From Bacteroidota bacterium (GTDB lineage Bacteria; Bacteroidota; Bacteroidia; Flavobacteriales; Flavobacteriaceae): a DNA stretch of 64,000 nucleotides. Below the pieces are notes generated by a model. It did not search any database, was not told where the DNA came from, and saw only the letters and a program-made list of their open reading frames with translations. Both the position numbers and the translations under genes were made by a program. The DNA is taken from positions 186,001 through 250,000 of the forward strand of contig JAJRRO010000032.1 in the NCBI GenBank assembly GCA_024279425.1, written 5' to 3'. The first letter of the stretch is position 1. The number at the start of each line of letters is the position of its first letter. This document shows positions 1-64,000 of this stretch, piece by piece.

Positions 1-355
1 CTACATTGACAAATTTGGGTAAGTTGGCCACTTCGACTGTCTCTCGTGCTGGAGCCGTATCTGTATCAAAATAGGTGGCGTAAACAGCATTTATTTCTGA
101 GAATTGGTTCATATCCTTTATGAAAATGGTTGACTTTACGACATTTTCAAAAGTCATTCCAGCCTCATGGAGTATTGCTTTTAGGTTTTCCATGGATTGT
201 TCAGTCTCTTTTTGTATATCACCATCTATCAAAGAACCTGTTTTGGGGTTTATTGGTATTTGTCCTGAAATGTATAGGGTATTGCCCGAAAGGACAGCTT
301 GGTTATAAGGGCCAATGGGTGCTGGGGCATTTTGCGTAGTTATTATTTTTTTCAT
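1..355 (-). CDS. ridA: RidA family enamine/imine deaminase (C-terminus cut by window edge)
   Basis: Translating the minus strand from the ATG at 353-355 gives an open frame beginning MKKIITTQNAPAPIGPYNQA and continuing to the left edge without a stop, 118 complete codons against a usual family length near 126. The IGPY motif, the central SGQIP motif and the ending APARETVEVANLPK are RidA/YjgF hallmarks, including the Arg that binds the substrate carboxylate. RidA hydrolyses reactive 2-aminoacrylate and related imines released by PLP enzymes in the cytosol. It starts 18 bases after the lptD stop on the same strand, so the two genes probably share a transcript. Only the last few residues are missing. 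Confidence 0.93.
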   Translation of the reverse strand, partial: MKKIITTQNAPAPIGPYNQAVLSGNTLYISGQIPINPKTGSLIDGDIQKETEQSMENLKAILHEAGMTFENVVKSTIFIKDMNQFSEINAVYATYFDTDTAPARETVEVANLPKFVNV

Positions 356-373
356 GTATTTTGAATTGTATTT

Positions 374-3070
374 TTATCGGGCCCTTTGGCTTCTATTTTC
401 CCATTTAAGATCGCTCAGTATTGAGCTCTTGATTCCTATAAAGAAATACCATCTTTTATATTGTCCGAATGGGGTCCAAGTGAATCGCATTGAAAAACTC
501 TTCAAGTCCCGTTCAAATCGTAATTGTGTTAGTGTAAACCCTTGGTTTTTAAAATCATAACCTGATGAACCACCCACTTTCCATCGGGGCGACAAGTCAA
601 TATCGCCAGAAAACATCAGGGAATGGCTACTGAACTGGTTTTGCCGTGCTGAATTTGAATAAGAGGCAGAATAGGCCAATCGTAAATTCCAAGGAATTTT
701 GGTGGCATATATGGGATTTTCAACATTGCCTTTTTTGTCATCATCCCTACTTCTGGTGTCTGTAAAACTATCTGCCCTTCCGAAGAGGTCATCAGTTCTT
801 CCACCACTTTGGGCCACATAATCATATTCGTCTACTTCGTCTTCCTCTTCTTCCTTTTCTTTGCTAAAAGTCTCATTGCTTATGGAATAACCTATATTCA
901 CGTTGGCACGTGTTAACCGTAAAAGGCTACCACCATTATCTATGTTAAAGGTATTTATGCGTCTTCCATTGTTATCTATGGCATAGGGATCGAGTCCTGC
1001 CGAAAAATTAATTGACATTTTCTTGTTTAAGATATTGGTTCCGCCATTAACACTCAATGGGCTCAATTTTAGAGAATCAGATTCAAAATTATAGCCCGTA
1101 GAGATATTAAAGTTACTTAGGATGGGTACTTTTTTGGGTTCAGTAGCCGTAGAATCCTTGTCCGTTACTTTGGCTTCCAGTGTGTTGGCCAGTGAAAAGC
1201 TAAGGCTATTGGATTTATTTAGACTTGGGGCACCATTTAGTGTACCTTGAAACCTAGTAAACTGAACCACTTCACCATTCCCATCAATATATTCATCATA
1301 AAATTTTTCAAATGAAGGTGCATAGCCGTAGCTTAAAGATGGTCTCATAACATGGCGTATGGCTTGTATTTTTTTATCCTCTCCAAAGTTAAAAGTTCCA
1401 TATAGTGTTGTCCCTACACTCGCATTAAAATTGTATTTGTTGTAGCGATCAAAACCGCTTAGTGTATCAGTGACAACAGCCTCTTGATCTGCATCATACC
1501 TCTTGTTAAAGGTTTCCAAAGTCCAAACATCCTCATAGTTTCCTCCAACACTTACACTAAAGAATTTTGCAACTTTAAAGTTTGTACTGATTGGGATTCT
1601 ATGTCTTGCCCCGAACCTGGCATCATCGAACATTTCTTTTTTAAAGAATTCCTCATCATTTGTTGAAATTCGGTTGATGGCACTCATATCATACTGAAAG
1701 TTGATATTTTGAATGATACCTTTTTTGATGCCATCCCTTTTGGCAAATGGGAAAATACGCTCCATACTCGCTTGCAGTGTGGGTAAGGTCATCTCAATCT
1801 TTTCGGTATTTGTATTTTGGCTATGTGTTGCCGTCAAACTCATATTAACGGACGGATATGCAGGAAATGGTTTGGAATATGAAATCGAAGATGAGAGGGT
1901 ATTGTTCTGCGTACTTGGCAGGTTGCGCTGCTGTAATGAATTTCTATAATACTGACTACTCCCTAAATTCACTGAAGCTGAAAACCGTGAATTGGGACTG
2001 GCTTTGGTATCCTGTGAATGTGATATTTGAATGTTGTAGTTTGAAGACCTACTATAGTCGCTGAACCCTTTTTGACTGTTCACTAGATTTTCGTACCTAA
2101 AATTAACATTGCCTCTGTACTTATATCTTTTCGAATAGATGGACTGAGTCTTAAAACCATAACTACCATTGGTATAGAAATCTCCGGAAACAAGAATATC
2201 CGCGTATTCCCCAATAGGGATGTAATAGCCCATATCTTGAAGAAAATACCCCCTGTCAGGCTCGTTGCCAAATGATGGCATCATTATTCCCGCAGAGCGC
2301 CCAACCGTGAGGGGAAAATAGGCAAATGGGAGTGCGATTGGCGTGGGAACATCCGCAATATATAAGTTGCTAAAGCCAGCAATCACTTTTTTCTTAGGAA
2401 CAAACTTGGCCTTTCTAATTCGTATATAGTAGTCAGGGTTTATCGTATCTTCAGCTGTTGTGATTTTGCCTTCATAGAGAAAATATACAGAGTCATTTTC
2501 CTTTTTGGTGATATCGGCATAGACCTTCATGGTATCACTCCCCAATTGCCCTAAACCAGCTTGTTGTTCGGTCCTGGAATTCCAAATTATCGCTTTTTGC
2601 GTGTCAAAATTAAAACGAATGGAATCGGGTATGACCTCGTTGTCACCTTGTTTAAAATAGGGAAGTTGCGAATAATTGCCCAGAGAATCTTTAATGCGCC
2701 CGGCGTAGACCTCATTCTTAACATAATCCATAATGATAATGCCTGCCTTGAGCTCCGTACCCTGATAATAAATCTCAGCTTCATTATAGAGATATATTTT
2801 ATGATCTTTCTGACTTAATTTAACGTAATCTTTGGCCTTGTACTTGATGTTTCCCAAAAGTAAAGGGGGCTTAATATTGGCCGAATCCAATTGCGTTGAA
2901 TCCCTTGCAATACCGTCATTTATAGCAGCTACAGGGAATAATGGAGCCACAATGCTATCCTGTATGGCTTTAATGGGTAAAGGGATTATTCGGTCTTCCT
3001 GTGCATACAGCACACAGCCACCTAGGAATAGCATTAATAGGAAAAGTAAATGATGTTTATTTGATTGCAA
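374..3070 (-). CDS. lptD: LPS-assembly outer-membrane protein LptD (Bacteroidota type)
   Basis: The 898-residue product has a signal peptide (about residues 1-24, ending LYAQ), a short OstA-like region that includes YNEAEIYYQGTELKAGIIIM, and a long C-terminal beta-barrel rich in alternating aromatic residues that ends in a beta-strand-like segment. This is the organisation of the Bacteroidota LptD family, which inserts lipopolysaccharide into the outer leaflet of the outer membrane. An Asp/Glu-rich stretch (EKEEEEDEVDEYDY) near residue 740 is probably an extracellular loop. The gene is divergent from the amidase gene and upstream of ridA. A TAnnTTTG-like -7 element on the minus strand at 3125-3118 could drive it. 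Family assignment is firm; function is taken from the family. Confidence 0.88.
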   Translation of the reverse strand: MQSNKHHLLFLLMLFLGGCVLYAQEDRIIPLPIKAIQDSIVAPLFPVAAINDGIARDSTQLDSANIKPPLLLGNIKYKAKDYVKLSQKDHKIYLYNEAEIYYQGTELKAGIIIMDYVKNEVYAGRIKDSLGNYSQLPYFKQGDNEVIPDSIRFNFDTQKAIIWNSRTEQQAGLGQLGSDTMKVYADITKKENDSVYFLYEGKITTAEDTINPDYYIRIRKAKFVPKKKVIAGFSNLYIADVPTPIALPFAYFPLTVGRSAGIMMPSFGNEPDRGYFLQDMGYYIPIGEYADILVSGDFYTNGSYGFKTQSIYSKRYKYRGNVNFRYENLVNSQKGFSDYSRSSNYNIQISHSQDTKASPNSRFSASVNLGSSQYYRNSLQQRNLPSTQNNTLSSSISYSKPFPAYPSVNMSLTATHSQNTNTEKIEMTLPTLQASMERIFPFAKRDGIKKGIIQNINFQYDMSAINRISTNDEEFFKKEMFDDARFGARHRIPISTNFKVAKFFSVSVGGNYEDVWTLETFNKRYDADQEAVVTDTLSGFDRYNKYNFNASVGTTLYGTFNFGEDKKIQAIRHVMRPSLSYGYAPSFEKFYDEYIDGNGEVVQFTRFQGTLNGAPSLNKSNSLSFSLANTLEAKVTDKDSTATEPKKVPILSNFNISTGYNFESDSLKLSPLSVNGGTNILNKKMSINFSAGLDPYAIDNNGRRINTFNIDNGGSLLRLTRANVNIGYSISNETFSKEKEEEEDEVDEYDYVAQSGGRTDDLFGRADSFTDTRSRDDDKKGNVENPIYATKIPWNLRLAYSASYSNSARQNQFSSHSLMFSGDIDLSPRWKVGGSSGYDFKNQGFTLTQLRFERDLKSFSMRFTWTPFGQYKRWYFFIGIKSSILSDLKWENRSQRAR

Positions 3071-3090
3071 GGCTATATGTCCTATTTTTG
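3061..3090 (+). promoter_or_regulatory. Bacteroidota-type promoter for the amidase gene
   Basis: TTG at 3061-3063 is followed after 19 bases by TATTTTTG at 3083-3090, a full match to the -33/-7 consensus (TTG, about 19-23 bases, TAnnTTTG) of Flavobacterium and Bacteroides. Transcription would begin about 7 bases downstream and leave a leader of roughly 105 bases before the ATG at 3203. The site overlaps the first codons of the divergent lptD gene. It is a consensus match only. Confidence 0.5.
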
Positions 3091-3202
3091 TAAAGGTTTG
3101 GCTTGACTTTTGGAGACCAAACTTACATATATTTTTTGTTCCTCTTATAGGGTATTACAATAATTTTAACCAATAATAAGAGCTTCAAATTACCTTGTTA
3201 TA

Positions 3203-4540
3203 ATGAATATGAACAGAATTTCGATTATCGCCTTGTTATTGTTGGCTATAGTGTTGGCCTCATTTACAAAAAATAATGTACCTGAAAGGAATGATGGCAA
3301 GTTCGTTGTCGTATTGGATGCTGGTCATGGAGGACATGATCCTGGAAATTTGGGCAATGGGTACCTTGAAAAAAATATTGCCTTGAACATTGTATTGAAA
3401 ATTGGAAAAATATTGGAAACAAATCCCAATGTTAAAGTAGTCTATACCAGAAAGGATGACACTTTTGTAGATTTATTTGTAAGAGGTGAGATTGCCAATA
3501 AAGCCAATGCCGACCTGTTTGTTTCTGTGCACTGTGACTCTCATTCCTCTGACGCACATGGTGCCGGGACTTTTGTACTGGGCTTGCATGCCAACAAGCA
3601 AAACTTTGAGATAGCAAAGAAGGAGAACTCCGTTATTTACCTAGAGGACAACTATGAGGACAGATATGCGGATTATGATATTAATTCGCCGGAATCGATT
3701 ATTGGTCTCACCATTATGCAAGAAGAATTTTTGGATCAAAGTATTGCTTTGGCCAAAATGATACAGGATAATTTTTCGGGCAAATTAAAAAGAAATAATA
3801 GAGAGGTAAAACAGGCGGGTTTCATTGTTCTACACCAAACTTTTATGCCCAGTGTTTTGGTAGAAACCGGATTTCTTACCAATAAATCGGAAGGAGCCTA
3901 TTTAAACTCGACCAAAGGACAATCTCAAATGGGAACGGCGATTGCCGAGGCCATTCTTAGTTACAACAACGGCATACTCGAAAACATCACTCAAACTTTG
4001 CCACCAACAACACAGGCCGAAGAAGTTAAAAAGGAAATTGCTTTAGAAAAGGAAGATGTTTCCGAAAACAATGATGAAGAACCGATACGGTCAGATAGCC
4101 CAACCGACAATAAGGAAATCAAAAAGGAAATCGATTCAAAGAAGACGGTTGTTGAAGATGTTCCAAAGACTGAGAAAATAGTAAAGACCGTTGAGAAGGC
4201 ACCATCAAAAGATGCTGGGGCAAAAGAAGAGAAATCGACCCCAATCAAAAAGATTGTTAAACCAAAAAGTACTGTAAATATAATTTTTAAGGTACAACTG
4301 ATGGCAAGTACAAAAGATTTGGATTTAAGACCGGAAAATTTCAATGGTTTGGGAAGACTCTCGAAAGAACCATTCAAGAATATGTATCGCTATATGTACG
4401 GAATTACCAATTCCTACGAAGAGGCGAAAATGTTAAAATCAAATGCAGACCTTAAGGGCTACGTTACTTCTTATATTGTTGCCTATAAGGATCGAGAGCG
4501 AATTCCGGTTACCGAGGCCTTAAAATACGTTTCGGAATGA
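3203..4540 (+). CDS. N-acetylmuramoyl-L-alanine amidase (AmiC type) with C-terminal SPOR-like domain
   Basis: This periplasmic zinc amidase cleaves the lactyl-peptide bond of peptidoglycan. A hydrophobic N-terminus (residues 5-20) acts as signal peptide or anchor. The Amidase_3 domain covers about 34-255 with the expected ligands and catalytic residues: H42 in DAGHGGHDPG, E56 in LEKNIAL, H110 in FVSVHCDSH and E221 in VLVETGFLTN. A Lys/Glu-rich low-complexity linker (about 270-370) leads to a C-terminal segment of about 70 residues that resembles a SPOR domain, which would direct it to septal peptidoglycan. The second in-frame ATG two codons later is an alternative start. It is followed 55 bases later by the MCE gene on the same strand. 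Confidence 0.92.
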   Translation: MNMNRISIIALLLLAIVLASFTKNNVPERNDGKFVVVLDAGHGGHDPGNLGNGYLEKNIALNIVLKIGKILETNPNVKVVYTRKDDTFVDLFVRGEIANKANADLFVSVHCDSHSSDAHGAGTFVLGLHANKQNFEIAKKENSVIYLEDNYEDRYADYDINSPESIIGLTIMQEEFLDQSIALAKMIQDNFSGKLKRNNREVKQAGFIVLHQTFMPSVLVETGFLTNKSEGAYLNSTKGQSQMGTAIAEAILSYNNGILENITQTLPPTTQAEEVKKEIALEKEDVSENNDEEPIRSDSPTDNKEIKKEIDSKKTVVEDVPKTEKIVKTVEKAPSKDAGAKEEKSTPIKKIVKPKSTVNIIFKVQLMASTKDLDLRPENFNGLGRLSKEPFKNMYRYMYGITNSYEEAKMLKSNADLKGYVTSYIVAYKDRERIPVTEALKYVSE

Positions 4541-4595
4541 TAACATTCTTCTCATTTTTATTTCTAATTTTGTTTGTAACGATAAATCAAGTCTT

Positions 4596-5561
4596 TTGAA
4601 GCTATCTAGAGAAATTAAAACAGGAATTATTGTAATTGGGGGCATACTGTTATTCATTTTAGGGTTTAGTTATTTGAAATCGACGCCACTTTTTGATAAT
4701 AGTAAAACGTTATACGCGGTTTACCAACATGTAGGAGGGCTTCAGTCTGGAACTCAGGTTACTATAAACGGATATACTGTTGGTGCCGTGAATGACATTA
4801 GGTTTAAAGATGCCACTGGCAATTTATTGGTTACATTTTCGGTTAGTAATGACTTCTCTTTTTCAAAAAATAGCAGCGCAGAACTATATGATACTGGTAT
4901 AATCGGTGGAAAGGGGATTCAAATCAGACCCATATTCGATGGCGCACCTGATGTGCAATCCGGTGATACATTGATGAGCAACACGAGGCCAGGATTAACA
5001 GATCTGCTACAGGAGAAGTTTGCCCCTTTGCAACAAAAGATCGAGGGTGCCTTTACAAACGCAGATTCGCTTTTGATGAATGTCAATGAAATTTTGAATG
5101 CTAAGGCCAAAAATGATTTAAGAGAGTCGATCGCGGGCCTTAATTCATTAATGAAAAGTTTACTGGGAAGTGCTGATGAACTTAATGGTTTGTTGAAAGA
5201 TAACAGAGGAAAGCTAGACAGTTCACTGACTAATTTTAATGTGCTTTCTGGAAATTTCGCAAAGTTATCCGATTCATTGAATAATGCGGGCCTAGGGAGG
5301 ACTTTGGCAAGCTTGGAATCCACAGTGGCCAATTTGGATAAGATTTTAGCCCGAATGGAAAAGGGTGAGGGCTCTCTGGGCAAACTTATGAGCGACGAAC
5401 AATTGTACGAGAACTTGAACAATGCATCAAGGGAATTGGATTTGTTGCTTCAAGATTTTCGCTTAAATCCAAAGAGATATGTCAATGTTTCGGTTTTTGG
5501 CAAGAAACAAATAGACTATACGCTTCCTGAAGAGGACCCGGCCGAAAAGATAGAACAGTAA
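4596..5561 (+). CDS. MlaD-type MCE domain protein
   Basis: The 321-residue protein has one N-terminal membrane helix (about residues 10-27, IIVIGGILLFILGFSYL) and an MCE domain at about 36-115 that includes VGGLQSGTQVTINGYTVGAV. A long helical C-terminal region with regularly spaced hydrophobic and Ser/Asp/Asn residues follows. MCE proteins form hexameric rings that carry phospholipids between inner and outer membrane, usually with MlaE and MlaF partners, which are not encoded beside it here. The chosen start is TTG at 4596; no ATG lies close enough to keep the whole membrane helix. It ends 3 bases before the next gene. Confidence 0.88.
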   Translation: MKLSREIKTGIIVIGGILLFILGFSYLKSTPLFDNSKTLYAVYQHVGGLQSGTQVTINGYTVGAVNDIRFKDATGNLLVTFSVSNDFSFSKNSSAELYDTGIIGGKGIQIRPIFDGAPDVQSGDTLMSNTRPGLTDLLQEKFAPLQQKIEGAFTNADSLLMNVNEILNAKAKNDLRESIAGLNSLMKSLLGSADELNGLLKDNRGKLDSSLTNFNVLSGNFAKLSDSLNNAGLGRTLASLESTVANLDKILARMEKGEGSLGKLMSDEQLYENLNNASRELDLLLQDFRLNPKRYVNVSVFGKKQIDYTLPEEDPAEKIEQ

Positions 5562-5564
5562 TAA

Positions 5565-6890
5565 ATGGAATATCTTCAGAATATTTTATTTGCAATAATC
5601 CTCATACTGGGAATCGGATTTTTTGCCAGGAACATAAAAAAGCTGTCCAGGAACATAAAGTTGGGTAAGAATGTAGATGTAAGCGATAATAGACCCCAAC
5701 GATGGGGAAATATGGCGAAAATGGCTTTAGGACAAACCAAAATGGTGGTCCGACCTATCCCAGGCATACTTCACATTTTGGTCTATGTAGGTTTTATTAT
5801 TATAAACTTGGAAGTTCTTGAAATTGTTATTGATGGACTTTTAGGTACGCATAGAGTATTTGCCCCGTTAGGCGTCCTATATGACCTGCTAATAGCTTCT
5901 TTTGAGATTTTGGCACTACTTGTAATCGTAGCGGTTGTACTTTTTTGGGTAAGAAGGAACATTATAAAACTTCAAAGATTTGTAAAACCAGAAATGAGTG
6001 GATGGCCTAAAAATGATGGTAACCTAATTCTTTATATAGAATTGGCACTCATGTTTTTATTTCTTAGTATGAACGCTGCCGATTTTCAGCTACAGCAATT
6101 AAACGCCGATCATTATGTCCAGGCGGGTTCATTTCCGGTGAGTCAGTTTTTTGCTCCTATATTTGAGGGAATGTCGGTCAATATGCTGATTTTGGTTGAA
6201 AGAACAGCTTGGTGGTTACATATTACCGGTATATTGTTCTTTCTAAATTATCTTTATTACTCAAAGCATCTACATATTTTATTGGCTTTCCCCAATACTT
6301 ATTTTGCCAAGTTGGATGCAAAAGGAAAGTTTAGGAACCTGGATGCCGTTACCCAAGAAGTCATGTTGATGTTGGACCCTGATGCCGACCCGTATGCTGC
6401 ACCAGCGGGAGATACTCCCGAACCTGAAAAATTTGGAGCTTCGGACGTTTTGGATCTCAACTGGGTACAATTGCTTAATGCCTATACCTGTACCGAATGT
6501 GGTCGATGCACAAGTGAGTGTCCTGCCAATCTTACCGGGAAAAAATTGTCACCTCGAAAGATAATGATGGACACTCGTGATCGAATAGAGGAAGTAGGAC
6601 GGAATATTGATGCCAACAAAGGCAAATTTGAAGATGATGGTAAGCAATTATTGGATGATTATATAACCAGAGAGGAGCTTTGGGCCTGTACATCTTGCAA
6701 TGCTTGTACAGAAGCTTGTCCTGTTGGTATTGACCCACTATCCATAATTATGGACATGAGACAATACTTGGTTATGGAACAATCGGCAGCGCCATCGGAC
6801 TTGAATACTATGATGGGTAATATCGAGAACAATGGAGCTCCCTGGCCCTTTAACCAACTTGATAGGCTCAATTGGAAGGAGGAATCATAA
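5565..6890 (+). CDS. Membrane-bound 4Fe-4S dicluster oxidoreductase subunit
   Basis: The 441-residue protein has about five to six hydrophobic helices in its N-terminal 250 residues, in the style of nitrate reductase gamma / HdrE. A soluble C-terminal domain carries two classical [4Fe-4S] motifs, CTECGRCTSECP and CTSCNACTEACP, about 75 residues apart. With the next gene, which carries CCG domains, it forms an electron-transfer pair related to heterodisulfide reductase and GlpC/LutA-type complexes. The electron donor is not identifiable; quinone or an acyl-CoA/ETF system is possible. Only 18 bases separate it from the partner gene, so they are almost certainly co-transcribed. Confidence 0.87.
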   Translation: MEYLQNILFAIILILGIGFFARNIKKLSRNIKLGKNVDVSDNRPQRWGNMAKMALGQTKMVVRPIPGILHILVYVGFIIINLEVLEIVIDGLLGTHRVFAPLGVLYDLLIASFEILALLVIVAVVLFWVRRNIIKLQRFVKPEMSGWPKNDGNLILYIELALMFLFLSMNAADFQLQQLNADHYVQAGSFPVSQFFAPIFEGMSVNMLILVERTAWWLHITGILFFLNYLYYSKHLHILLAFPNTYFAKLDAKGKFRNLDAVTQEVMLMLDPDADPYAAPAGDTPEPEKFGASDVLDLNWVQLLNAYTCTECGRCTSECPANLTGKKLSPRKIMMDTRDRIEEVGRNIDANKGKFEDDGKQLLDDYITREELWACTSCNACTEACPVGIDPLSIIMDMRQYLVMEQSAAPSDLNTMMGNIENNGAPWPFNQLDRLNWKEES

Positions 6891-6908
6891 AAATAAAACA
6901 ATCCTAGC

Positions 6909-7700
6909 ATGGGAAGTGAATTAAAAGTACCGACAATGGCAGAACTCTTTGCCAAGGGCGAACAACCAGAGGTTTTGTTTTGGGTTGGCTGTGCGGGGAG
7001 TTTTGATGATAGGGCAAAAAAAATAACAAAGGCTTTTGTAAAGATTCTTAACAAAGCCAAAATATCCTTTGCAGTTTTAGGCACTGAGGAAAGTTGTACA
7101 GGTGACCCGGCAAAACGAGCTGGAAACGAGTTTTTGTTTCAAATGCAGGCCGTTACTAATATTGAAGTGTTGAACGGCTATGAAATCAAAAAAGTGGTTA
7201 CAGCCTGTCCCCACTGCTTCAATACCTTAAAGAATGAGTACCCTGGTTTAGGAGGTAATTATGAAGTAATGCATCACACCCAATTCTTAAAACAACTTTT
7301 GGATGAAGGACGTATGACCATTAAAGGAGGAACTTTCAAAGGAAAGCGGATTACATTCCATGACCCATGTTATCTGGGCAGGGCAAATAATGTTTTTGAA
7401 GCTCCAAGGGATTTGATTAAGAGACTTGATGCCGAGTTGGTCGAAATGAAAAGTTGTAAAACCCGCGGTTTATGTTGCGGTGCAGGTGGCGCACAAATGT
7501 TCAAAGAACCCGAAAAAGGGAATAAGGATATAAATGTTGAGCGAACAGAACAGGCTTTGGAAACCCAACCTGAAATTATTGCAGTTGCATGCCCATTTTG
7601 TAATACCATGATGACCGACGGTGTTAAGGACAAGGAAAAAGAAACGACTATTTCAGTGATGGATATTGCAGAGCTAATAGCCAAAGCAGATAATTTGTAA
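6909..7700 (+). CDS. CCG-domain (Fe-S)-binding oxidoreductase subunit
   Basis: This 263-residue soluble protein contains the two Cys-rich motifs of the CCG family (heterodisulfide reductase HdrB, GlpC, LutA): VGCAGSFDD and ACPHCFNTLKNEYPG in the first half, and HDPCYLGR, CCGAGGAQMF and CPFCNTMM in the second. These can hold a non-cubane or [4Fe-4S] cluster at the active site. It directly follows the membrane Fe-S subunit and should work with it as a two-component oxidoreductase. A hairpin just after the gene may end the transcript. The substrate is unknown. Confidence 0.87.
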   Translation: MGSELKVPTMAELFAKGEQPEVLFWVGCAGSFDDRAKKITKAFVKILNKAKISFAVLGTEESCTGDPAKRAGNEFLFQMQAVTNIEVLNGYEIKKVVTACPHCFNTLKNEYPGLGGNYEVMHHTQFLKQLLDEGRMTIKGGTFKGKRITFHDPCYLGRANNVFEAPRDLIKRLDAELVEMKSCKTRGLCCGAGGAQMFKEPEKGNKDINVERTEQALETQPEIIAVACPFCNTMMTDGVKDKEKETTISVMDIAELIAKADNL

Positions 7701-7717
7701 ATTTACATGAAAGTAAT

Positions 7718-7738
7718 ATCCACCTAAATCAGGTGGAT
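7718..7738 (+). terminator. Hairpin after the Fe-S operon
   Basis: ATCCACCT (7718-7725) pairs perfectly with AGGTGGAT (7731-7738) around a 5-base loop, starting 18 bases after the stop codon of the CCG subunit. The T-tract after it is short (TTT, then CAAAT), so termination may be partial and the next gene, 17 bases further on, could be reached by read-through. Confidence 0.5.
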
Positions 7739-7754
7739 TTCAAATACATTTAAA

Positions 7755-8237
7755 ATGCTAGTAGATTTCAACGTATTACCCGATTCATCAAGAGTTTGGA
7801 TTTATCAGGCCAATCGTAGTTTAAATATCGAGGAAATAACCGAGATAGAATATGGACTGGATGCCTTTATAGAGGATTGGACTGCCCATGGAAGTGATTT
7901 AAAAGCGGGTTATGAAATTAAGTACAATCGCTTTATTGTATTGGGATTGGATCAAACATTGACCTCGGCATCGGGCTGTTCTATTGACGCATCAGTCCAT
8001 TTCATTCAACATTTAGAGAAAAAGTATACTATAGAATTGCTTGATAAAATGAATGTATCTTACAAACAGGGAGAATATGTCGCCTATAAAACATTAACAG
8101 ATTTTAAAAAAATGGCCAAGCAAAAGGCAGTTTCAAAAAATACGATTGTGTTCAATAACCTGGTGACCAATAAAGGTGAATATCACGAACATTGGGAAAT
8201 TCCAGCCTCGGAGAGTTGGCATAGCCGTTTTATGTAA
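7755..8237 (+). CDS. Conserved Bacteroidota protein of unknown function (no ATPase motifs)
   Basis: The 160-residue soluble protein begins MLVDFNVLPDSSRVWIYQAN. As I recall, its relatives in Flavobacteriaceae are often labelled 'ABC transporter ATPase', but there is no Walker A (GxxxxGKS/T), no Walker B and no LSGGQ here, so that label is not supported. Visible features are the WTAHGSDLKAGYEIKYNRF segment and an ending with WEIPASESWHSRFM. There is no signal peptide or membrane helix. It sits alone behind the Fe-S pair on the same strand, and its function is unknown. Confidence 0.82.
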   Translation: MLVDFNVLPDSSRVWIYQANRSLNIEEITEIEYGLDAFIEDWTAHGSDLKAGYEIKYNRFIVLGLDQTLTSASGCSIDASVHFIQHLEKKYTIELLDKMNVSYKQGEYVAYKTLTDFKKMAKQKAVSKNTIVFNNLVTNKGEYHEHWEIPASESWHSRFM

Positions 8238-8344
8238 AAAGACAGTTTGGTATTGTATTTGGAAGACCTTTATTCAAATTTGCGGGATTCGATAAAGTGC
8301 AATATTTTTTTTGCTTTTAAGTTATCTCCTTAGATTATTCGTAT

Positions 8345-11257
8345 ATGCGGGTAAATAGCCTAATTCCTTTATTCTTTTTGACCTTTCTGTGCGTAAACGC
8401 TCAGAACGACCCCTTGGTTACAAAGGATAGCCTTGCTCAACAAAATTGGGTAAATGCCAGGTACACTGCAATGAGTTTAGAAGAAAGAGTTGGGCAGTTG
8501 TTTATGCTAAGTGTGGCATCTGATCAAGACATCTCAAGTACAAAAAAAATCGAAACCTTAATAAAGGAACACCACATTGGTGGTGTTATTTTCTCTACTG
8601 GTGGTCCTATAAGACAGGCAAAACTCACGAATTCTTATCAAGAGGCTTCCAAAATACCCTTAATGGTGGGTATGGATGCTGAATGGGGCTTGGCTATGCG
8701 CTTAGACTCAACCTATGCATTTCCTTGGAATATGACCTTAGGAGCCATAACAGACAATGCCATAGTTGAAAAAGTAGGGCGCCAAATAGGCCAACATGCA
8801 AAACGCCTGGGAGTCCATATCAATTTTGCTCCGGATATTGATATTAATACAAACCCTAAAAACCCCATCATTGGCAATCGTTCATTTGGTGAGGATAGGG
8901 ATAATGTTACGGAAAAGGCAATCGCCTTTATGAAAGGTATGGAAGATGCCGGTGTGCTATCTAGTGGAAAGCACTTTCCTGGCCACGGTGATACTGAAAC
9001 TGATTCACACCATGCTTTGCCAGTAGTTGATTTTTCTAAAAAACGATTGGATAGTGTGGAACTTTATCCGTATAAAAAATTAATCGAAAAAGGTTTGAGT
9101 AGTATTATGGTGGCCCATTTGAACGTTCCTAGCCTGGAAATAAAGGAGGATTTGCCTTCTTCGTTATCCGAACAGATCATTTCTGGGATTCTTAAAGAAA
9201 GAATGGGATTTAAAGGGTTGGTTTTTACCGATGCGCTGAACATGAAAGGAGTATCGGACCAAGGCAAGGATGGAGATGTTGAACTGGCGGCTTTTTTAGC
9301 CGGGAATGATATGCTACTAATGCCGACTGAGGTGGCCAAGGCCAAGGAGAAAATTATCAGGGCCTATGAAAAAGGAAGGATTTCAGAGCTGCGCCTTGCC
9401 AGTTCGGTCAAGAAAATATTAATGGCCAAGTACAAAGCAGGTTTGAACACATATAAACCCATCGAAATAAAAAACCTCCACGCCGATCTTAACACCTTGA
9501 AAAATGACCTGATATACGAAGAAGCTATTGAAAATGCTATTACCGTTGTAAAAAATAGGTTTTACCTTATGGGCATTAAAAAGTTGGAAAACAAAAAAAT
9601 AGCCTATGTGAAGTTTGGGGATGATAATAGCCAACCCTTTATTGACGAACTCAACAAATATGCAAAGGTTACCCAGATCAATGGAAAGGATATTGCAACC
9701 ATAAAGAACAAATTAAAGAATTACAATCTTGTAATCATTGGTCATCATAAGAGTAATGAGAGTCCATGGAAACCGTATAAATTTTCAAAGAATGAGGTGT
9801 ATTGGCTAGAGGAAATTGCTAGGGAGAGAACATCGAATGTCATACTCACAGTATTTGCCAAACCCTATGCACTTTTAGACATCAGTTCTTTTCAGAACAT
9901 TGATGGGATTGTAATGGCCTATCAAAATAGTAGGTTGGCCCAAGAAAAGGCAGCGCAACTTATCTTCGGAGCTATTGGGGCAAAAGGTATTCTACCCGTT
10001 TCGGTGCATTCAGATTTTCTTGTAAATACATCGGTAAAGCTTGGATCTCTAAAACGTCTAGGGTATAGCATCCCTGAACGAGTAGGGTTTAACTCAGCCA
10101 AATTGGCCAGAGTGGATAGCCTTGTGCAAGACGGATTGGATTCGCTCATGTACCCAGGCGCACAGGTATTAATTGCAAGAAAGGGGAAGGTAGTATTTAA
10201 TAAAAGTTTTGGTAGGCCCACATACAAATCATCCCAAAAGGTTACTCCCAATCACCTGTATGATTTAGCTTCGATTACCAAAATATTGGCAACCTTACCA
10301 ATTATCATGAAAATGGAGGAAAATGGTAAGATAGCATTAAATAATACCTTTGAGGAATTAATTCCCGAATATGCCGATACGGAACTTAAAAATGTAACAG
10401 TTTTAAAGGCCCTGTCACATTATGGTAGATTACCGGCCTGGATACCGTTCTATGTAAACACCTTGGATAAAAAGCGCAAGCCTTCTCCTGAATTCTATAG
10501 AAATGCACCCTTAGATGGTTTTTCAATTAAAGTGACAGATAACCTGTTCCTGACGGATGGTTATAACGATTCTATCTATAATAGAATAGGAAGACAATCA
10601 CTTAAGGCCAATAGGTATAGATATAGCGATGTTGCCTACTATGTCATGAAAAAATATATTGAAAAAACCCATGGCGAGCGATTAGATAAACTGGCGGAAG
10701 ATTTTTTGTATAAACCCATTGGGGCATTTCAGACCACTTTTAATCCTTTGGAAAAATTTTCTAAAAATAGGATTGTACCTTCTGAAGAAGATAAATACTA
10801 TCGCTATCAAACCATCCAAGGGTATGTACATGATATGGGAGCGGCCATGCAAGGTGGAATAGGGGGGCATGCAGGCCTTTTTAGCAATGCCAATGATGTC
10901 GCAAAAATTATGCAAATGTATTTGCAGGGAGGAGAATATGGCGGAACGCAATTCTTGGATTCGAGGACAATTAAAAAATTCAACACTTGTTATTTTTGTG
11001 ATAAGAATGTTAGAAGAGGGGTGGGCTTTGACAAACCCCAACTCAAAGACAAGGGACCAACGTGTGGGTGTGTTTCACGTAAAAGCTTTGGTCATAGTGG
11101 TTTTACGGGTACGTATACTTGGGCAGACCCAGAGGAAGAGATTGTCTACGTGTTTTTGTCCAATAGAACCTATCCCTCCGCATCAAATACACTTTTAGTT
11201 AAATCTGCGTTAAGAACCAGAATTCAGAAAGCCATTTACGATGCTATTATGAATTAA
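8345..11257 (+). CDS. Secreted GH3 beta-N-acetylhexosaminidase fused to a serine beta-lactamase-like hydrolase
   Basis: The signal peptide covers residues 1-20 (ending NAQ). The first half is a NagZ-like glycoside hydrolase family 3 domain with KHFPGHGDTETDSHHALP at 209-226 and the candidate nucleophile D296 in TDALNMKG. A linking GH3 C-terminal-like domain (about 380-570) leads to a serine beta-lactamase/AmpH-type domain with S643 and K646 in SITK, Y760 in YSD, and GHSG at 916-919. The likely role is turnover of peptidoglycan or muropeptides outside the inner membrane, with the first half cutting GlcNAc-MurNAc links and the second acting as a D-Ala peptidase or esterase. At 970 residues it has the length expected for this Bacteroidota fusion. 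The exact substrate is inferred. Confidence 0.88.
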   Translation: MRVNSLIPLFFLTFLCVNAQNDPLVTKDSLAQQNWVNARYTAMSLEERVGQLFMLSVASDQDISSTKKIETLIKEHHIGGVIFSTGGPIRQAKLTNSYQEASKIPLMVGMDAEWGLAMRLDSTYAFPWNMTLGAITDNAIVEKVGRQIGQHAKRLGVHINFAPDIDINTNPKNPIIGNRSFGEDRDNVTEKAIAFMKGMEDAGVLSSGKHFPGHGDTETDSHHALPVVDFSKKRLDSVELYPYKKLIEKGLSSIMVAHLNVPSLEIKEDLPSSLSEQIISGILKERMGFKGLVFTDALNMKGVSDQGKDGDVELAAFLAGNDMLLMPTEVAKAKEKIIRAYEKGRISELRLASSVKKILMAKYKAGLNTYKPIEIKNLHADLNTLKNDLIYEEAIENAITVVKNRFYLMGIKKLENKKIAYVKFGDDNSQPFIDELNKYAKVTQINGKDIATIKNKLKNYNLVIIGHHKSNESPWKPYKFSKNEVYWLEEIARERTSNVILTVFAKPYALLDISSFQNIDGIVMAYQNSRLAQEKAAQLIFGAIGAKGILPVSVHSDFLVNTSVKLGSLKRLGYSIPERVGFNSAKLARVDSLVQDGLDSLMYPGAQVLIARKGKVVFNKSFGRPTYKSSQKVTPNHLYDLASITKILATLPIIMKMEENGKIALNNTFEELIPEYADTELKNVTVLKALSHYGRLPAWIPFYVNTLDKKRKPSPEFYRNAPLDGFSIKVTDNLFLTDGYNDSIYNRIGRQSLKANRYRYSDVAYYVMKKYIEKTHGERLDKLAEDFLYKPIGAFQTTFNPLEKFSKNRIVPSEEDKYYRYQTIQGYVHDMGAAMQGGIGGHAGLFSNANDVAKIMQMYLQGGEYGGTQFLDSRTIKKFNTCYFCDKNVRRGVGFDKPQLKDKGPTCGCVSRKSFGHSGFTGTYTWADPEEEIVYVFLSNRTYPSASNTLLVKSALRTRIQKAIYDAIMN

Positions 11258-11282
11258 GAAGTAGTTTTGTAAGTATAAAACG

Positions 11283-11335
11283 AAAATCAAAAAAATGATT
11301 TTATTTTCTGAATATATCAAAATCAGTATTTTGAT
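11283..11335 (+). terminator. Two AT-rich hairpins between the GH3 gene and bshA
   Basis: The first hairpin is AAAATCA (11283-11289) with TGATTTT (11296-11302). The second is ATCAAAAT (11316-11323) with ATTTTGAT (11328-11335) and a 4-base loop. Both lie in the 164-base gap after the GH3 stop. They could terminate transcription or be chance AT-rich symmetry. Nothing else was recognised in the gap. Confidence 0.3.
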
Positions 11336-11421
11336 GAGAGAATGGAACGTAGTGAAGAGTTTCCACACGTCCATGAATTTTTAATTAAACTTTTATCCCA
11401 TAATTATAAACTTTTAAACGT

Positions 11422-12567
11422 GTGAAAATAGCAATTGTATGTTACCCGACTTTTGGTGGTAGTGGTGTAGTGGCCACAGAACTGGGGATAGCCTTGGCCG
11501 ATCGGGGCCATGAAGTGCATTTTGTGACCTACAGGCAACCTGTTCGGTTAGACCTTCTGAGCCATAAAGTACATTTTCACGAGGTTCATGTACCAGAGTA
11601 TCCGTTATTTCATTATCAACCCTATGAACTGGCTTTGTCAAGTAAACTTGTTGATACGGTTAAGTTATATGGTATTGACCTGCTTCATGTACATTATGCG
11701 ATACCCCATGCCTATGCAGGTTATATGGCTAAAAAAATGTTGGAAGAAGAAGGTATTTACCTTCCTATGATAACTACCCTTCACGGTACGGATATTACGT
11801 TGGTCGGGAAACACCCGTTTTATAAGACAGCCGTGAATTTTAGTATTAATCAATCAGATGTAGTGACTTCTGTTTCAGAAAATTTGAAGCAACGTACACT
11901 GGAGTTTTTTGATATAAGAAAAGAAATTGAAGTAGTACCAAATTTCATAGATAAAAAGAAGTATAGTACCTCCTTTACCGATTGCCAAAGGTCTATAATG
12001 GCAGAAGACCATGAAAGAATAATTACTCACGTCAGTAATTTTAGGCAGGTAAAACACATTCCTGATGTCATACATATTTTTAATAAGATACAACAGCGAA
12101 TTCCCGCCAAACTAGTTATGGTCGGCGAAGGACCGGAGAAAGAAAATGCTGAATTTCTTTGCGAACAGCTTGGATTAATTGATAAAGTCCATTTTTTAGG
12201 AAATAGCAATGAGATAGATAGGATTTTATGCTTTTCCGATTTGTTCCTGCTACCCTCAAAATCGGAAAGTTTTGGTTTGGCGGCCTTAGAAGCAATGATT
12301 AATAGGGTACCAGTAATTTCGACAAATGCGGGCGGCATACCAGAAGTGAATAAGCATGGCATAACAGGGTTTTTAAGTGAGGTGGGTGACGTTGATGACA
12401 TGGCTAAGAATGCTCTGAAAATTCTTCAGGATGATGAAATATTGGAGAAGTTCAAAGAGAATGCAGCAATTGCGGCCCAGGAATTCGACATTTTAAAAGT
12501 ACTTCCGTTGTATGAGGAGATTTATCAAAAGGCATATAATAGCCGGTTGAAGAGTACCTATAATTAA
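11422..12567 (+). CDS. bshA: N-acetyl-alpha-D-glucosaminyl L-malate synthase BshA
   Basis: This 381-residue GT4 glycosyltransferase catalyses the first step of bacillithiol synthesis, UDP-GlcNAc plus L-malate to GlcNAc-malate. The N-terminus MKIAIVCYPTFGGSGVVATE, the segment THLHGTDITLVG-like (TTLHGTDITLVG) and the nucleotide-binding ending SKSESFGLAALEA followed by STNAGGIPEV are characteristic of BshA rather than of general GT4 enzymes. The start is GTG at 11422. BshA implies that the organism makes bacillithiol as its main low-molecular-weight thiol, as many Bacteroidota do. The downstream lipoprotein gene begins 5 bases after the stop. Confidence 0.93.
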   Translation: MKIAIVCYPTFGGSGVVATELGIALADRGHEVHFVTYRQPVRLDLLSHKVHFHEVHVPEYPLFHYQPYELALSSKLVDTVKLYGIDLLHVHYAIPHAYAGYMAKKMLEEEGIYLPMITTLHGTDITLVGKHPFYKTAVNFSINQSDVVTSVSENLKQRTLEFFDIRKEIEVVPNFIDKKKYSTSFTDCQRSIMAEDHERIITHVSNFRQVKHIPDVIHIFNKIQQRIPAKLVMVGEGPEKENAEFLCEQLGLIDKVHFLGNSNEIDRILCFSDLFLLPSKSESFGLAALEAMINRVPVISTNAGGIPEVNKHGITGFLSEVGDVDDMAKNALKILQDDEILEKFKENAAIAAQEFDILKVLPLYEEIYQKAYNSRLKSTYN

Positions 12568-12572
12568 TAAGG

Positions 12573-13037
12573 ATGAGGAGTCTTTTTCTAAGTATTGTTT
12601 TAGTTATAACTTCATGTAATAGTCAAAAGAAGACCACTTTCAACAGTAGTGAAGGGGTTACTACCAAGAATCATCGGCTCACTTTGCTGTTACAGGACAA
12701 TTATAGCGGTTCGGAGGTTGAAGAGACACTGATTATAAAAGATGTAAAAACCTTAAAGGTCTTCTATTCAAGAATAAACAGAACGCGAAAGCCAGGTATA
12801 CCTCTTCCGAATATTGATTTTACAAAGGAAATAGTAGTGATTCATTGCAGTGGCGAACAGAACATGGATTCGCAGTTTGAGCAGTTGGTAATGGAAGAGA
12901 CAGATAACGAAATTATTGTAAGAATATCAAGCATTCCTACTAATCAAAGGCAAACTTCCCTGGCAAACGTCAGTCCCTTTAGTGTTTATAAGATGCCTAT
13001 TTCAAAAAAGAATATTAAGGTTGTAAAAGAACGATGA
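12573..13037 (+). CDS. Small lipoprotein, PrcB-like domain possible
   Basis: The 154-residue protein has a short lipoprotein signal (MRSLFLSIVLVITSC) with Cys15 as the lipid attachment site. The mature part includes VKTLKVFYSRINRTRKPGIP followed by NIDFTKEIVVIHCSGEQ, a pattern like the PrcB_C domain (protease-complex stability protein) with its buried 'DF.k..vv' strand. It follows bshA by 5 bases and so is probably co-transcribed, but a role in bacillithiol synthesis is not implied by its sequence. Function unknown. Confidence 0.75.
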   Translation: MRSLFLSIVLVITSCNSQKKTTFNSSEGVTTKNHRLTLLLQDNYSGSEVEETLIIKDVKTLKVFYSRINRTRKPGIPLPNIDFTKEIVVIHCSGEQNMDSQFEQLVMEETDNEIIVRISSIPTNQRQTSLANVSPFSVYKMPISKKNIKVVKER

Positions 13038-13158
13038 ATTTCGTAGTTAAACTATTAACAAGTAATCCAACGAATAATATTACATTTTAAACCACTTTAT
13101 TGCTTGTAAATGATTTGAAGGTTATTTTTACATTTTAATTACCCCTAATTCTAAGATT

Positions 13159-14340
13159 ATGAAAAACTATACAATAAGTGTGATGGCTCTGCTAGTGCTT
13201 GCCTCCAATCAGGTTATTGCTCAAAATGATTTACAGCTTACTTCAAAAGACAGTATTGTCCAAAGTTTTGGCGTTATAGGTATTGGTTTTACGGCCATTG
13301 ACGATTCTGGCGATATGTTCGGCCAACTTTTAGATGTTAGCGATGAATGGAACATGGTAGCATTTCCTTCGCGTTTAAATATTGGCACCTATTTCTCTAA
13401 TGGTATTGGCATTGAAGGAATTGCAAGCTATAGCAAGTACAAAACAGGAAAAAAGGTCGATAATCTCATTCAAGCTGAGGATGTCAGTTATTATGCAATC
13501 GATGCGCGTGTCACCTATGCATTAAATAAGATATGGGGAGGCTCTAAGTGGTTTGATCCTTATTTAGGAGGCGGTATAGGCTATACTGATGCTAATAATC
13601 AGGGTAGAGGAACTATGAATGGTATTGTAGGTATTAAGACTTGGTTTTCAGATCGTTTTGGGTTGGATTTTAATTCATCGGGCAAATGGTCTATGAATAC
13701 GGATAAGGGCTCCAATCATTTGCAACATGCAGTAAGTGGATTGTACCGATTTAATGTTAAAAAAGGGTTGACAAAGAAAGGGGAAAAGAAGTTGGCCTTG
13801 ATCCAAGAAATGGAAAAGGAACAACAACGTGTCCAAGATTCCATTACTGCAGCTACATTGACTGAGGAAGAGGCCGCCTTGGCAGAACGATTGGCCCAAG
13901 AGAAGGAAAAAGCACGATTGGCTGCTTTGGAAAAAGCCAAGATTAATGCTGAGAATCAGCGGAAAAGGGACATTGAAAATAGAATCAAAGAACTTGGAAA
14001 TGTTCTTTTTAGTTTTAATTCTTCTTATATCAATAAAAAGTCAGAAGAGGTACTGATTGCTTTATCGGCAATTCTTAAGGAGGTTCCAACTGTAAAATTA
14101 ACGATTGCCTCGCACACGGATTCTAGAGGAGCATCAAAATATAACAAATGGCTTTCTGAAAGAAGAATGGAACGCACCAAGGATTATTTAATAAACAAAG
14201 GCGAAATTACATCCGACAGACTTAAAATAGAAGGGCATGGAGAGGAAAATTTACTGAATGAATGTGATGGTAAGGTTCCTTGTAGTGAAGAAAAACATAG
14301 CGTAAATAGAAGGTCTGAATTTATCGTAACGGATTATTAA
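13159..14340 (+). CDS. OmpA-family outer-membrane protein with beta-barrel, coiled coil and peptidoglycan-binding domain
   Basis: The signal peptide covers residues 1-22 (ending VIAQ). An N-terminal eight-strand-type barrel (about 25-205) includes ARVTYALNKIWGGSKWFDPYL, written here as ARVTYALNKIWGG and WFDPYLGGGIGY. A charged Glu/Lys/Ala-rich helical segment (about 208-275) is probably a periplasmic coiled coil. The C-terminal OmpA domain (about 280-393) carries HTDSRGASKYNKWLSERR, which binds diaminopimelate of peptidoglycan. It tethers the outer membrane to the cell wall. It is the last intact core gene before a scrambled accessory zone that begins only about 20 bases after its stop. Confidence 0.9.
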   Translation: MKNYTISVMALLVLASNQVIAQNDLQLTSKDSIVQSFGVIGIGFTAIDDSGDMFGQLLDVSDEWNMVAFPSRLNIGTYFSNGIGIEGIASYSKYKTGKKVDNLIQAEDVSYYAIDARVTYALNKIWGGSKWFDPYLGGGIGYTDANNQGRGTMNGIVGIKTWFSDRFGLDFNSSGKWSMNTDKGSNHLQHAVSGLYRFNVKKGLTKKGEKKLALIQEMEKEQQRVQDSITAATLTEEEAALAERLAQEKEKARLAALEKAKINAENQRKRDIENRIKELGNVLFSFNSSYINKKSEEVLIALSAILKEVPTVKLTIASHTDSRGASKYNKWLSERRMERTKDYLINKGEITSDRLKIEGHGEENLLNECDGKVPCSEEKHSVNRRSEFIVTDY

Positions 14341-14357
14341 TAGATAGTTTAACAGAA

Positions 14358-14472
14358 TAATTTCCTCCTAGAGTTCCAAATAGTATGGGTTCAATGGGAG
14401 GAATTTCTCTTTTAACGAGGCCCTCTTTAAGCGATAAATCATTGTTTCTGGGATCTATTCCAATATGAATAA
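14358..14472 (-). pseudogene. Remnant of a phosphopantetheinyl transferase 3' end (diverged copy of 21706-21823)
   Basis: Read on the minus strand this stretch gives IDPRNNDLSLKEGLVKREIP, closely matching the C-terminus of the intact PPTase at 21733-22566 (INPRNNDLSLKEGFFKREFP). The DNA match is near-continuous, for example CCCTCTTTAAGCGATAAATC appears in both, and extends past the intact gene's stop codon into its 3' flank. The rest of the gene is missing, so this is a relic. It abuts a broken acetyltransferase gene at 14477. Confidence 0.8.
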
Positions 14473-14476
14473 GAAA

Positions 14477-14790
14477 TTATGGCTTTCGGTTTTTTTGCTT
14501 TTGTAAAGAAGTTTGTCCAATTAAAAACTTTACCAAGACAAAATCATACTCCTCCCAGGACATTCCACCACGGAATATTTTGTATTTAATATTGAAACAA
14601 TTTTCTAGTTTATTTTTATACCTTTTGAGTTTATATCGATTACTTTTATTAAAGGTTGCGACCAAATGTTGATTAAGGTCTGTGAACTCTTCGAAGTTGA
14701 CCAGAAATCCAGGATATTGTTGTATTCGTAGTATTTTAATTTTGCCTTGTACTGAATGCTTGTCAAGATTAAATAAGTTGGCACGTCGGA
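14477..14790 (-). pseudogene. N-terminal fragment of a GNAT/CelD-like acyltransferase gene
   Basis: The minus-strand frame reads ILRIQQYPGFLVNFEEFTDL, later TFNKSNRYKLKRYKNKLENC and MSWEEYDFVLVKF. This resembles the region before the acyltransferase fold in Bacteroidota CelD/BcsL-like (GNAT) proteins. Upstream it is fused to a broken IS3 transposase frame at about 14790, and downstream it runs into the PPTase remnant, so both ends are lost. It is not expected to make a working enzyme. Family assignment is by eye and moderate. Confidence 0.5.
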
Positions 14791-14792
14791 CA

Positions 14793-15167
14793 TGAAACCC
14801 ATGCTCCAGCATTGGTTCAGCTCCCTTGGAGCCTCCAAGGGACGTTTGACACTTCCGGCAATCCGCTTTTTATGTTTTCTTCTTAGTTTTGCTTCATGTT
14901 CCTATAGATCCTTAAAACTCTTTTTCTGTTCCATTTATGGCCTTCTCGACGTATGCGTTTGTAATACTCATCGAATCCCCTTGTCGGGCGGCTCTGTGCA
15001 AGTTCGGCAAGCTTGTCCATTACTTCCCTGTCATCTTTCCTGCTACGGTAATACCACATTGAACGTGTCAGTTCCACCACCTTACAGGCACGTCTTATCG
15101 GCACTTCGTACTCCTTGATCAGATAGATTGCACGGTGCTTCTTGTCGGAAGGCCCTAGAACTTTTTT
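14793..15167 (-). pseudogene. IS3-family OrfB (integrase) fragment
   Basis: After the -1 slip site the frame reads KKVLGPSDKKHRAIYLIKEY and PIRRACKVVELTRSMWYYR, then the HTH_21-like region, up to RVLRIYRNMKQN and a stop. A single missing base near 14885 causes that stop. The next frame resumes RRKHKKRIAGSVKRPLEAPR and RELNQCWSMGFMSDV, which is the start of the DDE integrase core, before homology ends near 14793. A normal OrfB is about 270-290 residues; here all catalytic DDE residues except possibly the first are gone. Confidence 0.8.
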
Positions 15168-15421
15168 GAGAGTACGTCCTTGAGTATCGTGATATCAAGG
15201 CTCACATCGGCATACATCTGCTTGAGCTTGCGGTTCTCTTCCTCTAGCTCTTTCAAACGTTTCAAATGGCTCGTCTCCATGCCGCCGTACTTCTTGCGCC
15301 AATAGTAGATGGTACTCTTGTCGATGCCCAGCTCCGTGGCAACATCCGGGACACTCCGGCCTTTTTCGATCTCCTTTAGAACCTTGATGATCTGGCTCTC
15401 TGTAAACTTGCTTTTTTTCAT
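15155..15421 (-). CDS. IS3-family transposase OrfA
   Basis: This 88-residue helix-turn-helix protein starts MKKSKFTESQIIKVLKEIEK, has DVATELGIDKSTIYYWRKKY as the recognition helix region, and ends with a leucine-zipper-like segment (about 55-80). This is the usual OrfA design. Its final codons TCA AAA AAG TTC TAG contain the A-AAA-AAG slip site where -1 shifting would enter the orfB frame. OrfA is intact, but its partner is broken. Confidence 0.85.
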   Translation of the reverse strand: MKKSKFTESQIIKVLKEIEKGRSVPDVATELGIDKSTIYYWRKKYGGMETSHLKRLKELEEENRKLKQMYADVSLDITILKDVLSKKF

Positions 15422-15628
15422 GTGACAGTTTGAATTTAAAGTTAGTAAATTCGAACTATGAACTGTCCTGTCTTTAGGGAAGGCTACTGATGGAAAAGAC
15501 TGTGATAAGAAATAAAGTACTAATGTCTAACTTGATTGTTTTTAAACTATTAATGTTGTCCTCTTGACAATAATTTTAGTAATTAGTGTAATAAATAATG
15601 ACTTTTGTAACTGAATAATTATTGTAAC

Positions 15629-16519
15629 ATGCCAAATTTAATATTTGAAAAAATAGTAATTATTTTCAAATTAATTAGGCCGCACCAATATATAAAGAAC
15701 CTGTTCATCTTTATGCCTATTTTTTTTGCGGGCCAAATTGGCGATTCAGAGAAAATATTTAATGCTTTCATGGCGTTTTTGGCATTTTCATTTTCTGCCA
15801 GTGCCATCTATATTCTTAATGATTATAAGGATGTTCAGGAAGATAGGGAGCATCCAAACAAAAGGAATAGGCCATTGGCATCAGGCGCAATTTCTTTAAA
15901 GAATGCCCTTTTCTTAATGTGTTTTTTTGCCATTGTAGGGATATCGTTGATGACTGCTTTTTCTTTTCATGCTTCAGCTATTTTAGTGAGTTATATTGTA
16001 TTGAATATAGCGTATAGCTACGGCCTTAAGCACATTGCTATTCTGGATGTCACAATTATTGCTATAGGATTTATTTTACGCATCTTTATTGGTTCGGTCA
16101 TAACCGGGATTCCACTTTCACAATGGATAGTTATTATGACTTTTCTTCTGGCCTTGTTTTTGGCATTGGCCAAACGTCGTGATGATGTCCTCATATTTCT
16201 TGAAACCAAGAAAAAAATGCGAAAGGTAATCAACGACTACAATTTAAAGTTCGTTGAGGGTGCCATGATGATTATGGCATCTGTTACCATTGTTGCCTAC
16301 ATACTTTATTCGACTTCTGTTGAGGTCGTTCAGCGCTTACAAAGTGAATATGTCTACTTAACTTCACTTTTTGTTATCTTGGGAATTATACGCTATTTAC
16401 AAATAACTTTTGTTGAAAATAAAAGTGGTTCACCTACCAAAATTGTTATTAAGGATATGTTTTTGCAAATAACTATAGTGGCGTGGGTACTTCATTTCAT
16501 TCTACTTCTGTATATCTGA
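15629..16519 (+). CDS. UbiA-family prenyltransferase, decaprenyl-phosphate phosphoribosyltransferase-like
   Basis: The 296-residue protein has about eight to nine transmembrane helices. The first Asp-rich motif is N64-D65..D68..D72 in NDYKDVQEDREHPNKRNRP, and the second region is near HIAILDVTIIAIGFILR. The N-terminal LIRPHQYIKNLFIF and the absence of the quinone-type second DxxxD fit the DPPR synthase branch (Rv3806c-like). That enzyme transfers 5-phosphoribose from PRPP to polyprenyl phosphate. The downstream DprE1-like, DprE2-like and phosphatase genes support this. It heads a five-gene plus-strand set. Confidence 0.85.
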   Translation: MPNLIFEKIVIIFKLIRPHQYIKNLFIFMPIFFAGQIGDSEKIFNAFMAFLAFSFSASAIYILNDYKDVQEDREHPNKRNRPLASGAISLKNALFLMCFFAIVGISLMTAFSFHASAILVSYIVLNIAYSYGLKHIAILDVTIIAIGFILRIFIGSVITGIPLSQWIVIMTFLLALFLALAKRRDDVLIFLETKKKMRKVINDYNLKFVEGAMMIMASVTIVAYILYSTSVEVVQRLQSEYVYLTSLFVILGIIRYLQITFVENKSGSPTKIVIKDMFLQITIVAWVLHFILLLYI

Positions 16520-16607
16520 TTTCCCAAGGTACAACATTAAATATGGACCATTAGAAACTAATATTGATGAACACATTCTTGATAGGGATATTTTTAAAGA
16601 ACAATAT

Positions 16608-17906
16608 ATGGGTTTAAGTAGCTGGGGCAATTATCCAAAAATAATAAATGAAGCTTTTTTCTTTAATCAAATTGGGAGATTAAAGAGTTTCATCGAAGAT
16701 ACTGATGAAATAATTCCTTATGGCAATGGTAGAAGTTACGGGGATAGCGCTCTAAACAAAAAAATAATCTGCATAAAACCTCAAAATTATTTTCTGGATT
16801 TTGATGAGGATAATGGGATATTACATCTCCAAGCTGGTGCGCTATTGTCTGATATATTGGATGTTTTTGTTCCTCGAGGATGGTTTCTAAAAATAACACC
16901 AGGAACCAAATTGATTACTGTTGGTGGAGCGATTGCAAGTGATGTTCATGGTAAAAACCATCATATCGAAGGTTGCTTTAGTGAATGTGTCATAATGTTG
17001 AACCTAATGCTACCCAGTGGTGAAATTGTTAAATGTAGTAAATCCGAAAACTTAGAATTGTTTAGAGCCACTTGTGGTGGCATGGGGCTCACCGGGGTTA
17101 TCCTTGATGCCAAAATATCCTTAAAGAAAATAAATTCTAAGTATATTGACCAGACTACGATCAAAACAAAAGATCTAAAAGAAACATTTGAGGCTTTTGA
17201 AGAATATAAAGATAAACCCTATTCCGTTGCATGGATAGATTGTCTTGCCAAAGGAGATAAATTGGGTAAGTGCTTGTTAATGGTAGGTGATTTTAGCACT
17301 GATGGAATATTGGAGTATAAAGCAAAAAGGAAATTGAACATACCTTTTAACTTCCCTTCTTTTGCTTTGAACACCTTAAGTGTAACTATTTTTAACAAAT
17401 TTTATTACGGAAAAATCAGAAATAAAATTTCCAAACAAAAAATTGATTTGGATACTTTCTTTTACCCGCTAGATTCAATTAATAACTGGAATAGAATATA
17501 TGGTAAAAACGGTTTTACCCAATATCAATTTATCCTACCTGAACATAAAAGTTTTGTGGGTCTTCAAGAAATCCTAAAAACAATATCGCTTTCCGGTAAG
17601 GGGTCATTTTTGGCTGTGCTGAAACTATATGGGAAAGGAAACGAAAATTTTCTCTCATTTCCAATAAAAGGGTATAGTTTGGCGTTAGACTTTAAGATTG
17701 AAAAGGGGTTGTTTGAACTTCTTGATAAAATTGATAAAATTGTTATAAAAAACAATGGACGTATCTATTTGGCCAAAGATGTTAGGGTTAGCAAGAAAGT
17801 TTTTGAGCAAGGTTATCCAAAAATTGATAAATTCAGAGCATTAAGGGAAAAATATAAAATGAATAAAAAATTTAATTCAGTGCAATCTATGCGCGTAGGA
17901 ATATAG
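16608..17906 (+). CDS. DprE1-like FAD-dependent decaprenylphosphoryl-ribose 2'-oxidase
   Basis: The 432-residue protein has a PCMH-type FAD-binding domain: GRSYGD at 41-46, TPGTKLITVGGAIASDVHGK from about 97, and HH at 118-119. Its C-terminal end has KIDKFRALREKYKMNKKFNS, the ending typical of the DprE1/aldonolactone oxidase group. DprE1 oxidises the ribose 2'-OH of polyprenyl-phospho-ribose to the keto form, the first half of epimerisation to arabinose. The SDR gene 2 bases downstream would perform the second half. A cytoplasmic-face membrane-associated role is inferred from the substrate. Confidence 0.85.
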   Translation: MGLSSWGNYPKIINEAFFFNQIGRLKSFIEDTDEIIPYGNGRSYGDSALNKKIICIKPQNYFLDFDEDNGILHLQAGALLSDILDVFVPRGWFLKITPGTKLITVGGAIASDVHGKNHHIEGCFSECVIMLNLMLPSGEIVKCSKSENLELFRATCGGMGLTGVILDAKISLKKINSKYIDQTTIKTKDLKETFEAFEEYKDKPYSVAWIDCLAKGDKLGKCLLMVGDFSTDGILEYKAKRKLNIPFNFPSFALNTLSVTIFNKFYYGKIRNKISKQKIDLDTFFYPLDSINNWNRIYGKNGFTQYQFILPEHKSFVGLQEILKTISLSGKGSFLAVLKLYGKGNENFLSFPIKGYSLALDFKIEKGLFELLDKIDKIVIKNNGRIYLAKDVRVSKKVFEQGYPKIDKFRALREKYKMNKKFNSVQSMRVGI

Positions 17907-17908
17907 TA

Positions 17909-18640
17909 ATGGGATATATATTGATTATAGGAGCCAAAAGTGACATTGCGAAAGCTGTGGCTAGAAAGTACGCCGAGAAAGGAAATAATTTATATTTAGC
18001 GGCAAGGAATTCGAGCGAATTGAAGGAGTTTGCCAAGGATATTGGTATAAGGACTCAGATGGATGTGAAATGTTTGGATCTAGATGTATTGGATTACGCC
18101 TCACATCAATGTTTTTATGATACGCTGGCAGAAAAACCTATTGGGGTAGTTTCTGCAGTAGGGTATTTGGGCGATCAAGATAAGACTCAAAGTCATTTTA
18201 CAGAAGCTAAAAAAATTATTGATACTAACTATACAGGTCTTGTTAGCTTATTTAATATAATAGCCAATGATTTTGAAAAACGAAAAAGCGGGTTTATTGT
18301 AGGGATAAGCTCCGTCGCGGGAGATCGGGGAAGAAAGAGCAATTATATGTATGGTTCCGCCAAAGCTGCATTCACAGCCTATTTGGGTGGTCTTCGAAAT
18401 AGGCTTCATGAAGCAAATGTTCAAGTTTTAACGGTAAAGCCAGGTTTTGTAGCTACGAAAATGACCGAAGGATTGGACTTGCCCAAGAAACTTACGGCAG
18501 AACCAAAAGAAGTAGCCAAAGTTATTTATAGGGCACAACAGCAAGATAAGAATGTAGTTTATATAAAGTGGATATGGAAATGGATTATGCTGATTATTAA
18601 AAATATTCCCGAATGGCAATTCAAGAAAATGAGCATATAA
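17909..18640 (+). CDS. DprE2-like short-chain dehydrogenase (2'-keto reductase)
   Basis: The 243-residue classical SDR has an N-terminal Rossmann motif GAKSDIAKAVARKY (from G8), a catalytic Ser in GISSVAGDRG, and the Tyr-Lys pair Y148 and K152 in YGSAK. The 2-base gap after the DprE1-like gene matches the tight pairing of dprE1 and dprE2 in actinobacteria. The predicted reaction is NADH-dependent reduction of polyprenyl-phospho-2-keto-pentose to the arabino form. By sequence alone it could be another SDR; the neighbour is the main evidence for substrate. Confidence 0.83.
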   Translation: MGYILIIGAKSDIAKAVARKYAEKGNNLYLAARNSSELKEFAKDIGIRTQMDVKCLDLDVLDYASHQCFYDTLAEKPIGVVSAVGYLGDQDKTQSHFTEAKKIIDTNYTGLVSLFNIIANDFEKRKSGFIVGISSVAGDRGRKSNYMYGSAKAAFTAYLGGLRNRLHEANVQVLTVKPGFVATKMTEGLDLPKKLTAEPKEVAKVIYRAQQQDKNVVYIKWIWKWIMLIIKNIPEWQFKKMSI

Positions 18641-18649
18641 AGGTATTAT

Positions 18650-19876
18650 ATGGGCTATATGCATTTGAAATTCAGTAATTTACAGAAATTTATCCTAAAG
18701 AAATCATGGCTATTACCTGCTGCTTTTGCCACAGTATTTTTGGTTGACCTCGCTTATAGTTTTTATAGACTAACTAATCTTAATGGTGGCGGGGATTCGC
18801 AGTGGTATGGCACCATGCTATATTGGTCTGGTACAAATCCTTATACTGCATGTCTCGAATCTTCAGAATGGTTTATGACTACCTTTCCTAATTATGCTCA
18901 TTTACTGTATATTGTAATGTTTCCGTTAACTTTTTTCGAATGGGAAACAGCCAAGATAATTTGGTTTTTACTCAGTTTATGTGGTTTTCTATTGACCTTA
19001 TATTTTTTTGTTTACAAGGAGAAAGTATGGATTAATAAGGTTTTAGTACCGGGAATACTACTATTGATAGGAAGTACTTTGACGAACGCTTTGTATCAGG
19101 GACAGATGTCAATAATTATTTTGACCTTAGTTTCGTTAGCTTGGATTTTTAGAAACAAGAGTATTCTTTTAATCCTATTTTTATCCATTATTTTCACCAA
19201 ATACTCTTTTGGATTGCCCATACTTTTTGGATTTTTTTTAGCTGGCTACAGAAAGGAATCTATAGCTGCCTTTGGCATTAACATGGTGTGTGCCTTGATC
19301 TTTTCCTACCAATTCAATATGGGTTTCCTTGAAACTTTAAAACTACCTTTTGATGTTGCAAGTCGTTTTACAGAATTTGGACATTCGGATCTGATATCAA
19401 TATTTAGAACAACAAATCCCGGTGAAACCATTTTTGGACTTAATTATTTTTCAATTTTGGCCGCAGTAATTTACTTGATTTACTCTTATTTCTGCATCGT
19501 ATATAAGGCAGACAAAAAAGCAATTGTAGTTTCGTCTATACTTTTATCTTTTTCAATACTCTTCCATTTGGACTATGATTATGTTGTTTTATTGGCCGCT
19601 ATTCTTATTTCGATGTCGGGCACTAAACTTTCTAAGGGAAATTTGATTCTATTGGTTTCAGTTGCTTCCTACTTTTGGTTGTATCCAATTATTCCTAAAT
19701 TAATGAGGACTTTTTTACATATAGATACTGGATTGCTTCCTGTTGAATGGTTTGGTCATACCTTCGGCACTATTTTTATAATATTCAATACTGTATTGAT
19801 TACTACTACGGCATTTCGTATTCTTCTTGACAAAAACCTGAATTCTTATTCTCGCACAGAAAATATCCAGTCTTGA
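18650..19876 (+). CDS. GT87/DUF2029-like polyprenyl-phosphate-sugar glycosyltransferase
   Basis: The 408-residue integral membrane protein has about 9-11 hydrophobic helices. The first extracytoplasmic loop contains GGGDSQWYGTMLYWSGTNPY, in which an Asp in that loop is typical of GT-C enzymes and NPY matches the DUF2029/GT87 family. GT-C transferases use lipid-phosphate sugars as donors on the outer face of the inner membrane, so this is the natural user of the lipid-linked pentose made by the three upstream genes. The acceptor is unknown. The stop overlaps the TTG start of the next gene. Confidence 0.72.
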   Translation: MGYMHLKFSNLQKFILKKSWLLPAAFATVFLVDLAYSFYRLTNLNGGGDSQWYGTMLYWSGTNPYTACLESSEWFMTTFPNYAHLLYIVMFPLTFFEWETAKIIWFLLSLCGFLLTLYFFVYKEKVWINKVLVPGILLLIGSTLTNALYQGQMSIIILTLVSLAWIFRNKSILLILFLSIIFTKYSFGLPILFGFFLAGYRKESIAAFGINMVCALIFSYQFNMGFLETLKLPFDVASRFTEFGHSDLISIFRTTNPGETIFGLNYFSILAAVIYLIYSYFCIVYKADKKAIVVSSILLSFSILFHLDYDYVVLLAAILISMSGTKLSKGNLILLVSVASYFWLYPIIPKLMRTFLHIDTGLLPVEWFGHTFGTIFIIFNTVLITTTAFRILLDKNLNSYSRTENIQS

Positions 19877-20466
19877 GCAAAACACTCTACATTTTTGATT
19901 TTGACGGAACTCTTACGAATAAGGATAGTCTTGCCGATTTTATTCAGTATTCGATTGGCAAGAAGCCTTATTATATAGGATTATTTAAATTAAGTCCAGT
20001 ACTGCTGTTTTGCAAATTAGGTTTAATACCCAATTACTTGGCTAAAGAGAAACTCATCACCTACTTTTTCAAAGATTGGGATTTTGCTCAATTTAAAGCG
20101 ATTGCAGATAAATATGCCCTAGAAGAAATAGATAAAATTATTCGACCGCTGGCTATGAAGAAAATTGAAAGCAATAAGGAACAGGACCATCAAATGATAG
20201 TTGTTTCCGCGTCTATGGAAAGTTGGTTAGAAAAGTGGTGCGATAAAAACCAGATAGAAGTTATAGGTACGCGTCTTGAGATACTGGATGGGAAACTTAC
20301 GGGTAAATTTGCTACTAAAAACTGTTGTGGTATTGAAAAAGTCAAAAGAATTAAGGAGAAGTATAACCTAAATGATTTTGATGTTATTCATGTGTTCGGT
20401 GATAGTAGGGGAGACAAGGAAATGCTTAAAATAGGAGACCACTCCTATTATCGGTACTTTGAATAG
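19873..20466 (+). CDS. HAD-superfamily (IB) phosphatase
   Basis: The 197-residue protein has motif I DFDGTLT with nucleophile D9 and acid/base D11, motif II Ser in VVSASMESW, the motif III Lys region near KVKRIKEKY, and motif IV GDSRGDKEML. This is a SerB-like HAD-IB phosphatase. The start is TTG at 19873, overlapping the upstream TGA in the pattern TTGA, which implies translational coupling. In this operon it would plausibly remove the 5'-phosphate from polyprenyl-phospho-phosphoribose, the step done in mycobacteria by a different (PAP2-type) phosphatase. That assignment is inferred. Confidence 0.83.
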   Translation: MSKTLYIFDFDGTLTNKDSLADFIQYSIGKKPYYIGLFKLSPVLLFCKLGLIPNYLAKEKLITYFFKDWDFAQFKAIADKYALEEIDKIIRPLAMKKIESNKEQDHQMIVVSASMESWLEKWCDKNQIEVIGTRLEILDGKLTGKFATKNCCGIEKVKRIKEKYNLNDFDVIHVFGDSRGDKEMLKIGDHSYYRYFE

Positions 20467-20593
20467 TTACTTAATAAGAAAACAGTGGATTGCCAAATAA
20501 AGAACAAGACTAATCTAAACTTAAATACTAAAGAAAAGTCTCCCAGTATTCAATGATAATGTCTAATCCTCATTATTTTAACCTTGGTATTTG

Positions 20594-21390
20594 TTAAGCG
20601 TTCATTTTATTTTTTATGTAATTAGATAAACGCAAGGAGAGAGCAACCAATGTAAAAGTGGGGTTGGCGGCACCGGATGTGTTAAAACAACGAGAACCGA
20701 CAACAAATAATTTGAAAATCCCGTGAACTTTACAATTAGAATTTACGACACCCGTTTTTGGATTTTCACTCATTCTTATTGTTCCCAGATGGTGCCATCC
20801 TCCATTGGTGCTATCTGGAAAAGTAGTATCATTTTCATCTTACAAAAACTCCACAAGTTTTATTCGGCCTAGCCCTGAATTACCCATTTGCTGACCAAGG
20901 AGTTCATATATTTTTCGAATACTTCTTTTATCCAGTGCTGTTAATTCCCAATGTAGATTTGCCTTTGGCACACCCAAATCGTCTTTTTTGTATCCTAAAG
21001 TGACTCTTGAATTGGGATTGGGCGCTTGCTCAATTCTGGTGTCCAATTGATACGCCGTTGGTTCCCGGATTTTCGTTCTTAGCTTTAGCAGTTTTAAGAA
21101 ACATCCCATATTATTCATGTTTTCCATTGCCTTTCTTGGATTGTTATTTTGCCATGTTTTCATTCGAGGTTTCATATGTTTCCCAATACTTAAAGGGAAA
21201 ATGGAGACTGTACCATTAAGAATTTTATTGGCGATCATGGTCTTTTCCGTAATTGCCAATTCTGCCTTGGCTTTGCCCCAGGAATACAATACTGTTTGGA
21301 AGGGCTTCAACAACCTCAATTCAGCAGATGCGACTTCCAAATGTTCCATAAAGTAACGACCCACAACATCTTTGTCGTTGCCCATGTGGC
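20594..21390 (-). pseudogene. C-terminal half of a GMC-family oxidoreductase, with in-frame stop
   Basis: The minus strand encodes GNDKDVVGRYFMEHLEVASA, then about 180 residues, then a TAA at 20840-20842. The same frame continues with FPDSTNGGWHHLGTIRMSEN and NTSGAANPTFTLVALSLRLS to a final stop at 20594. This is the GMC_oxred_C domain with its catalytic His. The FAD-binding N-terminal half is absent; the gene is cut exactly at IS-end sequence near 21387. Loss of the N-terminus plus the nonsense codon makes it a pseudogene. It may once have belonged to the adjacent polyprenyl-pentose block. Confidence 0.85.
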
Positions 21391-21430
21391 CTTCCCCTTT
21401 TTGTAGCCTTCCCCTTTTTAGGACAGGTCT
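21385..21430. repeat. Tandem IS-end-like sequence (GTRGCCTTCCCCTTTTT twice)
   Basis: GTGGCCTTCCCCTTTTT (21386-21402) is immediately followed by GTAGCCTTCCCCTTTTTA and GGACAGGT (21403-21428). The second unit matches 37906-37924 exactly and resembles the surviving end of the IS3 remnant near 15463-15486. It marks the break point of the GMC pseudogene and is best read as a loose IS terminus. Confidence 0.6.
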
Positions 21431-21460
21431 AAATTCAACAAATTTTCATTAATGTTATCG

Positions 21461-21488
21461 GATTCGGTGAAGAATTCTTCACCGAATC
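21461..21488. repeat. Perfect 28-base palindrome
   Basis: GATTCGGTGAAGAA followed directly by TTCTTCACCGAATC is a perfect inverted repeat with no spacer, in the non-coding gap 21431-21570. It could be a bidirectional terminator, a recombination or IS-associated site, or a protein-binding palindrome. The run after it on the plus strand (TTGGTCTGG) is not T-rich, which argues against a classical terminator in that direction. Confidence 0.7.
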
Positions 21489-21570
21489 TTGGTCTGGATA
21501 TAATTTTTGTTCAGAAAAATTTGTATTTGTTTTTGAGTACTGACCCGCGACATATTTTCTTAATACAACC

Positions 21571-21702
21571 CTATAAACTGTAGAATTTCTTCTTTAGTTT
21601 GGGCCATGAAAACCGTACGGGATTTTCTAGTTTTATGAATAAATCTTCTGCATTGTTTTTGGCTATGGATCCAGAATAACCATAAACAGAAGTGGTATCG
21701 CA
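21571..21702 (-). pseudogene. Fragment of a FemAB/GNAT-like transferase gene
   Basis: Minus-strand translation gives CDTTSVYGYSGSIAKNNAED followed by about 25 residues and a TAG at 21571. It matches the internal YYDATSVYGYAGPLTKG segment of the intact FemAB-like protein at 38810-39832. Only about 43 codons remain. It lies between the palindrome and the PPTase 3' end and is part of the gene wreckage bounding the accessory block. Confidence 0.6.
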
Positions 21703-21732
21703 AAACAATTCCCTCCCAAAAATCCAAATTAC

Positions 21733-22566
21733 TTACTGGTTTATGGGAGGAAATTCTCTTTTGAAGAAACCCTCTTTAAGCGATAAATCATTGTTTCTGG
21801 GATTTATTGGCCAATATGAATAGGATATTGAAGTATTGGTGCCATCAGGTAGGGCCAAAGCGGCCTTATATCCTTCTACAGGATTAAAAGATTTTAAATT
21901 CCAACCCTGATCATTGGTAATCTCTGCTGTTAATTTGTCCCTATTTTTAATGATTTCGAGTTTATCGGAAAGAATTGAAATGGCATTTAATTTAACAGGA
22001 AAAGAAAGTCCATGACCTGTATACTTTACAAAAGCTTCCTTGCGAGTCCAGAATTCATAAAAAAGAGGGGTCAAATCCTTTGTGGGTACGGAGCTCAATA
22101 TGTCCATTTCTTCTACTGTAAATACAGTTTTTGCGATTTCCAGATAATCTATTGTTTGATCTACTTTCTCCACATCAATACCGATTTCTGTAGATTTGGA
22201 AAATGCAAAAACGATTAGTTCTCCAGAATGGGATAAGTTGAACTTAATGGATTTATTAGTTGTTATCCGCGGTTTTCCATAGGGCCCATATTCGAAAGAA
22301 ATTGCATGCGGTTTGGTTTTTGTATAGTTAGCTAGGAGAATCCTTAGTATCCCCCTGGATAAAATAAAATTGGAACGGTCTTTTTCAAAGACAAATTTTT
22401 GGGCTCTGTTATTCTCCTCTTGGGATAGAATTTCCAAATAGTCATTTGGATTTAGCTCAGAGTTTTTGTTTACAATCCAAACTTTTATTTTTCCTTTCGA
22501 CAATACAAAGGAATTTCCGTAATCATTTAATTTCCGATGGTCATTAATAGCAGACTTCTTCAACAT
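21733..22566 (-). CDS. Sfp-type 4'-phosphopantetheinyl transferase
   Basis: The 277-residue enzyme transfers phosphopantetheine from CoA to the Ser of peptidyl carrier domains. The Mg-binding motif IGIDVEKVD (D131, E133) and WTRKEAFVKY (W173, K176-E177-A178) are clear, as is the upstream LSHSGELIVFAF His motif. Its length and N-terminal domain place it with Sfp/Gsp rather than AcpS. It overlaps the 3' end of the PCP-thioesterase gene by 23 bases, so it is translated with the NRPS genes it must serve. A diverged copy of its last 80 bases lies at 14358-14472. Confidence 0.92.
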   Translation of the reverse strand: MLKKSAINDHRKLNDYGNSFVLSKGKIKVWIVNKNSELNPNDYLEILSQEENNRAQKFVFEKDRSNFILSRGILRILLANYTKTKPHAISFEYGPYGKPRITTNKSIKFNLSHSGELIVFAFSKSTEIGIDVEKVDQTIDYLEIAKTVFTVEEMDILSSVPTKDLTPLFYEFWTRKEAFVKYTGHGLSFPVKLNAISILSDKLEIIKNRDKLTAEITNDQGWNLKSFNPVEGYKAALALPDGTNTSISYSYWPINPRNNDLSLKEGFFKREFPPINQ

Positions 22567-23875
22567 TCTTACCCAATATCTTTACATGTGGTTCATCAAA
22601 CAAGTTAAAATGGTTTCCTGAATTATAAAGGACCTTTATCTCAGATTCGCACCAAAATTTCCATGATGCCAAGTCTTTGTCAATAAGATGTTTATGTTCA
22701 TTTTTTGCCATAATCAAAGTGCATTTGGCATTGAACTTTTGCCATTGGTACTGATTTTGTACCTTTTGCAGTTGATTTCTGATTTTCATTAGTCTATGAG
22801 CTACCTCATCCCTGGTTAACCATATATAATAGGGTTCCAAGTATTGCCTATAGCGATAAATCAACGAAGCTTTGATGGTCATGAAAGGATATTTGGAAAT
22901 TTTTTTAATAACTAGGTTAAAACGTTCTATTTGGTTTCGATGAGGGAGGTGTTCTATTGCTTTTGGGGAACTATCAATAATTATTGTATTTGCCTTTTCA
23001 CCCATTTGTTGTAATTGGTTGGTGATTTCCACTACTAATGCACTACAGCAGTAAAAAAGCAGATTATATGGGCCTTTCCGCTGTATTTGCATAACTTCGG
23101 ATAAATAATCCTTGCTCATTTGTTCAATGCTCGTGTGCATAGCATCCTTGGTATTTATGCCCTTTGGCTGTACAAGGTAAACGGGTCTATCCTGATCGAG
23201 ATATTCCGGTAAAAGTTTGTAGAACAACACATGGCCTTCCCCGCCATGTATACAAAAAATCGGTTGTTTGTTCCCTTTGGTTCTAAAAGGAACCAAATAC
23301 TTCCAATCCGTTCTGTTTACCACTTCATTTTCGATAATCTTTTTAACAATACCTTCTATGGTTGGATGGTTAAAAAGTGTAGTTGGCGGAAGCTTATTTA
23401 ACATTTTATTTTCAATAAGCCAAAACATCCTTATGGAGGTCATGGAATCGCCCCCAATTTCAAAAAAATTATCCTTAAGGCCTATAGGTGAAAAATTCAA
23501 CACTTCCTCCCAAATCTCTACCAATTGTCTTTCAATAGCTGTTCGTGGTTTTTGGATGCTACGGTCTACCTCCTTGGCAATGGGAAGTTTTCTTAAAGAA
23601 CTTTTATCGATCTTGCCATTGGGTAGTAAGGGAACCTTATTGATCAGACGAAAGGAAGAGGGAATCATATAGTCAGGAAGACGTTCTTTCAGGTAAGATC
23701 TGAAAATAGTTCTGTCAAAACCATTGGTAGATTTGACGTAGGCCACCAATTTTTTTGGATTTTCGGATGATGAATAAGCACCTCTATTATTAATAAGATC
23801 CTTTAGTTTGTAAAGAACCAATTTCCGTTCTTGTGCGGAGAGCTTCTCAATTCTATTTAATATATGGTTCTCCAT
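22544..23875 (-). CDS. NRPS terminal protein: adenylation C-subdomain, PCP, thioesterase with Cys at the nucleophile position
   Basis: The 443 residues begin with about 35 residues of linker, then the C-terminal adenylation subdomain (about 40-100) with LPDYMIPSSF and the A10 motif PNGKIDKSSL (K88). A carrier domain follows with S144 in EIGGDSMTS, and an alpha/beta-hydrolase thioesterase (about 200-443). The usual nucleophile elbow GYSFGG reads FYCCSA here, placing C276 where Ser is normally found; D301 (IIDSSP) and H422 (SGNHFN) complete a plausible triad. Because the adenylation core is encoded separately upstream, this is the tail of a split NRPS that releases the product. Confidence 0.85.
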   Translation of the reverse strand: MENHILNRIEKLSAQERKLVLYKLKDLINNRGAYSSSENPKKLVAYVKSTNGFDRTIFRSYLKERLPDYMIPSSFRLINKVPLLPNGKIDKSSLRKLPIAKEVDRSIQKPRTAIERQLVEIWEEVLNFSPIGLKDNFFEIGGDSMTSIRMFWLIENKMLNKLPPTTLFNHPTIEGIVKKIIENEVVNRTDWKYLVPFRTKGNKQPIFCIHGGEGHVLFYKLLPEYLDQDRPVYLVQPKGINTKDAMHTSIEQMSKDYLSEVMQIQRKGPYNLLFYCCSALVVEITNQLQQMGEKANTIIIDSSPKAIEHLPHRNQIERFNLVIKKISKYPFMTIKASLIYRYRQYLEPYYIWLTRDEVAHRLMKIRNQLQKVQNQYQWQKFNAKCTLIMAKNEHKHLIDKDLASWKFWCESEIKVLYNSGNHFNLFDEPHVKILGKNVEEVCY

Positions 23876-23877
23876 TA

Positions 23878-24174
23878 TTATTTTATGGCTTTTATTTTGT
23901 CTAAAGTTTCAGCCCACCTATGCTCTGTTGCCTTATGGGGAATTAAGGGAACTATTTGTACGGAAAAGGAGAAATAAGGGAGCGACAAGATTCGTTGATA
24001 TCCTCTACTTACCGAATTTATTTCGCTTAAAAAATGGGTAAACGCACCTCTTGATTTTAAATGTTTTGCTCTAAACGCCTTTACCGTTCTGTTGAACATG
24101 GTTTTCCACTGTGGTCCCTCTGGGGGATTGATAAAATTATTGTCCTTAATGTCCAGCTTAGATATAAACTCCAT
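23878..24174 (-). CDS. Middle piece of a split NRPS adenylation-domain insertion
   Basis: The 98-residue frame lies between the two NRPS genes, 40 bases after the upstream stop and 2 bases before the downstream ATG. I do not recognise a domain in it. Its reading frame stays open upstream of its ATG through the end of the C-A gene (...NNQNALKTEKKIKRAMEF). It corresponds to the place, between motifs A8 and A9/A10, where interrupted adenylation domains carry inserts. It is therefore either an authentic small subunit or the middle of one ancestral protein broken by two frameshifts. Confidence 0.55.
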   Translation of the reverse strand: MEFISKLDIKDNNFINPPEGPQWKTMFNRTVKAFRAKHLKSRGAFTHFLSEINSVSRGYQRILSLPYFSFSVQIVPLIPHKATEHRWAETLDKIKAIK

Positions 24175-24214
24175 TGCTCTTTTTATTTTTTTTTCAGTTT
24201 TTAGGGCATTTTGA

Positions 24215-27151
24215 TTATTGCATTTGACGTAACAAATAATCTCGTTCCTCCTCTTTTAGGGATTCAACGGACTCAAGTAGCTGCTCTGCCTGCTGGCTGT
24301 TCAAGTAGGATTCAAAATGAGTTATAATTTCCTCGGTGTCCGGGGTCTTGGACAAATCAAAAATTATCTCCCTCTCAGACTCTTCCATCATAACCACTAC
24401 TTTGTCTATCATTGGGTTCTCTCCAAGTATGTTCTCAATTTCATTCAGTTCAATTCTATGACCCCTAATCTTCACCTGCTGATCCGCTCTTCCCAAAAAT
24501 TCAATATTTCCGTCTTTCAGGTAACGTCCAAGATCTCCTGTTTTGTACAGCTTTTTTTGAGAACCTTGTTCAAAAGGATGGTTTATGTATGCCACACCTG
24601 TAAGGTCCGGTCTATTAAAATAGTTCCCTGAAAGGCCTGCCCCTCCAACGTAAATTCCCCCAATTGCTCCAAGTGGTACCAACTTAAGGGATTCACTTAG
24701 TATATATATCTCCGCATTGGCGACTGGTTTTCCTATGGGTACCACGCTACCAATATTTTCTTTGCTAATTTGATATGCAGTACACCATACCGTTGCTTCT
24801 GTTGGTCCATATTCATTGTACAAGGATACTTTTTCGAGTTTTTTAAAATGAAGATCACATAAAGAAGAGGAACAAGCTTCACCAGCGACGATTACAGTGG
24901 TCAAAGAGGGTAATTTGGAAAGGTTGCTGTACTCAAGAATCATCTTATAGAGCGAAGGCAACATAAGGGTATGACTCACTGAATTTGCAAGAATGACATC
25001 CCCAATTTTGTCAATATCCTGTTCTATCCATTTTTCGGAAATCACTAAAGTGCCTCCAGTGCAGAGCGTCCAAAAAATACCTGCTTTCGAACTATCAAAA
25101 GCAATAGAGGAAAGCAATAAAAATGCACTGGGATTTTCAGGATAATAGGTGAGCCTTCCTTGGGTAGAATTAATGATGTTGTTATGGGTTATGGGAACTC
25201 CCTTTGGCTTCCCCGTGCTTCCTGAGGTATATATTACGTATGCTATCGCATCCTTCAGTTGAACCGGTAATTTTCTGGCAGTATGTATATTCTTGTCCTT
25301 TACCACATCATCGAACATAAGAACAGCTCCCTTGAATCGATCAAAAAGGGGAGTCAGTGTTTTTTGGGTCAAAATCACCTGTACTTTGGAATCCATTAAC
25401 ATAAATTCAATGCGCTTGCTTGGGTAATCGGGATCAAGGGGCAGATATGCGCAACCCGCTTTTAATATGCCCAACAGGCAGGTAATCATTTCCAAAGAAC
25501 GTTCCGTGCATAGCCCCACAATTTCATTTTCCCCCTTAGAATAGCTTAAGATACGTTGGGCAACTATGTCTGACTCTAAAATTAATCTTTTATAAGTCAT
25601 AGATTCGTTCCCGAATACCAGTGCTTGTCTATCTGGGTTTTCTTGGGCTGCTTCCTCAATAATTTGATGAATTGCCGTAAAATGCTCAAATGGCCCGTTT
25701 TCCAGATTTTGATGGGTAAGGAAAAATGCTTTTTCCTTTTGGCTAAGCATAGGTATTTCTGAAATCGACCGGTCAGGATTGGTCGTAATACCCTCTAACA
25801 ATAATCTGTAATGTTCTTGAAATCTGATTATGGTCGGTTCTTTGAATAGATCGGTGGAATACTCAAACTCAGAAGAAAGCAACCCGTCTTCATTGGAAAT
25901 GTAGAGGGTTAAATCAAATTTGGAAATACCTTTGTTAAAAAAGGTGTACGATAGATCAATATCACGTCCAAAAGAAGGGGAAGGAGGTGCGTCATGGTAG
26001 ATGAACATAACACGGAAGAACGGATTGGTTCCGAGAGATCTTTCGGGTTTTAATTCTTTTACCAATACATCAAACGGGACATCCTTATTGGAGAATGCCT
26101 CCAAGGTGGTCTCACGCACTTTTTCAACCAATTTCATAAAGTTCATTGATGGAGACAAGCCTGTTCTCAAGACTATGGTCTCATCAAAAAAACCTATAAT
26201 ATCCTCCAATACTTTTGAATTACGTGTGGAGATAGGCGATCCAATTAATATATCTTTTTGCCCACTATATCTGAATAATAAGAGGTAATACACAGAAAGC
26301 AACAAAACATAAGGTGTTGTCTCCAGCTTTTTGGATAAGTCCAATAGACGCTTGGAAAGCCGTTCTGAATAATTTTGAATATGTGAGGCTCCCTTGAAAG
26401 AGGATTGCATTGGTGCCGGATGGTCCGTAGGAAGCTCCAATGTAGGAATCTCACCTGATAATTTCTGCTTCCAATAGTTTAGTTGGATTTCATCCACTTT
26501 TTTTTTCTGCTCCCAATAGGCGTAATCGGTATACTGAATTTTGGACTCGTTCTTAATTATTGGATGCCCCGAGTTCAGCTCATTATAATAATTTGCAAGC
26601 TGTTCGCTAAAAATGCCCATAGACCACTTATCTGTAATAATATGGTGCATGGTTATCAATAAAACAGTTTCCGTTGTACTGAGTTTTAGAATTGAAGCAC
26701 GCATCAATGGTGCCTTGTCCAGATTAAAATATTGTAACGAATCCAAAGTCAATAATTCTTCTTGCCTCTCTTTTTTGTCTGTCGCAGCCAAGTCGCTCAG
26801 ATCGAAGCTTGTAATCGCCAATTGTAGATTATCATCAAATTTTTGAATGGCTTTGCCATTGACGAAATGATATGAGCATCTTAGGATATGGTTTGCAGCG
26901 AAGATCATTTGCAAACTCTCTCGTAGATTTTCTACTTGTAGTTTCCCTTGGAAAGTATAGATTTCGGAAGAATTATAGACAGGGTTCTTAGGATAGAGCT
27001 GTTCAAGAAAATACAACCGTTGTTGCCCTCGGGAAAGTGGAATAATCGCATCTTTCGGGGCTTTGGAAATAGATTTTGATCTTGATTCTTTTTTCTTCTC
27101 CCTATTTTTCCATTTATTCAATAAGGACGAACCATTATCTTCCTTTTTCAT
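24215..27151 (-). CDS. NRPS: condensation domain and adenylation core (A-domain lacks its C-subdomain)
   Basis: The 978 residues start with a charged tail of about 35. The condensation domain (about 38-470) carries H169-H170-xxx-D174 in MHHIITDKWS. The adenylation core (about 490-905) has A3 YTSGSTGKPKG, A5 NEYGPTEAT, A7 YKTGDLGRY and A8 GRADQQVKIRGHRIELNEIE. After A8 comes about 70 residues of insert-like sequence and a stop; A9, A10 and the carrier domain are in the downstream frames. My reading of the specificity residues is D-S-A-M-I-A-E-V-W, which I cannot assign to an amino acid. The module probably adds the last residue before thioesterase release. Confidence 0.85.
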   Translation of the reverse strand: MKKEDNGSSLLNKWKNREKKKESRSKSISKAPKDAIIPLSRGQQRLYFLEQLYPKNPVYNSSEIYTFQGKLQVENLRESLQMIFAANHILRCSYHFVNGKAIQKFDDNLQLAITSFDLSDLAATDKKERQEELLTLDSLQYFNLDKAPLMRASILKLSTTETVLLITMHHIITDKWSMGIFSEQLANYYNELNSGHPIIKNESKIQYTDYAYWEQKKKVDEIQLNYWKQKLSGEIPTLELPTDHPAPMQSSFKGASHIQNYSERLSKRLLDLSKKLETTPYVLLLSVYYLLLFRYSGQKDILIGSPISTRNSKVLEDIIGFFDETIVLRTGLSPSMNFMKLVEKVRETTLEAFSNKDVPFDVLVKELKPERSLGTNPFFRVMFIYHDAPPSPSFGRDIDLSYTFFNKGISKFDLTLYISNEDGLLSSEFEYSTDLFKEPTIIRFQEHYRLLLEGITTNPDRSISEIPMLSQKEKAFFLTHQNLENGPFEHFTAIHQIIEEAAQENPDRQALVFGNESMTYKRLILESDIVAQRILSYSKGENEIVGLCTERSLEMITCLLGILKAGCAYLPLDPDYPSKRIEFMLMDSKVQVILTQKTLTPLFDRFKGAVLMFDDVVKDKNIHTARKLPVQLKDAIAYVIYTSGSTGKPKGVPITHNNIINSTQGRLTYYPENPSAFLLLSSIAFDSSKAGIFWTLCTGGTLVISEKWIEQDIDKIGDVILANSVSHTLMLPSLYKMILEYSNLSKLPSLTTVIVAGEACSSSLCDLHFKKLEKVSLYNEYGPTEATVWCTAYQISKENIGSVVPIGKPVANAEIYILSESLKLVPLGAIGGIYVGGAGLSGNYFNRPDLTGVAYINHPFEQGSQKKLYKTGDLGRYLKDGNIEFLGRADQQVKIRGHRIELNEIENILGENPMIDKVVVMMEESEREIIFDLSKTPDTEEIITHFESYLNSQQAEQLLESVESLKEEERDYLLRQMQ

Positions 27152-27171
27152 TTGTTTTTTTAATCAACAGG

Positions 27172-28428
27172 TTATCTTAATCCTAAAAATCTTAAAACAT
27201 CGCCCCCCGTCCTTCGAATTTTTTCATCAAGCACTAGGTTAATATCAAACGCCCGTTCTATAAACCAATATAATGAAATTGCAATTAGTAACATGGAAAC
27301 AAAAACTAGAAATTTGGGATATTGACGAAGTTTTCGAATCAGAAAAAGTACGGGAAAGATCATAGCTATAATAAAGACTTGCCCAATTTCCACTCCCAAA
27401 TTAAACCCGAATAGCGTTAAGGTGAGAAATTCCCCTTTAATTCCCAAATCTCCCAAGACACTTGCAAACCCAAATCCGTGGAACAATCCGAATGAAAAAG
27501 CAATTATCCAATCCCGTCCCTTAAAAATCGGTTTTATGTTGTGGTATGCGGCAAGACCTATGGACAGGGCTATGATCGACTCTACAATCCGAGAAGGCAA
27601 AACAATGACATTCAAGGAAGCCAAACTTAAAGTAATTGTATGGGCAATAGTAAAAAAGGTAATGACCTTAATAATATATATAAATGCTGGCCGGAATTTT
27701 TGAACGGGCTCCCATCCCCAAACATTAAACTTAGGCTTTGTTTTTTCTGGATCCGATACGATTAATGGAGTTTTCCGGCGTACTACGGAAGGTAGAATTA
27801 AAGCAAACAAGAATAGTATATGATCTAAGCCGATCCAGATATGCCAAATACCCTGCTTTACCATGGCTACAAATCCTTTCCAAATGGAAGTATCCGTTAA
27901 GGATAACGCTTGTGAGGTATTGTCCGAAGTGAAATTGAGGGCAATTAACGTTTCGTTGTTGATTAAGCCTGCTTTCCAGTTATATTCCATGGCCACCATC
28001 ATTACGTGGGATGGATCTTCATCAAAAAAAGCAGTGTAGTTGATTTTTAGATTATCTGGTAATTTTTCTGAATTTTCCAATTTAAAATGAAAACGGGCAA
28101 AGGAACCTTCAATGACAGGGAACATACTTATTTCATCCGTAAAGACAATTTGGTAGTCCCCATAAATTGAGGAAAAACTAGCATGTTCAAGAAGATATTC
28201 TTTGATCCGTTCAAAGGAAGGTCGCACATCTTCTACATTGGGATAATCTTTAAGTTGTAAGCCGAAAAATTGGTTCAACTCGTTGACATGAACCTCAAAT
28301 CGCCCTTCAATTCCTGCCTTTTCATAAACTCTGAAATAAATGAAACTTTGATTCGGTTGGTGTGCATAACTTACTAGAGGGGTCAAAATTAAAATAAGGA
28401 AAAAAAAATGTAGCGCTATTTTTCTCAT
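27172..28428 (-). CDS. HupE/UreJ-like membrane protein with large periplasmic N-terminal domain
   Basis: The 418-residue protein has a signal peptide (ending VSYAH), an extracytoplasmic domain of about 160 residues, and a C-terminal HupE/UreJ_2 domain of six to seven helices containing IWIGLDHILFLFALILPS, FFTIAHTITLSLASL and FGLFHGFGFASVLGDLG. The conserved His/Asp residues in these helices (GLDH, AHT, HGFGFA) are those proposed to bind Ni or Co in HupE and UreJ permeases. It lies 20 bases upstream of the C-A NRPS gene in the same direction, so it is probably the first gene of that operon and may handle the metal delivered by the peptide product. Confidence 0.85.
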   Translation of the reverse strand: MRKIALHFFFLILILTPLVSYAHQPNQSFIYFRVYEKAGIEGRFEVHVNELNQFFGLQLKDYPNVEDVRPSFERIKEYLLEHASFSSIYGDYQIVFTDEISMFPVIEGSFARFHFKLENSEKLPDNLKINYTAFFDEDPSHVMMVAMEYNWKAGLINNETLIALNFTSDNTSQALSLTDTSIWKGFVAMVKQGIWHIWIGLDHILFLFALILPSVVRRKTPLIVSDPEKTKPKFNVWGWEPVQKFRPAFIYIIKVITFFTIAHTITLSLASLNVIVLPSRIVESIIALSIGLAAYHNIKPIFKGRDWIIAFSFGLFHGFGFASVLGDLGIKGEFLTLTLFGFNLGVEIGQVFIIAMIFPVLFLIRKLRQYPKFLVFVSMLLIAISLYWFIERAFDINLVLDEKIRRTGGDVLRFLGLR

Positions 28429-28809
28429 AATTGGGTTGGTTTTAATCTAAAGAATTAAGGGGACCGAGAGCTATTAAAAGAGTTTGTCAAATTTTCAAAT
28501 ACTATCAAAGTAATACTCCAAAGCTGTGATTCCCATATTGGAGAATCTTATTAAGATATTAAGAAAACGGTGTTTTTGTATTGTTCAATAAAACTGTATT
28601 TAAATTATAAATATGATAATATTTTGGGAATTTTATTGTCTACTTGCTTTTTTTTCGATGATTGTATATAATTTATGGTTCACCTACATCGTATGCGTTT
28701 GAATACGTAATATACTTGATTTACCTTTATGAAATAAATTTTTAAGAAATTCTGGCCGCTATAAATTTGTTTAAAGAAAAGTGATTTAAATCTAAATTCA
28801 TCGCTCTAT
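28429..28809. promoter_or_regulatory. Divergent promoter region of the NRPS locus
   Basis: This 381-base AT-rich gap separates the two divergent halves of the locus. On the plus strand TAAATTTG at 28762-28769 fits the -7 element and would start transcripts about 40 bases before the adenylation gene, though no clear TTG was seen at -33. Two inverted repeats are possible operators: AAATAT/ATATTT at 28609-28624 with a 4-base spacer, and CGTAT/ATACG at 28690-28706. No gene or riboswitch was recognised. Confidence 0.45.
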
Positions 28810-30375
28810 ATGATCCATACCCTTGCACAAATAATTGAAAGATCAGCTGTTCAATTTCCTGAAAAGGATGCGTTTAGATGTTTGGATAACTCCATTACCT
28901 ATGCCCAACTGAACATCAAGGCAAATCAATTGGCCGCATATCTTATAACTTCCGGTATAATCAAGGGTGAAAGAGTTGGCATATACATGAATCGTTGTTT
29001 GGATACCACAATAGCCGTATATGGTATTCTTAAGGCTGGAGCGGCTTATGTGCCCATGGATCCTTTTATGCCCTTGAACAGAACAATTTCCATAATGCAG
29101 GATTGTGGCATAGAACATGTAATGACAACTCCTTCTCAATTAAAAAAAATAAAGTCACTAGTAGAAAAGACCTCTTTCTTGAAATCCATAGTTGGGATAA
29201 GTGAAAATTTGGGCACGACCACATTTTCATGGGAAAATATCTATTCTAAATCTTTGGAAGACTTTTGTCCACCACGAATAATGGAAGAGGATTTGGCCTT
29301 TATTCTCTATACTTCAGGTTCTACAGGTATACCAAAAGGAATCATGCATACACACAAAAGTGGGCTCAGCCTCGCAAGGCTTGCGGCCAATCTATATGAT
29401 TTTAATGAAACTGATCGTATCGGTACTTTTGCGCCCCTACACTTTGACCCCTCTACTTTTGGCTACTATGCTTCACCTTTGGTAGGGGCCACTGCTGTAA
29501 TTATACCGGATGCCCATTTAAAACTGCCTGTAAGTCTATCTGCTTTGGTGGAAAAAGAAAAAATAACTGTTTGGTTCTCAGTGCCCCTTGTACTTATACA
29601 GCTATTAACAAAAGGAGAAATAGAAAAACATGATTTCAGTTCGTTGCGCTGGGTATTGTTTGCGGGTGAAGTTTTTATAACTAAACATCTTCGGGCCTTG
29701 ATGCAGCAATGGCCTCACGCACAATTCAGTAACTTATATGGGCCTGCAGAAGTTATTCTTTGTACGTATTATAATTTAGACAGCGTTCCAGAGATGGATG
29801 AACCCATTCCAATAGGTACGGTATGGGGCAATACGGAATATAAGATTCTTGATCATACCGATAAGGAAGCTAAAAAGGGTGTTCCCGGAGAACTGGTGGT
29901 GCGTACTACTACTATGATGCATGGGTACTGGGACAATAAAGCGCTTACCGAACAATCGTTTTATAGAGTTAAAATTGCGTCTGGCTATGATCACATTTAC
30001 TATAGAACCGGTGATCTTGTTAAAGAAAATGACAATAATGAATTGCTTTTTCTTGGTAGAAATGACAGACAGATCAAGTTAAGGGGATATCGCATAGAAT
30101 TGGATGAAATTGAATTCACATTGCTTAAACATGAATTGATAGAGGAGGCAGCGGTCATGGTAGTTGAAAAATCAGATAAAAGCCATGAACTGGTAGCCGT
30201 TGTAAAACCACTTTTTGGTTCCAGTATTGAGGCCCAAAGCCTCACCGCCTTTTGTAAAACATATTTACCTGGCTACGCTGTACCGGAAACGGTGGAAATT
30301 TTAGAAGATTTTCCAAGAACCAGCTCAGGAAAGATAAATCGTAAGGAAATAACCAAAATGCTATTACCCGATTAG
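28810..30375 (+). CDS. Free-standing amino-acid adenylating enzyme (PltF/RedM-like)
   Basis: The 521-residue enzyme is a complete adenylation protein with A3 YTSGSTGIPKGIMHTH, A5 NLYGPAEVILCTYY (Ala replaces the usual Thr of GPTE), A7 YYRTGDLV, A8 GRNDRQIKLRGYRIELDEIE, and A10 SSGKINRKEI. Segments such as ITVWFSVP and LRWVLFAGEVF are typical of stand-alone enzymes that load proline onto a carrier protein. My reading of the specificity pocket is D-P-F-F-L-A-L-L-C-K, six of ten identical to the DLLYLALVCK pocket recalled for PltF/RedM. The substrate may be proline or a relative. The carrier gene follows by 2 bases. Confidence 0.87.
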   Translation: MIHTLAQIIERSAVQFPEKDAFRCLDNSITYAQLNIKANQLAAYLITSGIIKGERVGIYMNRCLDTTIAVYGILKAGAAYVPMDPFMPLNRTISIMQDCGIEHVMTTPSQLKKIKSLVEKTSFLKSIVGISENLGTTTFSWENIYSKSLEDFCPPRIMEEDLAFILYTSGSTGIPKGIMHTHKSGLSLARLAANLYDFNETDRIGTFAPLHFDPSTFGYYASPLVGATAVIIPDAHLKLPVSLSALVEKEKITVWFSVPLVLIQLLTKGEIEKHDFSSLRWVLFAGEVFITKHLRALMQQWPHAQFSNLYGPAEVILCTYYNLDSVPEMDEPIPIGTVWGNTEYKILDHTDKEAKKGVPGELVVRTTTMMHGYWDNKALTEQSFYRVKIASGYDHIYYRTGDLVKENDNNELLFLGRNDRQIKLRGYRIELDEIEFTLLKHELIEEAAVMVVEKSDKSHELVAVVKPLFGSSIEAQSLTAFCKTYLPGYAVPETVEILEDFPRTSSGKINRKEITKMLLPD

Positions 30376-30377
30376 CT

Positions 30378-30608
30378 ATGAAAGAGAGAATTATTCAATA
30401 CATAAAACATGAGATTTGTAATGAGCCATTAGAAGGTATTGATGTACAGGATGACCTTTTAGGAAGCGGCATCGTTGATTCAATGGGAATGATGAAACTC
30501 GTTCTTTTTCTGGAAAATGAATTTAAAGTGCAAATTTCCACTGAGGATATGACTGTGGAAAATTTCATGACAGTGAAAAATATAATGGAATATTTATCAA
30601 AGAAGTAA
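30378..30608 (+). CDS. Free-standing peptidyl/acyl carrier protein
   Basis: The 76-residue acidic helical protein has the phosphopantetheine site S35 in GIVDSMGMMK, then LFLENEFKVQISTEDMTVEN, which is the helix II-III region of carrier proteins. It is placed 2 bases after the adenylation gene and 26 bases before the large NRPS, so it should receive the amino acid activated upstream and present it to that NRPS's condensation domain. The Sfp-type transferase at 21733 would activate it. Confidence 0.9.
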   Translation: MKERIIQYIKHEICNEPLEGIDVQDDLLGSGIVDSMGMMKLVLFLENEFKVQISTEDMTVENFMTVKNIMEYLSKK

Positions 30609-30634
30609 ATCAATTCAACTTAAAATGCACATTA

Positions 30635-33600
30635 ATGAATAAACCTGTTGGCATATCTATACCCTTGACACAAAGTCAATTACTATTGTGGACTGGACAA
30701 AAATTGAATCCAGAGGTTCCTTTATATAATGTGCCCTATGCGTATGTAATATCTGGAGCCGTTTCAGAATCGGTTTTTAGTATGGCCTTCCAAAAATTGA
30801 TCAACAAGGTAGACGTGATGCGCACCATTTTTTTTGAAGAAAAGGGGCAGCCTTACCAATCAGTTTTACCTCATTTGAATTATACGCTTGAATTTGTTGA
30901 TTTTACTTCAACAACCAGTGATAAAGAAGTTAGGGATTGGATGGGACGTAGGAGTCAGCGTTTGTTTGATATGTCTAGGCCTCTATTTGATGCTGCTCTT
31001 TTAAAGGTCGATGACGAAAGGTATATATGGTTCTTAAATGTACACCATCTAATAATAGATGCAATATCTTCTATTATTCTATTTGAAAGAATGTCTGAAA
31101 TATATAGCCTAATTCAAAGTAAGGATGTCGGTGAAATAACAGAATTACCCCGGTATACGGCTTATGTTAATTTTGAAGCGAATCAACGAAAAAGTGATAC
31201 CCATGAAAAAAATGAATCGTATTGGAAGAAAAAGTTAAAAAATGGTTTAGAAACCCCACCATTATATGGGCCTAAGAAACCAACGACTACAACGAGATCT
31301 GAGCGTGTTGGTGTTAAACTTGGTTTGGAGCGATCTCATAAAATCAAGGAATTGGCCGCCCGTCCGGAAATCCGTGCATGGACCCAAGATCTTAGTCTTT
31401 TTAACCTATTCGCTACCCTTCTTTTTGTCTTTCTATATAGGGTCAGTGGTCAGAAAAAAATATCTGTTGGAGCTCCTTTCCATAATCGGACAGCCAATTT
31501 TAAAGAAACTATCGGGCTATTTATCGAATTATTTCCAATAGTTGACGAACTAGTGGAAGAAGACACCTTTTTTTCCGTTCTCCAGCGCATTCGATTAGAA
31601 TCCAACAACAATTTGCGACATGCGCAACCAGGAATGGCCACTTTTGATATAGGCAAAAGTTTTAGTGCCGTTCTGAACTATATGACTTCAAGTTACCCGG
31701 ATTTTGACAAATTCCCTACGAAATCTGAATGGATTCATCCAAACCATTCTGATTCAGCTCATCAAATACGTTGCCATGTGGCAGATTTTGATGCTACTGG
31801 AGAAATTGAAATTTTCTTCGACCTAAACCACGGCACATTTGACCAAAGTCTGTACCAAAAGGTTCCTCAACACTTTTTGAATTTGATGGATGCTATGCTT
31901 GCCAATGTAAATACTCCGATCAATCAACCTGAAATCAGTACCGAGGAAGAGAGGAACAATTTATTGGAAAAATCAGCACCGAATAATACCTATAGTTCTT
32001 TTCTTGAGCTGTTTTCGAAATCTGTTGCAGATAGTCCTAATGAAACGGCATTAAGCTATTGGGACAAAGAGCTCAGTTATATGGCGTTGAACAAAAAAGC
32101 CAATCAATTGGCATCTTATTTACAACAGCAAGGATTAAAACCTAAAGATAAAGTAGGACTGTATTTTTTTCGCAGCCCGGAATATATCATAAGTCTACTT
32201 GCTGTTATGAAATTAGGGGCCACTTTTGTCCCAATAGCTTCGGATCAACCCTCTGAACGCATCACCTATATTCTTGAGAATGCTAATTGCAGCTTGGTCT
32301 TGACAGATAGTATGTTGAGAGTGGGTATGAATAGCGGCCCCGCACGAGTTTTGGAGGTAAATTTGGAAAATATAAGTGCTATAATTTATGAAGAAAGAGC
32401 TATTGATAGACTGCCGAATAAGAATGATATTGCTTACATTCTCTATACCTCTGGGTCTACGGGACGCCCTAAAGGCGTAATGATATCACACGGGGCTTTG
32501 TCCAACTACTTGCAGTGGGCTATGGTTTACTATAAAATGGATAAAGCTTTTATCTTTCCCTTTTTCACTTCTATTGGCTTTGACCTTACCATTACGTCTA
32601 CTTTTCTGCCCCTGCTGAGCGGTGGTGAATTGGTTATATATAGGGAAAGTGATAGCGGTCCGGATATTTCTCTTATGCAAGTGATAGCGGACAATAAGGT
32701 GAATTCCATTAAGCTCACACCATCCCATATTGCTTTGATTCAAGAGCGAGATTTGTCGTCTTCAAAAATTAGGACCATGATTGTTGGAGGAGAAGATTTA
32801 AAGACTAATATCGCGAACTTAATTAAGAAATCGTTAAGAGAGAAGACGCGTATTTATAATGAATATGGACCTACAGAGGCTACAGTTGGCTGTATTGTCT
32901 GTGAGTTTGATCCTGAGCAACATACAGGGGTGTCTGTTCCTATAGGAAAACCTATTTTCAATATAGATGTTTATGTATTGGATACGTATAAAAACAGGGT
33001 TCCCCAAGGGGTGGTTGGAGAACTCTACCTAAGCGGAAGTGGTTTATCCGATGGCTATGTCAATATGGATTCTCTTTCAAAAGAGAAATTCGTTAAAAAT
33101 GCTTTTGTACCCAATGCCAGAATGTACCGTACGGGAGATCTCGCACGTTTGAACAACAATGGAAATCTTGACTATTTGGGGAGGCTTGACGAACAGGTTA
33201 AGCTGAATGGGTTCAGGATAGAACTATCGGATATTGAGGCAAATATTGCTAATCATCCTGCTGTAGAAAATGCCGCAGTAGTGTTGTTAAATGGGAAGCA
33301 TTCAATCCCTGAAAGCGAAGTTGTCAATTGCACGGAGTGCGGTCTGCCTTCAAACTATCCAAATGCAGATTTTGACGAGCAGGGTGTTTGTCATCTCTGC
33401 ACAGCATTTAAGGGATACAAGGAAAAAACGGATAAATATTTTAAAACCGAAGAAGAGCTTAAATTATTGCTCACCTCCAACAAAAATAAGGACAGGTATA
33501 CTGGCTATGACTGCTTATCACTATTAAGCGGCGGAAAGGACAGCACCTACATTTTGGCTAGGCTTATAAACATGGGACTTAAGGTTTTGGCCTTTACCTT

Positions 33601-34780
33601 GGATAACGGATATATTTCTGACCAGGCCAAAGCCAATATTGATAGCATAGTTAATAAGCTTGGGGTTGATCATATATACGGGGAAACACCCCATATGAAC
33701 AAAATTTTTGTGGATAGCCTGCATAGGCACCAAAATGTATGTAACGGTTGCTTTAAGACCATTTATACGCTAAGTACCAAAATAGCTTTGGATAAGAATA
33801 TTCCGTTTGTGGTTACAGGACTCTCAAGAGGACAATTTTTTGAAACCCGATTAACGGAGGAGCTTTTTTGGGATGACACTGCCGATACCACAACTATTGA
33901 TGATACCATACTGGAAGCGCGAAAATTATATCACCAAGAGAAAGATGCAGTAAAACAACTATTGGACGTGTCCATGTTCAATGACGAAAGTACATTTGAT
34001 AAAGTGCAGTTTGTAGACTTTTACAGATATAGCAATGTAAGTTTGAGTGAAATGTTGCAATATTTAAAGGATAAAGTAGCTTGGGTACGACCTACGGATA
34101 CGGGGCGGTCTACCAATTGCCTCATTAATCAGGTTGGTATCTATGTGCACAAAAAAGAAAAAGGATATAGTAACTATTCCTTTCCCTACAGTTGGGATGT
34201 ACGTTTAGGGCACAAAACCAGGGCTGAAACCCTGGAGGAAATCAATGAATACATTGAAGAGAAAGAAGTTAAGCTCATTATAGAGGAGATTGGCTATGAA
34301 GAACCAAATGATTCTAATGAAAACAGGCAGCGACTAGTGGGGTATTATACTGGAAATTCAAAACTTCCCTCCATTGAATTGAACAGGCATCTATCAAAAA
34401 AGTTACCGGAATATATGATACCCAGTCTGTTTAAGTATTTAAATGAATTGCCCCTAACTGGTAACGGGAAAGTAGATAAGGCTGCATTGAGAAGCCTAAA
34501 TGATGTTCAGTTGGAAATGGATACGCCTTTTGTGGCCCCTAGTAACGAGATTGAAGAACTTTTGGAAGGTTATTGGAAGGAAGTGTTACAACTAAACAAA
34601 GTAGGTGTACACGATAATTTTATTGCCTTGGGAGGACATTCCTTGGCAGCCATAAGAGTTACTACACGGATAAATGATGAACTTGAGATGGGTTTCCCGT
34701 TGAACAAAATTTTTGATTTGCCCACCATAGCGGAATACGCACTACTTATTGAGAAGACCATTGTAGAGCTATTGGAGTAA
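30635..34780 (+). CDS. NRPS C-A-PCP with a PP-loop ATP-pyrophosphatase domain inserted in the adenylation domain
   Basis: The 1381 residues contain a condensation domain (about 8-445) with H137-H138-xxx-D142, and an adenylation core (about 455-890) with TSGSTG at 605-610, NEYGPTEATVGC and GRLDEQVKLNGFRIE. The inserted domain (about 895-1235) has two Zn-finger-like pairs (C899/C902, C919/C922), PP-loop SGGKDST at 965-971, CNGC (C1036, C1039) and a distal C1162 in GRSTNCLIN. Then come the adenylation C-subdomain (NGKVDK, K1279) and PCP S1336 in LGGHSLAAI. There is no thioesterase. The pocket reads D-L-T-K-I-G-E-V-G-K, one residue from the Asn code DLTKLGEVGK. The insert resembles WbpG/TtcA/QueC-type ATP-pyrophosphatases, so asparagine modification (for example thioamide or nitrile) is inferred. 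Confidence 0.9.
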   Translation: MNKPVGISIPLTQSQLLLWTGQKLNPEVPLYNVPYAYVISGAVSESVFSMAFQKLINKVDVMRTIFFEEKGQPYQSVLPHLNYTLEFVDFTSTTSDKEVRDWMGRRSQRLFDMSRPLFDAALLKVDDERYIWFLNVHHLIIDAISSIILFERMSEIYSLIQSKDVGEITELPRYTAYVNFEANQRKSDTHEKNESYWKKKLKNGLETPPLYGPKKPTTTTRSERVGVKLGLERSHKIKELAARPEIRAWTQDLSLFNLFATLLFVFLYRVSGQKKISVGAPFHNRTANFKETIGLFIELFPIVDELVEEDTFFSVLQRIRLESNNNLRHAQPGMATFDIGKSFSAVLNYMTSSYPDFDKFPTKSEWIHPNHSDSAHQIRCHVADFDATGEIEIFFDLNHGTFDQSLYQKVPQHFLNLMDAMLANVNTPINQPEISTEEERNNLLEKSAPNNTYSSFLELFSKSVADSPNETALSYWDKELSYMALNKKANQLASYLQQQGLKPKDKVGLYFFRSPEYIISLLAVMKLGATFVPIASDQPSERITYILENANCSLVLTDSMLRVGMNSGPARVLEVNLENISAIIYEERAIDRLPNKNDIAYILYTSGSTGRPKGVMISHGALSNYLQWAMVYYKMDKAFIFPFFTSIGFDLTITSTFLPLLSGGELVIYRESDSGPDISLMQVIADNKVNSIKLTPSHIALIQERDLSSSKIRTMIVGGEDLKTNIANLIKKSLREKTRIYNEYGPTEATVGCIVCEFDPEQHTGVSVPIGKPIFNIDVYVLDTYKNRVPQGVVGELYLSGSGLSDGYVNMDSLSKEKFVKNAFVPNARMYRTGDLARLNNNGNLDYLGRLDEQVKLNGFRIELSDIEANIANHPAVENAAVVLLNGKHSIPESEVVNCTECGLPSNYPNADFDEQGVCHLCTAFKGYKEKTDKYFKTEEELKLLLTSNKNKDRYTGYDCLSLLSGGKDSTYILARLINMGLKVLAFTLDNGYISDQAKANIDSIVNKLGVDHIYGETPHMNKIFVDSLHRHQNVCNGCFKTIYTLSTKIALDKNIPFVVTGLSRGQFFETRLTEELFWDDTADTTTIDDTILEARKLYHQEKDAVKQLLDVSMFNDESTFDKVQFVDFYRYSNVSLSEMLQYLKDKVAWVRPTDTGRSTNCLINQVGIYVHKKEKGYSNYSFPYSWDVRLGHKTRAETLEEINEYIEEKEVKLIIEEIGYEEPNDSNENRQRLVGYYTGNSKLPSIELNRHLSKKLPEYMIPSLFKYLNELPLTGNGKVDKAALRSLNDVQLEMDTPFVAPSNEIEELLEGYWKEVLQLNKVGVHDNFIALGGHSLAAIRVTTRINDELEMGFPLNKIFDLPTIAEYALLIEKTIVELLE

Positions 34781-34796
34781 AAAAGAAAGAAAACGA

Positions 34797-35264
34797 ATGA
34801 AAGCAAGGTTTGTACATAAGTGGGTTAAGCCCATGTTCATTAAACAAATAGCAATGCTAATGTGTATTTGCTATTTGTTGAATCCAATGTACCACCAAGT
34901 CAATAATTTATTGCATACCATTTCCCATGGCCTGGAAATTCCCGATGTTGTGCTTTCACATCAAGCCCGTGCCTCAGATGCTCATAATTACAGTCACGGA
35001 TATCATGAACATGGTATCTCTGAAGTACAACATAAACATAGTTTCATCGATTTTGTGAATGCTATTTTTGAAGCATTAAACACGGAAGACCAATCTAGTG
35101 ACACCTCAATAAAAGACAAAAAAATTGATAAGCATATCGCTACTCAGCAATACCACCTACATAAATTGATTACCATAAATGTGGATGTTGTCTTTTGGGA
35201 ATTTGTTCGCAAATCACATGTGGGCTATCAGTATACCACAGACCGCCCGCCCGAAAACTTCTAA
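34797..35264 (+). CDS. Small His-rich exported protein, probable metal binding
   Basis: The 155-residue protein starts with basic residues and a hydrophobic stretch (about 15-36, MFIKQIAMLMCICYLL) that can act as signal peptide or anchor. It is rich in His, with clusters HNYSHGYHEHG and VQHKHSF. No named domain is recognised. It lies 16 bases after the NRPS gene and 241 bases before the TonB receptor on the same strand. By composition and place it is likely a periplasmic or membrane-anchored metal-binding accessory protein. The function is inferred. Confidence 0.72.
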   Translation: MKARFVHKWVKPMFIKQIAMLMCICYLLNPMYHQVNNLLHTISHGLEIPDVVLSHQARASDAHNYSHGYHEHGISEVQHKHSFIDFVNAIFEALNTEDQSSDTSIKDKKIDKHIATQQYHLHKLITINVDVVFWEFVRKSHVGYQYTTDRPPENF

Positions 35265-35423
35265 GATCAAGCTTCACGTATGGGTGGCGGATTACGTCCG
35301 CTCAATAATCCTTTGGTTTTTAACTTAGGATGAGGTATTGGCTACTTTCCACTTATGCAAAACCTTGATGGCTTGATCCAATTTCATTTTTTTTATAGTA
35401 CCCTGTTTAGAAGGCAAGATTGT

Positions 35424-35441
35424 CATCATATGAATATGATG
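35424..35441. promoter_or_regulatory. Inverted repeat upstream of the TonB receptor (candidate operator)
   Basis: CATCATAT (35424-35431) and ATATGATG (35434-35441) form a perfect 8-2-8 inverted repeat, 65-82 bases before the receptor's ATG. A metal-responsive repressor of the Fur/Zur or NikR type would fit the context, but the sequence does not exactly match a consensus I know. The rest of the 241-base gap holds a small GC hairpin (GCGGA/TCCGC at 35287-35301) and nothing else recognised. Confidence 0.4.
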
Positions 35442-35505
35442 TCTGTCGACCTTGGTATTTAGCGAACCAATGGAGTAATCAATAAGAATCAATAAAATAT
35501 AGAAA

Positions 35506-37737
35506 ATGATACGATATATAATATGCTTTGCATTCCTTGTCTTTTTCAGCAATCTAAGAGCACATGAATTAAGCGGCACTATTGTTACCGAAGGGAATAT
35601 CCCTTTGGAAGGAGTAGGGGTGTACAATAAGACCACTGGGGGATATACCTATTCCAATGTTTCAGGATATTTTGAACTGGATGATATCTCTGTGAATGAC
35701 ATCATCTATTTTTATAGTCTTGGATATAAGAACCAGCAAATCACCATCGTTGAGAACCAATTGGATGGCATTGTTAGCATTGTACTTATAGAATCGGCGG
35801 TATCCCTAGATCAAGTGGTATTGGTTTCAAAAGTAAATGTATTGAGCACTTTTGTAAATGTAGACATGAAGGCGAATCCTGTAAAGTCTACCCAAGAAAT
35901 CCTTAGGAAGATTCCAGGCCTCATTATTGGGCAACATGCCGGAGGTGGTAAGGCCGAACAAATTTTCTTAAGGGGTTTTGATATTGACCATGGTACCGAC
36001 ATTGCGATCAATGTAGATGGTTTGCCTGTAAATATGGTCTCTCATGCTCATGGACAGGGCTATGCGGACATGCATTTTGTGATTCCTGAAACCATTGATA
36101 ATATCGATTTTGGAAAAGGCCCTTATTATGCTGATAAGGGAAATTTTAATACGGCGGGTTATGTGGATTTAAAAACTAAGAAAACCATTGATAAAAATTT
36201 ACTGTCCCTAGAAACGGGGCGATTCAACACACTTAGGGCATTGGCTATGTTCAAAGTGGTTGAGGGCGATGATAGCAATGCGTATATAGCATCTGAGCTT
36301 ATGCTCGCCGATGGTGTTTTTGAATCGCCACAAAACTTTAATCGGTTAAACATTATGGGTCGCTATAATTATAACAACAGGGAAAATCAAGATCTTAGTG
36401 TTACCCTATCCCATTTCCAGAGCAAGTGGGATGCTTCTGGGCAAATACCCCAGCGTTCAGTAGATCAGGGATCCATTAGTAGGTTTGGTGCCATTGACGA
36501 CACCGAAGGCGGAAACACCAGTAGGTCCAATTTATGGGTAAACCATAGTAAACAGATTGATGAGCATTCGCGAGTAAAATCAAAAGCATATGTTTCAAAA
36601 TATGATTTTGAGCTGTTTTCCAATTTTACGTTTTTCTTGGAAGATGCCATTAATGGTGATCAGATACAACAAATAGAAGATCGTACAATTATTGGCGCCG
36701 AAACCCTATATGAACGTTCGTTTCATTTAAAAGACCACGATTCACAATTTGGGTATGAGTCCGGCGTAGGATTTCGATATGATGATATAAATGATGTGCA
36801 ATTATCCCGGACCTTAAATAGACAAACCATATTGGAACGCTTAGCTTTTGGAAACGTAGATGAGTTCAATATTTATGGATTTATACAGGGCACCTATAAA
36901 AGGAACAAATGGACCCTGAATCCAGGGATACGAATAGATTATTTTAAATTTGATTATGAAGATCTGCTAACGGAAACCTATGATAACAAGAGTGAGAACA
37001 AGGTTTTACCAAGCCCTAATCTGAATATAATATACGCGGCATCTTCGGGCTTACAGCTATTCGTAAAGATGGGGGTAGGTTTTCATTCCAATGATGCAAG
37101 GGTCGTTACTGCCAATAATGGGAAGAAGGTACTACCTGTAGCTTTTGGAGCCGATATTGGGGCCATTATTAAACCAATGGATCGTTTAGTGCTCAATGCA
37201 GCGCTATGGAGCCTATTTCTACAACAAGAATTTGTTTATGTGGGAGATGCCGGAATTGTGGAACCCAGCGGAAAAACTCAACGTTATGGATTGGATTTGG
37301 GATTGAGGTATCAACTAACGGATTGGCTTTACTTTAATGGGGACATTAACTATAGCCATGCCAGGAGTATAGAAGAGTTGGAAGGGGAAGATTATATTCC
37401 ATTATCCCCCGACCTAACATCCTCGGGAGGGCTTACTTTTAGGGATTTGGATAAATTTTCGGGAGGATTAAATTATCGATATATCAAGGATCGGCCAGCC
37501 AATGAAGACAATTCCATAGTTGCCGATGGTTACTTTGTGACCGATTTCAACTTAAACTACACCTTGAGGAACTGGACATTTGGATTAATTGTGGAAAATT
37601 TGTTCGATATCGAATGGAACGAAACCCAGTTTGCCACCCAAAGTAGATTATTTGATGAGCCTATGCCAATTGAAGAAATACACTTCACTCCGGGAACTCC
37701 ATTTTTTGCCAGGATTAAAGTGTCTTTAAGCTTCTAA
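35506..37737 (+). CDS. TonB-dependent outer-membrane receptor, likely for the locus product
   Basis: The 743-residue receptor has a signal peptide (about 1-19, ending LRAH), a CarboxypepD_reg-like beta-sandwich (about 20-90; PLEGVGVYNKTTGGYTYSNV), a plug (about 120-225) and a 22-strand-type barrel ending in KVSLSF with a terminal Phe. The plug carries the unusual His-containing stretch IDHGTDIAINVDGLPVNMVS followed by HAHGQGYADMHF, suggesting metal contact. It is too short and lacks the features of a SusC glycan importer. It is the last plus-strand gene of the NRPS locus. Uptake of a metal-peptide complex is inferred from context. Confidence 0.85.
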   Translation: MIRYIICFAFLVFFSNLRAHELSGTIVTEGNIPLEGVGVYNKTTGGYTYSNVSGYFELDDISVNDIIYFYSLGYKNQQITIVENQLDGIVSIVLIESAVSLDQVVLVSKVNVLSTFVNVDMKANPVKSTQEILRKIPGLIIGQHAGGGKAEQIFLRGFDIDHGTDIAINVDGLPVNMVSHAHGQGYADMHFVIPETIDNIDFGKGPYYADKGNFNTAGYVDLKTKKTIDKNLLSLETGRFNTLRALAMFKVVEGDDSNAYIASELMLADGVFESPQNFNRLNIMGRYNYNNRENQDLSVTLSHFQSKWDASGQIPQRSVDQGSISRFGAIDDTEGGNTSRSNLWVNHSKQIDEHSRVKSKAYVSKYDFELFSNFTFFLEDAINGDQIQQIEDRTIIGAETLYERSFHLKDHDSQFGYESGVGFRYDDINDVQLSRTLNRQTILERLAFGNVDEFNIYGFIQGTYKRNKWTLNPGIRIDYFKFDYEDLLTETYDNKSENKVLPSPNLNIIYAASSGLQLFVKMGVGFHSNDARVVTANNGKKVLPVAFGADIGAIIKPMDRLVLNAALWSLFLQQEFVYVGDAGIVEPSGKTQRYGLDLGLRYQLTDWLYFNGDINYSHARSIEELEGEDYIPLSPDLTSSGGLTFRDLDKFSGGLNYRYIKDRPANEDNSIVADGYFVTDFNLNYTLRNWTFGLIVENLFDIEWNETQFATQSRLFDEPMPIEEIHFTPGTPFFARIKVSLSF

Positions 37738-37904
37738 TTAATTTTAATAGCGTTAATCATTAATGCAATGATTTGTGTTTACTGCTTATGTCAAAAATCT
37801 TTTAATGAAGATTATTGATGAGCATAAAATTTCCGCATCATTTTTTGCTTTGGCATTTCCTTTAATCGAAAGAATTCCTCGAAGCGCTGCGTGAGCCTGC
37901 CTAT

Positions 37905-37935
37905 TGTAGCCTTCCCCTTTTTAGGAAAGGCTACA
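37905..37935. terminator. Hairpin with IS-end sequence, between converging TonB receptor and capsule operon
   Basis: TGTAGCCTTCCCCTTTTTAG followed by GAAAGGCTACA folds into an 11-pair stem (one G-U on the minus strand) around a 6-base A/T loop. Its first 19 bases match the IS-end sequence at 21402-21423, and it begins TGTAG and ends CTACA like a nearly fully deleted IS. Lying 15 bases beyond the last capsule gene in a convergent gap, it could now serve as a bidirectional terminator. The rest of the 209-base gap (37738-37949) holds nothing recognised. Confidence 0.55.
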
Positions 37936-37949
37936 GGATGACATGGCGG

Positions 37950-38777
37950 CTATTTAAAGGCAGAAGAGAAATCCAATGGAATGAGCCCAAATTTCCTCCT
38001 AAAACTTTTAGTAACTAACTTAACCCTGTATTTGGCCAATTTTCGGATGATATTCTCAAAGAAGTCTTTTTTAAAAAAGCTATAAGAGTTCATCTTTTTT
38101 ACGGCCTCTGGGGTACTGCAATAATTTTCCGTATTTCCAATACTGTATATGGCTCCAGGGAAGGGCAGCGGCAACAACTTTTTGTTAGTATCCAGTGTTG
38201 TAAAATCATGATTGAAGAGTGGACGTGGATTTTCCTCCAACAAATGACCTACATAGTCCGATTTGATAATGATGCAGGTACCACATAATACATTGAAGGT
38301 ATTTTTGTTTAAAAAAATAAAATTGCTTCCCTCATTATAAATATAGCCCTTCTTAAAATACCAACCAGGGGTGTTCGCTGTATCATTTTCCACAAATGAA
38401 ACCAGATTTTTGTTAATGCAGTCATCTGCATCAACCACCATATAATGGGACGGTTTATATTTTTCTCCATATGCTACCCCTTTCATTATTTTTTTGGCCT
38501 TATCCGCTTCTTTGGCGGCGTTACGGTAGTTTTGGGTATCTGCAGATGGAATATCCTGTGCGGCCTCGTGGGTGGGTGGGTCAAAATCCACTTGAACAAA
38601 TTCCAGTGCTGGATGTTCAAAGTTTAGTTTGGGAATTTCATGGCAAACGGCAATCACCTTAAAATTTTGAGAGGTTTGTTGGCATATGGACTTCATGGTC
38701 CGTGTTACCAAAACAGAAAATACTTCCCAATTGGATGAAATTTGTGCACTTTTTATGGGTACAATGAATACTAGCAT
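37950..38777 (-). CDS. Glycosyltransferase family A (GT2-like)
   Basis: This 275-residue GT-A fold protein has an N-terminal strand MLVFIVPIKSAQ and a metal/nucleotide motif D116-A-D118-D119 in HYMVVDADDCIN. Length and order fit small GT2-like transferases of polysaccharide loci, without a membrane helix. It is the last gene of the capsule operon. The transferred sugar is unknown. There is a gap of 32 bases to the upstream FemAB-like gene. Confidence 0.75.
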   Translation of the reverse strand: MLVFIVPIKSAQISSNWEVFSVLVTRTMKSICQQTSQNFKVIAVCHEIPKLNFEHPALEFVQVDFDPPTHEAAQDIPSADTQNYRNAAKEADKAKKIMKGVAYGEKYKPSHYMVVDADDCINKNLVSFVENDTANTPGWYFKKGYIYNEGSNFIFLNKNTFNVLCGTCIIIKSDYVGHLLEENPRPLFNHDFTTLDTNKKLLPLPFPGAIYSIGNTENYCSTPEAVKKMNSYSFFKKDFFENIIRKLAKYRVKLVTKSFRRKFGLIPLDFSSAFK

Positions 38778-38809
38778 TTTATTTCTTTTTATTAGTTGTT
38801 GTCAATTGA

Positions 38810-39832
38810 TTACAATGTTGCTCTATAGGCCGGAAAAAAATCGGTCTCACCAACCTTGGCCGATAAACATAAATCCGAGTACGTCTTTTGGTTTACTATA
38901 TGGGTCCAAAGTTTAAATTGTTTGGTGTCATTGGAAAATGAAGATTTAAAATTGAACAAAGCATCTTCTTTACTTTGATAACCACCACCCAAATTAAAGT
39001 AGGTATATCCCTCTTGAGTCCCTTGGATTCTCATTTCGTCCAACAACAGTCGAGAGGGGGCAATCTTCATATATTCGGATTTAGTACCTGATAAATGGTA
39101 TTGAATAATATTATTGGACTTTACGAACATAGATCCAGCGGCTATTTCCTTACTTTCATTATGAACGGCCAATAGTATTTCTGTTTTAAAACCATCACAA
39201 CTTAGAAAATTGAAAAAATAATCAGGATCAAAAAAATATGTGGTATCCGCGTTCAGTTTTTCCATGGTTTCGTTGTAGATGGCTATAAAGGCGAGAATAT
39301 CTTCCTTGGTCTCGGCCTTTTTAACCGAACATAATCTTCTAGCTTTGTTCACCCTACTTTTGGTGTCTCTTCTGTAGGCAGCTCTTTGCTCTTCCAAGCT
39401 AATGGTCAAGTCTATATTTACTACCTTCCCAATAGCTTTAACCGCACCTATTCCATTAAGAATGGTTTCTTGATATGGGATATATGGGTTAAGCCGCGAG
39501 AATACGGATACAATATTTTGTTCCTCCAAATAGGAATTCAAACTAGTCTGGAAATTTAATGTGTCAAAATCTTGGGTAATACCCTTGGTCAAAGGCCCTG
39601 CATATCCATAGACCGAAGTTGCATCATAGTATGCAGTATCACCTATTCCCCGAATCAAAAGGGGTAGGGCAATTAGTATATTCCCCTCTTCATATACTAC
39701 CAATACAGGGGTTTCTTCTTGGTTTTTTGAAATAGTATGGTAATCATAGGTGTGATAGAAATCGTATGTTTCTATTTTGTTCAAGATAGTATCCCATTCT
39801 ACCTTTGTTTTTATGATATTAATCATGCCCAT
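38810..39832 (-). CDS. FemAB/GNAT-like acyl or aminoacyl transferase
   Basis: The 340-residue protein has the double-GNAT arrangement of FemAB/CelD-like proteins: an N-terminal half with YDATSVYGYAGPLTKG, a central basic region RAAYRRDTKSRVNKARRLCS, and a second half with EIAAGSMFVKSNNIIQYHLS and YFNLGGGYQSKEDALFNFK. Such proteins add acyl or amino-acid groups to cell-wall or exopolysaccharide sugars using acyl-CoA or aminoacyl-tRNA. It starts 7 bases after the GT4 gene and probably decorates the capsule repeat unit. The donor is not predictable. A fragment of a similar gene lies at 21571-21702. Confidence 0.75.
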   Translation of the reverse strand: MGMINIIKTKVEWDTILNKIETYDFYHTYDYHTISKNQEETPVLVVYEEGNILIALPLLIRGIGDTAYYDATSVYGYAGPLTKGITQDFDTLNFQTSLNSYLEEQNIVSVFSRLNPYIPYQETILNGIGAVKAIGKVVNIDLTISLEEQRAAYRRDTKSRVNKARRLCSVKKAETKEDILAFIAIYNETMEKLNADTTYFFDPDYFFNFLSCDGFKTEILLAVHNESKEIAAGSMFVKSNNIIQYHLSGTKSEYMKIAPSRLLLDEMRIQGTQEGYTYFNLGGGYQSKEDALFNFKSSFSNDTKQFKLWTHIVNQKTYSDLCLSAKVGETDFFPAYRATL

Positions 39833-39839
39833 TTCTATA

Positions 39840-40967
39840 TTAAATGATCTTTTGATAAATTACTACGGTTTTAGAAGTCATTGCATCAACGGTGAAATTT
39901 GCAATGGCCTTTTCTTTTCCCTTTCTCGCAACGGCTTTTTTTAGGTTTGGATTTTGGATGATTAGTTCAATAATTTGGGACAACTCCCTGGCATCACCAT
40001 TTTGAAATATAAAACCGTCCTCTCCATGGGTTATTTGATCCAACGCTCCATTTGTATCTGTTCTAATGGTGCAACATCCACTCATCATGGCTTCAACGCA
40101 CACCAAGCCGAAAGCCTCTGATAAGGAGGGCAAAACAAACACATCAAAAATATGATAAAATGGTTTCGGATCTTGAAAGGGGACTATCGTTATTTGTTTG
40201 GCGATAGAAGATTTGGAAATAATGTCCTCTAGCCATTTTTTATCTTCTTCATTGAAATAATCTCCCAAAAAGATTAAATGAATTTTATCCGAAAGGGCGT
40301 GGGGAAGATGATGTTCAACAGCTGATATTAAAACATCCAATCCTTTTTCTAGGGTAATTCTTCCAACAAAACCAATAATAATGGAATTTTCAAGTATTCC
40401 ATATTTAGCCTTGAGCGCTATTTTTTCGCTTTCAGGGATGGTATTTTCGTACCTTTTGGAGATACCATGGCAAACTACCGAAACTCTGTTCGATTTTGCA
40501 CCAAGTGTTTCAATAGCATAGCTTTTGGATTCCCGACTAATAGCGATCAATTGCGTTGGATTTTTATATTTTAAATTTTCCACCAGTTGTACATTATGAA
40601 CCGTGGTAATAAATTTTTTCCCTAGCATCCAAGGTAAAAAAGTCATATAAGGGGATTGGGAATGGATTATATCTGTTTTAGAAATGGATATCCAAACCAG
40701 TATTTGAAATATGGAAGAAATAGAGGTCAGTATTCTATTTATAATATTTCCTTTAGGAGTTTTAAAAGTTTTTATTTCAATATTCAAGGCATTAAAACCG
40801 TCTAATATCTTGATGAGGTATTCGTTATTGTCGTCTGTAACGCCACCCGTTATCATGGTTATTTGATGCCCTTGTTTTACGAGTCCTTGGGCTAAGTCCA
40901 AGGTGTGTAAGGTAACCCCACTTTTTTCTATTCTACTAAGTAAGAAAAGGATTTTCATTGTGGCCAA
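39840..40967 (-). CDS. Glycosyltransferase family 4
   Basis: This 375-residue GT-B fold enzyme has an N-terminal nucleotide-fold start (KILFLLSRIEKSGVTLHTLD), central IIIGFVGRITLEKGLDVLI and the GT4 EX7E region in PSLSEAFGLVCVEAMMSG. An ATG three codons downstream (MKILFLL) is an equally good start. It is one of the sugar transferases that assemble the capsule repeat unit at the cytoplasmic face. The sugar is unknown. Confidence 0.87.
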   Translation of the reverse strand: MATMKILFLLSRIEKSGVTLHTLDLAQGLVKQGHQITMITGGVTDDNNEYLIKILDGFNALNIEIKTFKTPKGNIINRILTSISSIFQILVWISISKTDIIHSQSPYMTFLPWMLGKKFITTVHNVQLVENLKYKNPTQLIAISRESKSYAIETLGAKSNRVSVVCHGISKRYENTIPESEKIALKAKYGILENSIIIGFVGRITLEKGLDVLISAVEHHLPHALSDKIHLIFLGDYFNEEDKKWLEDIISKSSIAKQITIVPFQDPKPFYHIFDVFVLPSLSEAFGLVCVEAMMSGCCTIRTDTNGALDQITHGEDGFIFQNGDARELSQIIELIIQNPNLKKAVARKGKEKAIANFTVDAMTSKTVVIYQKII

Positions 40968-41019
40968 CTATTATTTATTAGTTGTGGTTAAATGGGTCTT
41001 TATTTGAAAATGGTATCAT

Positions 41020-41619
41020 TTAATTCTTGAAATGTCTTTTTTCCATAAGGGCAATCGTTTTTAAAACGATCTTTTTCCCTTTTTTTCCAAATTTCGGATA
41101 TACTGTTTCAAAAGTGTCGTTTTCCTTAAATTTGATGGGTTCTTGGCATAATATTGAGCCTTTATCTATTTCACTATCAATAATATGGGTTGTAATTCCA
41201 GAAATCCGTACCCCATAATCCAAGGCTTCCTGTATGGCGGTATGTGTCGCCAAAAAACTAGGAAAAAGAGAAGGGTGTATATTCACTATTCTATTGGGGA
41301 AGGCTTCCAACATTTCCTGTCTAATGACATATTTAAAGCTCAATAATAGGGTATAATCAATTTCTCGTTGTCTTAATTCTATGATGATCTGCCGTTGATA
41401 CGCCTCTCTACTTTCATAGTCTTTACGAACCAATCGTACCGTTTCAATACCAGCTTCATTTGCGGCATCCGCAGCTCCGCAGGGTTCGGTTTCATAGATG
41501 AGCAAGCCAATTTCGGAGCGTTTTAGTGCCCCTTTTTGATAGGCTTCAATGACATCTTTGGCATTACGTCCCCATCTTGTGACCAAAATGGCCCATTTAA
41601 GTTTTTTCTCTGTATTCAT
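41020..41619 (-). CDS. PurN-like formyltransferase of the polysaccharide locus
   Basis: The 199-residue protein has the formyltransferase catalytic triad N113 and H115 in VNIHPSLFPSF and D152 in DSEIDKGSIL, spaced as in PurN. The folate-binding region is LLLSFKYVIRQEML. PurN itself acts in purine synthesis, but here the gene overlaps the initiating sugar transferase by 23 bases within the capsule operon, so a sugar-nucleotide or lipid-linked amino-sugar is a likelier formyl acceptor. N-formylated sugars occur in many O-antigens. The acceptor is inferred. Confidence 0.75.
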   Translation of the reverse strand: MNTEKKLKWAILVTRWGRNAKDVIEAYQKGALKRSEIGLLIYETEPCGAADAANEAGIETVRLVRKDYESREAYQRQIIIELRQREIDYTLLLSFKYVIRQEMLEAFPNRIVNIHPSLFPSFLATHTAIQEALDYGVRISGITTHIIDSEIDKGSILCQEPIKFKENDTFETVYPKFGKKGKKIVLKTIALMEKRHFKN

Positions 41620-42217
41620 CTAAACTTGGTATTACCGAATTAGGGTCAACAACTATATCTTTTGAGCTGATGACATGTTTAATTGTTTCCAAAAAAATTT
41701 TAAAGTCCAATCCAAAGGAAATCCTTTCTACATATTCAATATCCTTCTCGAGTCGATCGTCCCATTTGAGCAAATTTCTTCCCGAAATTTGAGCCAATCC
41801 CGTAATTCCTGGAAGTACTGAGTGCCTTTTTCTTTCTCTTTCAGAGTAATAAGGTATGTAATGCATCAATAAGGGTCTGGGGCCAATAAGGCTCATGTCT
41901 CCTTTTAGGATGTTTATTAATTGGGGAATCTCATCCAAAGATGTTTTCCGTATTATTTTCCCCATGGTGGTCAACCTATCCGCGTCCGGCAATAAATTGC
42001 CATTTCCGTCCCTTGCATCGTTCATAGTCTTAAACTTAATAATGCTGAATGTTTTTTCATTTTTTCCCGGACGTTCTTGGAAAAAGAATACACCTCCCTT
42101 ATGTGACAGAAACAGTAATACCATAACCAAAATGAGTATAGGGCTTAGGAGGGTTAGTAGTGTGAAGGCTACTAAAATATCCAAGATGCGTTTTATGAAC
42201 AGTTTGTACATTTCCAT
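41597..42217 (-). CDS. Initiating phosphoglycosyl transferase (small, PglC-like)
   Basis: The 206-residue monotopic enzyme has one N-terminal re-entrant hydrophobic helix (about 13-37), the conserved FFQERPGKNEKTFSIIKFKT, the catalytic Asp-Glu pair D95-E96 in TSLDEIPQL, and SLIGPRPLL plus PGITGLAQISGRN. It transfers a sugar-1-phosphate from UDP-sugar to undecaprenyl phosphate, starting capsule repeat assembly. It overlaps the formyltransferase start. A 135-base gap separates it from the WbuB-like gene upstream. Confidence 0.9.
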   Translation of the reverse strand: MEMYKLFIKRILDILVAFTLLTLLSPILILVMVLLFLSHKGGVFFFQERPGKNEKTFSIIKFKTMNDARDGNGNLLPDADRLTTMGKIIRKTSLDEIPQLINILKGDMSLIGPRPLLMHYIPYYSERERKRHSVLPGITGLAQISGRNLLKWDDRLEKDIEYVERISFGLDFKIFLETIKHVISSKDIVVDPNSVIPSLDEYREKT

Positions 42218-42352
42218 AGAGAATAACTATAACAAAGTAAGTATTTATTTTTCGCTCAAATAGGATTTTATGGTCAAATGACCATTATTATTGGGTTAAT
42301 GGCATGATATAACCAAATAGCTGCGTATAGGTTTTATATACTCAATTAGAAT

Positions 42353-43549
42353 CTATTTATTGGTATGCTCCAATACAGTTTTATAAGCCATAGATGTTTG
42401 CAAGAAACCCCTCATGTAGTTGTATCCATTTTCCCCCATTTTCCTTCTTTTTTCTTCGTCACTATATAAGGACAATAGCTTTTCTTTTAATTCTGAAGTT
42501 TTTCCCGCTTCTACCCAAATTCCGGCGTTCAATTCCTCCAACTTGATGCCAAAATCTGTGTTTTTATCTATGGATGCCAGAATGGGTTTTTTGGCATTGA
42601 AATAGGCCAGAGATTTGGAGGGTATATTTGGAATAGTAAAATCTTCACTTAACGAAATCAAACCAAGATCGGCTATTTGCAATACCTTAAAGTAGCCCTC
42701 TCTGGTCAAGTAGTCTTTTACGAGAATGTTGGTCAGTTTTTCTGAATTGATTAAATTTTCCAAATGCACCTTTTCATTTCCACCACCCAAAATTAAAAAA
42801 AAGATGTCTTTAATATTGTTACAGGCTTTAGCGAGTGCCACCACGTTTTCCATTTTTTGGGGTTTACCTATATTACCACCAAAAATTACGATAAACTTAT
42901 TTACAAGGTCGTATTCTTCTTTTATTTTAAGATTTTCAGCCTCATTTTGTAAGTGTTGTAGTCGTCCCCAATTTGGCAATAAATGTAATTTGTTGGCAGC
43001 TATATTTGGGTTATATTTTAATACAAAATCAATGTTTCCCTGGGACATACATCCTATATAGTCAGAAGTTCTGTACATTTTCTCTTCCTTTTTGCGGAAG
43101 AAATAATATGCCGGCCCCTTTTTTCTCATCATTTTAAGATCTACGGCATTTTGGGGAAAAATATCCCGTAAGATCAGATAGACCTTGGATTTATATTTTT
43201 TCTTTAACCAACTGGCCACATCTATAAGTGTAATTGGAGGTGTTGGCATAATTACCAAATCAAAGTCAAGATCCACTTTGCACTTCTTTAGCGCTTTTTT
43301 ATACTGGAACGGTAGCAAGAGAGTGGCAAGGCCTTTTTGAATTTTACCCACATTGAACAACTTTAAGGTGGGCACACGTAATGTGGGTATGTTATCTTCC
43401 AATTGCATGCCGGTATGTTCCTCATCGTAAGCCGGTCCAACAACCATTACTTCATGCCCATTGTTACGAAATTCTACCAATAATTCGGTAAACATATTAT
43501 GATATTCGTTCATATTGGGTACGGCAAGACCAAGGTAGATTATTCTCAT
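42353..43549 (-). CDS. Glycosyltransferase family 4, WbuB-like
   Basis: This 398-residue GT-B enzyme has an N-terminus (RIIYLGLAVPNMNEYHNMF) and central VIMPTPPITLIDVASWLKKK and YLILRDIFPQNAVDL, which are typical of WbuB-like transferases. These follow the fnl genes in O-antigen loci and transfer L-FucNAc. It lies 5 bases after fnlC, which supports N-acetyl-L-fucosamine as its sugar. That substrate is inferred from position. Confidence 0.82.
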   Translation of the reverse strand: MRIIYLGLAVPNMNEYHNMFTELLVEFRNNGHEVMVVGPAYDEEHTGMQLEDNIPTLRVPTLKLFNVGKIQKGLATLLLPFQYKKALKKCKVDLDFDLVIMPTPPITLIDVASWLKKKYKSKVYLILRDIFPQNAVDLKMMRKKGPAYYFFRKKEEKMYRTSDYIGCMSQGNIDFVLKYNPNIAANKLHLLPNWGRLQHLQNEAENLKIKEEYDLVNKFIVIFGGNIGKPQKMENVVALAKACNNIKDIFFLILGGGNEKVHLENLINSEKLTNILVKDYLTREGYFKVLQIADLGLISLSEDFTIPNIPSKSLAYFNAKKPILASIDKNTDFGIKLEELNAGIWVEAGKTSELKEKLLSLYSDEEKRRKMGENGYNYMRGFLQTSMAYKTVLEHTNK

Positions 43550-43554
43550 AAATA

Positions 43555-44691
43555 TTAATATTTAGACCAGACCACCCTGTTTACATAATCCACATAGGAC
43601 AGAATAATCCTAACTACCTTTTCACTTACATTGGGCATGGAATAATCGGATACTTGTCTAAAATTCCTTTCAGGATTTATTTCTTGGACTTCCAAGGCCG
43701 TTAATGCCTGAAGAATACGTTCTGGATTGAGTCCGACCATCATTACTGATGCTTCCTCCATTGCTTCTGGCCTTTCATGAGCTTCTCTAATATTTAATGC
43801 TCTAAAGTTTAGTATAGAAGATTCTTCTGATATGGTACCGCTGTCCGATAACACAGCAAAAGAATGGAGCTGTAATGCATTATAGTCAGAAAAACCTAGT
43901 GGTTTCAGAAACCGTATGTTTTTATGTGTTTTTACGTTGTAGGAATCTAACATATTCCTGGTTCTGGGATGGGTAGATACAATAATAGGGTAGTCGTATT
44001 TTTCGGCGATAAGATTTAAGGATGTAATAAGTCCTTCAAAATTTTTAGGATTGTTTATGTTTTCCTCCCTATGCGATGATACCACAAAATACTTGTGCTT
44101 TTTTAGATCCAGATTTTTCAAAACTTTGGAAGCTTCAATTTTTGACTTGAATTTGTCCAGGATTTCAAACATCGGACTTCCGGTTTTGATAATTCGATCT
44201 GCTGGTAAGCCTTCCCTTAACAAGTACTCCCGGGCTATATCGCTATAGGTAAGGTTGATATCAGCCACGTGGTCAACAATTTTCCTATTGGTTTCTTCAG
44301 GTACCCGTTGATCAAAGCAACGGTTACCTGCCTCCATGTGAAAGATGGGAATCTTTCTTTTTTTTGCGGGAATAGCACATAGACAGGAGTTGGTATCTCC
44401 GAGCACCAGAAACGCATCGGGATTTGTCTTTTCAAGAATTGGATCTATTTTAATCAAGATATTTCCAACGGTTTCCGTGGCATTCTTTCCAGCGGCATTT
44501 AGGAAATGGTCTGGTTTTCTAATCCCTAAGTCTTCAAAAAATATCTCGTTTAACTCATAATCGTAATTTTGGCCTGTATGTACTAAAGTATGATCTATGG
44601 CATCATTGGCATCAAGCGCATTTAGAACGCAGGATAAACGAATAATTTCTGGTCGCGTTCCAACAACAGTGGTGACTTTTAATTTTTTCAA
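43555..44691 (-). CDS. fnlC: UDP-N-acetylglucosamine 2-epimerase-type enzyme, UDP-L-FucNAc synthesis (FnlC/CapG)
   Basis: This 378-residue non-hydrolysing 2-epimerase carries VVGTRPEIIRLSCVLNAL, HTGQNYDYELNEIFFEDLGI, HMEAGNRCFDQRVPEETNR and SDSGTISEESS, matching WecB-family active-site residues. Beside fnlA and fnlB it is best read as the third enzyme, converting UDP-N-acetyl-L-pneumosamine to UDP-N-acetyl-L-fucosamine by C2 epimerisation. WecB function (UDP-ManNAc) is the alternative if judged without the neighbours. It lies 25 bases downstream of fnlB. Confidence 0.88.
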   Translation of the reverse strand: MKKLKVTTVVGTRPEIIRLSCVLNALDANDAIDHTLVHTGQNYDYELNEIFFEDLGIRKPDHFLNAAGKNATETVGNILIKIDPILEKTNPDAFLVLGDTNSCLCAIPAKKRKIPIFHMEAGNRCFDQRVPEETNRKIVDHVADINLTYSDIAREYLLREGLPADRIIKTGSPMFEILDKFKSKIEASKVLKNLDLKKHKYFVVSSHREENINNPKNFEGLITSLNLIAEKYDYPIIVSTHPRTRNMLDSYNVKTHKNIRFLKPLGFSDYNALQLHSFAVLSDSGTISEESSILNFRALNIREAHERPEAMEEASVMMVGLNPERILQALTALEVQEINPERNFRQVSDYSMPNVSEKVVRIILSYVDYVNRVVWSKY

Positions 44692-44716
44692 TTTTTATAA
44701 TTTGTGGTTATTCAAT

Positions 44717-45853
44717 TTATACATCTTCAAAAAAGGTGTCGGGATCTTCAGGGTTATAAGGTTCATTGATCCAAAACAACGTAATAAGATCCTCCTTCCC
44801 GATATTCTTAATATTGTGGGTGTGCCAAATGGGCATATCTACGTAAGCGGGTTCATCTCCGTTCAATTCATAATTAATAACCTCATCAGTTCCAATTTTT
44901 CGTAGCTGAATCAAGGCCTTACCACTGATTACTGCAAAACGCTCGGCTTTTCGAGTATGGAAATGATTTCCACGGGTTATATCAGGAACGGTGGTGGAGA
45001 AAGAAAATTGTCCACTGGTCTGTGTTCTTGCAATTTCTACAAAACTTCCCCTTGGATCCGTGTGTTTGGTGTATTTTACGGGATAATGATCAACAGGTAT
45101 ATAGCAGCGGAAGGTATTGAACAAAGCTTTTTCAAAAGAATCTTCCAAATTGGGAAAAATACCTTTCCCCATATATTCTTCTTTATAGACTTGAAGCAGA
45201 TTTAATATTTCTGAAACTTTTTTTTTGTATGTTGGCACTATGTTCACCTCATAACTATTTTTTCCAGTGGTTGTACTTGATATTCTATTTTTGGCTGTTT
45301 GGATAAACATTTGAACCAACTCATTTATATAAATAAGACCTACTTCTCCATCATTTATTATGGAAGGTCTTTCATCATGGGCCACTTTGTGGCAAAATGT
45401 GGCTATTACGGAGTTATAGTTGGGTTTTCCGAAAGGGCCAAAAACATTCGGTATGATAAGGGAAGTAAATTTTCCGTTGCCTTCTGCCGCCCACTCCGTA
45501 AATTTTTCCTTTCCTTCTTTTTTGGATTTTCCATAAAGGTTGTCCTTCGCTTCTTGGGTAGAAGAGGAGAAGATAATATGTGGGGTCGCCAGCTGTTTTT
45601 TACAAGCCGATATTAATTGGGTTACCAATGCTACATTGGTTTCATATATAACGTTGGCATCCTCGTGTCGGTTCATGGCAGCAAGGTGTACAATAACATC
45701 GCATTGCGCCACAAAATTTTCCAATGCGTTGGTATTTGTAAAGCATGAACGATCAAAGGGAATCAATTCAATTGTATCATCCAAGGTGAGCGTAGTATAG
45801 AGGTGGTTCCCCACAAAACCGGCCTGACCTGTTATTCCTATCCTTTTTTTCAT
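44717..45853 (-). CDS. fnlB: Bifunctional epimerase/reductase CapF/FnlB with C-terminal cupin
   Basis: The 378-residue protein has an SDR domain (about 1-245) starting RIGITGQAGFVGNHL and a zinc cupin domain (about 260-378) with TRGNHFHTRKAERFAVISGK and DMPIWHTHNIKNI. This two-domain arrangement is specific to CapF/WbjC. The cupin epimerises C3 of the 4-keto sugar and the SDR reduces C4, giving UDP-N-acetyl-L-pneumosamine. It follows the small cupin gene by 47 bases. Confidence 0.92.
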   Translation of the reverse strand: MKKRIGITGQAGFVGNHLYTTLTLDDTIELIPFDRSCFTNTNALENFVAQCDVIVHLAAMNRHEDANVIYETNVALVTQLISACKKQLATPHIIFSSSTQEAKDNLYGKSKKEGKEKFTEWAAEGNGKFTSLIIPNVFGPFGKPNYNSVIATFCHKVAHDERPSIINDGEVGLIYINELVQMFIQTAKNRISSTTTGKNSYEVNIVPTYKKKVSEILNLLQVYKEEYMGKGIFPNLEDSFEKALFNTFRCYIPVDHYPVKYTKHTDPRGSFVEIARTQTSGQFSFSTTVPDITRGNHFHTRKAERFAVISGKALIQLRKIGTDEVINYELNGDEPAYVDMPIWHTHNIKNIGKEDLITLFWINEPYNPEDPDTFFEDV

Positions 45854-45900
45854 TTATGCTGTATTTCTCAGTATTTTTTATCTTATAATTCACTATAAAC

Positions 45901-46329
45901 TTACCAATTGGCTGGCCACTTTTCGACAGGAAAGCGAAAATCATCCTGTACGGATTCTTCCAGTGAAGAATTTGAAAAGACCAATAGTTTGGAGTTGTCA
46001 CGGTTTGACTTAAATCCAGTAGCATATCCTCCAGATACCTCCAATACCGTTGGTTGGTTCGCATCTAACAAGAATCTAATGGGCTTTAAATGGTTTGAAG
46101 GAGCATCAAAATCATCTATTTTAACCAGATTTACCACAAAAGAACCAGCATTGCAATAAAACCATTTTTTTTCGTTCTTATGCCCCTGCCAAGCCCTAAT
46201 GATATCGTTGGAGTTGGACGTAATTTCATAAAACCGAATTATTTCCTTCATATTGAAGGTGTTAAAAAAATTCAGATTTCCCCTTTTATCAGAAAAAATT
46301 GACCCTTGTATAAAGTTGTACGAAACCAT
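45901..46329 (-). CDS. Small RmlC-like cupin (sugar epimerase/isomerase-like)
   Basis: The 142-residue protein starts with IQGSIFSDKRGNLNFFNTFN and has IIRAWQGHKNEKKWFYCNAG and LEVSGGYATGFKSNR, which is the pattern of RmlC/FdtA-like sugar cupins (strand-loop with HxxxxKW and PxGxxxG-like turns). It is inserted between fnlA and fnlB, starting at the base before fnlA's stop codon region, so it is translated with them. It may assist epimerisation of the keto-sugar intermediate or act on another sugar. The exact reaction is unknown. Confidence 0.75.
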   Translation of the reverse strand: MVSYNFIQGSIFSDKRGNLNFFNTFNMKEIIRFYEITSNSNDIIRAWQGHKNEKKWFYCNAGSFVVNLVKIDDFDAPSNHLKPIRFLLDANQPTVLEVSGGYATGFKSNRDNSKLLVFSNSSLEESVQDDFRFPVEKWPANW

Positions 46330-47334
46330 TTAGAGGTTTTCTTTGATGAAATCTAAATTCAGTAAGGTCTGTCTCAATTCTTGATCTGTCAGTTGTGTGG
46401 TATTATGGGAGTGGTAATCTTCAATGGAACTTATATCGGTTTCTCCTTCGGAGAAATATCTGCTATAGTTCAAATCTCTATTATCTGCCGGAATCCTATA
46501 GAATTCACCCATATCCTCTGCTTTTTGCATTTCCTCCCTGGTACATAAGGTTTCATACAATTTTTCACCATGACGGGTACCTATGACTTTGATTTCATTA
46601 TCGGCCTTAAATATATTTTTTACAGCTTTGGCCAAATCCCCTATAGTACTAGCAGGAGCTTTATTAACAAAAAGGTCTCCTTGGTTTCCATGTTCAAAAG
46701 CAAATAACACTAAATTTACGGCATCCTCCAATGACATTAAAAAACGGGTCATATTGGGATCGGTAACCGTTAATGGTGTTTTTTCCTCTATTTGCCTCAC
46801 GAATAGGGGGATTACGGATCCTCTAGAGGCCATAACGTTGCCATACCGGGTTAGGCATACTATTGTATTGTCATTTGGAATGTTTCTAGACGCGGCTACG
46901 GCCACTTTTTCCATAAGTGCCTTACTAATGCCCATGGCATTTATGGGATAGGCAGCTTTATCTGTGCTTAAGCATATAATCCTTTTTACGTTATTTGCGA
47001 CAGCCGCATCAATGGTATTTTGGGTGCCAAAAACATTGGTTTTTGCCGCCTCAATGGGAAAAAATTCGCATGATGGTACTTGTTTAAGAGCCGCAGCATG
47101 AAAAACATAGTCTACGCCAGGCATGGCCTTGGTTATACTATTAAAGTCTCGTACATCACCAATGTAAAATTTAACCTTCTCGTTTTTAAGTCGGTTCCGC
47201 ATATCATCCTGTTTCTTTTCATCCCGACTGAATATGCGTATTTCCTTAATGTCGGTTTCTAAAAAGCGATTAAGTACAGCATTCCCAAAAGAACCGGTGC
47301 CTCCAGTTATAAGTAGTGTTTTATCTTTGAACAT
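46330..47334 (-). CDS. fnlA: UDP-GlcNAc C5-inverting 4,6-dehydratase (CapE/FnlA)
   Basis: This 334-residue extended SDR has nucleotide motif TGGTGSFGNAVL (from T10) and HAAALKQVPSCE, and in place of the usual YxxxK it has M134 and K138 in NAMGISKAL, the MxxxK signature of CapE/WbjB. It catalyses the first step of UDP-N-acetyl-L-fucosamine synthesis, dehydrating C4/C6 and inverting C5 of UDP-GlcNAc. With fnlB and fnlC downstream the whole pathway is present. It starts 6 bases after the upstream glycosyltransferase. Confidence 0.93.
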   Translation of the reverse strand: MFKDKTLLITGGTGSFGNAVLNRFLETDIKEIRIFSRDEKKQDDMRNRLKNEKVKFYIGDVRDFNSITKAMPGVDYVFHAAALKQVPSCEFFPIEAAKTNVFGTQNTIDAAVANNVKRIICLSTDKAAYPINAMGISKALMEKVAVAASRNIPNDNTIVCLTRYGNVMASRGSVIPLFVRQIEEKTPLTVTDPNMTRFLMSLEDAVNLVLFAFEHGNQGDLFVNKAPASTIGDLAKAVKNIFKADNEIKVIGTRHGEKLYETLCTREEMQKAEDMGEFYRIPADNRDLNYSRYFSEGETDISSIEDYHSHNTTQLTDQELRQTLLNLDFIKENL

Positions 47335-47340
47335 TTTATT

Positions 47341-48414
47341 CTATTTCTCTGTTAAAAATTCTGTAACCTTCGATTCAAACAACTGATAGTCTTTTTTAAC
47401 ATCATTTAAAAAAGCAACGCAGCCACTCATGAAATTATCTTTGTCGAAGGTTTCTTTATAATCAATTAATTTATTAGGCAGCTCATCGTACTTATCAACG
47501 ACGATTCCGAATTTATATTTTTCAATGATGTTACTTTGTTCTGTTTTATTATTGACTATACATGGTATCTTCAATAATGCTGAAAGATAAATTCTATTAC
47601 TCATTAAGGTTGCCCCTTTATTAAATTCAGTGCGGCTAATAAGAATGTTAATGACATCTGTATCTTTTAACAACTCTTTTTCTTTCTCCTTTTTGTATGC
47701 TCCAAGAAATAAAACGTTAGAAATATTTTCTCTATCTGCATGTTCTTTTAGAAGTTCGAGTGTATTGCCAAAGCCAATAAACTTCATTCTAAAACGAATG
47801 TCGTTTTTTAATTGATCAACGAATTTCAAGTCAGATTCAAAGTCTTTTATTTGGCCAATGGTATCCACATTAATGATGTCATTGTTGAAGGTCACAGTAT
47901 TAGGGATGGCTACCAGCGCATCCGCAATTAGTTTTATGTCTATGTTATGAGATAATAAATAATTACCATTAGTGGGTAACCACTCTTTGAAACCGTTAGA
48001 GGAAATTGAAATGAAGTTCGCATTTGCAATCACTTTTTTAAAGCGATTTTTGAAAATATGCATGGGCTTCGAATAATCACGTATGTCCAAAACATATTTC
48101 TTACGATAATGTTTAACTAAATAATCAGATAGGAGAATTCCCAATTGCCCTGAAAAAACGATGACCTTTGCATAATCCTTTTTTTTCAGATGTTCAATCA
48201 AAAACTTTCTAAACCTTAGAAAATCAAATAACTTAGAAAATTTTGTTTTTTTTTGATTACTGCTCCTAAAAGAAATGCAACCTTCTTCAGCTTTATTTTC
48301 CCGATCCCAAATAATAAGATCATATGGTATGTTCTCTTTATCTAAAATTTGTGTAAAGTACTTCAGATATGGCGAAGTGAATACATTGTTTGGAAAAAGA
48401 AGCACGACCTTCAT
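47341..48414 (-). CDS. Glycosyltransferase, GT4-like (GT-B fold)
   Basis: The 357-residue protein has a Rossmann-like start (MKVVLLFPNNVFTSPYLKYF), central VNVDTIGQIKDFESDLKFV-like region (INVDTIGQIKDFES) and a diverged nucleotide-binding end with INILISRTEFNKGATLMSNR. It lacks the strict EX7E motif, so it belongs to an atypical GT4-like group often seen in capsule loci. The sugar is unknown. A 125-base gap upstream separates it from the acyltransferase gene. Confidence 0.68.
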   Translation of the reverse strand: MKVVLLFPNNVFTSPYLKYFTQILDKENIPYDLIIWDRENKAEEGCISFRSSNQKKTKFSKLFDFLRFRKFLIEHLKKKDYAKVIVFSGQLGILLSDYLVKHYRKKYVLDIRDYSKPMHIFKNRFKKVIANANFISISSNGFKEWLPTNGNYLLSHNIDIKLIADALVAIPNTVTFNNDIINVDTIGQIKDFESDLKFVDQLKNDIRFRMKFIGFGNTLELLKEHADRENISNVLFLGAYKKEKEKELLKDTDVINILISRTEFNKGATLMSNRIYLSALLKIPCIVNNKTEQSNIIEKYKFGIVVDKYDELPNKLIDYKETFDKDNFMSGCVAFLNDVKKDYQLFESKVTEFLTEK

Positions 48415-48539
48415 TTAATATATTATTAGTTGAAATTTTATTGCAATGAACCTAGGCGACGAAGATATTAATATTTGATTTTCACTTTGCCGTTTCAATT
48501 AAATTGACGCATTAAAAAATACAAAATTTTCTAAGTTAT

Positions 48540-49223
48540 TTAATTTTCATAAATTCTTTCACGAACCCAATTAATATTGTCTTTCAATATTTTTGCTGGA
48601 ATGCCCGCAGCAATGGAGTTGGGAGGTACACTCTTAGTGACAATCGAGTTAGTCCCTATTATGCAATTATTCCCTATACAAACTCCCTTGAGGATTATTG
48701 AATGTGCGCCTATCCAAACATGATTCCCTACCTGGATGCTTTGAGCAAAATTGATGCGTTTTTTTGTTCTATTATCCAATATACTATGAGAATCTCCTGT
48801 TCTGAATTCTATTGCGCTTGAAAGCATGCAATCCTCGCCTATGATGATGCATTTATTAGGTTCAGTTATGGCTATATGTGCAGATTCTATAGTAGTTTTA
48901 TCTCCAATTTTGACTTCACAATATTTGTCTTCGAACCAAATATCCCCACCGCTATACTGGCAATTTTTTCCAATCAGTAATTTATGACCATTTCCTCTTA
49001 TGTAAATTTGCATATCGGACAAAATGGATCCATGTCCTATTTCAATGACATTATTATTTCCAATGATATCATATTTTACATTGATTAAGATTCCATTATT
49101 CCTAATAATATTATTTTTACCATTAATTGATTTTTTAAATCGATTACAAAATCGTTGAAATCGAAGAGCAATAGTATATAACAACATATTGCTTTTCACT
49201 TTTTTTATTATTATATCTTTCAT
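48540..49223 (-). CDS. Left-handed beta-helix (hexapeptide) acyltransferase
   Basis: The 227-residue protein has many hexapeptide repeats from about 45 to 210 ([LIV]G.[NG].. pattern, for example IGNNCIIGTNSIVTKSVPPN) and the WcaF/CysE-type ending NSIAAGIPAKILK. The probable catalytic His lies in VWIGAHSIILKG. It probably O-acetylates a capsule sugar with acetyl-CoA. The N-terminal 40 residues are basic and hydrophobic and may touch the membrane. Substrate unknown. Confidence 0.85.
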   Translation of the reverse strand: MKDIIIKKVKSNMLLYTIALRFQRFCNRFKKSINGKNNIIRNNGILINVKYDIIGNNNVIEIGHGSILSDMQIYIRGNGHKLLIGKNCQYSGGDIWFEDKYCEVKIGDKTTIESAHIAITEPNKCIIIGEDCMLSSAIEFRTGDSHSILDNRTKKRINFAQSIQVGNHVWIGAHSIILKGVCIGNNCIIGTNSIVTKSVPPNSIAAGIPAKILKDNINWVRERIYEN

Positions 49224-49236
49224 TTATTCATTGAAA

Positions 49237-50457
49237 TTAATTCATTAAACCAAAAAATCTCAAGATTCGTTTAGCTTGTATTTTGTTGTTTTTGTTTTCC
49301 ATCACAAACCCTTTAGAATTAGTTCCAAAATTGTGCAAATCTACCTTGTTTTTAGTCAGTAGAAATTCTAATGTTTTGTGAATTCCATCTATACTTTCAA
49401 TCTCGAAAATGTAAACAAAGTTTAAATACTCACTAGGCATCCCAGGAAGTTTAGTAGTCACCATAGGCGTACCGGAGACCATGTATTCCATATTTTTTGA
49501 AGGGAAGGAGAATTTTGTAAACTCCTCTGTGGAAGGACGTGGATTGATCAATAAGGTAGCTGCCAATTGATCTGCTACAACAATTTTATTGGGCACCATG
49601 CCTTTATATACTATTCTCGGATCCTTTTTAGTATAATCTTCTATATCCTTGACCATTTCTCCGTTTCCATAAAGGTGTAGTCTGGCCGAAGGTTCTTTAA
49701 CCTTCTGAAATCCATCAATCAGCATTTTTACCCCATATTGTTCGTACAAGCCACCAGCGTAAATTAATATTTTTTCCTTGGCTTTATTACGTAGTATATT
49801 CTCTGAATTTTGCATATTTATGTCTACTAAGCCTTCCAAAATCATATACGGTTTGTTCGCTGGGTTTACCACCTCGTTCATTTGTTCTGTTAATAATATA
49901 TATCCATCGAACCTACACAACATAAAATTTACGGTTTTATGGTACAAACTTGCCAAGGGACTTTTTTTTGTTACTCCATTTAACATAGTACCATCAGGAA
50001 GGTCGGTAACAATAGTGATGTTTTTAGTAAAGGATAGCTTGCCAGCCAAAAAGGAAGCAAATGCAACGGTAAAATTCAATACATCACATAGAATCATTTT
50101 ATTTTGTCCAATACGAAACCACCCCCATAGCAAAACGGTGAAAAAAGTATAAACAAAAACCCCAATATTTTTAAAATACCTCATGTTGAGCATGGGTATA
50201 TAGCAAAATTTAAGATGGTTTACTTTTTCCGAGGGCTCAAACCAAAATCTTCTTGTATGGTTAAAAGGCGTAACAGGAATGGTGCTTAGAGTGGTAATTA
50301 AACAATTATCCGGATTCAATGTAAAACCTTGTGCTAATAAACGATGGAATTTTTGAGCAGCTTGTTCAGGCTTTTGTTCGGCAGTATCATAAATATATTG
50401 CAGCAACCTTTCTGAACAAAGAGAACTAACATAGAGTATTTTTGTCATGAGATACAA
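49237..50457 (-). CDS. Glycosyltransferase family 4-like
   Basis: This 406-residue GT-B protein has an N-terminal KILYVSSLCSERLLQYIYD, a hydrophobic segment near 115-150 (YFKNIGVFVYTFFTVLLWGW), central KILIYAGGLYEQYGVKMLID and the donor-site region NPRPSTEEFTKFSFPSKNME. ATG codons at the first and fourth positions are both possible starts. It overlaps the polymerase gene by 13 bases, so translation is coupled. The sugar is unknown. Confidence 0.82.
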   Translation of the reverse strand: MYLMTKILYVSSLCSERLLQYIYDTAEQKPEQAAQKFHRLLAQGFTLNPDNCLITTLSTIPVTPFNHTRRFWFEPSEKVNHLKFCYIPMLNMRYFKNIGVFVYTFFTVLLWGWFRIGQNKMILCDVLNFTVAFASFLAGKLSFTKNITIVTDLPDGTMLNGVTKKSPLASLYHKTVNFMLCRFDGYILLTEQMNEVVNPANKPYMILEGLVDINMQNSENILRNKAKEKILIYAGGLYEQYGVKMLIDGFQKVKEPSARLHLYGNGEMVKDIEDYTKKDPRIVYKGMVPNKIVVADQLAATLLINPRPSTEEFTKFSFPSKNMEYMVSGTPMVTTKLPGMPSEYLNFVYIFEIESIDGIHKTLEFLLTKNKVDLHNFGTNSKGFVMENKNNKIQAKRILRFFGLMN

Positions 50458-51626
50458 TTAATGTAATACTTATTGATAACGCCCTTATACACGCAAAACA
50501 TTATAAATAAAGAAAAAATACCTTCAAAAATCGGTTCTACTGTAAAGATTAAGAGAAATCCTATGGCATATATTAATATCATAATATTCAATGAAATGTT
50601 CTGAGGGTTTATTAGAATACTTTTCTTGATTTGAAGAAAAGAGCGAACACTATAAACTATTAGTACAATAAAAGGAATAATTCCTGATACCCTTAACACG
50701 TCAAACCACATATTATGAGAATACCCAAATTCTTTAGCATCCCAACCTAGTGGGTGTGTGAATAAATACTCTAGGGACTTTATCCATCTTCCTGTCCTAC
50801 CACCTCCACTAGCAACGTCACCCCCTCTACCACCTTCCATTCGGCCTGCAAAGGTAGTCAACCAATCTTCATTCAAATTAAAAGATACTTTGTTTAAAAC
50901 AAATGCTAAAATTGCCCCGAGAAGGAGTAGCAATATAATATTTTGTTTATAGGACTGTTTTGGGAAGGTATAAAATAAAGAAATGACGCTGGTCATTATA
51001 AAAATAACTAATTGTGTCCTACTTCCTAATCGGATAGCGCATAAAAGTGAAAGGGCAAATATTCCGATTAAAAATATATTAAAGAAAATCTTGTTTCTAC
51101 GATAACTTGCAATTAAAATGGCAGGAATACACATGTTCAATGTTAAAAAAGAACCCATGATGGTAGCAGAAGTTGGCATATTATTCCAAAACATAGGTAT
51201 TGTTCTGTCCAATTGTGCAAACCCTCCCTCCCTAAAATTTAAAAAAACTGATATTACAGCTGAAAATGAAAAAATGGAGGCCATTACAAATAATATCAAA
51301 AAAATTGTTTTTGTAGAGGTGTTTTTTCGTACTAAAAATTTTCCCAATAGATAAAAACCTGATGGAAATAGGGCATAAATCACTATAAATTGATTGCCTG
51401 CTACAGGATCAAAAGCATAAAAAATTGCATATACAATTGAGAATAAAAACAACAAAAAAACATCTAAATCTAGGTTATTGGAAATAAAATCTTTTTTCAA
51501 AAAAATTAGTATGACTAACAAATAGCCGAAAAGAAAGCCAATACCAAAAGGGTTTAAAAGATATAGTGCTAAAAGTCCACAAATCGCAAATCCTGTTCTA
51601 TTTAAATACTCTAACAGTGTTTTCAT
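50445..51626 (-). CDS. wzy: O-antigen/capsule polymerase (Wzy-like)
   Basis: The 393-residue integral membrane protein has about ten to eleven hydrophobic helices and one large periplasmic loop (about 250-310) with GGGRTGRWIKSLEYLFTHPL and FGYSHNMWFDVLRVSG, the Wzy_C-like signature with Arg and His residues. Such proteins join undecaprenyl-linked repeat units in the periplasm. It is the only polymerase-like protein of the cluster, which together with the flippase indicates a Wzx/Wzy-dependent pathway. Sequence conservation in this family is low, so the call rests on topology and place. Confidence 0.78.
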   Translation of the reverse strand: MKTLLEYLNRTGFAICGLLALYLLNPFGIGFLFGYLLVILIFLKKDFISNNLDLDVFLLFLFSIVYAIFYAFDPVAGNQFIVIYALFPSGFYLLGKFLVRKNTSTKTIFLILFVMASIFSFSAVISVFLNFREGGFAQLDRTIPMFWNNMPTSATIMGSFLTLNMCIPAILIASYRRNKIFFNIFLIGIFALSLLCAIRLGSRTQLVIFIMTSVISLFYTFPKQSYKQNIILLLLLGAILAFVLNKVSFNLNEDWLTTFAGRMEGGRGGDVASGGGRTGRWIKSLEYLFTHPLGWDAKEFGYSHNMWFDVLRVSGIIPFIVLIVYSVRSFLQIKKSILINPQNISLNIMILIYAIGFLLIFTVEPIFEGIFSLFIMFCVYKGVINKYYINCIS

Positions 51627-51677
51627 GTTTTTAATTACCAGCTATATACCAAATAATAAATTGAACTGTTTAAGGTT

Positions 51678-52940
51678 TTACCTGGATATAATTTGATTAT
51701 ATATTTCAAGTGTTCTTTTTAGATTTTTATTTCTATCATGCCGTTTTGTTCCAGTATCAATTCCACCCATTGAAATTGATATAGCTAAATTATCATTAGT
51801 GAATAATGTAGCAATATGTTGAGCTAGCATTTCTACTTCTTCAAAGCGGTATAGCAACCCTGTTTTCATTTGTGTGACCATGTCTGGGACCCCTCCTACA
51901 TATGATGCTATGCTGGGTACGCCTAATAATTGGGCTTCACCTAAAGAATTTGGACTGTTTTCGATACTTGAAGGGCATATAAAAACATGGCAATTTAAGT
52001 ACTCATCAATCATTTCTTCCGAATTTAAATGACCCAAGAAGGAGATGCGTTCTTCTAATTCATATTTTTGCAATAAAGCTTTAATATATTTGGCATAGCC
52101 CCTTAATTTCAACCTTTTCGAAAAAGAATCTGTTTTGATGATATCATCTCCGGCTATACGTAATTTAATATTAGGAAACACTTTTTTTAATAGGTAAATG
52201 GCTTCTATGACCTTGTGCAGTCCTTTTATAGGATAAGAAGCTTGGCTTAGAAATATGGTATGATTATTTTTTAAATTTATATTCCATTTTTTTGCACTGT
52301 AAAATTCATCACGCAAGGATTCGTTGCAAAAGTGGTATTTGCAATTTGGATTTATAGTTTTTACATGATTATGATCCCATGTTGTTCGCCCTATAACATT
52401 GGTTGCCAATCGCAAATATTCTTTCTCGACTTTTCGCCCTCTTTTTTCAAATTTTTTCTGGGCATTAAAAATGCTCTCTCTTTTTATAATATCAAAAAAG
52501 GTAATGTTCTTTCTTATTTCTGATGTAGAGATACCACTAATATAATACCTTGAAATAATACTAATTAGCCCTTGAATGGAAATAACGTAACTTAAATCAG
52601 GACAAGCCTTCATTAATGCTAGACCATGTGCAAATTCTATCCCGTGAATATGAACCAAATCGGGTTTAATATCATTTATTATTTTCCTCCATTCTTTCTC
52701 TAGAGAAACATCATATTCCACATTTGGTGTTTTTCCAGCTAACAGATAATAATCAATACCATTTACTATTGAATGGTATTCTTTAATATTAGGTCGCGAA
52801 GTTGCCACAGTCAATGATATACCCTTTCTAACCAGATCATTGGCTAGACCATACATCCATCCCCCAATAACAGGGACTTCACTACCTAGAGCTTTAGATA
52901 AATCAGGAAATATTGGATTGGTGATCCACAGAATCTTCAT
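51678..52940 (-). CDS. Glycosyltransferase family 4
   Basis: This 420-residue GT-B enzyme has the N-terminal MKILWITNPIFPDLSKALG, the acceptor-side LVHIHGIEFAHGLALMKACP, nucleotide-domain start HTIFLSQASYPIKGLHKVIE, and the EX7E donor site in PSSIENSPNSLGEAQLLGVP. The start codon directly adjoins the stop of the upstream glycosyltransferase. One of the repeat-unit assembling enzymes; the sugar is unknown. Confidence 0.87.
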   Translation of the reverse strand: MKILWITNPIFPDLSKALGSEVPVIGGWMYGLANDLVRKGISLTVATSRPNIKEYHSIVNGIDYYLLAGKTPNVEYDVSLEKEWRKIINDIKPDLVHIHGIEFAHGLALMKACPDLSYVISIQGLISIISRYYISGISTSEIRKNITFFDIIKRESIFNAQKKFEKRGRKVEKEYLRLATNVIGRTTWDHNHVKTINPNCKYHFCNESLRDEFYSAKKWNINLKNNHTIFLSQASYPIKGLHKVIEAIYLLKKVFPNIKLRIAGDDIIKTDSFSKRLKLRGYAKYIKALLQKYELEERISFLGHLNSEEMIDEYLNCHVFICPSSIENSPNSLGEAQLLGVPSIASYVGGVPDMVTQMKTGLLYRFEEVEMLAQHIATLFTNDNLAISISMGGIDTGTKRHDRNKNLKRTLEIYNQIISR

Positions 52941-54056
52941 TTATACTTGGTTTAAGACTTTTTTCAAAATACTAACTTGACGATGAGGATTATACTTCTC
53001 ATCTATAATTTCATATGCATTATTTCTTACCAGTTGTCTTGATTCTGTACTAAGGTTTATCCAATTCTTAATGGTATTTACTAAACTATCAAGATCATCT
53101 TTTTTGAAAAAACCTCCATTTTTGTTAGTAATGATTGCTTCGTGTTCAGGCATTTGTGATTTAAATTCATCATTTGTGATTACAGGACAACCAAAAGTAA
53201 GTGCATGAAGTGAAGTTAACCCTACCGGACCAGGGGATACGCAGACACTGGCATTGAAAAGCAACTCTCCAATTCTATTTTCATCATAACAAGGACCATA
53301 ATACCATACTTTATTTTTTAAACCAAGTTTGCTTACTAATTCTGGAATATCATTGTTCTCAACATCGGCACCGATTAAAGTCAGATTACACGATATATTC
53401 TGTTCGTAAAGTTTTTTTTGTGCCTCGACCAAAAGATTTAACTTTTTTGATTTTTGTATTCGACCTATATATATTAAAACAGGATCATTATTTTCAAAAT
53501 AATTCATAAATACCATTGAAGGTTTTAATTTTTCTCGAATAATTAGTTGCTTGTCATAGTCCAAAGAATTATATATGAGGACAAGCTTGTCCTGCCCGAA
53601 ACCTTCTTTCAGCATTACCTTCCTTGAGAATTCTCCGTATAATAGTATTTTATGACATAAACGATAAAAGTTTTTTTCAATAAATTTTCCAGCAACTGAA
53701 CTGTTTCCTTTCATTCCATGGGTCCATGCATATACCTTTTTACCCAAAAGAATAGCCAAAAGTGCTAGTAGCCAATTTGATAATAATCCAGGAGTACCTG
53801 TAATAATATAGTGCTTGTAGGGTTTAAAAACGAGCTGCCAAATTCCCTTTTGCCATTCAAACCCCGAATAAGGTATTCGTATATTTTTTACAATTTTTTT
53901 AAATCCTTTTAATGATTGATAATCCATCAACTCTATAGCTGCGTCTACCTTATCTCCAAAATAAAAGTCACATTGGAGTTCTTTGTCCATTAATTTAAAA
54001 ATGGGCGCTCTATAATGTGGGGCTAAATTAAAGATGCAGCATACTTTGTTGGTCAT
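52941..54056 (-). CDS. Glycosyltransferase family 4-like
   Basis: The 371-residue protein has an N-terminal domain with VCCIFNLAPHYRAPIFKLMD, KKVYAWTHGMKGNSSVAGKF, and a C-terminal donor domain with DPVLIYIGRIQKSKKLNLLV and NASVCVSPGPVGLTSLHALT followed by GCPVITND. The N-terminal APHYRAPIF motif is common in GT4 enzymes of exopolysaccharide loci. Sugar unknown. It sits between the PaaK-like gene (71-base gap) and the next GT4. Confidence 0.85.
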   Translation of the reverse strand: MTNKVCCIFNLAPHYRAPIFKLMDKELQCDFYFGDKVDAAIELMDYQSLKGFKKIVKNIRIPYSGFEWQKGIWQLVFKPYKHYIITGTPGLLSNWLLALLAILLGKKVYAWTHGMKGNSSVAGKFIEKNFYRLCHKILLYGEFSRKVMLKEGFGQDKLVLIYNSLDYDKQLIIREKLKPSMVFMNYFENNDPVLIYIGRIQKSKKLNLLVEAQKKLYEQNISCNLTLIGADVENNDIPELVSKLGLKNKVWYYGPCYDENRIGELLFNASVCVSPGPVGLTSLHALTFGCPVITNDEFKSQMPEHEAIITNKNGGFFKKDDLDSLVNTIKNWINLSTESRQLVRNNAYEIIDEKYNPHRQVSILKKVLNQV

Positions 54057-54127
54057 TTCAAATTGATTTGCCTATGAGAAAATAATGTGATTTCAAAATC
54101 TATAAATTTATCGGTAAATTAGTTAGT

Positions 54128-55498
54128 TTACTTAAATTTAATATTTTGTTTTAGGAATAGATGTTTTCCTCTTTTGGTGAGAGGTATATTATCGACATAC
54201 TTAAAAATAATATCTATGTCGGTAACACTTTGAATTTTCTTCTTTATTTCCATTTCGTCCTTGCTTGAAAAAGCATTACCTTTTATAATATGAATCTCTA
54301 TTTCTCCAACTTTATTTTGAATGATTTGCCATTTTGTAATATTAGCAAAAGCTTTTAAATGTTGACCAAAAATTAAAGCCGTTAAATAAACTTTTTGTCC
54401 CTGTTTTGAAAGAATGAAATCTTGTAATCTACCATATATAGTCTTGAAATGCACAATCCCTCCATTTCTATAGGATAGTTCTCCTAAGTCCCCAGTCCGA
54501 TATCGAATAAAAGGCATTCCCCGATTATTAAATCCCGTAGCGACGATATTACCTACTTCACCTACGTCTGTATCTGTGCCATTATCATTAAGGACCTCGA
54601 TATATCCATAAATAGGTGATGATTGATAGGTATAAGTATTGTCTTTTGTGTAACAATATAGACTTATCTCATTATGCCCATATTCGAAATACACCATTGA
54701 TGAGAAAGCTTTTTCAATAGTTTCTCTTTGACTATTTGTGCAAATTTCAGAAGTCAAATTTATTCCTTTAATTGTAAAATCAAGTTTTATTTCTTCATCT
54801 AGAAGATAACGAGCCATACGATCAAAAAATGAAGGGTAACCTCTTAAAATCGATGGTTTTAATTCAATAAGTTTATTTATGTATAATTTAATATTATCAT
54901 CGGTAAGGTACAGCACTGAAAATCTATAATCACCAAATAGATTTCCTTTTCTTTCCCTTACCCAAAAGATACCCTTATTTCTATCTGAAGCAGGCACTTC
55001 TATACCCCCACAACTCAAAATCAAATCAGTGTTTTTATACCCCATAAGTGAATATAGGTAGGAGTGGTGGCCATAGTCAATTAAGCCAGCCTCTGTATTG
55101 CAATAAAACTCCAACGGCTCTCCAGTACTGCCTCCAGTATTTCTTTTTCCTAAATTTTTTATATCAAACTTTTTACTAATTAATTGTACTGTATTTTTTT
55201 TAATTATTTCTTTTGATAAAAAAGGTATCCTTTTCAATTCATCGAAATTTGCTAAATCAATTTTGTTTTTGTCAAATAACAATTTATAATACTCGGTATT
55301 TTCATAAGCATATGAAAGTATTTTCAATAACATTTTATTTTGCATATTAAAAAGCTCATTTTCAGATAAATTTTCAATTGCAATTAGCTTTCCCCTAACC
55401 TCTTTTTCTATTTTTCGAGTTTTAAGTAGATGTAACTCATTATAGATTATTGAAAGAAAATTACTTTTTCTGATAACTCTTTTTAAACTTGCAATCAT
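54128..55498 (-). CDS. PaaK/CapK-like adenylate-forming enzyme
   Basis: This 456-residue member of the phenylacetate-CoA ligase-like branch has the phosphate-binding loop NTGGSTGEPLEFYCNTEAG, a central YFEYGHNEISLYCY, the hinge GMPFIRYRTGDLGEL, and a C-terminal subdomain with IYGRLQDFILSKQGQKVYL. Members inside capsule clusters are called CapK and their reaction is not established; activation of an acyl or amino-acid group for attachment to the polysaccharide is a reasonable guess. It begins 12 bases after the flippase gene. Confidence 0.82.
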   Translation of the reverse strand: MIASLKRVIRKSNFLSIIYNELHLLKTRKIEKEVRGKLIAIENLSENELFNMQNKMLLKILSYAYENTEYYKLLFDKNKIDLANFDELKRIPFLSKEIIKKNTVQLISKKFDIKNLGKRNTGGSTGEPLEFYCNTEAGLIDYGHHSYLYSLMGYKNTDLILSCGGIEVPASDRNKGIFWVRERKGNLFGDYRFSVLYLTDDNIKLYINKLIELKPSILRGYPSFFDRMARYLLDEEIKLDFTIKGINLTSEICTNSQRETIEKAFSSMVYFEYGHNEISLYCYTKDNTYTYQSSPIYGYIEVLNDNGTDTDVGEVGNIVATGFNNRGMPFIRYRTGDLGELSYRNGGIVHFKTIYGRLQDFILSKQGQKVYLTALIFGQHLKAFANITKWQIIQNKVGEIEIHIIKGNAFSSKDEMEIKKKIQSVTDIDIIFKYVDNIPLTKRGKHLFLKQNIKFK

Positions 55499-55510
55499 TT
55501 TATATTAATA

Positions 55511-56830
55511 TTATTTTAAGATTTTTTTAAAAAGTGTATAAAAACTTAAAGATTTTATCATCATGTAAAAAGATATTCTGGTCTTTTTGAATAGCAGTGG
55601 GGCGAATAAAACCGATATTGATTGCGAAATCAAGGTTGCTAGAGCTGCCCCCATTATTCCATAAATAGGAATAACTATAAAATTAAGTACAATATTTGCA
55701 ATCATTCCCACACCTAAGTAAAGGCTCGAATAACGCTGCAAGTTTTCACCTAATATCCAACCTCCTCTTGATACACCTAAAAACACAAAGATACCGGCCC
55801 ATATATGGAGACTTAAAACACCACCCGATTGATTAAATTCATCACCAAAAAGTAAATTCACTAACCAATCACTTAGAAAGGTCATTGGTAGTGCTATAGA
55901 AATAGATAACCATACCATTAAATCGTATAGGTTTTGAAGTCTATTATAATATAATTCTTCATTATGTTTTTTAGCATTTATTATTGCAGGAAATAACGAA
56001 GAACTTATAACTCCTGGAATAAAATACCAAGCTTCACTCAAACGGACCGCTGCGGCATAATGACCCACGGATTCTGTATTCATCATTTCTTTGATCATTA
56101 TTTGATCAATTTTCATGTATATTGAAACTATGATACCACTTAGGATGAGTGGCCAACTATCTTTGAGAAGTTCTTTGGCTTTTGGAATGTCAAATTTCCA
56201 TTTTTTAAAGGATTGTTTGTGTTTAAAATAGAAATACATCATGCCCGTAGTAGAGATCGTAGCATCAAAAACAATAAGGTATACAAAGGCAATTAGTGGT
56301 GCCTCTATGAGAATTAGGGTAACCTTGAGAATCGAAGATACTATCAAAACAGCAATGTTGGTGATTACCATAACCTTACTTTTTACAAGACTCTGAAAAT
56401 ATAGATCGATTATGGCAAAACTGTCGAGAAAGGTCACTGAACCTAATATGAGTATTATTTTCCTTGTAAAACTATCACCTTCAATACTAAACACTATTAT
56501 TATCAATACGGTCATTAGTATTGTGGAACCAATTGTCTGTAGGAAAAAAGAAGTACCCATTAAGGTATTTTTATCTAATGGATTTTTGACTAATTCGCGC
56601 ACTAAAATACCATTTAGGCCTAAAGTAGAGAACGCCAGGAATAAGGCTATAAAACTTTGAGCATAACTTAGAATGCCCAATTTTTCTGGACCTAAATATC
56701 TTGTAACCCATACGCCAATGAAAAGGGAAGCGAAGATTTGCAGAACCCGTCCAGCAAAAACCCATGATGTATTTGCAAAATACCTCATAAACCCCGCTTG
56801 TTTTTTTAGGTCTTTAAGTTTTTCAATCAT
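55511..56830 (-). CDS. wzx: Polysaccharide flippase (Wzx-like, MATE/MOP superfamily)
   Basis: The 439-residue protein has about 12-14 hydrophobic helices, beginning with FANTSWVFAGRVLQIFASLF and GVWVTRYLGPEKLGILSYAQ, which is the classic Polysacc_synt start. It moves undecaprenyl-linked repeat units to the periplasmic face. It is the first gene of the long minus-strand capsule operon. The 291-base gap upstream (56831-57121) must hold the operon promoter, although no clear TTG/TAnnTTTG pair was found there. Confidence 0.9.
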   Translation of the reverse strand: MIEKLKDLKKQAGFMRYFANTSWVFAGRVLQIFASLFIGVWVTRYLGPEKLGILSYAQSFIALFLAFSTLGLNGILVRELVKNPLDKNTLMGTSFFLQTIGSTILMTVLIIIVFSIEGDSFTRKIILILGSVTFLDSFAIIDLYFQSLVKSKVMVITNIAVLIVSSILKVTLILIEAPLIAFVYLIVFDATISTTGMMYFYFKHKQSFKKWKFDIPKAKELLKDSWPLILSGIIVSIYMKIDQIMIKEMMNTESVGHYAAAVRLSEAWYFIPGVISSSLFPAIINAKKHNEELYYNRLQNLYDLMVWLSISIALPMTFLSDWLVNLLFGDEFNQSGGVLSLHIWAGIFVFLGVSRGGWILGENLQRYSSLYLGVGMIANIVLNFIVIPIYGIMGAALATLISQSISVLFAPLLFKKTRISFYMMIKSLSFYTLFKKILK

Positions 56831-57121
56831 TATAAATACCCATTAATCACATATTTCGAGGCAAGATTCATAATCTATAAACGCAATTTTAAGCACACAA
56901 TTAGATTACAAAACACAAATATGCGGATTATATTTTACGCTTCTAAAATATTACGGTGGGGATATTGTTTTATTCGTTAGAATTTCGAATTCAATTTCAA
57001 TTTAGAAAAGATGACTGTAAATTGAATATATTAACAATAATTCAATTTTATTAGATTTTATGTAGTATGAAATTGTATTTAATTTAGGCTAGAGTTTAAC
57101 TTATAATACACTTAGTCTTTT

Positions 57122-60007
57122 TCAATTGATTGAAAAACCAATATTAGTGAATGTACAGTTTTCAAAATATATTGGCAAAGTACCAGGGTCTCCTTCTGTC
57201 ATTACATTACTTGGAATATTCTGAAAAATGCAATTTGTAAATTTGGTTCCACTTGTTGTCTGAAAGGTTATAAATGGAATTGAGCTAACATTCTTAAATG
57301 TTGAATTCAGAAATTCATTATTTTTCGAAGTAGCTGACCAACCAATTTCTTTTGAATTAAACAAAGTAATCGAATTTGCCAAGTCTACGTCTAAATTGAT
57401 AAATGTATTATAGTTTCCTCCTTGATTTTCGTCCCTATCCCCTCCAGAACCAACAAAACCATCATCAAAATCAATAAATGTAATCGCAGCACGAGTATCC
57501 TTTATCGTAATGTTTTTAAAAGTATTGTGATGGGCACCGTTATTTATAGTTATACAAGATGAATATTGATTGGAATAAGTTGAGAAATTACCGAAAATTT
57601 GAATATTGTCAAAAGTATTGTTGTAAACACCACTAAAATTGACTTCGATTCCTGTATTATAAGCCTTGCAATTCCTTACAATATTGTTAGTGGCTTGATC
57701 TTTCATTATGAATCCATGGCCTTGATGTGTGTCAGCTGAACCATCTCCTCTTGGGTCTCTATAAATTGTACACCCTTCTATAACATTGTTAGTGCCACCA
57801 TTGGAAATGGCTATATAATATCCTCCAAGATTATTGAGATTGTCAGAATATACTTTGGTATTTCTTATTGTACAATTATTACCCCCTTTGACATTGATTG
57901 CTTCTGCATTCGCATTTAGACTAAAACAATTTTCAACTAAACTATTATCTCCGGATATTTGAAAACTTTTACCTCCTTGGGTCAAATTGTTATTCTGTTC
58001 CCCATTATTTGTAATAATTACATTTTTTAGAACAACATTTTTCCCTACAGAATTAATACCTATTAAATAATCGGTAATTTGAAAATTGTGGATTTCAAAG
58101 TAATTTTGATGAATTTGTAATGCCTTGCCTGATAGAAAAGAAGACCCTTTTAATAGTGGCATTCTATTTGGATCGATGACATCTCCATAAGAAAATGTTG
58201 ACTCTTGAATGCTCAAAATATCTCCTGGGGTATTTCTATAACCAACAAATTTTATTGGATTTCCACTATCGCCGGACCATTGAGGAATTAATTCTTGATT
58301 ACCATAATTTCCGGCTTTGACATATATGATGTCTCCGGCACGTGCAGCTTGCATTGCATACTCCAAACTCCAAGCAGAAGCTTCAGATTGCCCATTATTA
58401 CTAGAATTGCCTGTAGTAGTTACATAATATCCTTCTGGCACAGTACCCCCCCCAATTGCCGCATTTACAGTTATTGTCAAAGTGGCAGTATCACTTAATC
58501 CAGCAGCATCTTTAACTGTGAGCGTAATTTCATAAACACCCGGGGTGTTAAACGTTCTTGTTGGGTTGGCAGCAGAAGAATCATCAAAGGGAAGATTCCA
58601 GTAATAACTTATTACCCCTTTGTCATCTGTAGAATTACTTCCGGTAAAAAGCACTTCCAATGGTGCTTCCCCAGATAAAACAGAGGCACTGGCACTGGCT
58701 ACAGGTGCTTCATTCTGCGGGGCATTGACTGTTATGGTGAGGCTTTTTGTGTTAGAGAGTCCATTCTCATCCGTAACGGTCAACGTAACACTATAACTTC
58801 CAGCCTCGGTAAATGTATGTGTTGGGTTGGCATTGGTAGCCGTAGCGCCATCCTTAAAATTCCAGCTATAACTGGAAACTGAGTTATCATCCGTTGAATT
58901 ACTTCCAGTAAATATAACTTCCAAAGGCAGGTCTCCAGAAGTTACCGAAGCGGTGGAAACCGCAACTGGGGCTTTGTTACCTTCCTCGCTCACTGTAATG
59001 GTTAAGATGTCCGTACTTGTTAAACCTTCAACATCGGTCACAGTTAAATTTACTTCATATATTCCAACTTGGGCAAAGGTATGTATAGGGTCAGGCTCTG
59101 AGCTTAATGTCCCATCCTTAAAGTCCCAAGAATAATTTGCAACAGCATTGTCATCTGAAGAATTACTTCCTGTAAATGTTACCTCTAAGGGCACTCCTCC
59201 CGCAGTCGGAGTAGCATCTGCGATTGCAATGGGCTCCTTATTGTTTTCGCCTTCTACTGACCCAGAACCTTCCTGAGAGGGTTGGTCTGCAGTTATTATA
59301 ATTTCTTCAGCCTCTTCGGGGGCACTATAGGTAACCAATAATTTAGATCCGATTTGAGAAGGATGCTCTTTGGAAGCAAATGCTAAATCGTTTCCACCCT
59401 CATGATTCATGATCAGTGTAAATAGCTCTGGTTTTATTATATCCGTTTGTAATGGTACTTCTTCCGTCTCCCCAAGTTTATACGCTTTCGTTATAGATCC
59501 CAATTGAATGCCGATATCTGGTAAGGAACCATTGGCAACGTATTCGGTCCAATCGTTTGAATTTCCTTTATGCACAGTTATAGATCCACTGCCATCATCA
59601 CTGTCAATGGTAAATTGCAGATTAACTTCTGAAATTGACCCTCCGATTGAATCTATTGGACTTAAATCAAACATCAAATAACTAGTTCTTTGTCCATCTT
59701 CCAAACGAACTATGATTTGATTATAAACGGTACCACTTTGTACGTGAGCATCGTGAATGGGAGGAAAGCTAGTTGATCTAAATTCAAACCCTTCCGGTAA
59801 ATTATTTTCCGGAGATGTTACCTCGCTGGACTGTTCCCCAATAACATTATTTTGATTTTCCGTTATTTCGTTAACAGAAGATCCCGGTTGATTAAGAATT
59901 AAATCGGTAAGAATATCATTATCCTTACTGCACGATAGAACCACCGAAATGCAGACGAAAAAAAAGCATAGCAAAATAAGAGGGACTCGCATGGGGTTAA
60001 ATCTCAT
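57122..60007 (-). CDS. Surface lipoprotein: DNRLRE-like domain, three PKD domains, right-handed beta-helix
   Basis: The 961-residue protein has a lipoprotein signal with the lipobox at VVLSC and SKDND right after the Cys, which fits the Bacteroidota signal for export to the cell surface. About 80-235 is a DNRLRE-like beta domain (TSYLMFDLSPID, FTIDSDDGSGSITVHKG). About 256-522 are three PKD repeats, each with SSDD/STDD and SYSWDFKDG-like motifs. About 530-961 is a pectate-lyase-type beta-helix (CTIRNTKVYSDNLNN, GHGFIMKDQATNNIVRNCKA). Such helices bind, cleave or epimerise acidic polysaccharides. It lies next to the capsule operon and may act on that polymer; the reaction is unknown. Confidence 0.85.
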   Translation of the reverse strand: MRFNPMRVPLILLCFFFVCISVVLSCSKDNDILTDLILNQPGSSVNEITENQNNVIGEQSSEVTSPENNLPEGFEFRSTSFPPIHDAHVQSGTVYNQIIVRLEDGQRTSYLMFDLSPIDSIGGSISEVNLQFTIDSDDGSGSITVHKGNSNDWTEYVANGSLPDIGIQLGSITKAYKLGETEEVPLQTDIIKPELFTLIMNHEGGNDLAFASKEHPSQIGSKLLVTYSAPEEAEEIIITADQPSQEGSGSVEGENNKEPIAIADATPTAGGVPLEVTFTGSNSSDDNAVANYSWDFKDGTLSSEPDPIHTFAQVGIYEVNLTVTDVEGLTSTDILTITVSEEGNKAPVAVSTASVTSGDLPLEVIFTGSNSTDDNSVSSYSWNFKDGATATNANPTHTFTEAGSYSVTLTVTDENGLSNTKSLTITVNAPQNEAPVASASASVLSGEAPLEVLFTGSNSTDDKGVISYYWNLPFDDSSAANPTRTFNTPGVYEITLTVKDAAGLSDTATLTITVNAAIGGGTVPEGYYVTTTGNSSNNGQSEASAWSLEYAMQAARAGDIIYVKAGNYGNQELIPQWSGDSGNPIKFVGYRNTPGDILSIQESTFSYGDVIDPNRMPLLKGSSFLSGKALQIHQNYFEIHNFQITDYLIGINSVGKNVVLKNVIITNNGEQNNNLTQGGKSFQISGDNSLVENCFSLNANAEAINVKGGNNCTIRNTKVYSDNLNNLGGYYIAISNGGTNNVIEGCTIYRDPRGDGSADTHQGHGFIMKDQATNNIVRNCKAYNTGIEVNFSGVYNNTFDNIQIFGNFSTYSNQYSSCITINNGAHHNTFKNITIKDTRAAITFIDFDDGFVGSGGDRDENQGGNYNTFINLDVDLANSITLFNSKEIGWSATSKNNEFLNSTFKNVSSIPFITFQTTSGTKFTNCIFQNIPSNVMTEGDPGTLPIYFENCTFTNIGFSIN

Positions 60008-60082
60008 TAAGCGGATAAAATATATTAATTTATTTCGTTTGCAATGGTACTAAATTACTGTGGATCACCGTTATAAACATCG

Positions 60083-60102
60083 TTTTTTTCGATGAAATGC
60101 AT
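60083..60102 (-). promoter_or_regulatory. Upstream motif shared with the paralogous lipoprotein gene
   Basis: TTTTTTCGATGAAATGCAT (ending at 60102, plus strand), 76-95 bases before the ATG at 60007, matches the TTTTCGATGAACTGCAT units found 91-127 bases before the paralogous gene. The like placement before two related genes suggests a common regulator site. The remaining gap 60008-60215 holds nothing else recognised. Confidence 0.4.
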
Positions 60103-60215
60103 TGTTTTGCAAAATCAGCTACAATTACAAAGGCCTAATTAAGCTGTGAAAATAAATGTCAACATATATTATTAACAATTTTGAAATTATCTTGAATAAG
60201 AGATTTAGTTCCTGA

Positions 60216-62279
60216 TTATGGAATTTGGAACCCTACATTTATAAAATTACAATTTTCGAATTCAATTGGCAGAGCATTAGGGTTTCCATTTGAATTTTTG
60301 AGCACACCGCTGAGAAAATTCTCAAAATTAGAGTTGATGAATTTTGTTCCAGTTGTACTCATATTGGTACTAAAAGGAATAGAAGAAACATTTTTAAATA
60401 CACAATCTTGAAAAACGTTATCAGCTGAAGTAGCGGCCCACCCTATTTCCTTAGAATTAAACAATATTAAGGAATTGGCCTGGTCAACATTCATATTAAT
60501 AAAAACATTATCGTGTCCGCCTTGGTTTTCGTCCCTATCTCCACCAGGGCCAACATACCCATCATCAAAATCAATAAAGACGACAGGATATCGAGTATCT
60601 TTTATAGTAATATTATTAAATGTATTATGATGAGCACCATTATTTATTGTAATACAAGACGAGTACTGCGTATTGTACGTACTATAATTTCCATTTATTT
60701 CAATATTTTCAAAGGTATTGGAATGTACTCCACTAAAATTGACTTCGATACCTGTATTATAAGTTTTGCAATTTCTTACAATATTGTTGGTGGCCTGATC
60801 TTTCATAATGAAGCCATGACCTTGATGTGGAAGATTGTTATCTCCACTTGGATCCCTATAAAGTGTACATCCTTCAATTATGTTGTTACTGCCCCCAAAA
60901 GTAACAGCTATATAATATCCGCCCATATTAATCAAATTATCCGAATAGACTTGGGTATTTCTTACTATGCAGTTATTGGCCCCTTTGAGATTAATTGCTT
61001 CTCCGTTCGAATTCAGGCTAAAACAGTTCTCGATTAAAGAAAAATCCCCGTAGATATGAAATCCTCTCCCCCCCTGAACATTATTGTTGTTTTGTTCACC
61101 GTTATTATTTGTGATTATGTTTTTTAAGGTAACGTTTTTTCCATGAGAAATTATACCATATTGATAATCTGTGATTTGTAAATTATGAATTTCAGTAAAA
61201 CCTTCTTGAATAGTAAGTCCAACACCTGTATTAGGTGAAATACCATTAATTAAGGGCATCTTACTTGCATCCAATTGATCTTCATAATTAAATGTTGAAC
61301 TTTCATTGCTGACTAAATCTCCCGGTATATTTGTATACCCAATAAATTGAATAGGGTTGCTAGAAGTCCCCGAATTATCAGCAAACAATTCAATATTACC
61401 ATAGTTACCTGCTTTAATATATACGACATCACCGGCCTTGGCATTAGAAAATGCATGCTGAATGCTCCAAGAAGTTGCTTCTGAAAGACCATCGTTGGTA
61501 GCTTTGCCATTAACAGTGACATAATAACCAGCTACAATGGGTTGATTAGCTTCGGGTGTTGGAGCGGGTGGTACCGGTGTAGTAGGAGTTCCTTCCTGCT
61601 GGGGATTACTTTCCTCTTCAATTTCTGGAGAATCCTCGGGAGCTATGTAGGTCACAACCAATTTAGGACCTTTGTTATTTGAGTTTTCTTTAGAGGCAAA
61701 GGCGAGATCGTTACCTTGACTATGTTTTAAAACCAAGGTTGTTTTTTCTGCTTGTAACTGCGATACATTTAATGGTAATTTTTCTAAAGCACCCAGTTTA
61801 TATGATTTGTTTACACTACCAAGCTCAGTTTCAGGTTGTGGGGCATTACTAGAAGTTAAATTTTCTTCAACCCAATCACTTGAGATACCCTTGTATACAC
61901 TAATGTTACCATCACCTTCATCACTATCTATGCTTAATTGTAAAACGGCATCGGTAATCTCACCGTTCACTGGACTAAGGTCAAACATTAAATAGCTCGT
62001 TCGTAAATCTTCTTGCAATCGAACAATATGTTGATCATACCCTTGGGTATCCTGTAGATAAGCATCATTAGTTGGAGAAAAAGTAAAAGTTCTAAGAACA
62101 AACCCTTCTTCAACACTAATGTTGCCATTGCCACCTCCTCTATCTTCTAAAGATTTTTCATCTGAATCGTTTAATACGGAATCCAATAATAAATCGGAAT
62201 CTTTACTACAAGAAATATTGAAAATTAGGATAAATAAAAGTATGATCAAACGAATGATTTTAGTAGGGGAATTTTTCAT
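60216..62279 (-). CDS. Surface lipoprotein: DNRLRE-like domain and right-handed beta-helix (paralogue without PKD)
   Basis: The start is set at the ATG at 62277-62279, giving 687 residues, because this places a normal lipoprotein signal (KNSPTKIIRLIILLFILIFN, lipobox ISC then SKDSD) at the N-terminus; the frame extends 35 codons further upstream without a signal-like sequence. The DNRLRE-like domain (TSYLMFDLSPVNG) is followed by a Pro/Glu linker in place of PKD repeats and a beta-helix whose C-terminal 300 residues are nearly the same as those of the neighbouring 961-residue protein. The pair arose by duplication. The substrate is probably a polysaccharide. Confidence 0.83.
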   Translation of the reverse strand: MKNSPTKIIRLIILLFILIFNISCSKDSDLLLDSVLNDSDEKSLEDRGGGNGNISVEEGFVLRTFTFSPTNDAYLQDTQGYDQHIVRLQEDLRTSYLMFDLSPVNGEITDAVLQLSIDSDEGDGNISVYKGISSDWVEENLTSSNAPQPETELGSVNKSYKLGALEKLPLNVSQLQAEKTTLVLKHSQGNDLAFASKENSNNKGPKLVVTYIAPEDSPEIEEESNPQQEGTPTTPVPPAPTPEANQPIVAGYYVTVNGKATNDGLSEATSWSIQHAFSNAKAGDVVYIKAGNYGNIELFADNSGTSSNPIQFIGYTNIPGDLVSNESSTFNYEDQLDASKMPLINGISPNTGVGLTIQEGFTEIHNLQITDYQYGIISHGKNVTLKNIITNNNGEQNNNNVQGGRGFHIYGDFSLIENCFSLNSNGEAINLKGANNCIVRNTQVYSDNLINMGGYYIAVTFGGSNNIIEGCTLYRDPSGDNNLPHQGHGFIMKDQATNNIVRNCKTYNTGIEVNFSGVHSNTFENIEINGNYSTYNTQYSSCITINNGAHHNTFNNITIKDTRYPVVFIDFDDGYVGPGGDRDENQGGHDNVFINMNVDQANSLILFNSKEIGWAATSADNVFQDCVFKNVSSIPFSTNMSTTGTKFINSNFENFLSGVLKNSNGNPNALPIEFENCNFINVGFQIP

Positions 62280-62358
62280 AAGTAGGTTTAAACTAAAAAG
62301 TTGTACTAATAATTTGGGAATAACAATATTATCAAAAAAAAGAGTATATTCGACAAAA

Positions 62359-62407
62359 GCATTTCTATTTTCGATGAACTGCATTTCTATTTTCGACGAA
62401 CTGCATT
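62359..62407 (-). repeat. 22-base tandem repeat upstream of the second lipoprotein gene
   Basis: GCATTTCTATTTTCGATGAACT (62359-62380) is repeated at 62381-62402 with one change (GACGAACT), and both are followed by GCAT. A further related copy ATTCGATGAACCGCAC lies at 62583-62598. The units are 80-127 bases upstream of the start at 62279, a place suited to an activator or repressor site. The rest of 62408-62754 is AT-rich with no gene recognised. Confidence 0.65.
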
Positions 62408-62754
62408 TTTTTTCAAAAAAATGGACTTTTGGGGGTCATTCATTCTTTTTATTGACATAGGAACTATTCCTTCTTATATTAGTATGTTACATGAATATTT
62501 TAAAATTTGTAATGTAGGTTTTACGCAGGGCAACGCATTTTTGGATCATCTCGTCTATGTTTTTAACATAATTTAGTATGTTATTCGATGAACCGCACTT
62601 TTCTTTAAGAACTTTTGAAATGAAATAGGAGTAAATAATCAAGAATGTATAGTAGAAGAATAAACTTTCAAAAATTTGTTTTTTTATTAAATACTATTTC
62701 AAACTACGGCAATTGTAATACTTAGTCGTTCCTTACCAACTTAAGATATTGGGA

Positions 62755-64000
<1,246 letters not shown>

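Follow-up and report, generated by a model that had tools for sequence, protein, structure and literature searches.

What does a PP-loop ATP pyrophosphatase do inside the adenylation (A) domain of an NRPS? The question is raised by an open reading frame on the forward strand (30635..34780) of the window, the 64,000-nucleotide stretch of DNA that was analyzed. We consider it very probable that the inserted domain is an amide-activating tailoring domain working on a carrier-bound substrate. In our preferred reading, to which we assign a probability of about 0.4, the amide of carrier-bound Asn would be adenylated within the module and its oxygen replaced by sulfur.

Architecture and conservation of the interrupted A domain

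The open reading frame encodes a 1381-aa C-A-PCP module in which a complete PP-loop domain interrupts the A domain between a8 and a9. Pfam places Condensation at residues 9-444 (30659..31966; HHLIIDA at 137-143), AMP-binding at 461-808, AMP-binding_C at 1232-1279 and PP-binding at 1310-1369. The A core up to A8 comprises residues 461-864 (32015..33226) and is followed by the NASAT-like PP-loop insert (residues about 898-1215, 33326..34279), the remainder of the A C-terminal subdomain with A9 and A10 (1216-1290, 34280..34504) and the module PCP (34562..34741; GGHSL at 1333-1337), all on the forward strand. The A-domain motifs flanking the insert are intact: A3 (604-614), A5 (742-748), A7 (831-836) and A8 (GRLDEQVKLNGFRIEL, 849-864) precede it, and A9 (LPEYMIP, 1257-1263) and A10 (1277-1282) follow. 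The initial annotation had located the insert between A8 and A10, which is true, although A8-A9 is more exact; its claim of a complete PP-loop domain within the A domain is borne out.

Judged by its sequence, the protein has what defines an interrupted A domain, a predicted catalytic domain between a8 and a9. In the excerpted text of a review, a8-a9 is the commonest insertion site, shared by A-M-A enzymes and those with Ox or KR inserts; M, Ox and KR are the sole insert types named there, whereas the insert described here is a PP-loop ATP pyrophosphatase (PMC11355689). Neither an A domain interrupted by a PP-loop insert nor a characterized product of such an enzyme was found in the open-access PMC literature, in agreement with the initial annotation, which knew of no such product. 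The interrupted A-domain families surveyed by Lundy et al. in 2020 reportedly carry methyltransferase inserts.

The specificity pocket was read by motif anchoring as DLTKIGEVG(K), in which the last K is the A10 lysine, appended rather than read from the alignment; the Asn-type assignment made at first inspection is thereby upheld. An Asn-type code was present in 33/33 insert-bearing modules (DLTKIGEVG in 25/33, DLSKIGEVG in 4/33, DLTKVGEVG in 3/33 and DLTKIGEIG in 1/33), which we counted in favor of the thioamide.

All seven Cys residues of the insert and its SGGKDS sequence are retained in 34/34 NRPS-associated copies. Median identity to the window is 79% for the insert (27 homologues), 53% for the A core and 44% for the C domain (26 homologues), making the insert the best-conserved part of the protein. 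Because its motifs are invariant and its conservation exceeds that of the A core and C domain, the insert is not a chance feature. The same observations argue against a non-catalytic insert, whether degenerate, structural or regulatory, a general possibility with nothing further to commend it that we regard as remote in the extreme. The inserts form one clade that includes Bacteroidota, Acidobacteriota, Rhodobacterales and one Streptomyces plasmid (candidates were scored in one step at no more than five per genome). Because the arrangement recurs in such distant bacterial groups, it appears to be genuine, a known enzyme type in a new form that is open to testing.

Relatives and cysteine motifs of the insert

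The insert matched TIGR03573 (WbuX) over its full length (6e-38), with 131.1 bits against a curated cut-off of 203.2 bits, and its best fold match was the NASAT structure 8wex. By sequence, it is a divergent full-length relative of the amidine-forming N-acetyl sugar amidotransferases (NASAT/TIGR03573). Among the PP-loop kin that the initial annotation had listed, the WbpG type (NASAT/WbuX, full length) is therefore nearest, and TtcA/TtuA and QueC are not. Profile matches to the TtuA (E 0.033) and LarE (1.1e-4) models were weak. QueC-like formation of a nitrile from Asn, also suggested earlier, is favored by a PF06508 match above the cut-off in the window (26.6 versus 22 bits), but this match is short and covers only the PP-loop half. 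The copy in locus L033 fell below the Pfam cut-off, the TIGR00364 QueC equivalog model gave 24.4 bits against a cut-off of 150.3, and a nitrile synthetase match was non-significant (E 0.48). Nothing else pointed to a nitrile, which we rejected as the main reading and consider highly improbable.

The Cys positions first reported (899, 902, 919, 922, 1036, 1039 and 1162) and SGGKDST (965-971, 33527..33547) proved exact to the residue; the protein has additional Cys at 380, 552, 753, 756 and 960. An Fe-S reading is plausible for some of these residues. Both N-terminal CxxC pairs were rejected as Fe-S ligands: C899/902/919/922 (33329..33400), invariant in 34/34 copies and probably a zinc ribbon, fit the NASAT zinc motif CXXCXn[GN]XCXXC (PMC10607449), which occurs in the insert together with the NASAT motif SGGXDS. 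Only C1036, C1039 and C1162 resemble an Fe-S triad. The triad spans 33740..34120, with Q1067 and N1161 inside, and the combination of PP-loop, CxxC and distal Cys is that of the Fe-S sulfur-inserting AANH enzymes TtcA, TtuA and CtaC.

Several features of this region were counted for the thioamide. The triad is found in 34/34 NRPS-associated copies versus 0/17 WbpG-type NASATs, a comparison set chosen by regular expression, and in alignment its CxxC coincides with the CxxC of [4Fe-4S] mmLarE. Acids conserved in NASATs are replaced by Q1067 and N1161 in 34/34 NRPS-associated copies; these two columns, whose use as a NASAT criterion was our own choice, hold E in 17/17 WbpG-type sequences, while among 39 others the frequencies are 87% for E and 51% for D.

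An amidine is a serious rival product. The insert would then keep NASAT chemistry and convert the Asn side-chain amide (or a starter-Asn amide) with ammonia into an amidine, which a GAMT-like enzyme may N-methylate in some relatives. The insert shares with NASATs (WbpG, WbuX; PDB 8wex) the full-length sequence match, the tetracysteine, the PP-loop and the best fold match; that its closest characterized family forms amidines counts against the thioamide. It differs in its position within an A domain, its score below the family cut-off, the triad that WbpG-type members lack, the two replaced acids and its neighbors. A HisH-like glutaminase partner is usual, but not universal, near NASATs. One was present on the fetched stretch in 48/61 non-triad NASAT rows, a profile that leaves out L053, L055 and L057 and counts as lacking the triad L072 and L157, both of which have an alignment-shifted CxxC and distal Cys and are without HisH. 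None was found near the insert in the 28 NRPS sources scanned (0/28), which favors the thioamide over the amidine, although free ammonia could serve.

Other neighbors weigh the opposite way. In a triad-bearing NASAT subclade, HisH is adjacent in 2/6 cases, one of which also adjoins a His_biosynth (HisF-type) gene, and in two plasmid relatives hisH lies ~12 kb distant. With this subclade in view, we rejected the triad as proof of sulfur chemistry. GAMT-like methyltransferases (1xcj, 1.7e-23) in five relatives (L017, L022, L024, L030 and L087) likewise suit an amidine; they occur, however, in few loci and mostly at a split second A domain, and the window holds a remnant only. On balance we judge the amidine rather unlikely, yet it is the leading alternative to the thioamide.

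A metallophore-like gene cluster

Upstream on the reverse strand are genes for a 4'-phosphopantetheinyl transferase (21733..22566), for a second NRPS in a split ORF, with the A C-terminal part, PCP and thioesterase at 22544..23875 and the C-A core (code DSALIAEVW) at 24215..27151, and for a HupE/UreJ_2 membrane protein (27172..28428). On the forward strand, a stand-alone A enzyme that probably loads the starter (28810..30375; code DPFFLALLC; homologue in 13/27 loci) and a discrete 76-aa PCP (30378..30608; 26/27 loci) precede the module. Downstream are a His-rich small membrane-type protein without a family match (34797..35264; homologue in 23/27 loci) and a TonB-dependent receptor (35506..37737), both on the forward strand. 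A metallophore cluster is recognized by NRPS genes that stay linked to genes for metal-type transport and for an outer-membrane receptor, and here the receptor and HupE were each found in 25/27 loci. This conserved cluster looks like one for metallophore biosynthesis, which supports the metal-linked setting proposed at the outset and was counted for the thioamide.

A search for a metal-regulator operator revealed no palindrome shared among 24 regions upstream of HupE; a non-palindromic ATCGAAAAA element was present in 16/24. The one riboswitch match between 20000 and 39000 was sub-threshold. Comparison of the TonB receptor with solved structures gave short plug-region matches only, and this route to its substrate was abandoned. 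A prolyl-PCP dehydrogenase elsewhere in the same genome was also rejected as a candidate, since none of five matches (best 4.8e-78) exceeded the cut-off and 9/14 control genomes also matched.

Candidate chemistry of the module

For a thioamide to be formed, the A domain would load Asn on the PCP, and the insert would bind ATP and adenylate the tethered residue at the oxygen of its side-chain amide, before or after condensation with the starter. Such carbonyl activation, anticipated in the initial annotation, appears to be the likeliest chemistry. AMP would be displaced by a nucleophile, most likely a sulfide on a [4Fe-4S] cluster at C1036/C1039/C1162, and the resulting "thio-asparagine" could act as a soft metal ligand. 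A short metallophore would consist of starter acid, modified Asn and a third residue, in that order; the TE would release it and the TonB receptor would take it back with metal.

The thioamide, also proposed initially, is plausible and has gained a precedent. CtaC, the thioamide synthetase of closthioamide, belongs to the Fe-S AANH enzymes and was shown to introduce thioamides into PCP-bound chains (PMC6772006). CtaC and the insert have in common a PP-loop, a similarly spaced CxxC and distal Cys (+77/+207 from the PP-loop Asp in CtaC and +67/+193 in the insert, by published residue numbers only; counted for the thioamide) and a carrier-bound peptide as presumed substrate, whereas CtaC is a separate protein of an NRPS-independent pathway acting on backbone amides (PMC6772006). 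TtcA/TtuA and [4Fe-4S] LarE share the PP-loop fold and CxxC+C layout (fold matches 5b4f and 8cnz, CxxC aligned to 8cnz), but their sequence match is weak and their substrates are tRNA or a cofactor. Among the genes annotated in the cluster, no sulfur-mobilizing gene was identified; this counts against the thioamide.

Neither sulfur donor nor glutaminase would be needed if a nearby chain amide or amine nitrogen attacked the activated carbonyl, closing a cyclic amidine (e.g. a dihydropyrimidinone from starter-Asn) with no outside nucleophile. Some PP-loop relatives form rings, carbapenam synthetase (1q15, a fold match of the insert) being an example. Ring closure leaves the invariant Cys triad unexplained, and we consider it improbable.

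The thioamide reading can be extended: the module would introduce sulfur in cis, using a [4Fe-4S] PP-loop domain embedded in the A domain itself, and so make a soft-metal metallophore for marine Flavobacteriaceae and, by horizontal spread, for Acidobacteriota and Rhodobacterales; this fuller account is tentative and somewhat doubtful. If amide activation is correct, it would be a new, ATP-dependent catalytic class among tailoring domains inside A domains and would explain how an NRPS can place either a thioamide or an amidine at a single selected position. The cluster points to a conserved, apparently uncharacterized metallophore-like family of marine bacteria. A single A-insert-A-PCP protein cut out of the module could give access to the key chemistry, and genome mining can use the sequence of the insert as a handle.

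The interrupted adenylation domain

A domain search of the NRPS module encoded by ORF 30635-34780 (+; 1381 aa) returned condensation (residues 9-444), AMP-binding (461-808), AMP-binding C-terminal (1232-1279) and PP-binding (1310-1369) domains, and every residue cited in the initial annotation was found in the translation. Motifs A8 (849-864) and A9 (1257-1263) of the adenylation (A) domain are separated by an insert some 318 residues long. When residues 450-1381 were modeled (mean pLDDT 80.4, pTM 0.50), two strands, 877-885 and 1233-1240, bracketed the insert, which therefore seems to interrupt a loop in the C-terminal subdomain of the A domain; residues 877-1235 modeled alone gave pLDDT 82.5 and pTM 0.83. 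Median identity to the window was 79% for the insert, 72% for the PCP and 53% for the A core (27 homologues each), and 44% for the C domain (26 homologues). The Asn-type code read earlier holds in 33 of 33 modules. We infer that the side-chain amide of Asn would be the target, since a backbone target would have no need of Asn. Searches of the open-access PMC literature, judged mostly at the level of the hit lists, turned up no paper in which a PP-loop or sugar-amidotransferase domain is inserted in the A domain of an NRPS. Interrupted A domains are known, as are carrier-directed Fe-S AANH enzymes; the new point seems to be the union of an interrupted A domain and a carrier-directed AANH-type enzyme in one module.

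Family, cysteines and candidate chemistry of the insert

The top family in a profile search was TIGR03573 (WbuX, N-acetyl sugar amidotransferase, NASAT; 6e-38, profile positions 4-325 of 344), although the score of 131.1 bits is below the 203.2-bit cut-off; the QueC, LarE and TtuA models matched much more weakly. The closest fold is the solved NASAT 8wex (Foldseek 3.8e-12, TM 0.57/0.54), followed by TtuA, YcfA, [4Fe-4S] LarE and asparagine synthetase. According to the NASAT structure paper, the family is defined by CXXCXn[GN]XCXXC and SGGXDS motifs, and zinc was detected with the former by ICP-MS (PMC10607449). Because C899, C902, C919 and C922 of the insert match this cysteine motif, they would most simply be zinc ligands.

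In an alignment of 34 NRPS-associated copies and 68 other relatives, C1036, C1039 and C1162 were present in all 34 copies and absent from 17 of 17 WbpG-type proteins. The columns of residues 1067 and 1161 are Q and N in the same 34 copies, and both are E in the WbpG-type proteins (17/17) and in a triad-bearing NASAT subclade (6/6); 39 other relatives have 87% E and 51% D, respectively. The nearest stand-alone relative (L165, 8151-9146), from a genome within the phylum of the Acidobacteria MAG discussed below, has the triad, Q and N like the NRPS copies. The CxxC of [4Fe-4S] mmLarE aligns with that of the insert, and the triad offsets from the PP-loop Asp (+67/+193) are near those of the thioamide synthetase CtaC (+77/+207, from residue numbers in PMC6772006). 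The same paper describes CtaC as an Fe-S enzyme demonstrated to thioamidate carrier-bound peptides. The triad of the NASAT subclade (L070-L071, L073-L076) consists of CWHC and a distal Cys; the one member tested exceeds the TIGR03573 cut-off, and PMC10607449 does not appear to address Fe-S binding in this subclade. HisH adjoins two of its six members, one of which is also next to a His_biosynth gene, and the triad is therefore no proof of sulfur chemistry. For 48 of the 61 non-triad NASAT rows, the retrieved sequence contained a HisH-like glutaminase, which was the immediate neighbor in 31. No such gene turned up in the 28 NRPS sources scanned, which comprise window 10001-50000 and 27 loci of 5-21 kb, with 348 ORFs in total. 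In two relatives on plasmids, a gene annotated as hisH sits among polysaccharide genes some 12 kb away from the NRPS.

The sequences show domain order, motifs, conservation and neighbors. In the proposed mechanism, the A domain would load Asn onto the PCP, the insert would adenylate the side-chain amide of the PCP-bound residue, and AMP would then be displaced. Inserted M domains act once the substrate is T-domain-linked, according to a review (PMC11355689). Several features lead us to prefer sulfur, tentatively, as the incoming atom: the triad, the CtaC precedent, the replacement of the NASAT acids, the absence of a glutaminase from the scanned sources, and the setting. Amidine formation by the insert is the main rival, owing to its NASAT ancestry and to a GAMT-like methyltransferase (1xcj, 1.7e-23) encoded in five related loci (L017, L022, L024, L030 and L087), with a partial copy in L021. 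In the window, a 98-aa ORF at 23878-24174 (-) looks like a shortened remnant of this enzyme, the N-terminal similarity being judged by eye; it separates the two parts of the A domain of the second NRPS, the position at which L017, L022, L024 and L030 have the methyltransferase of 262-263 aa.

Gene neighborhood

Among 27 homologous loci, some ending at contig edges, a discrete PCP was found near the module in 26, HupE/UreJ and a TonB receptor in 25 each, a small His-rich protein in 23 and a stand-alone A enzyme in 13; a second NRPS is also in the cluster. The receptor and transport-type genes suggest a metallophore. Upstream of HupE (28429-28809), a non-palindromic ATCGAAAAA element, often ATCATCGAAAAA, occurs in 16 of 24 regions. 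In the window and several relatives, two ORFs encode the second NRPS (22544-27151, -), with the break falling between A8 and A9; other relatives have one long ORF. Its code is DSAL-I/M/V-AEVW in 22 of the 26 sequences, and the remaining four are truncated in this region. A dehydrogenase resembling prolyl-PCP dehydrogenases is encoded in five of the 27 loci and in L068, L087 (which also carries ornithine cyclodeaminase), L162, L163 and L164; the starter there is probably proline converted to pyrrole-2-carboxyl. The two of these enzymes that were tested matched RedW/PigA models at 1e-107 to 1e-114, under the equivalog cut-offs. No such dehydrogenase was found within the window, whose probable starter A enzyme has the code DPFFLALLC, which resembles a prolyl code only loosely. 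A polysaccharide cluster (38810-47334, -; glycosyltransferases, sugar transferase, formyltransferase, FemAB-like) follows on the right-hand side of the TonB gene.

Distribution and descent

The 27 loci, from one scan of a contig collection, comprise 25 flavobacterial-named records (one labeled Cytophaga), an Acidobacteria MAG and a Saprospiraceae MAG. The window's family gave 17 full matches and one partial match (1.9e-23) in 199 genomes, its own included. In the phylum sample, 37 of 395 genomes matched, only two (its own and G392) at NRPS level and the rest at 1.4e-25 or weaker; of 247 genomes from the phylum to which the Acidobacteria MAG belongs, 4 matched at NRPS level and one more at 2e-33. 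Four matches were found among 72,556 plasmid records: Roseovarius and Pseudohalocynthiibacter (53%), Streptomyces sp. NBC_01216 (39%) and a short match to 7-cyano-7-deazaguanine synthase. The range of hosts suggests horizontal spread. On the Streptomyces plasmid (L067, 13062-17112), a PP-loop domain of the same clade shares its protein with an incomplete C domain, and a separate A-PCP protein lies next to it, so there is no A-domain insert there; asnB, an Asp/Glu racemase and a tyrosine aminomutase are also neighbors. A tree of 55 chosen rows placed its 14 NRPS-associated domains on a single branch (100/100), which the stand-alone protein joins (97/90) on a long branch.
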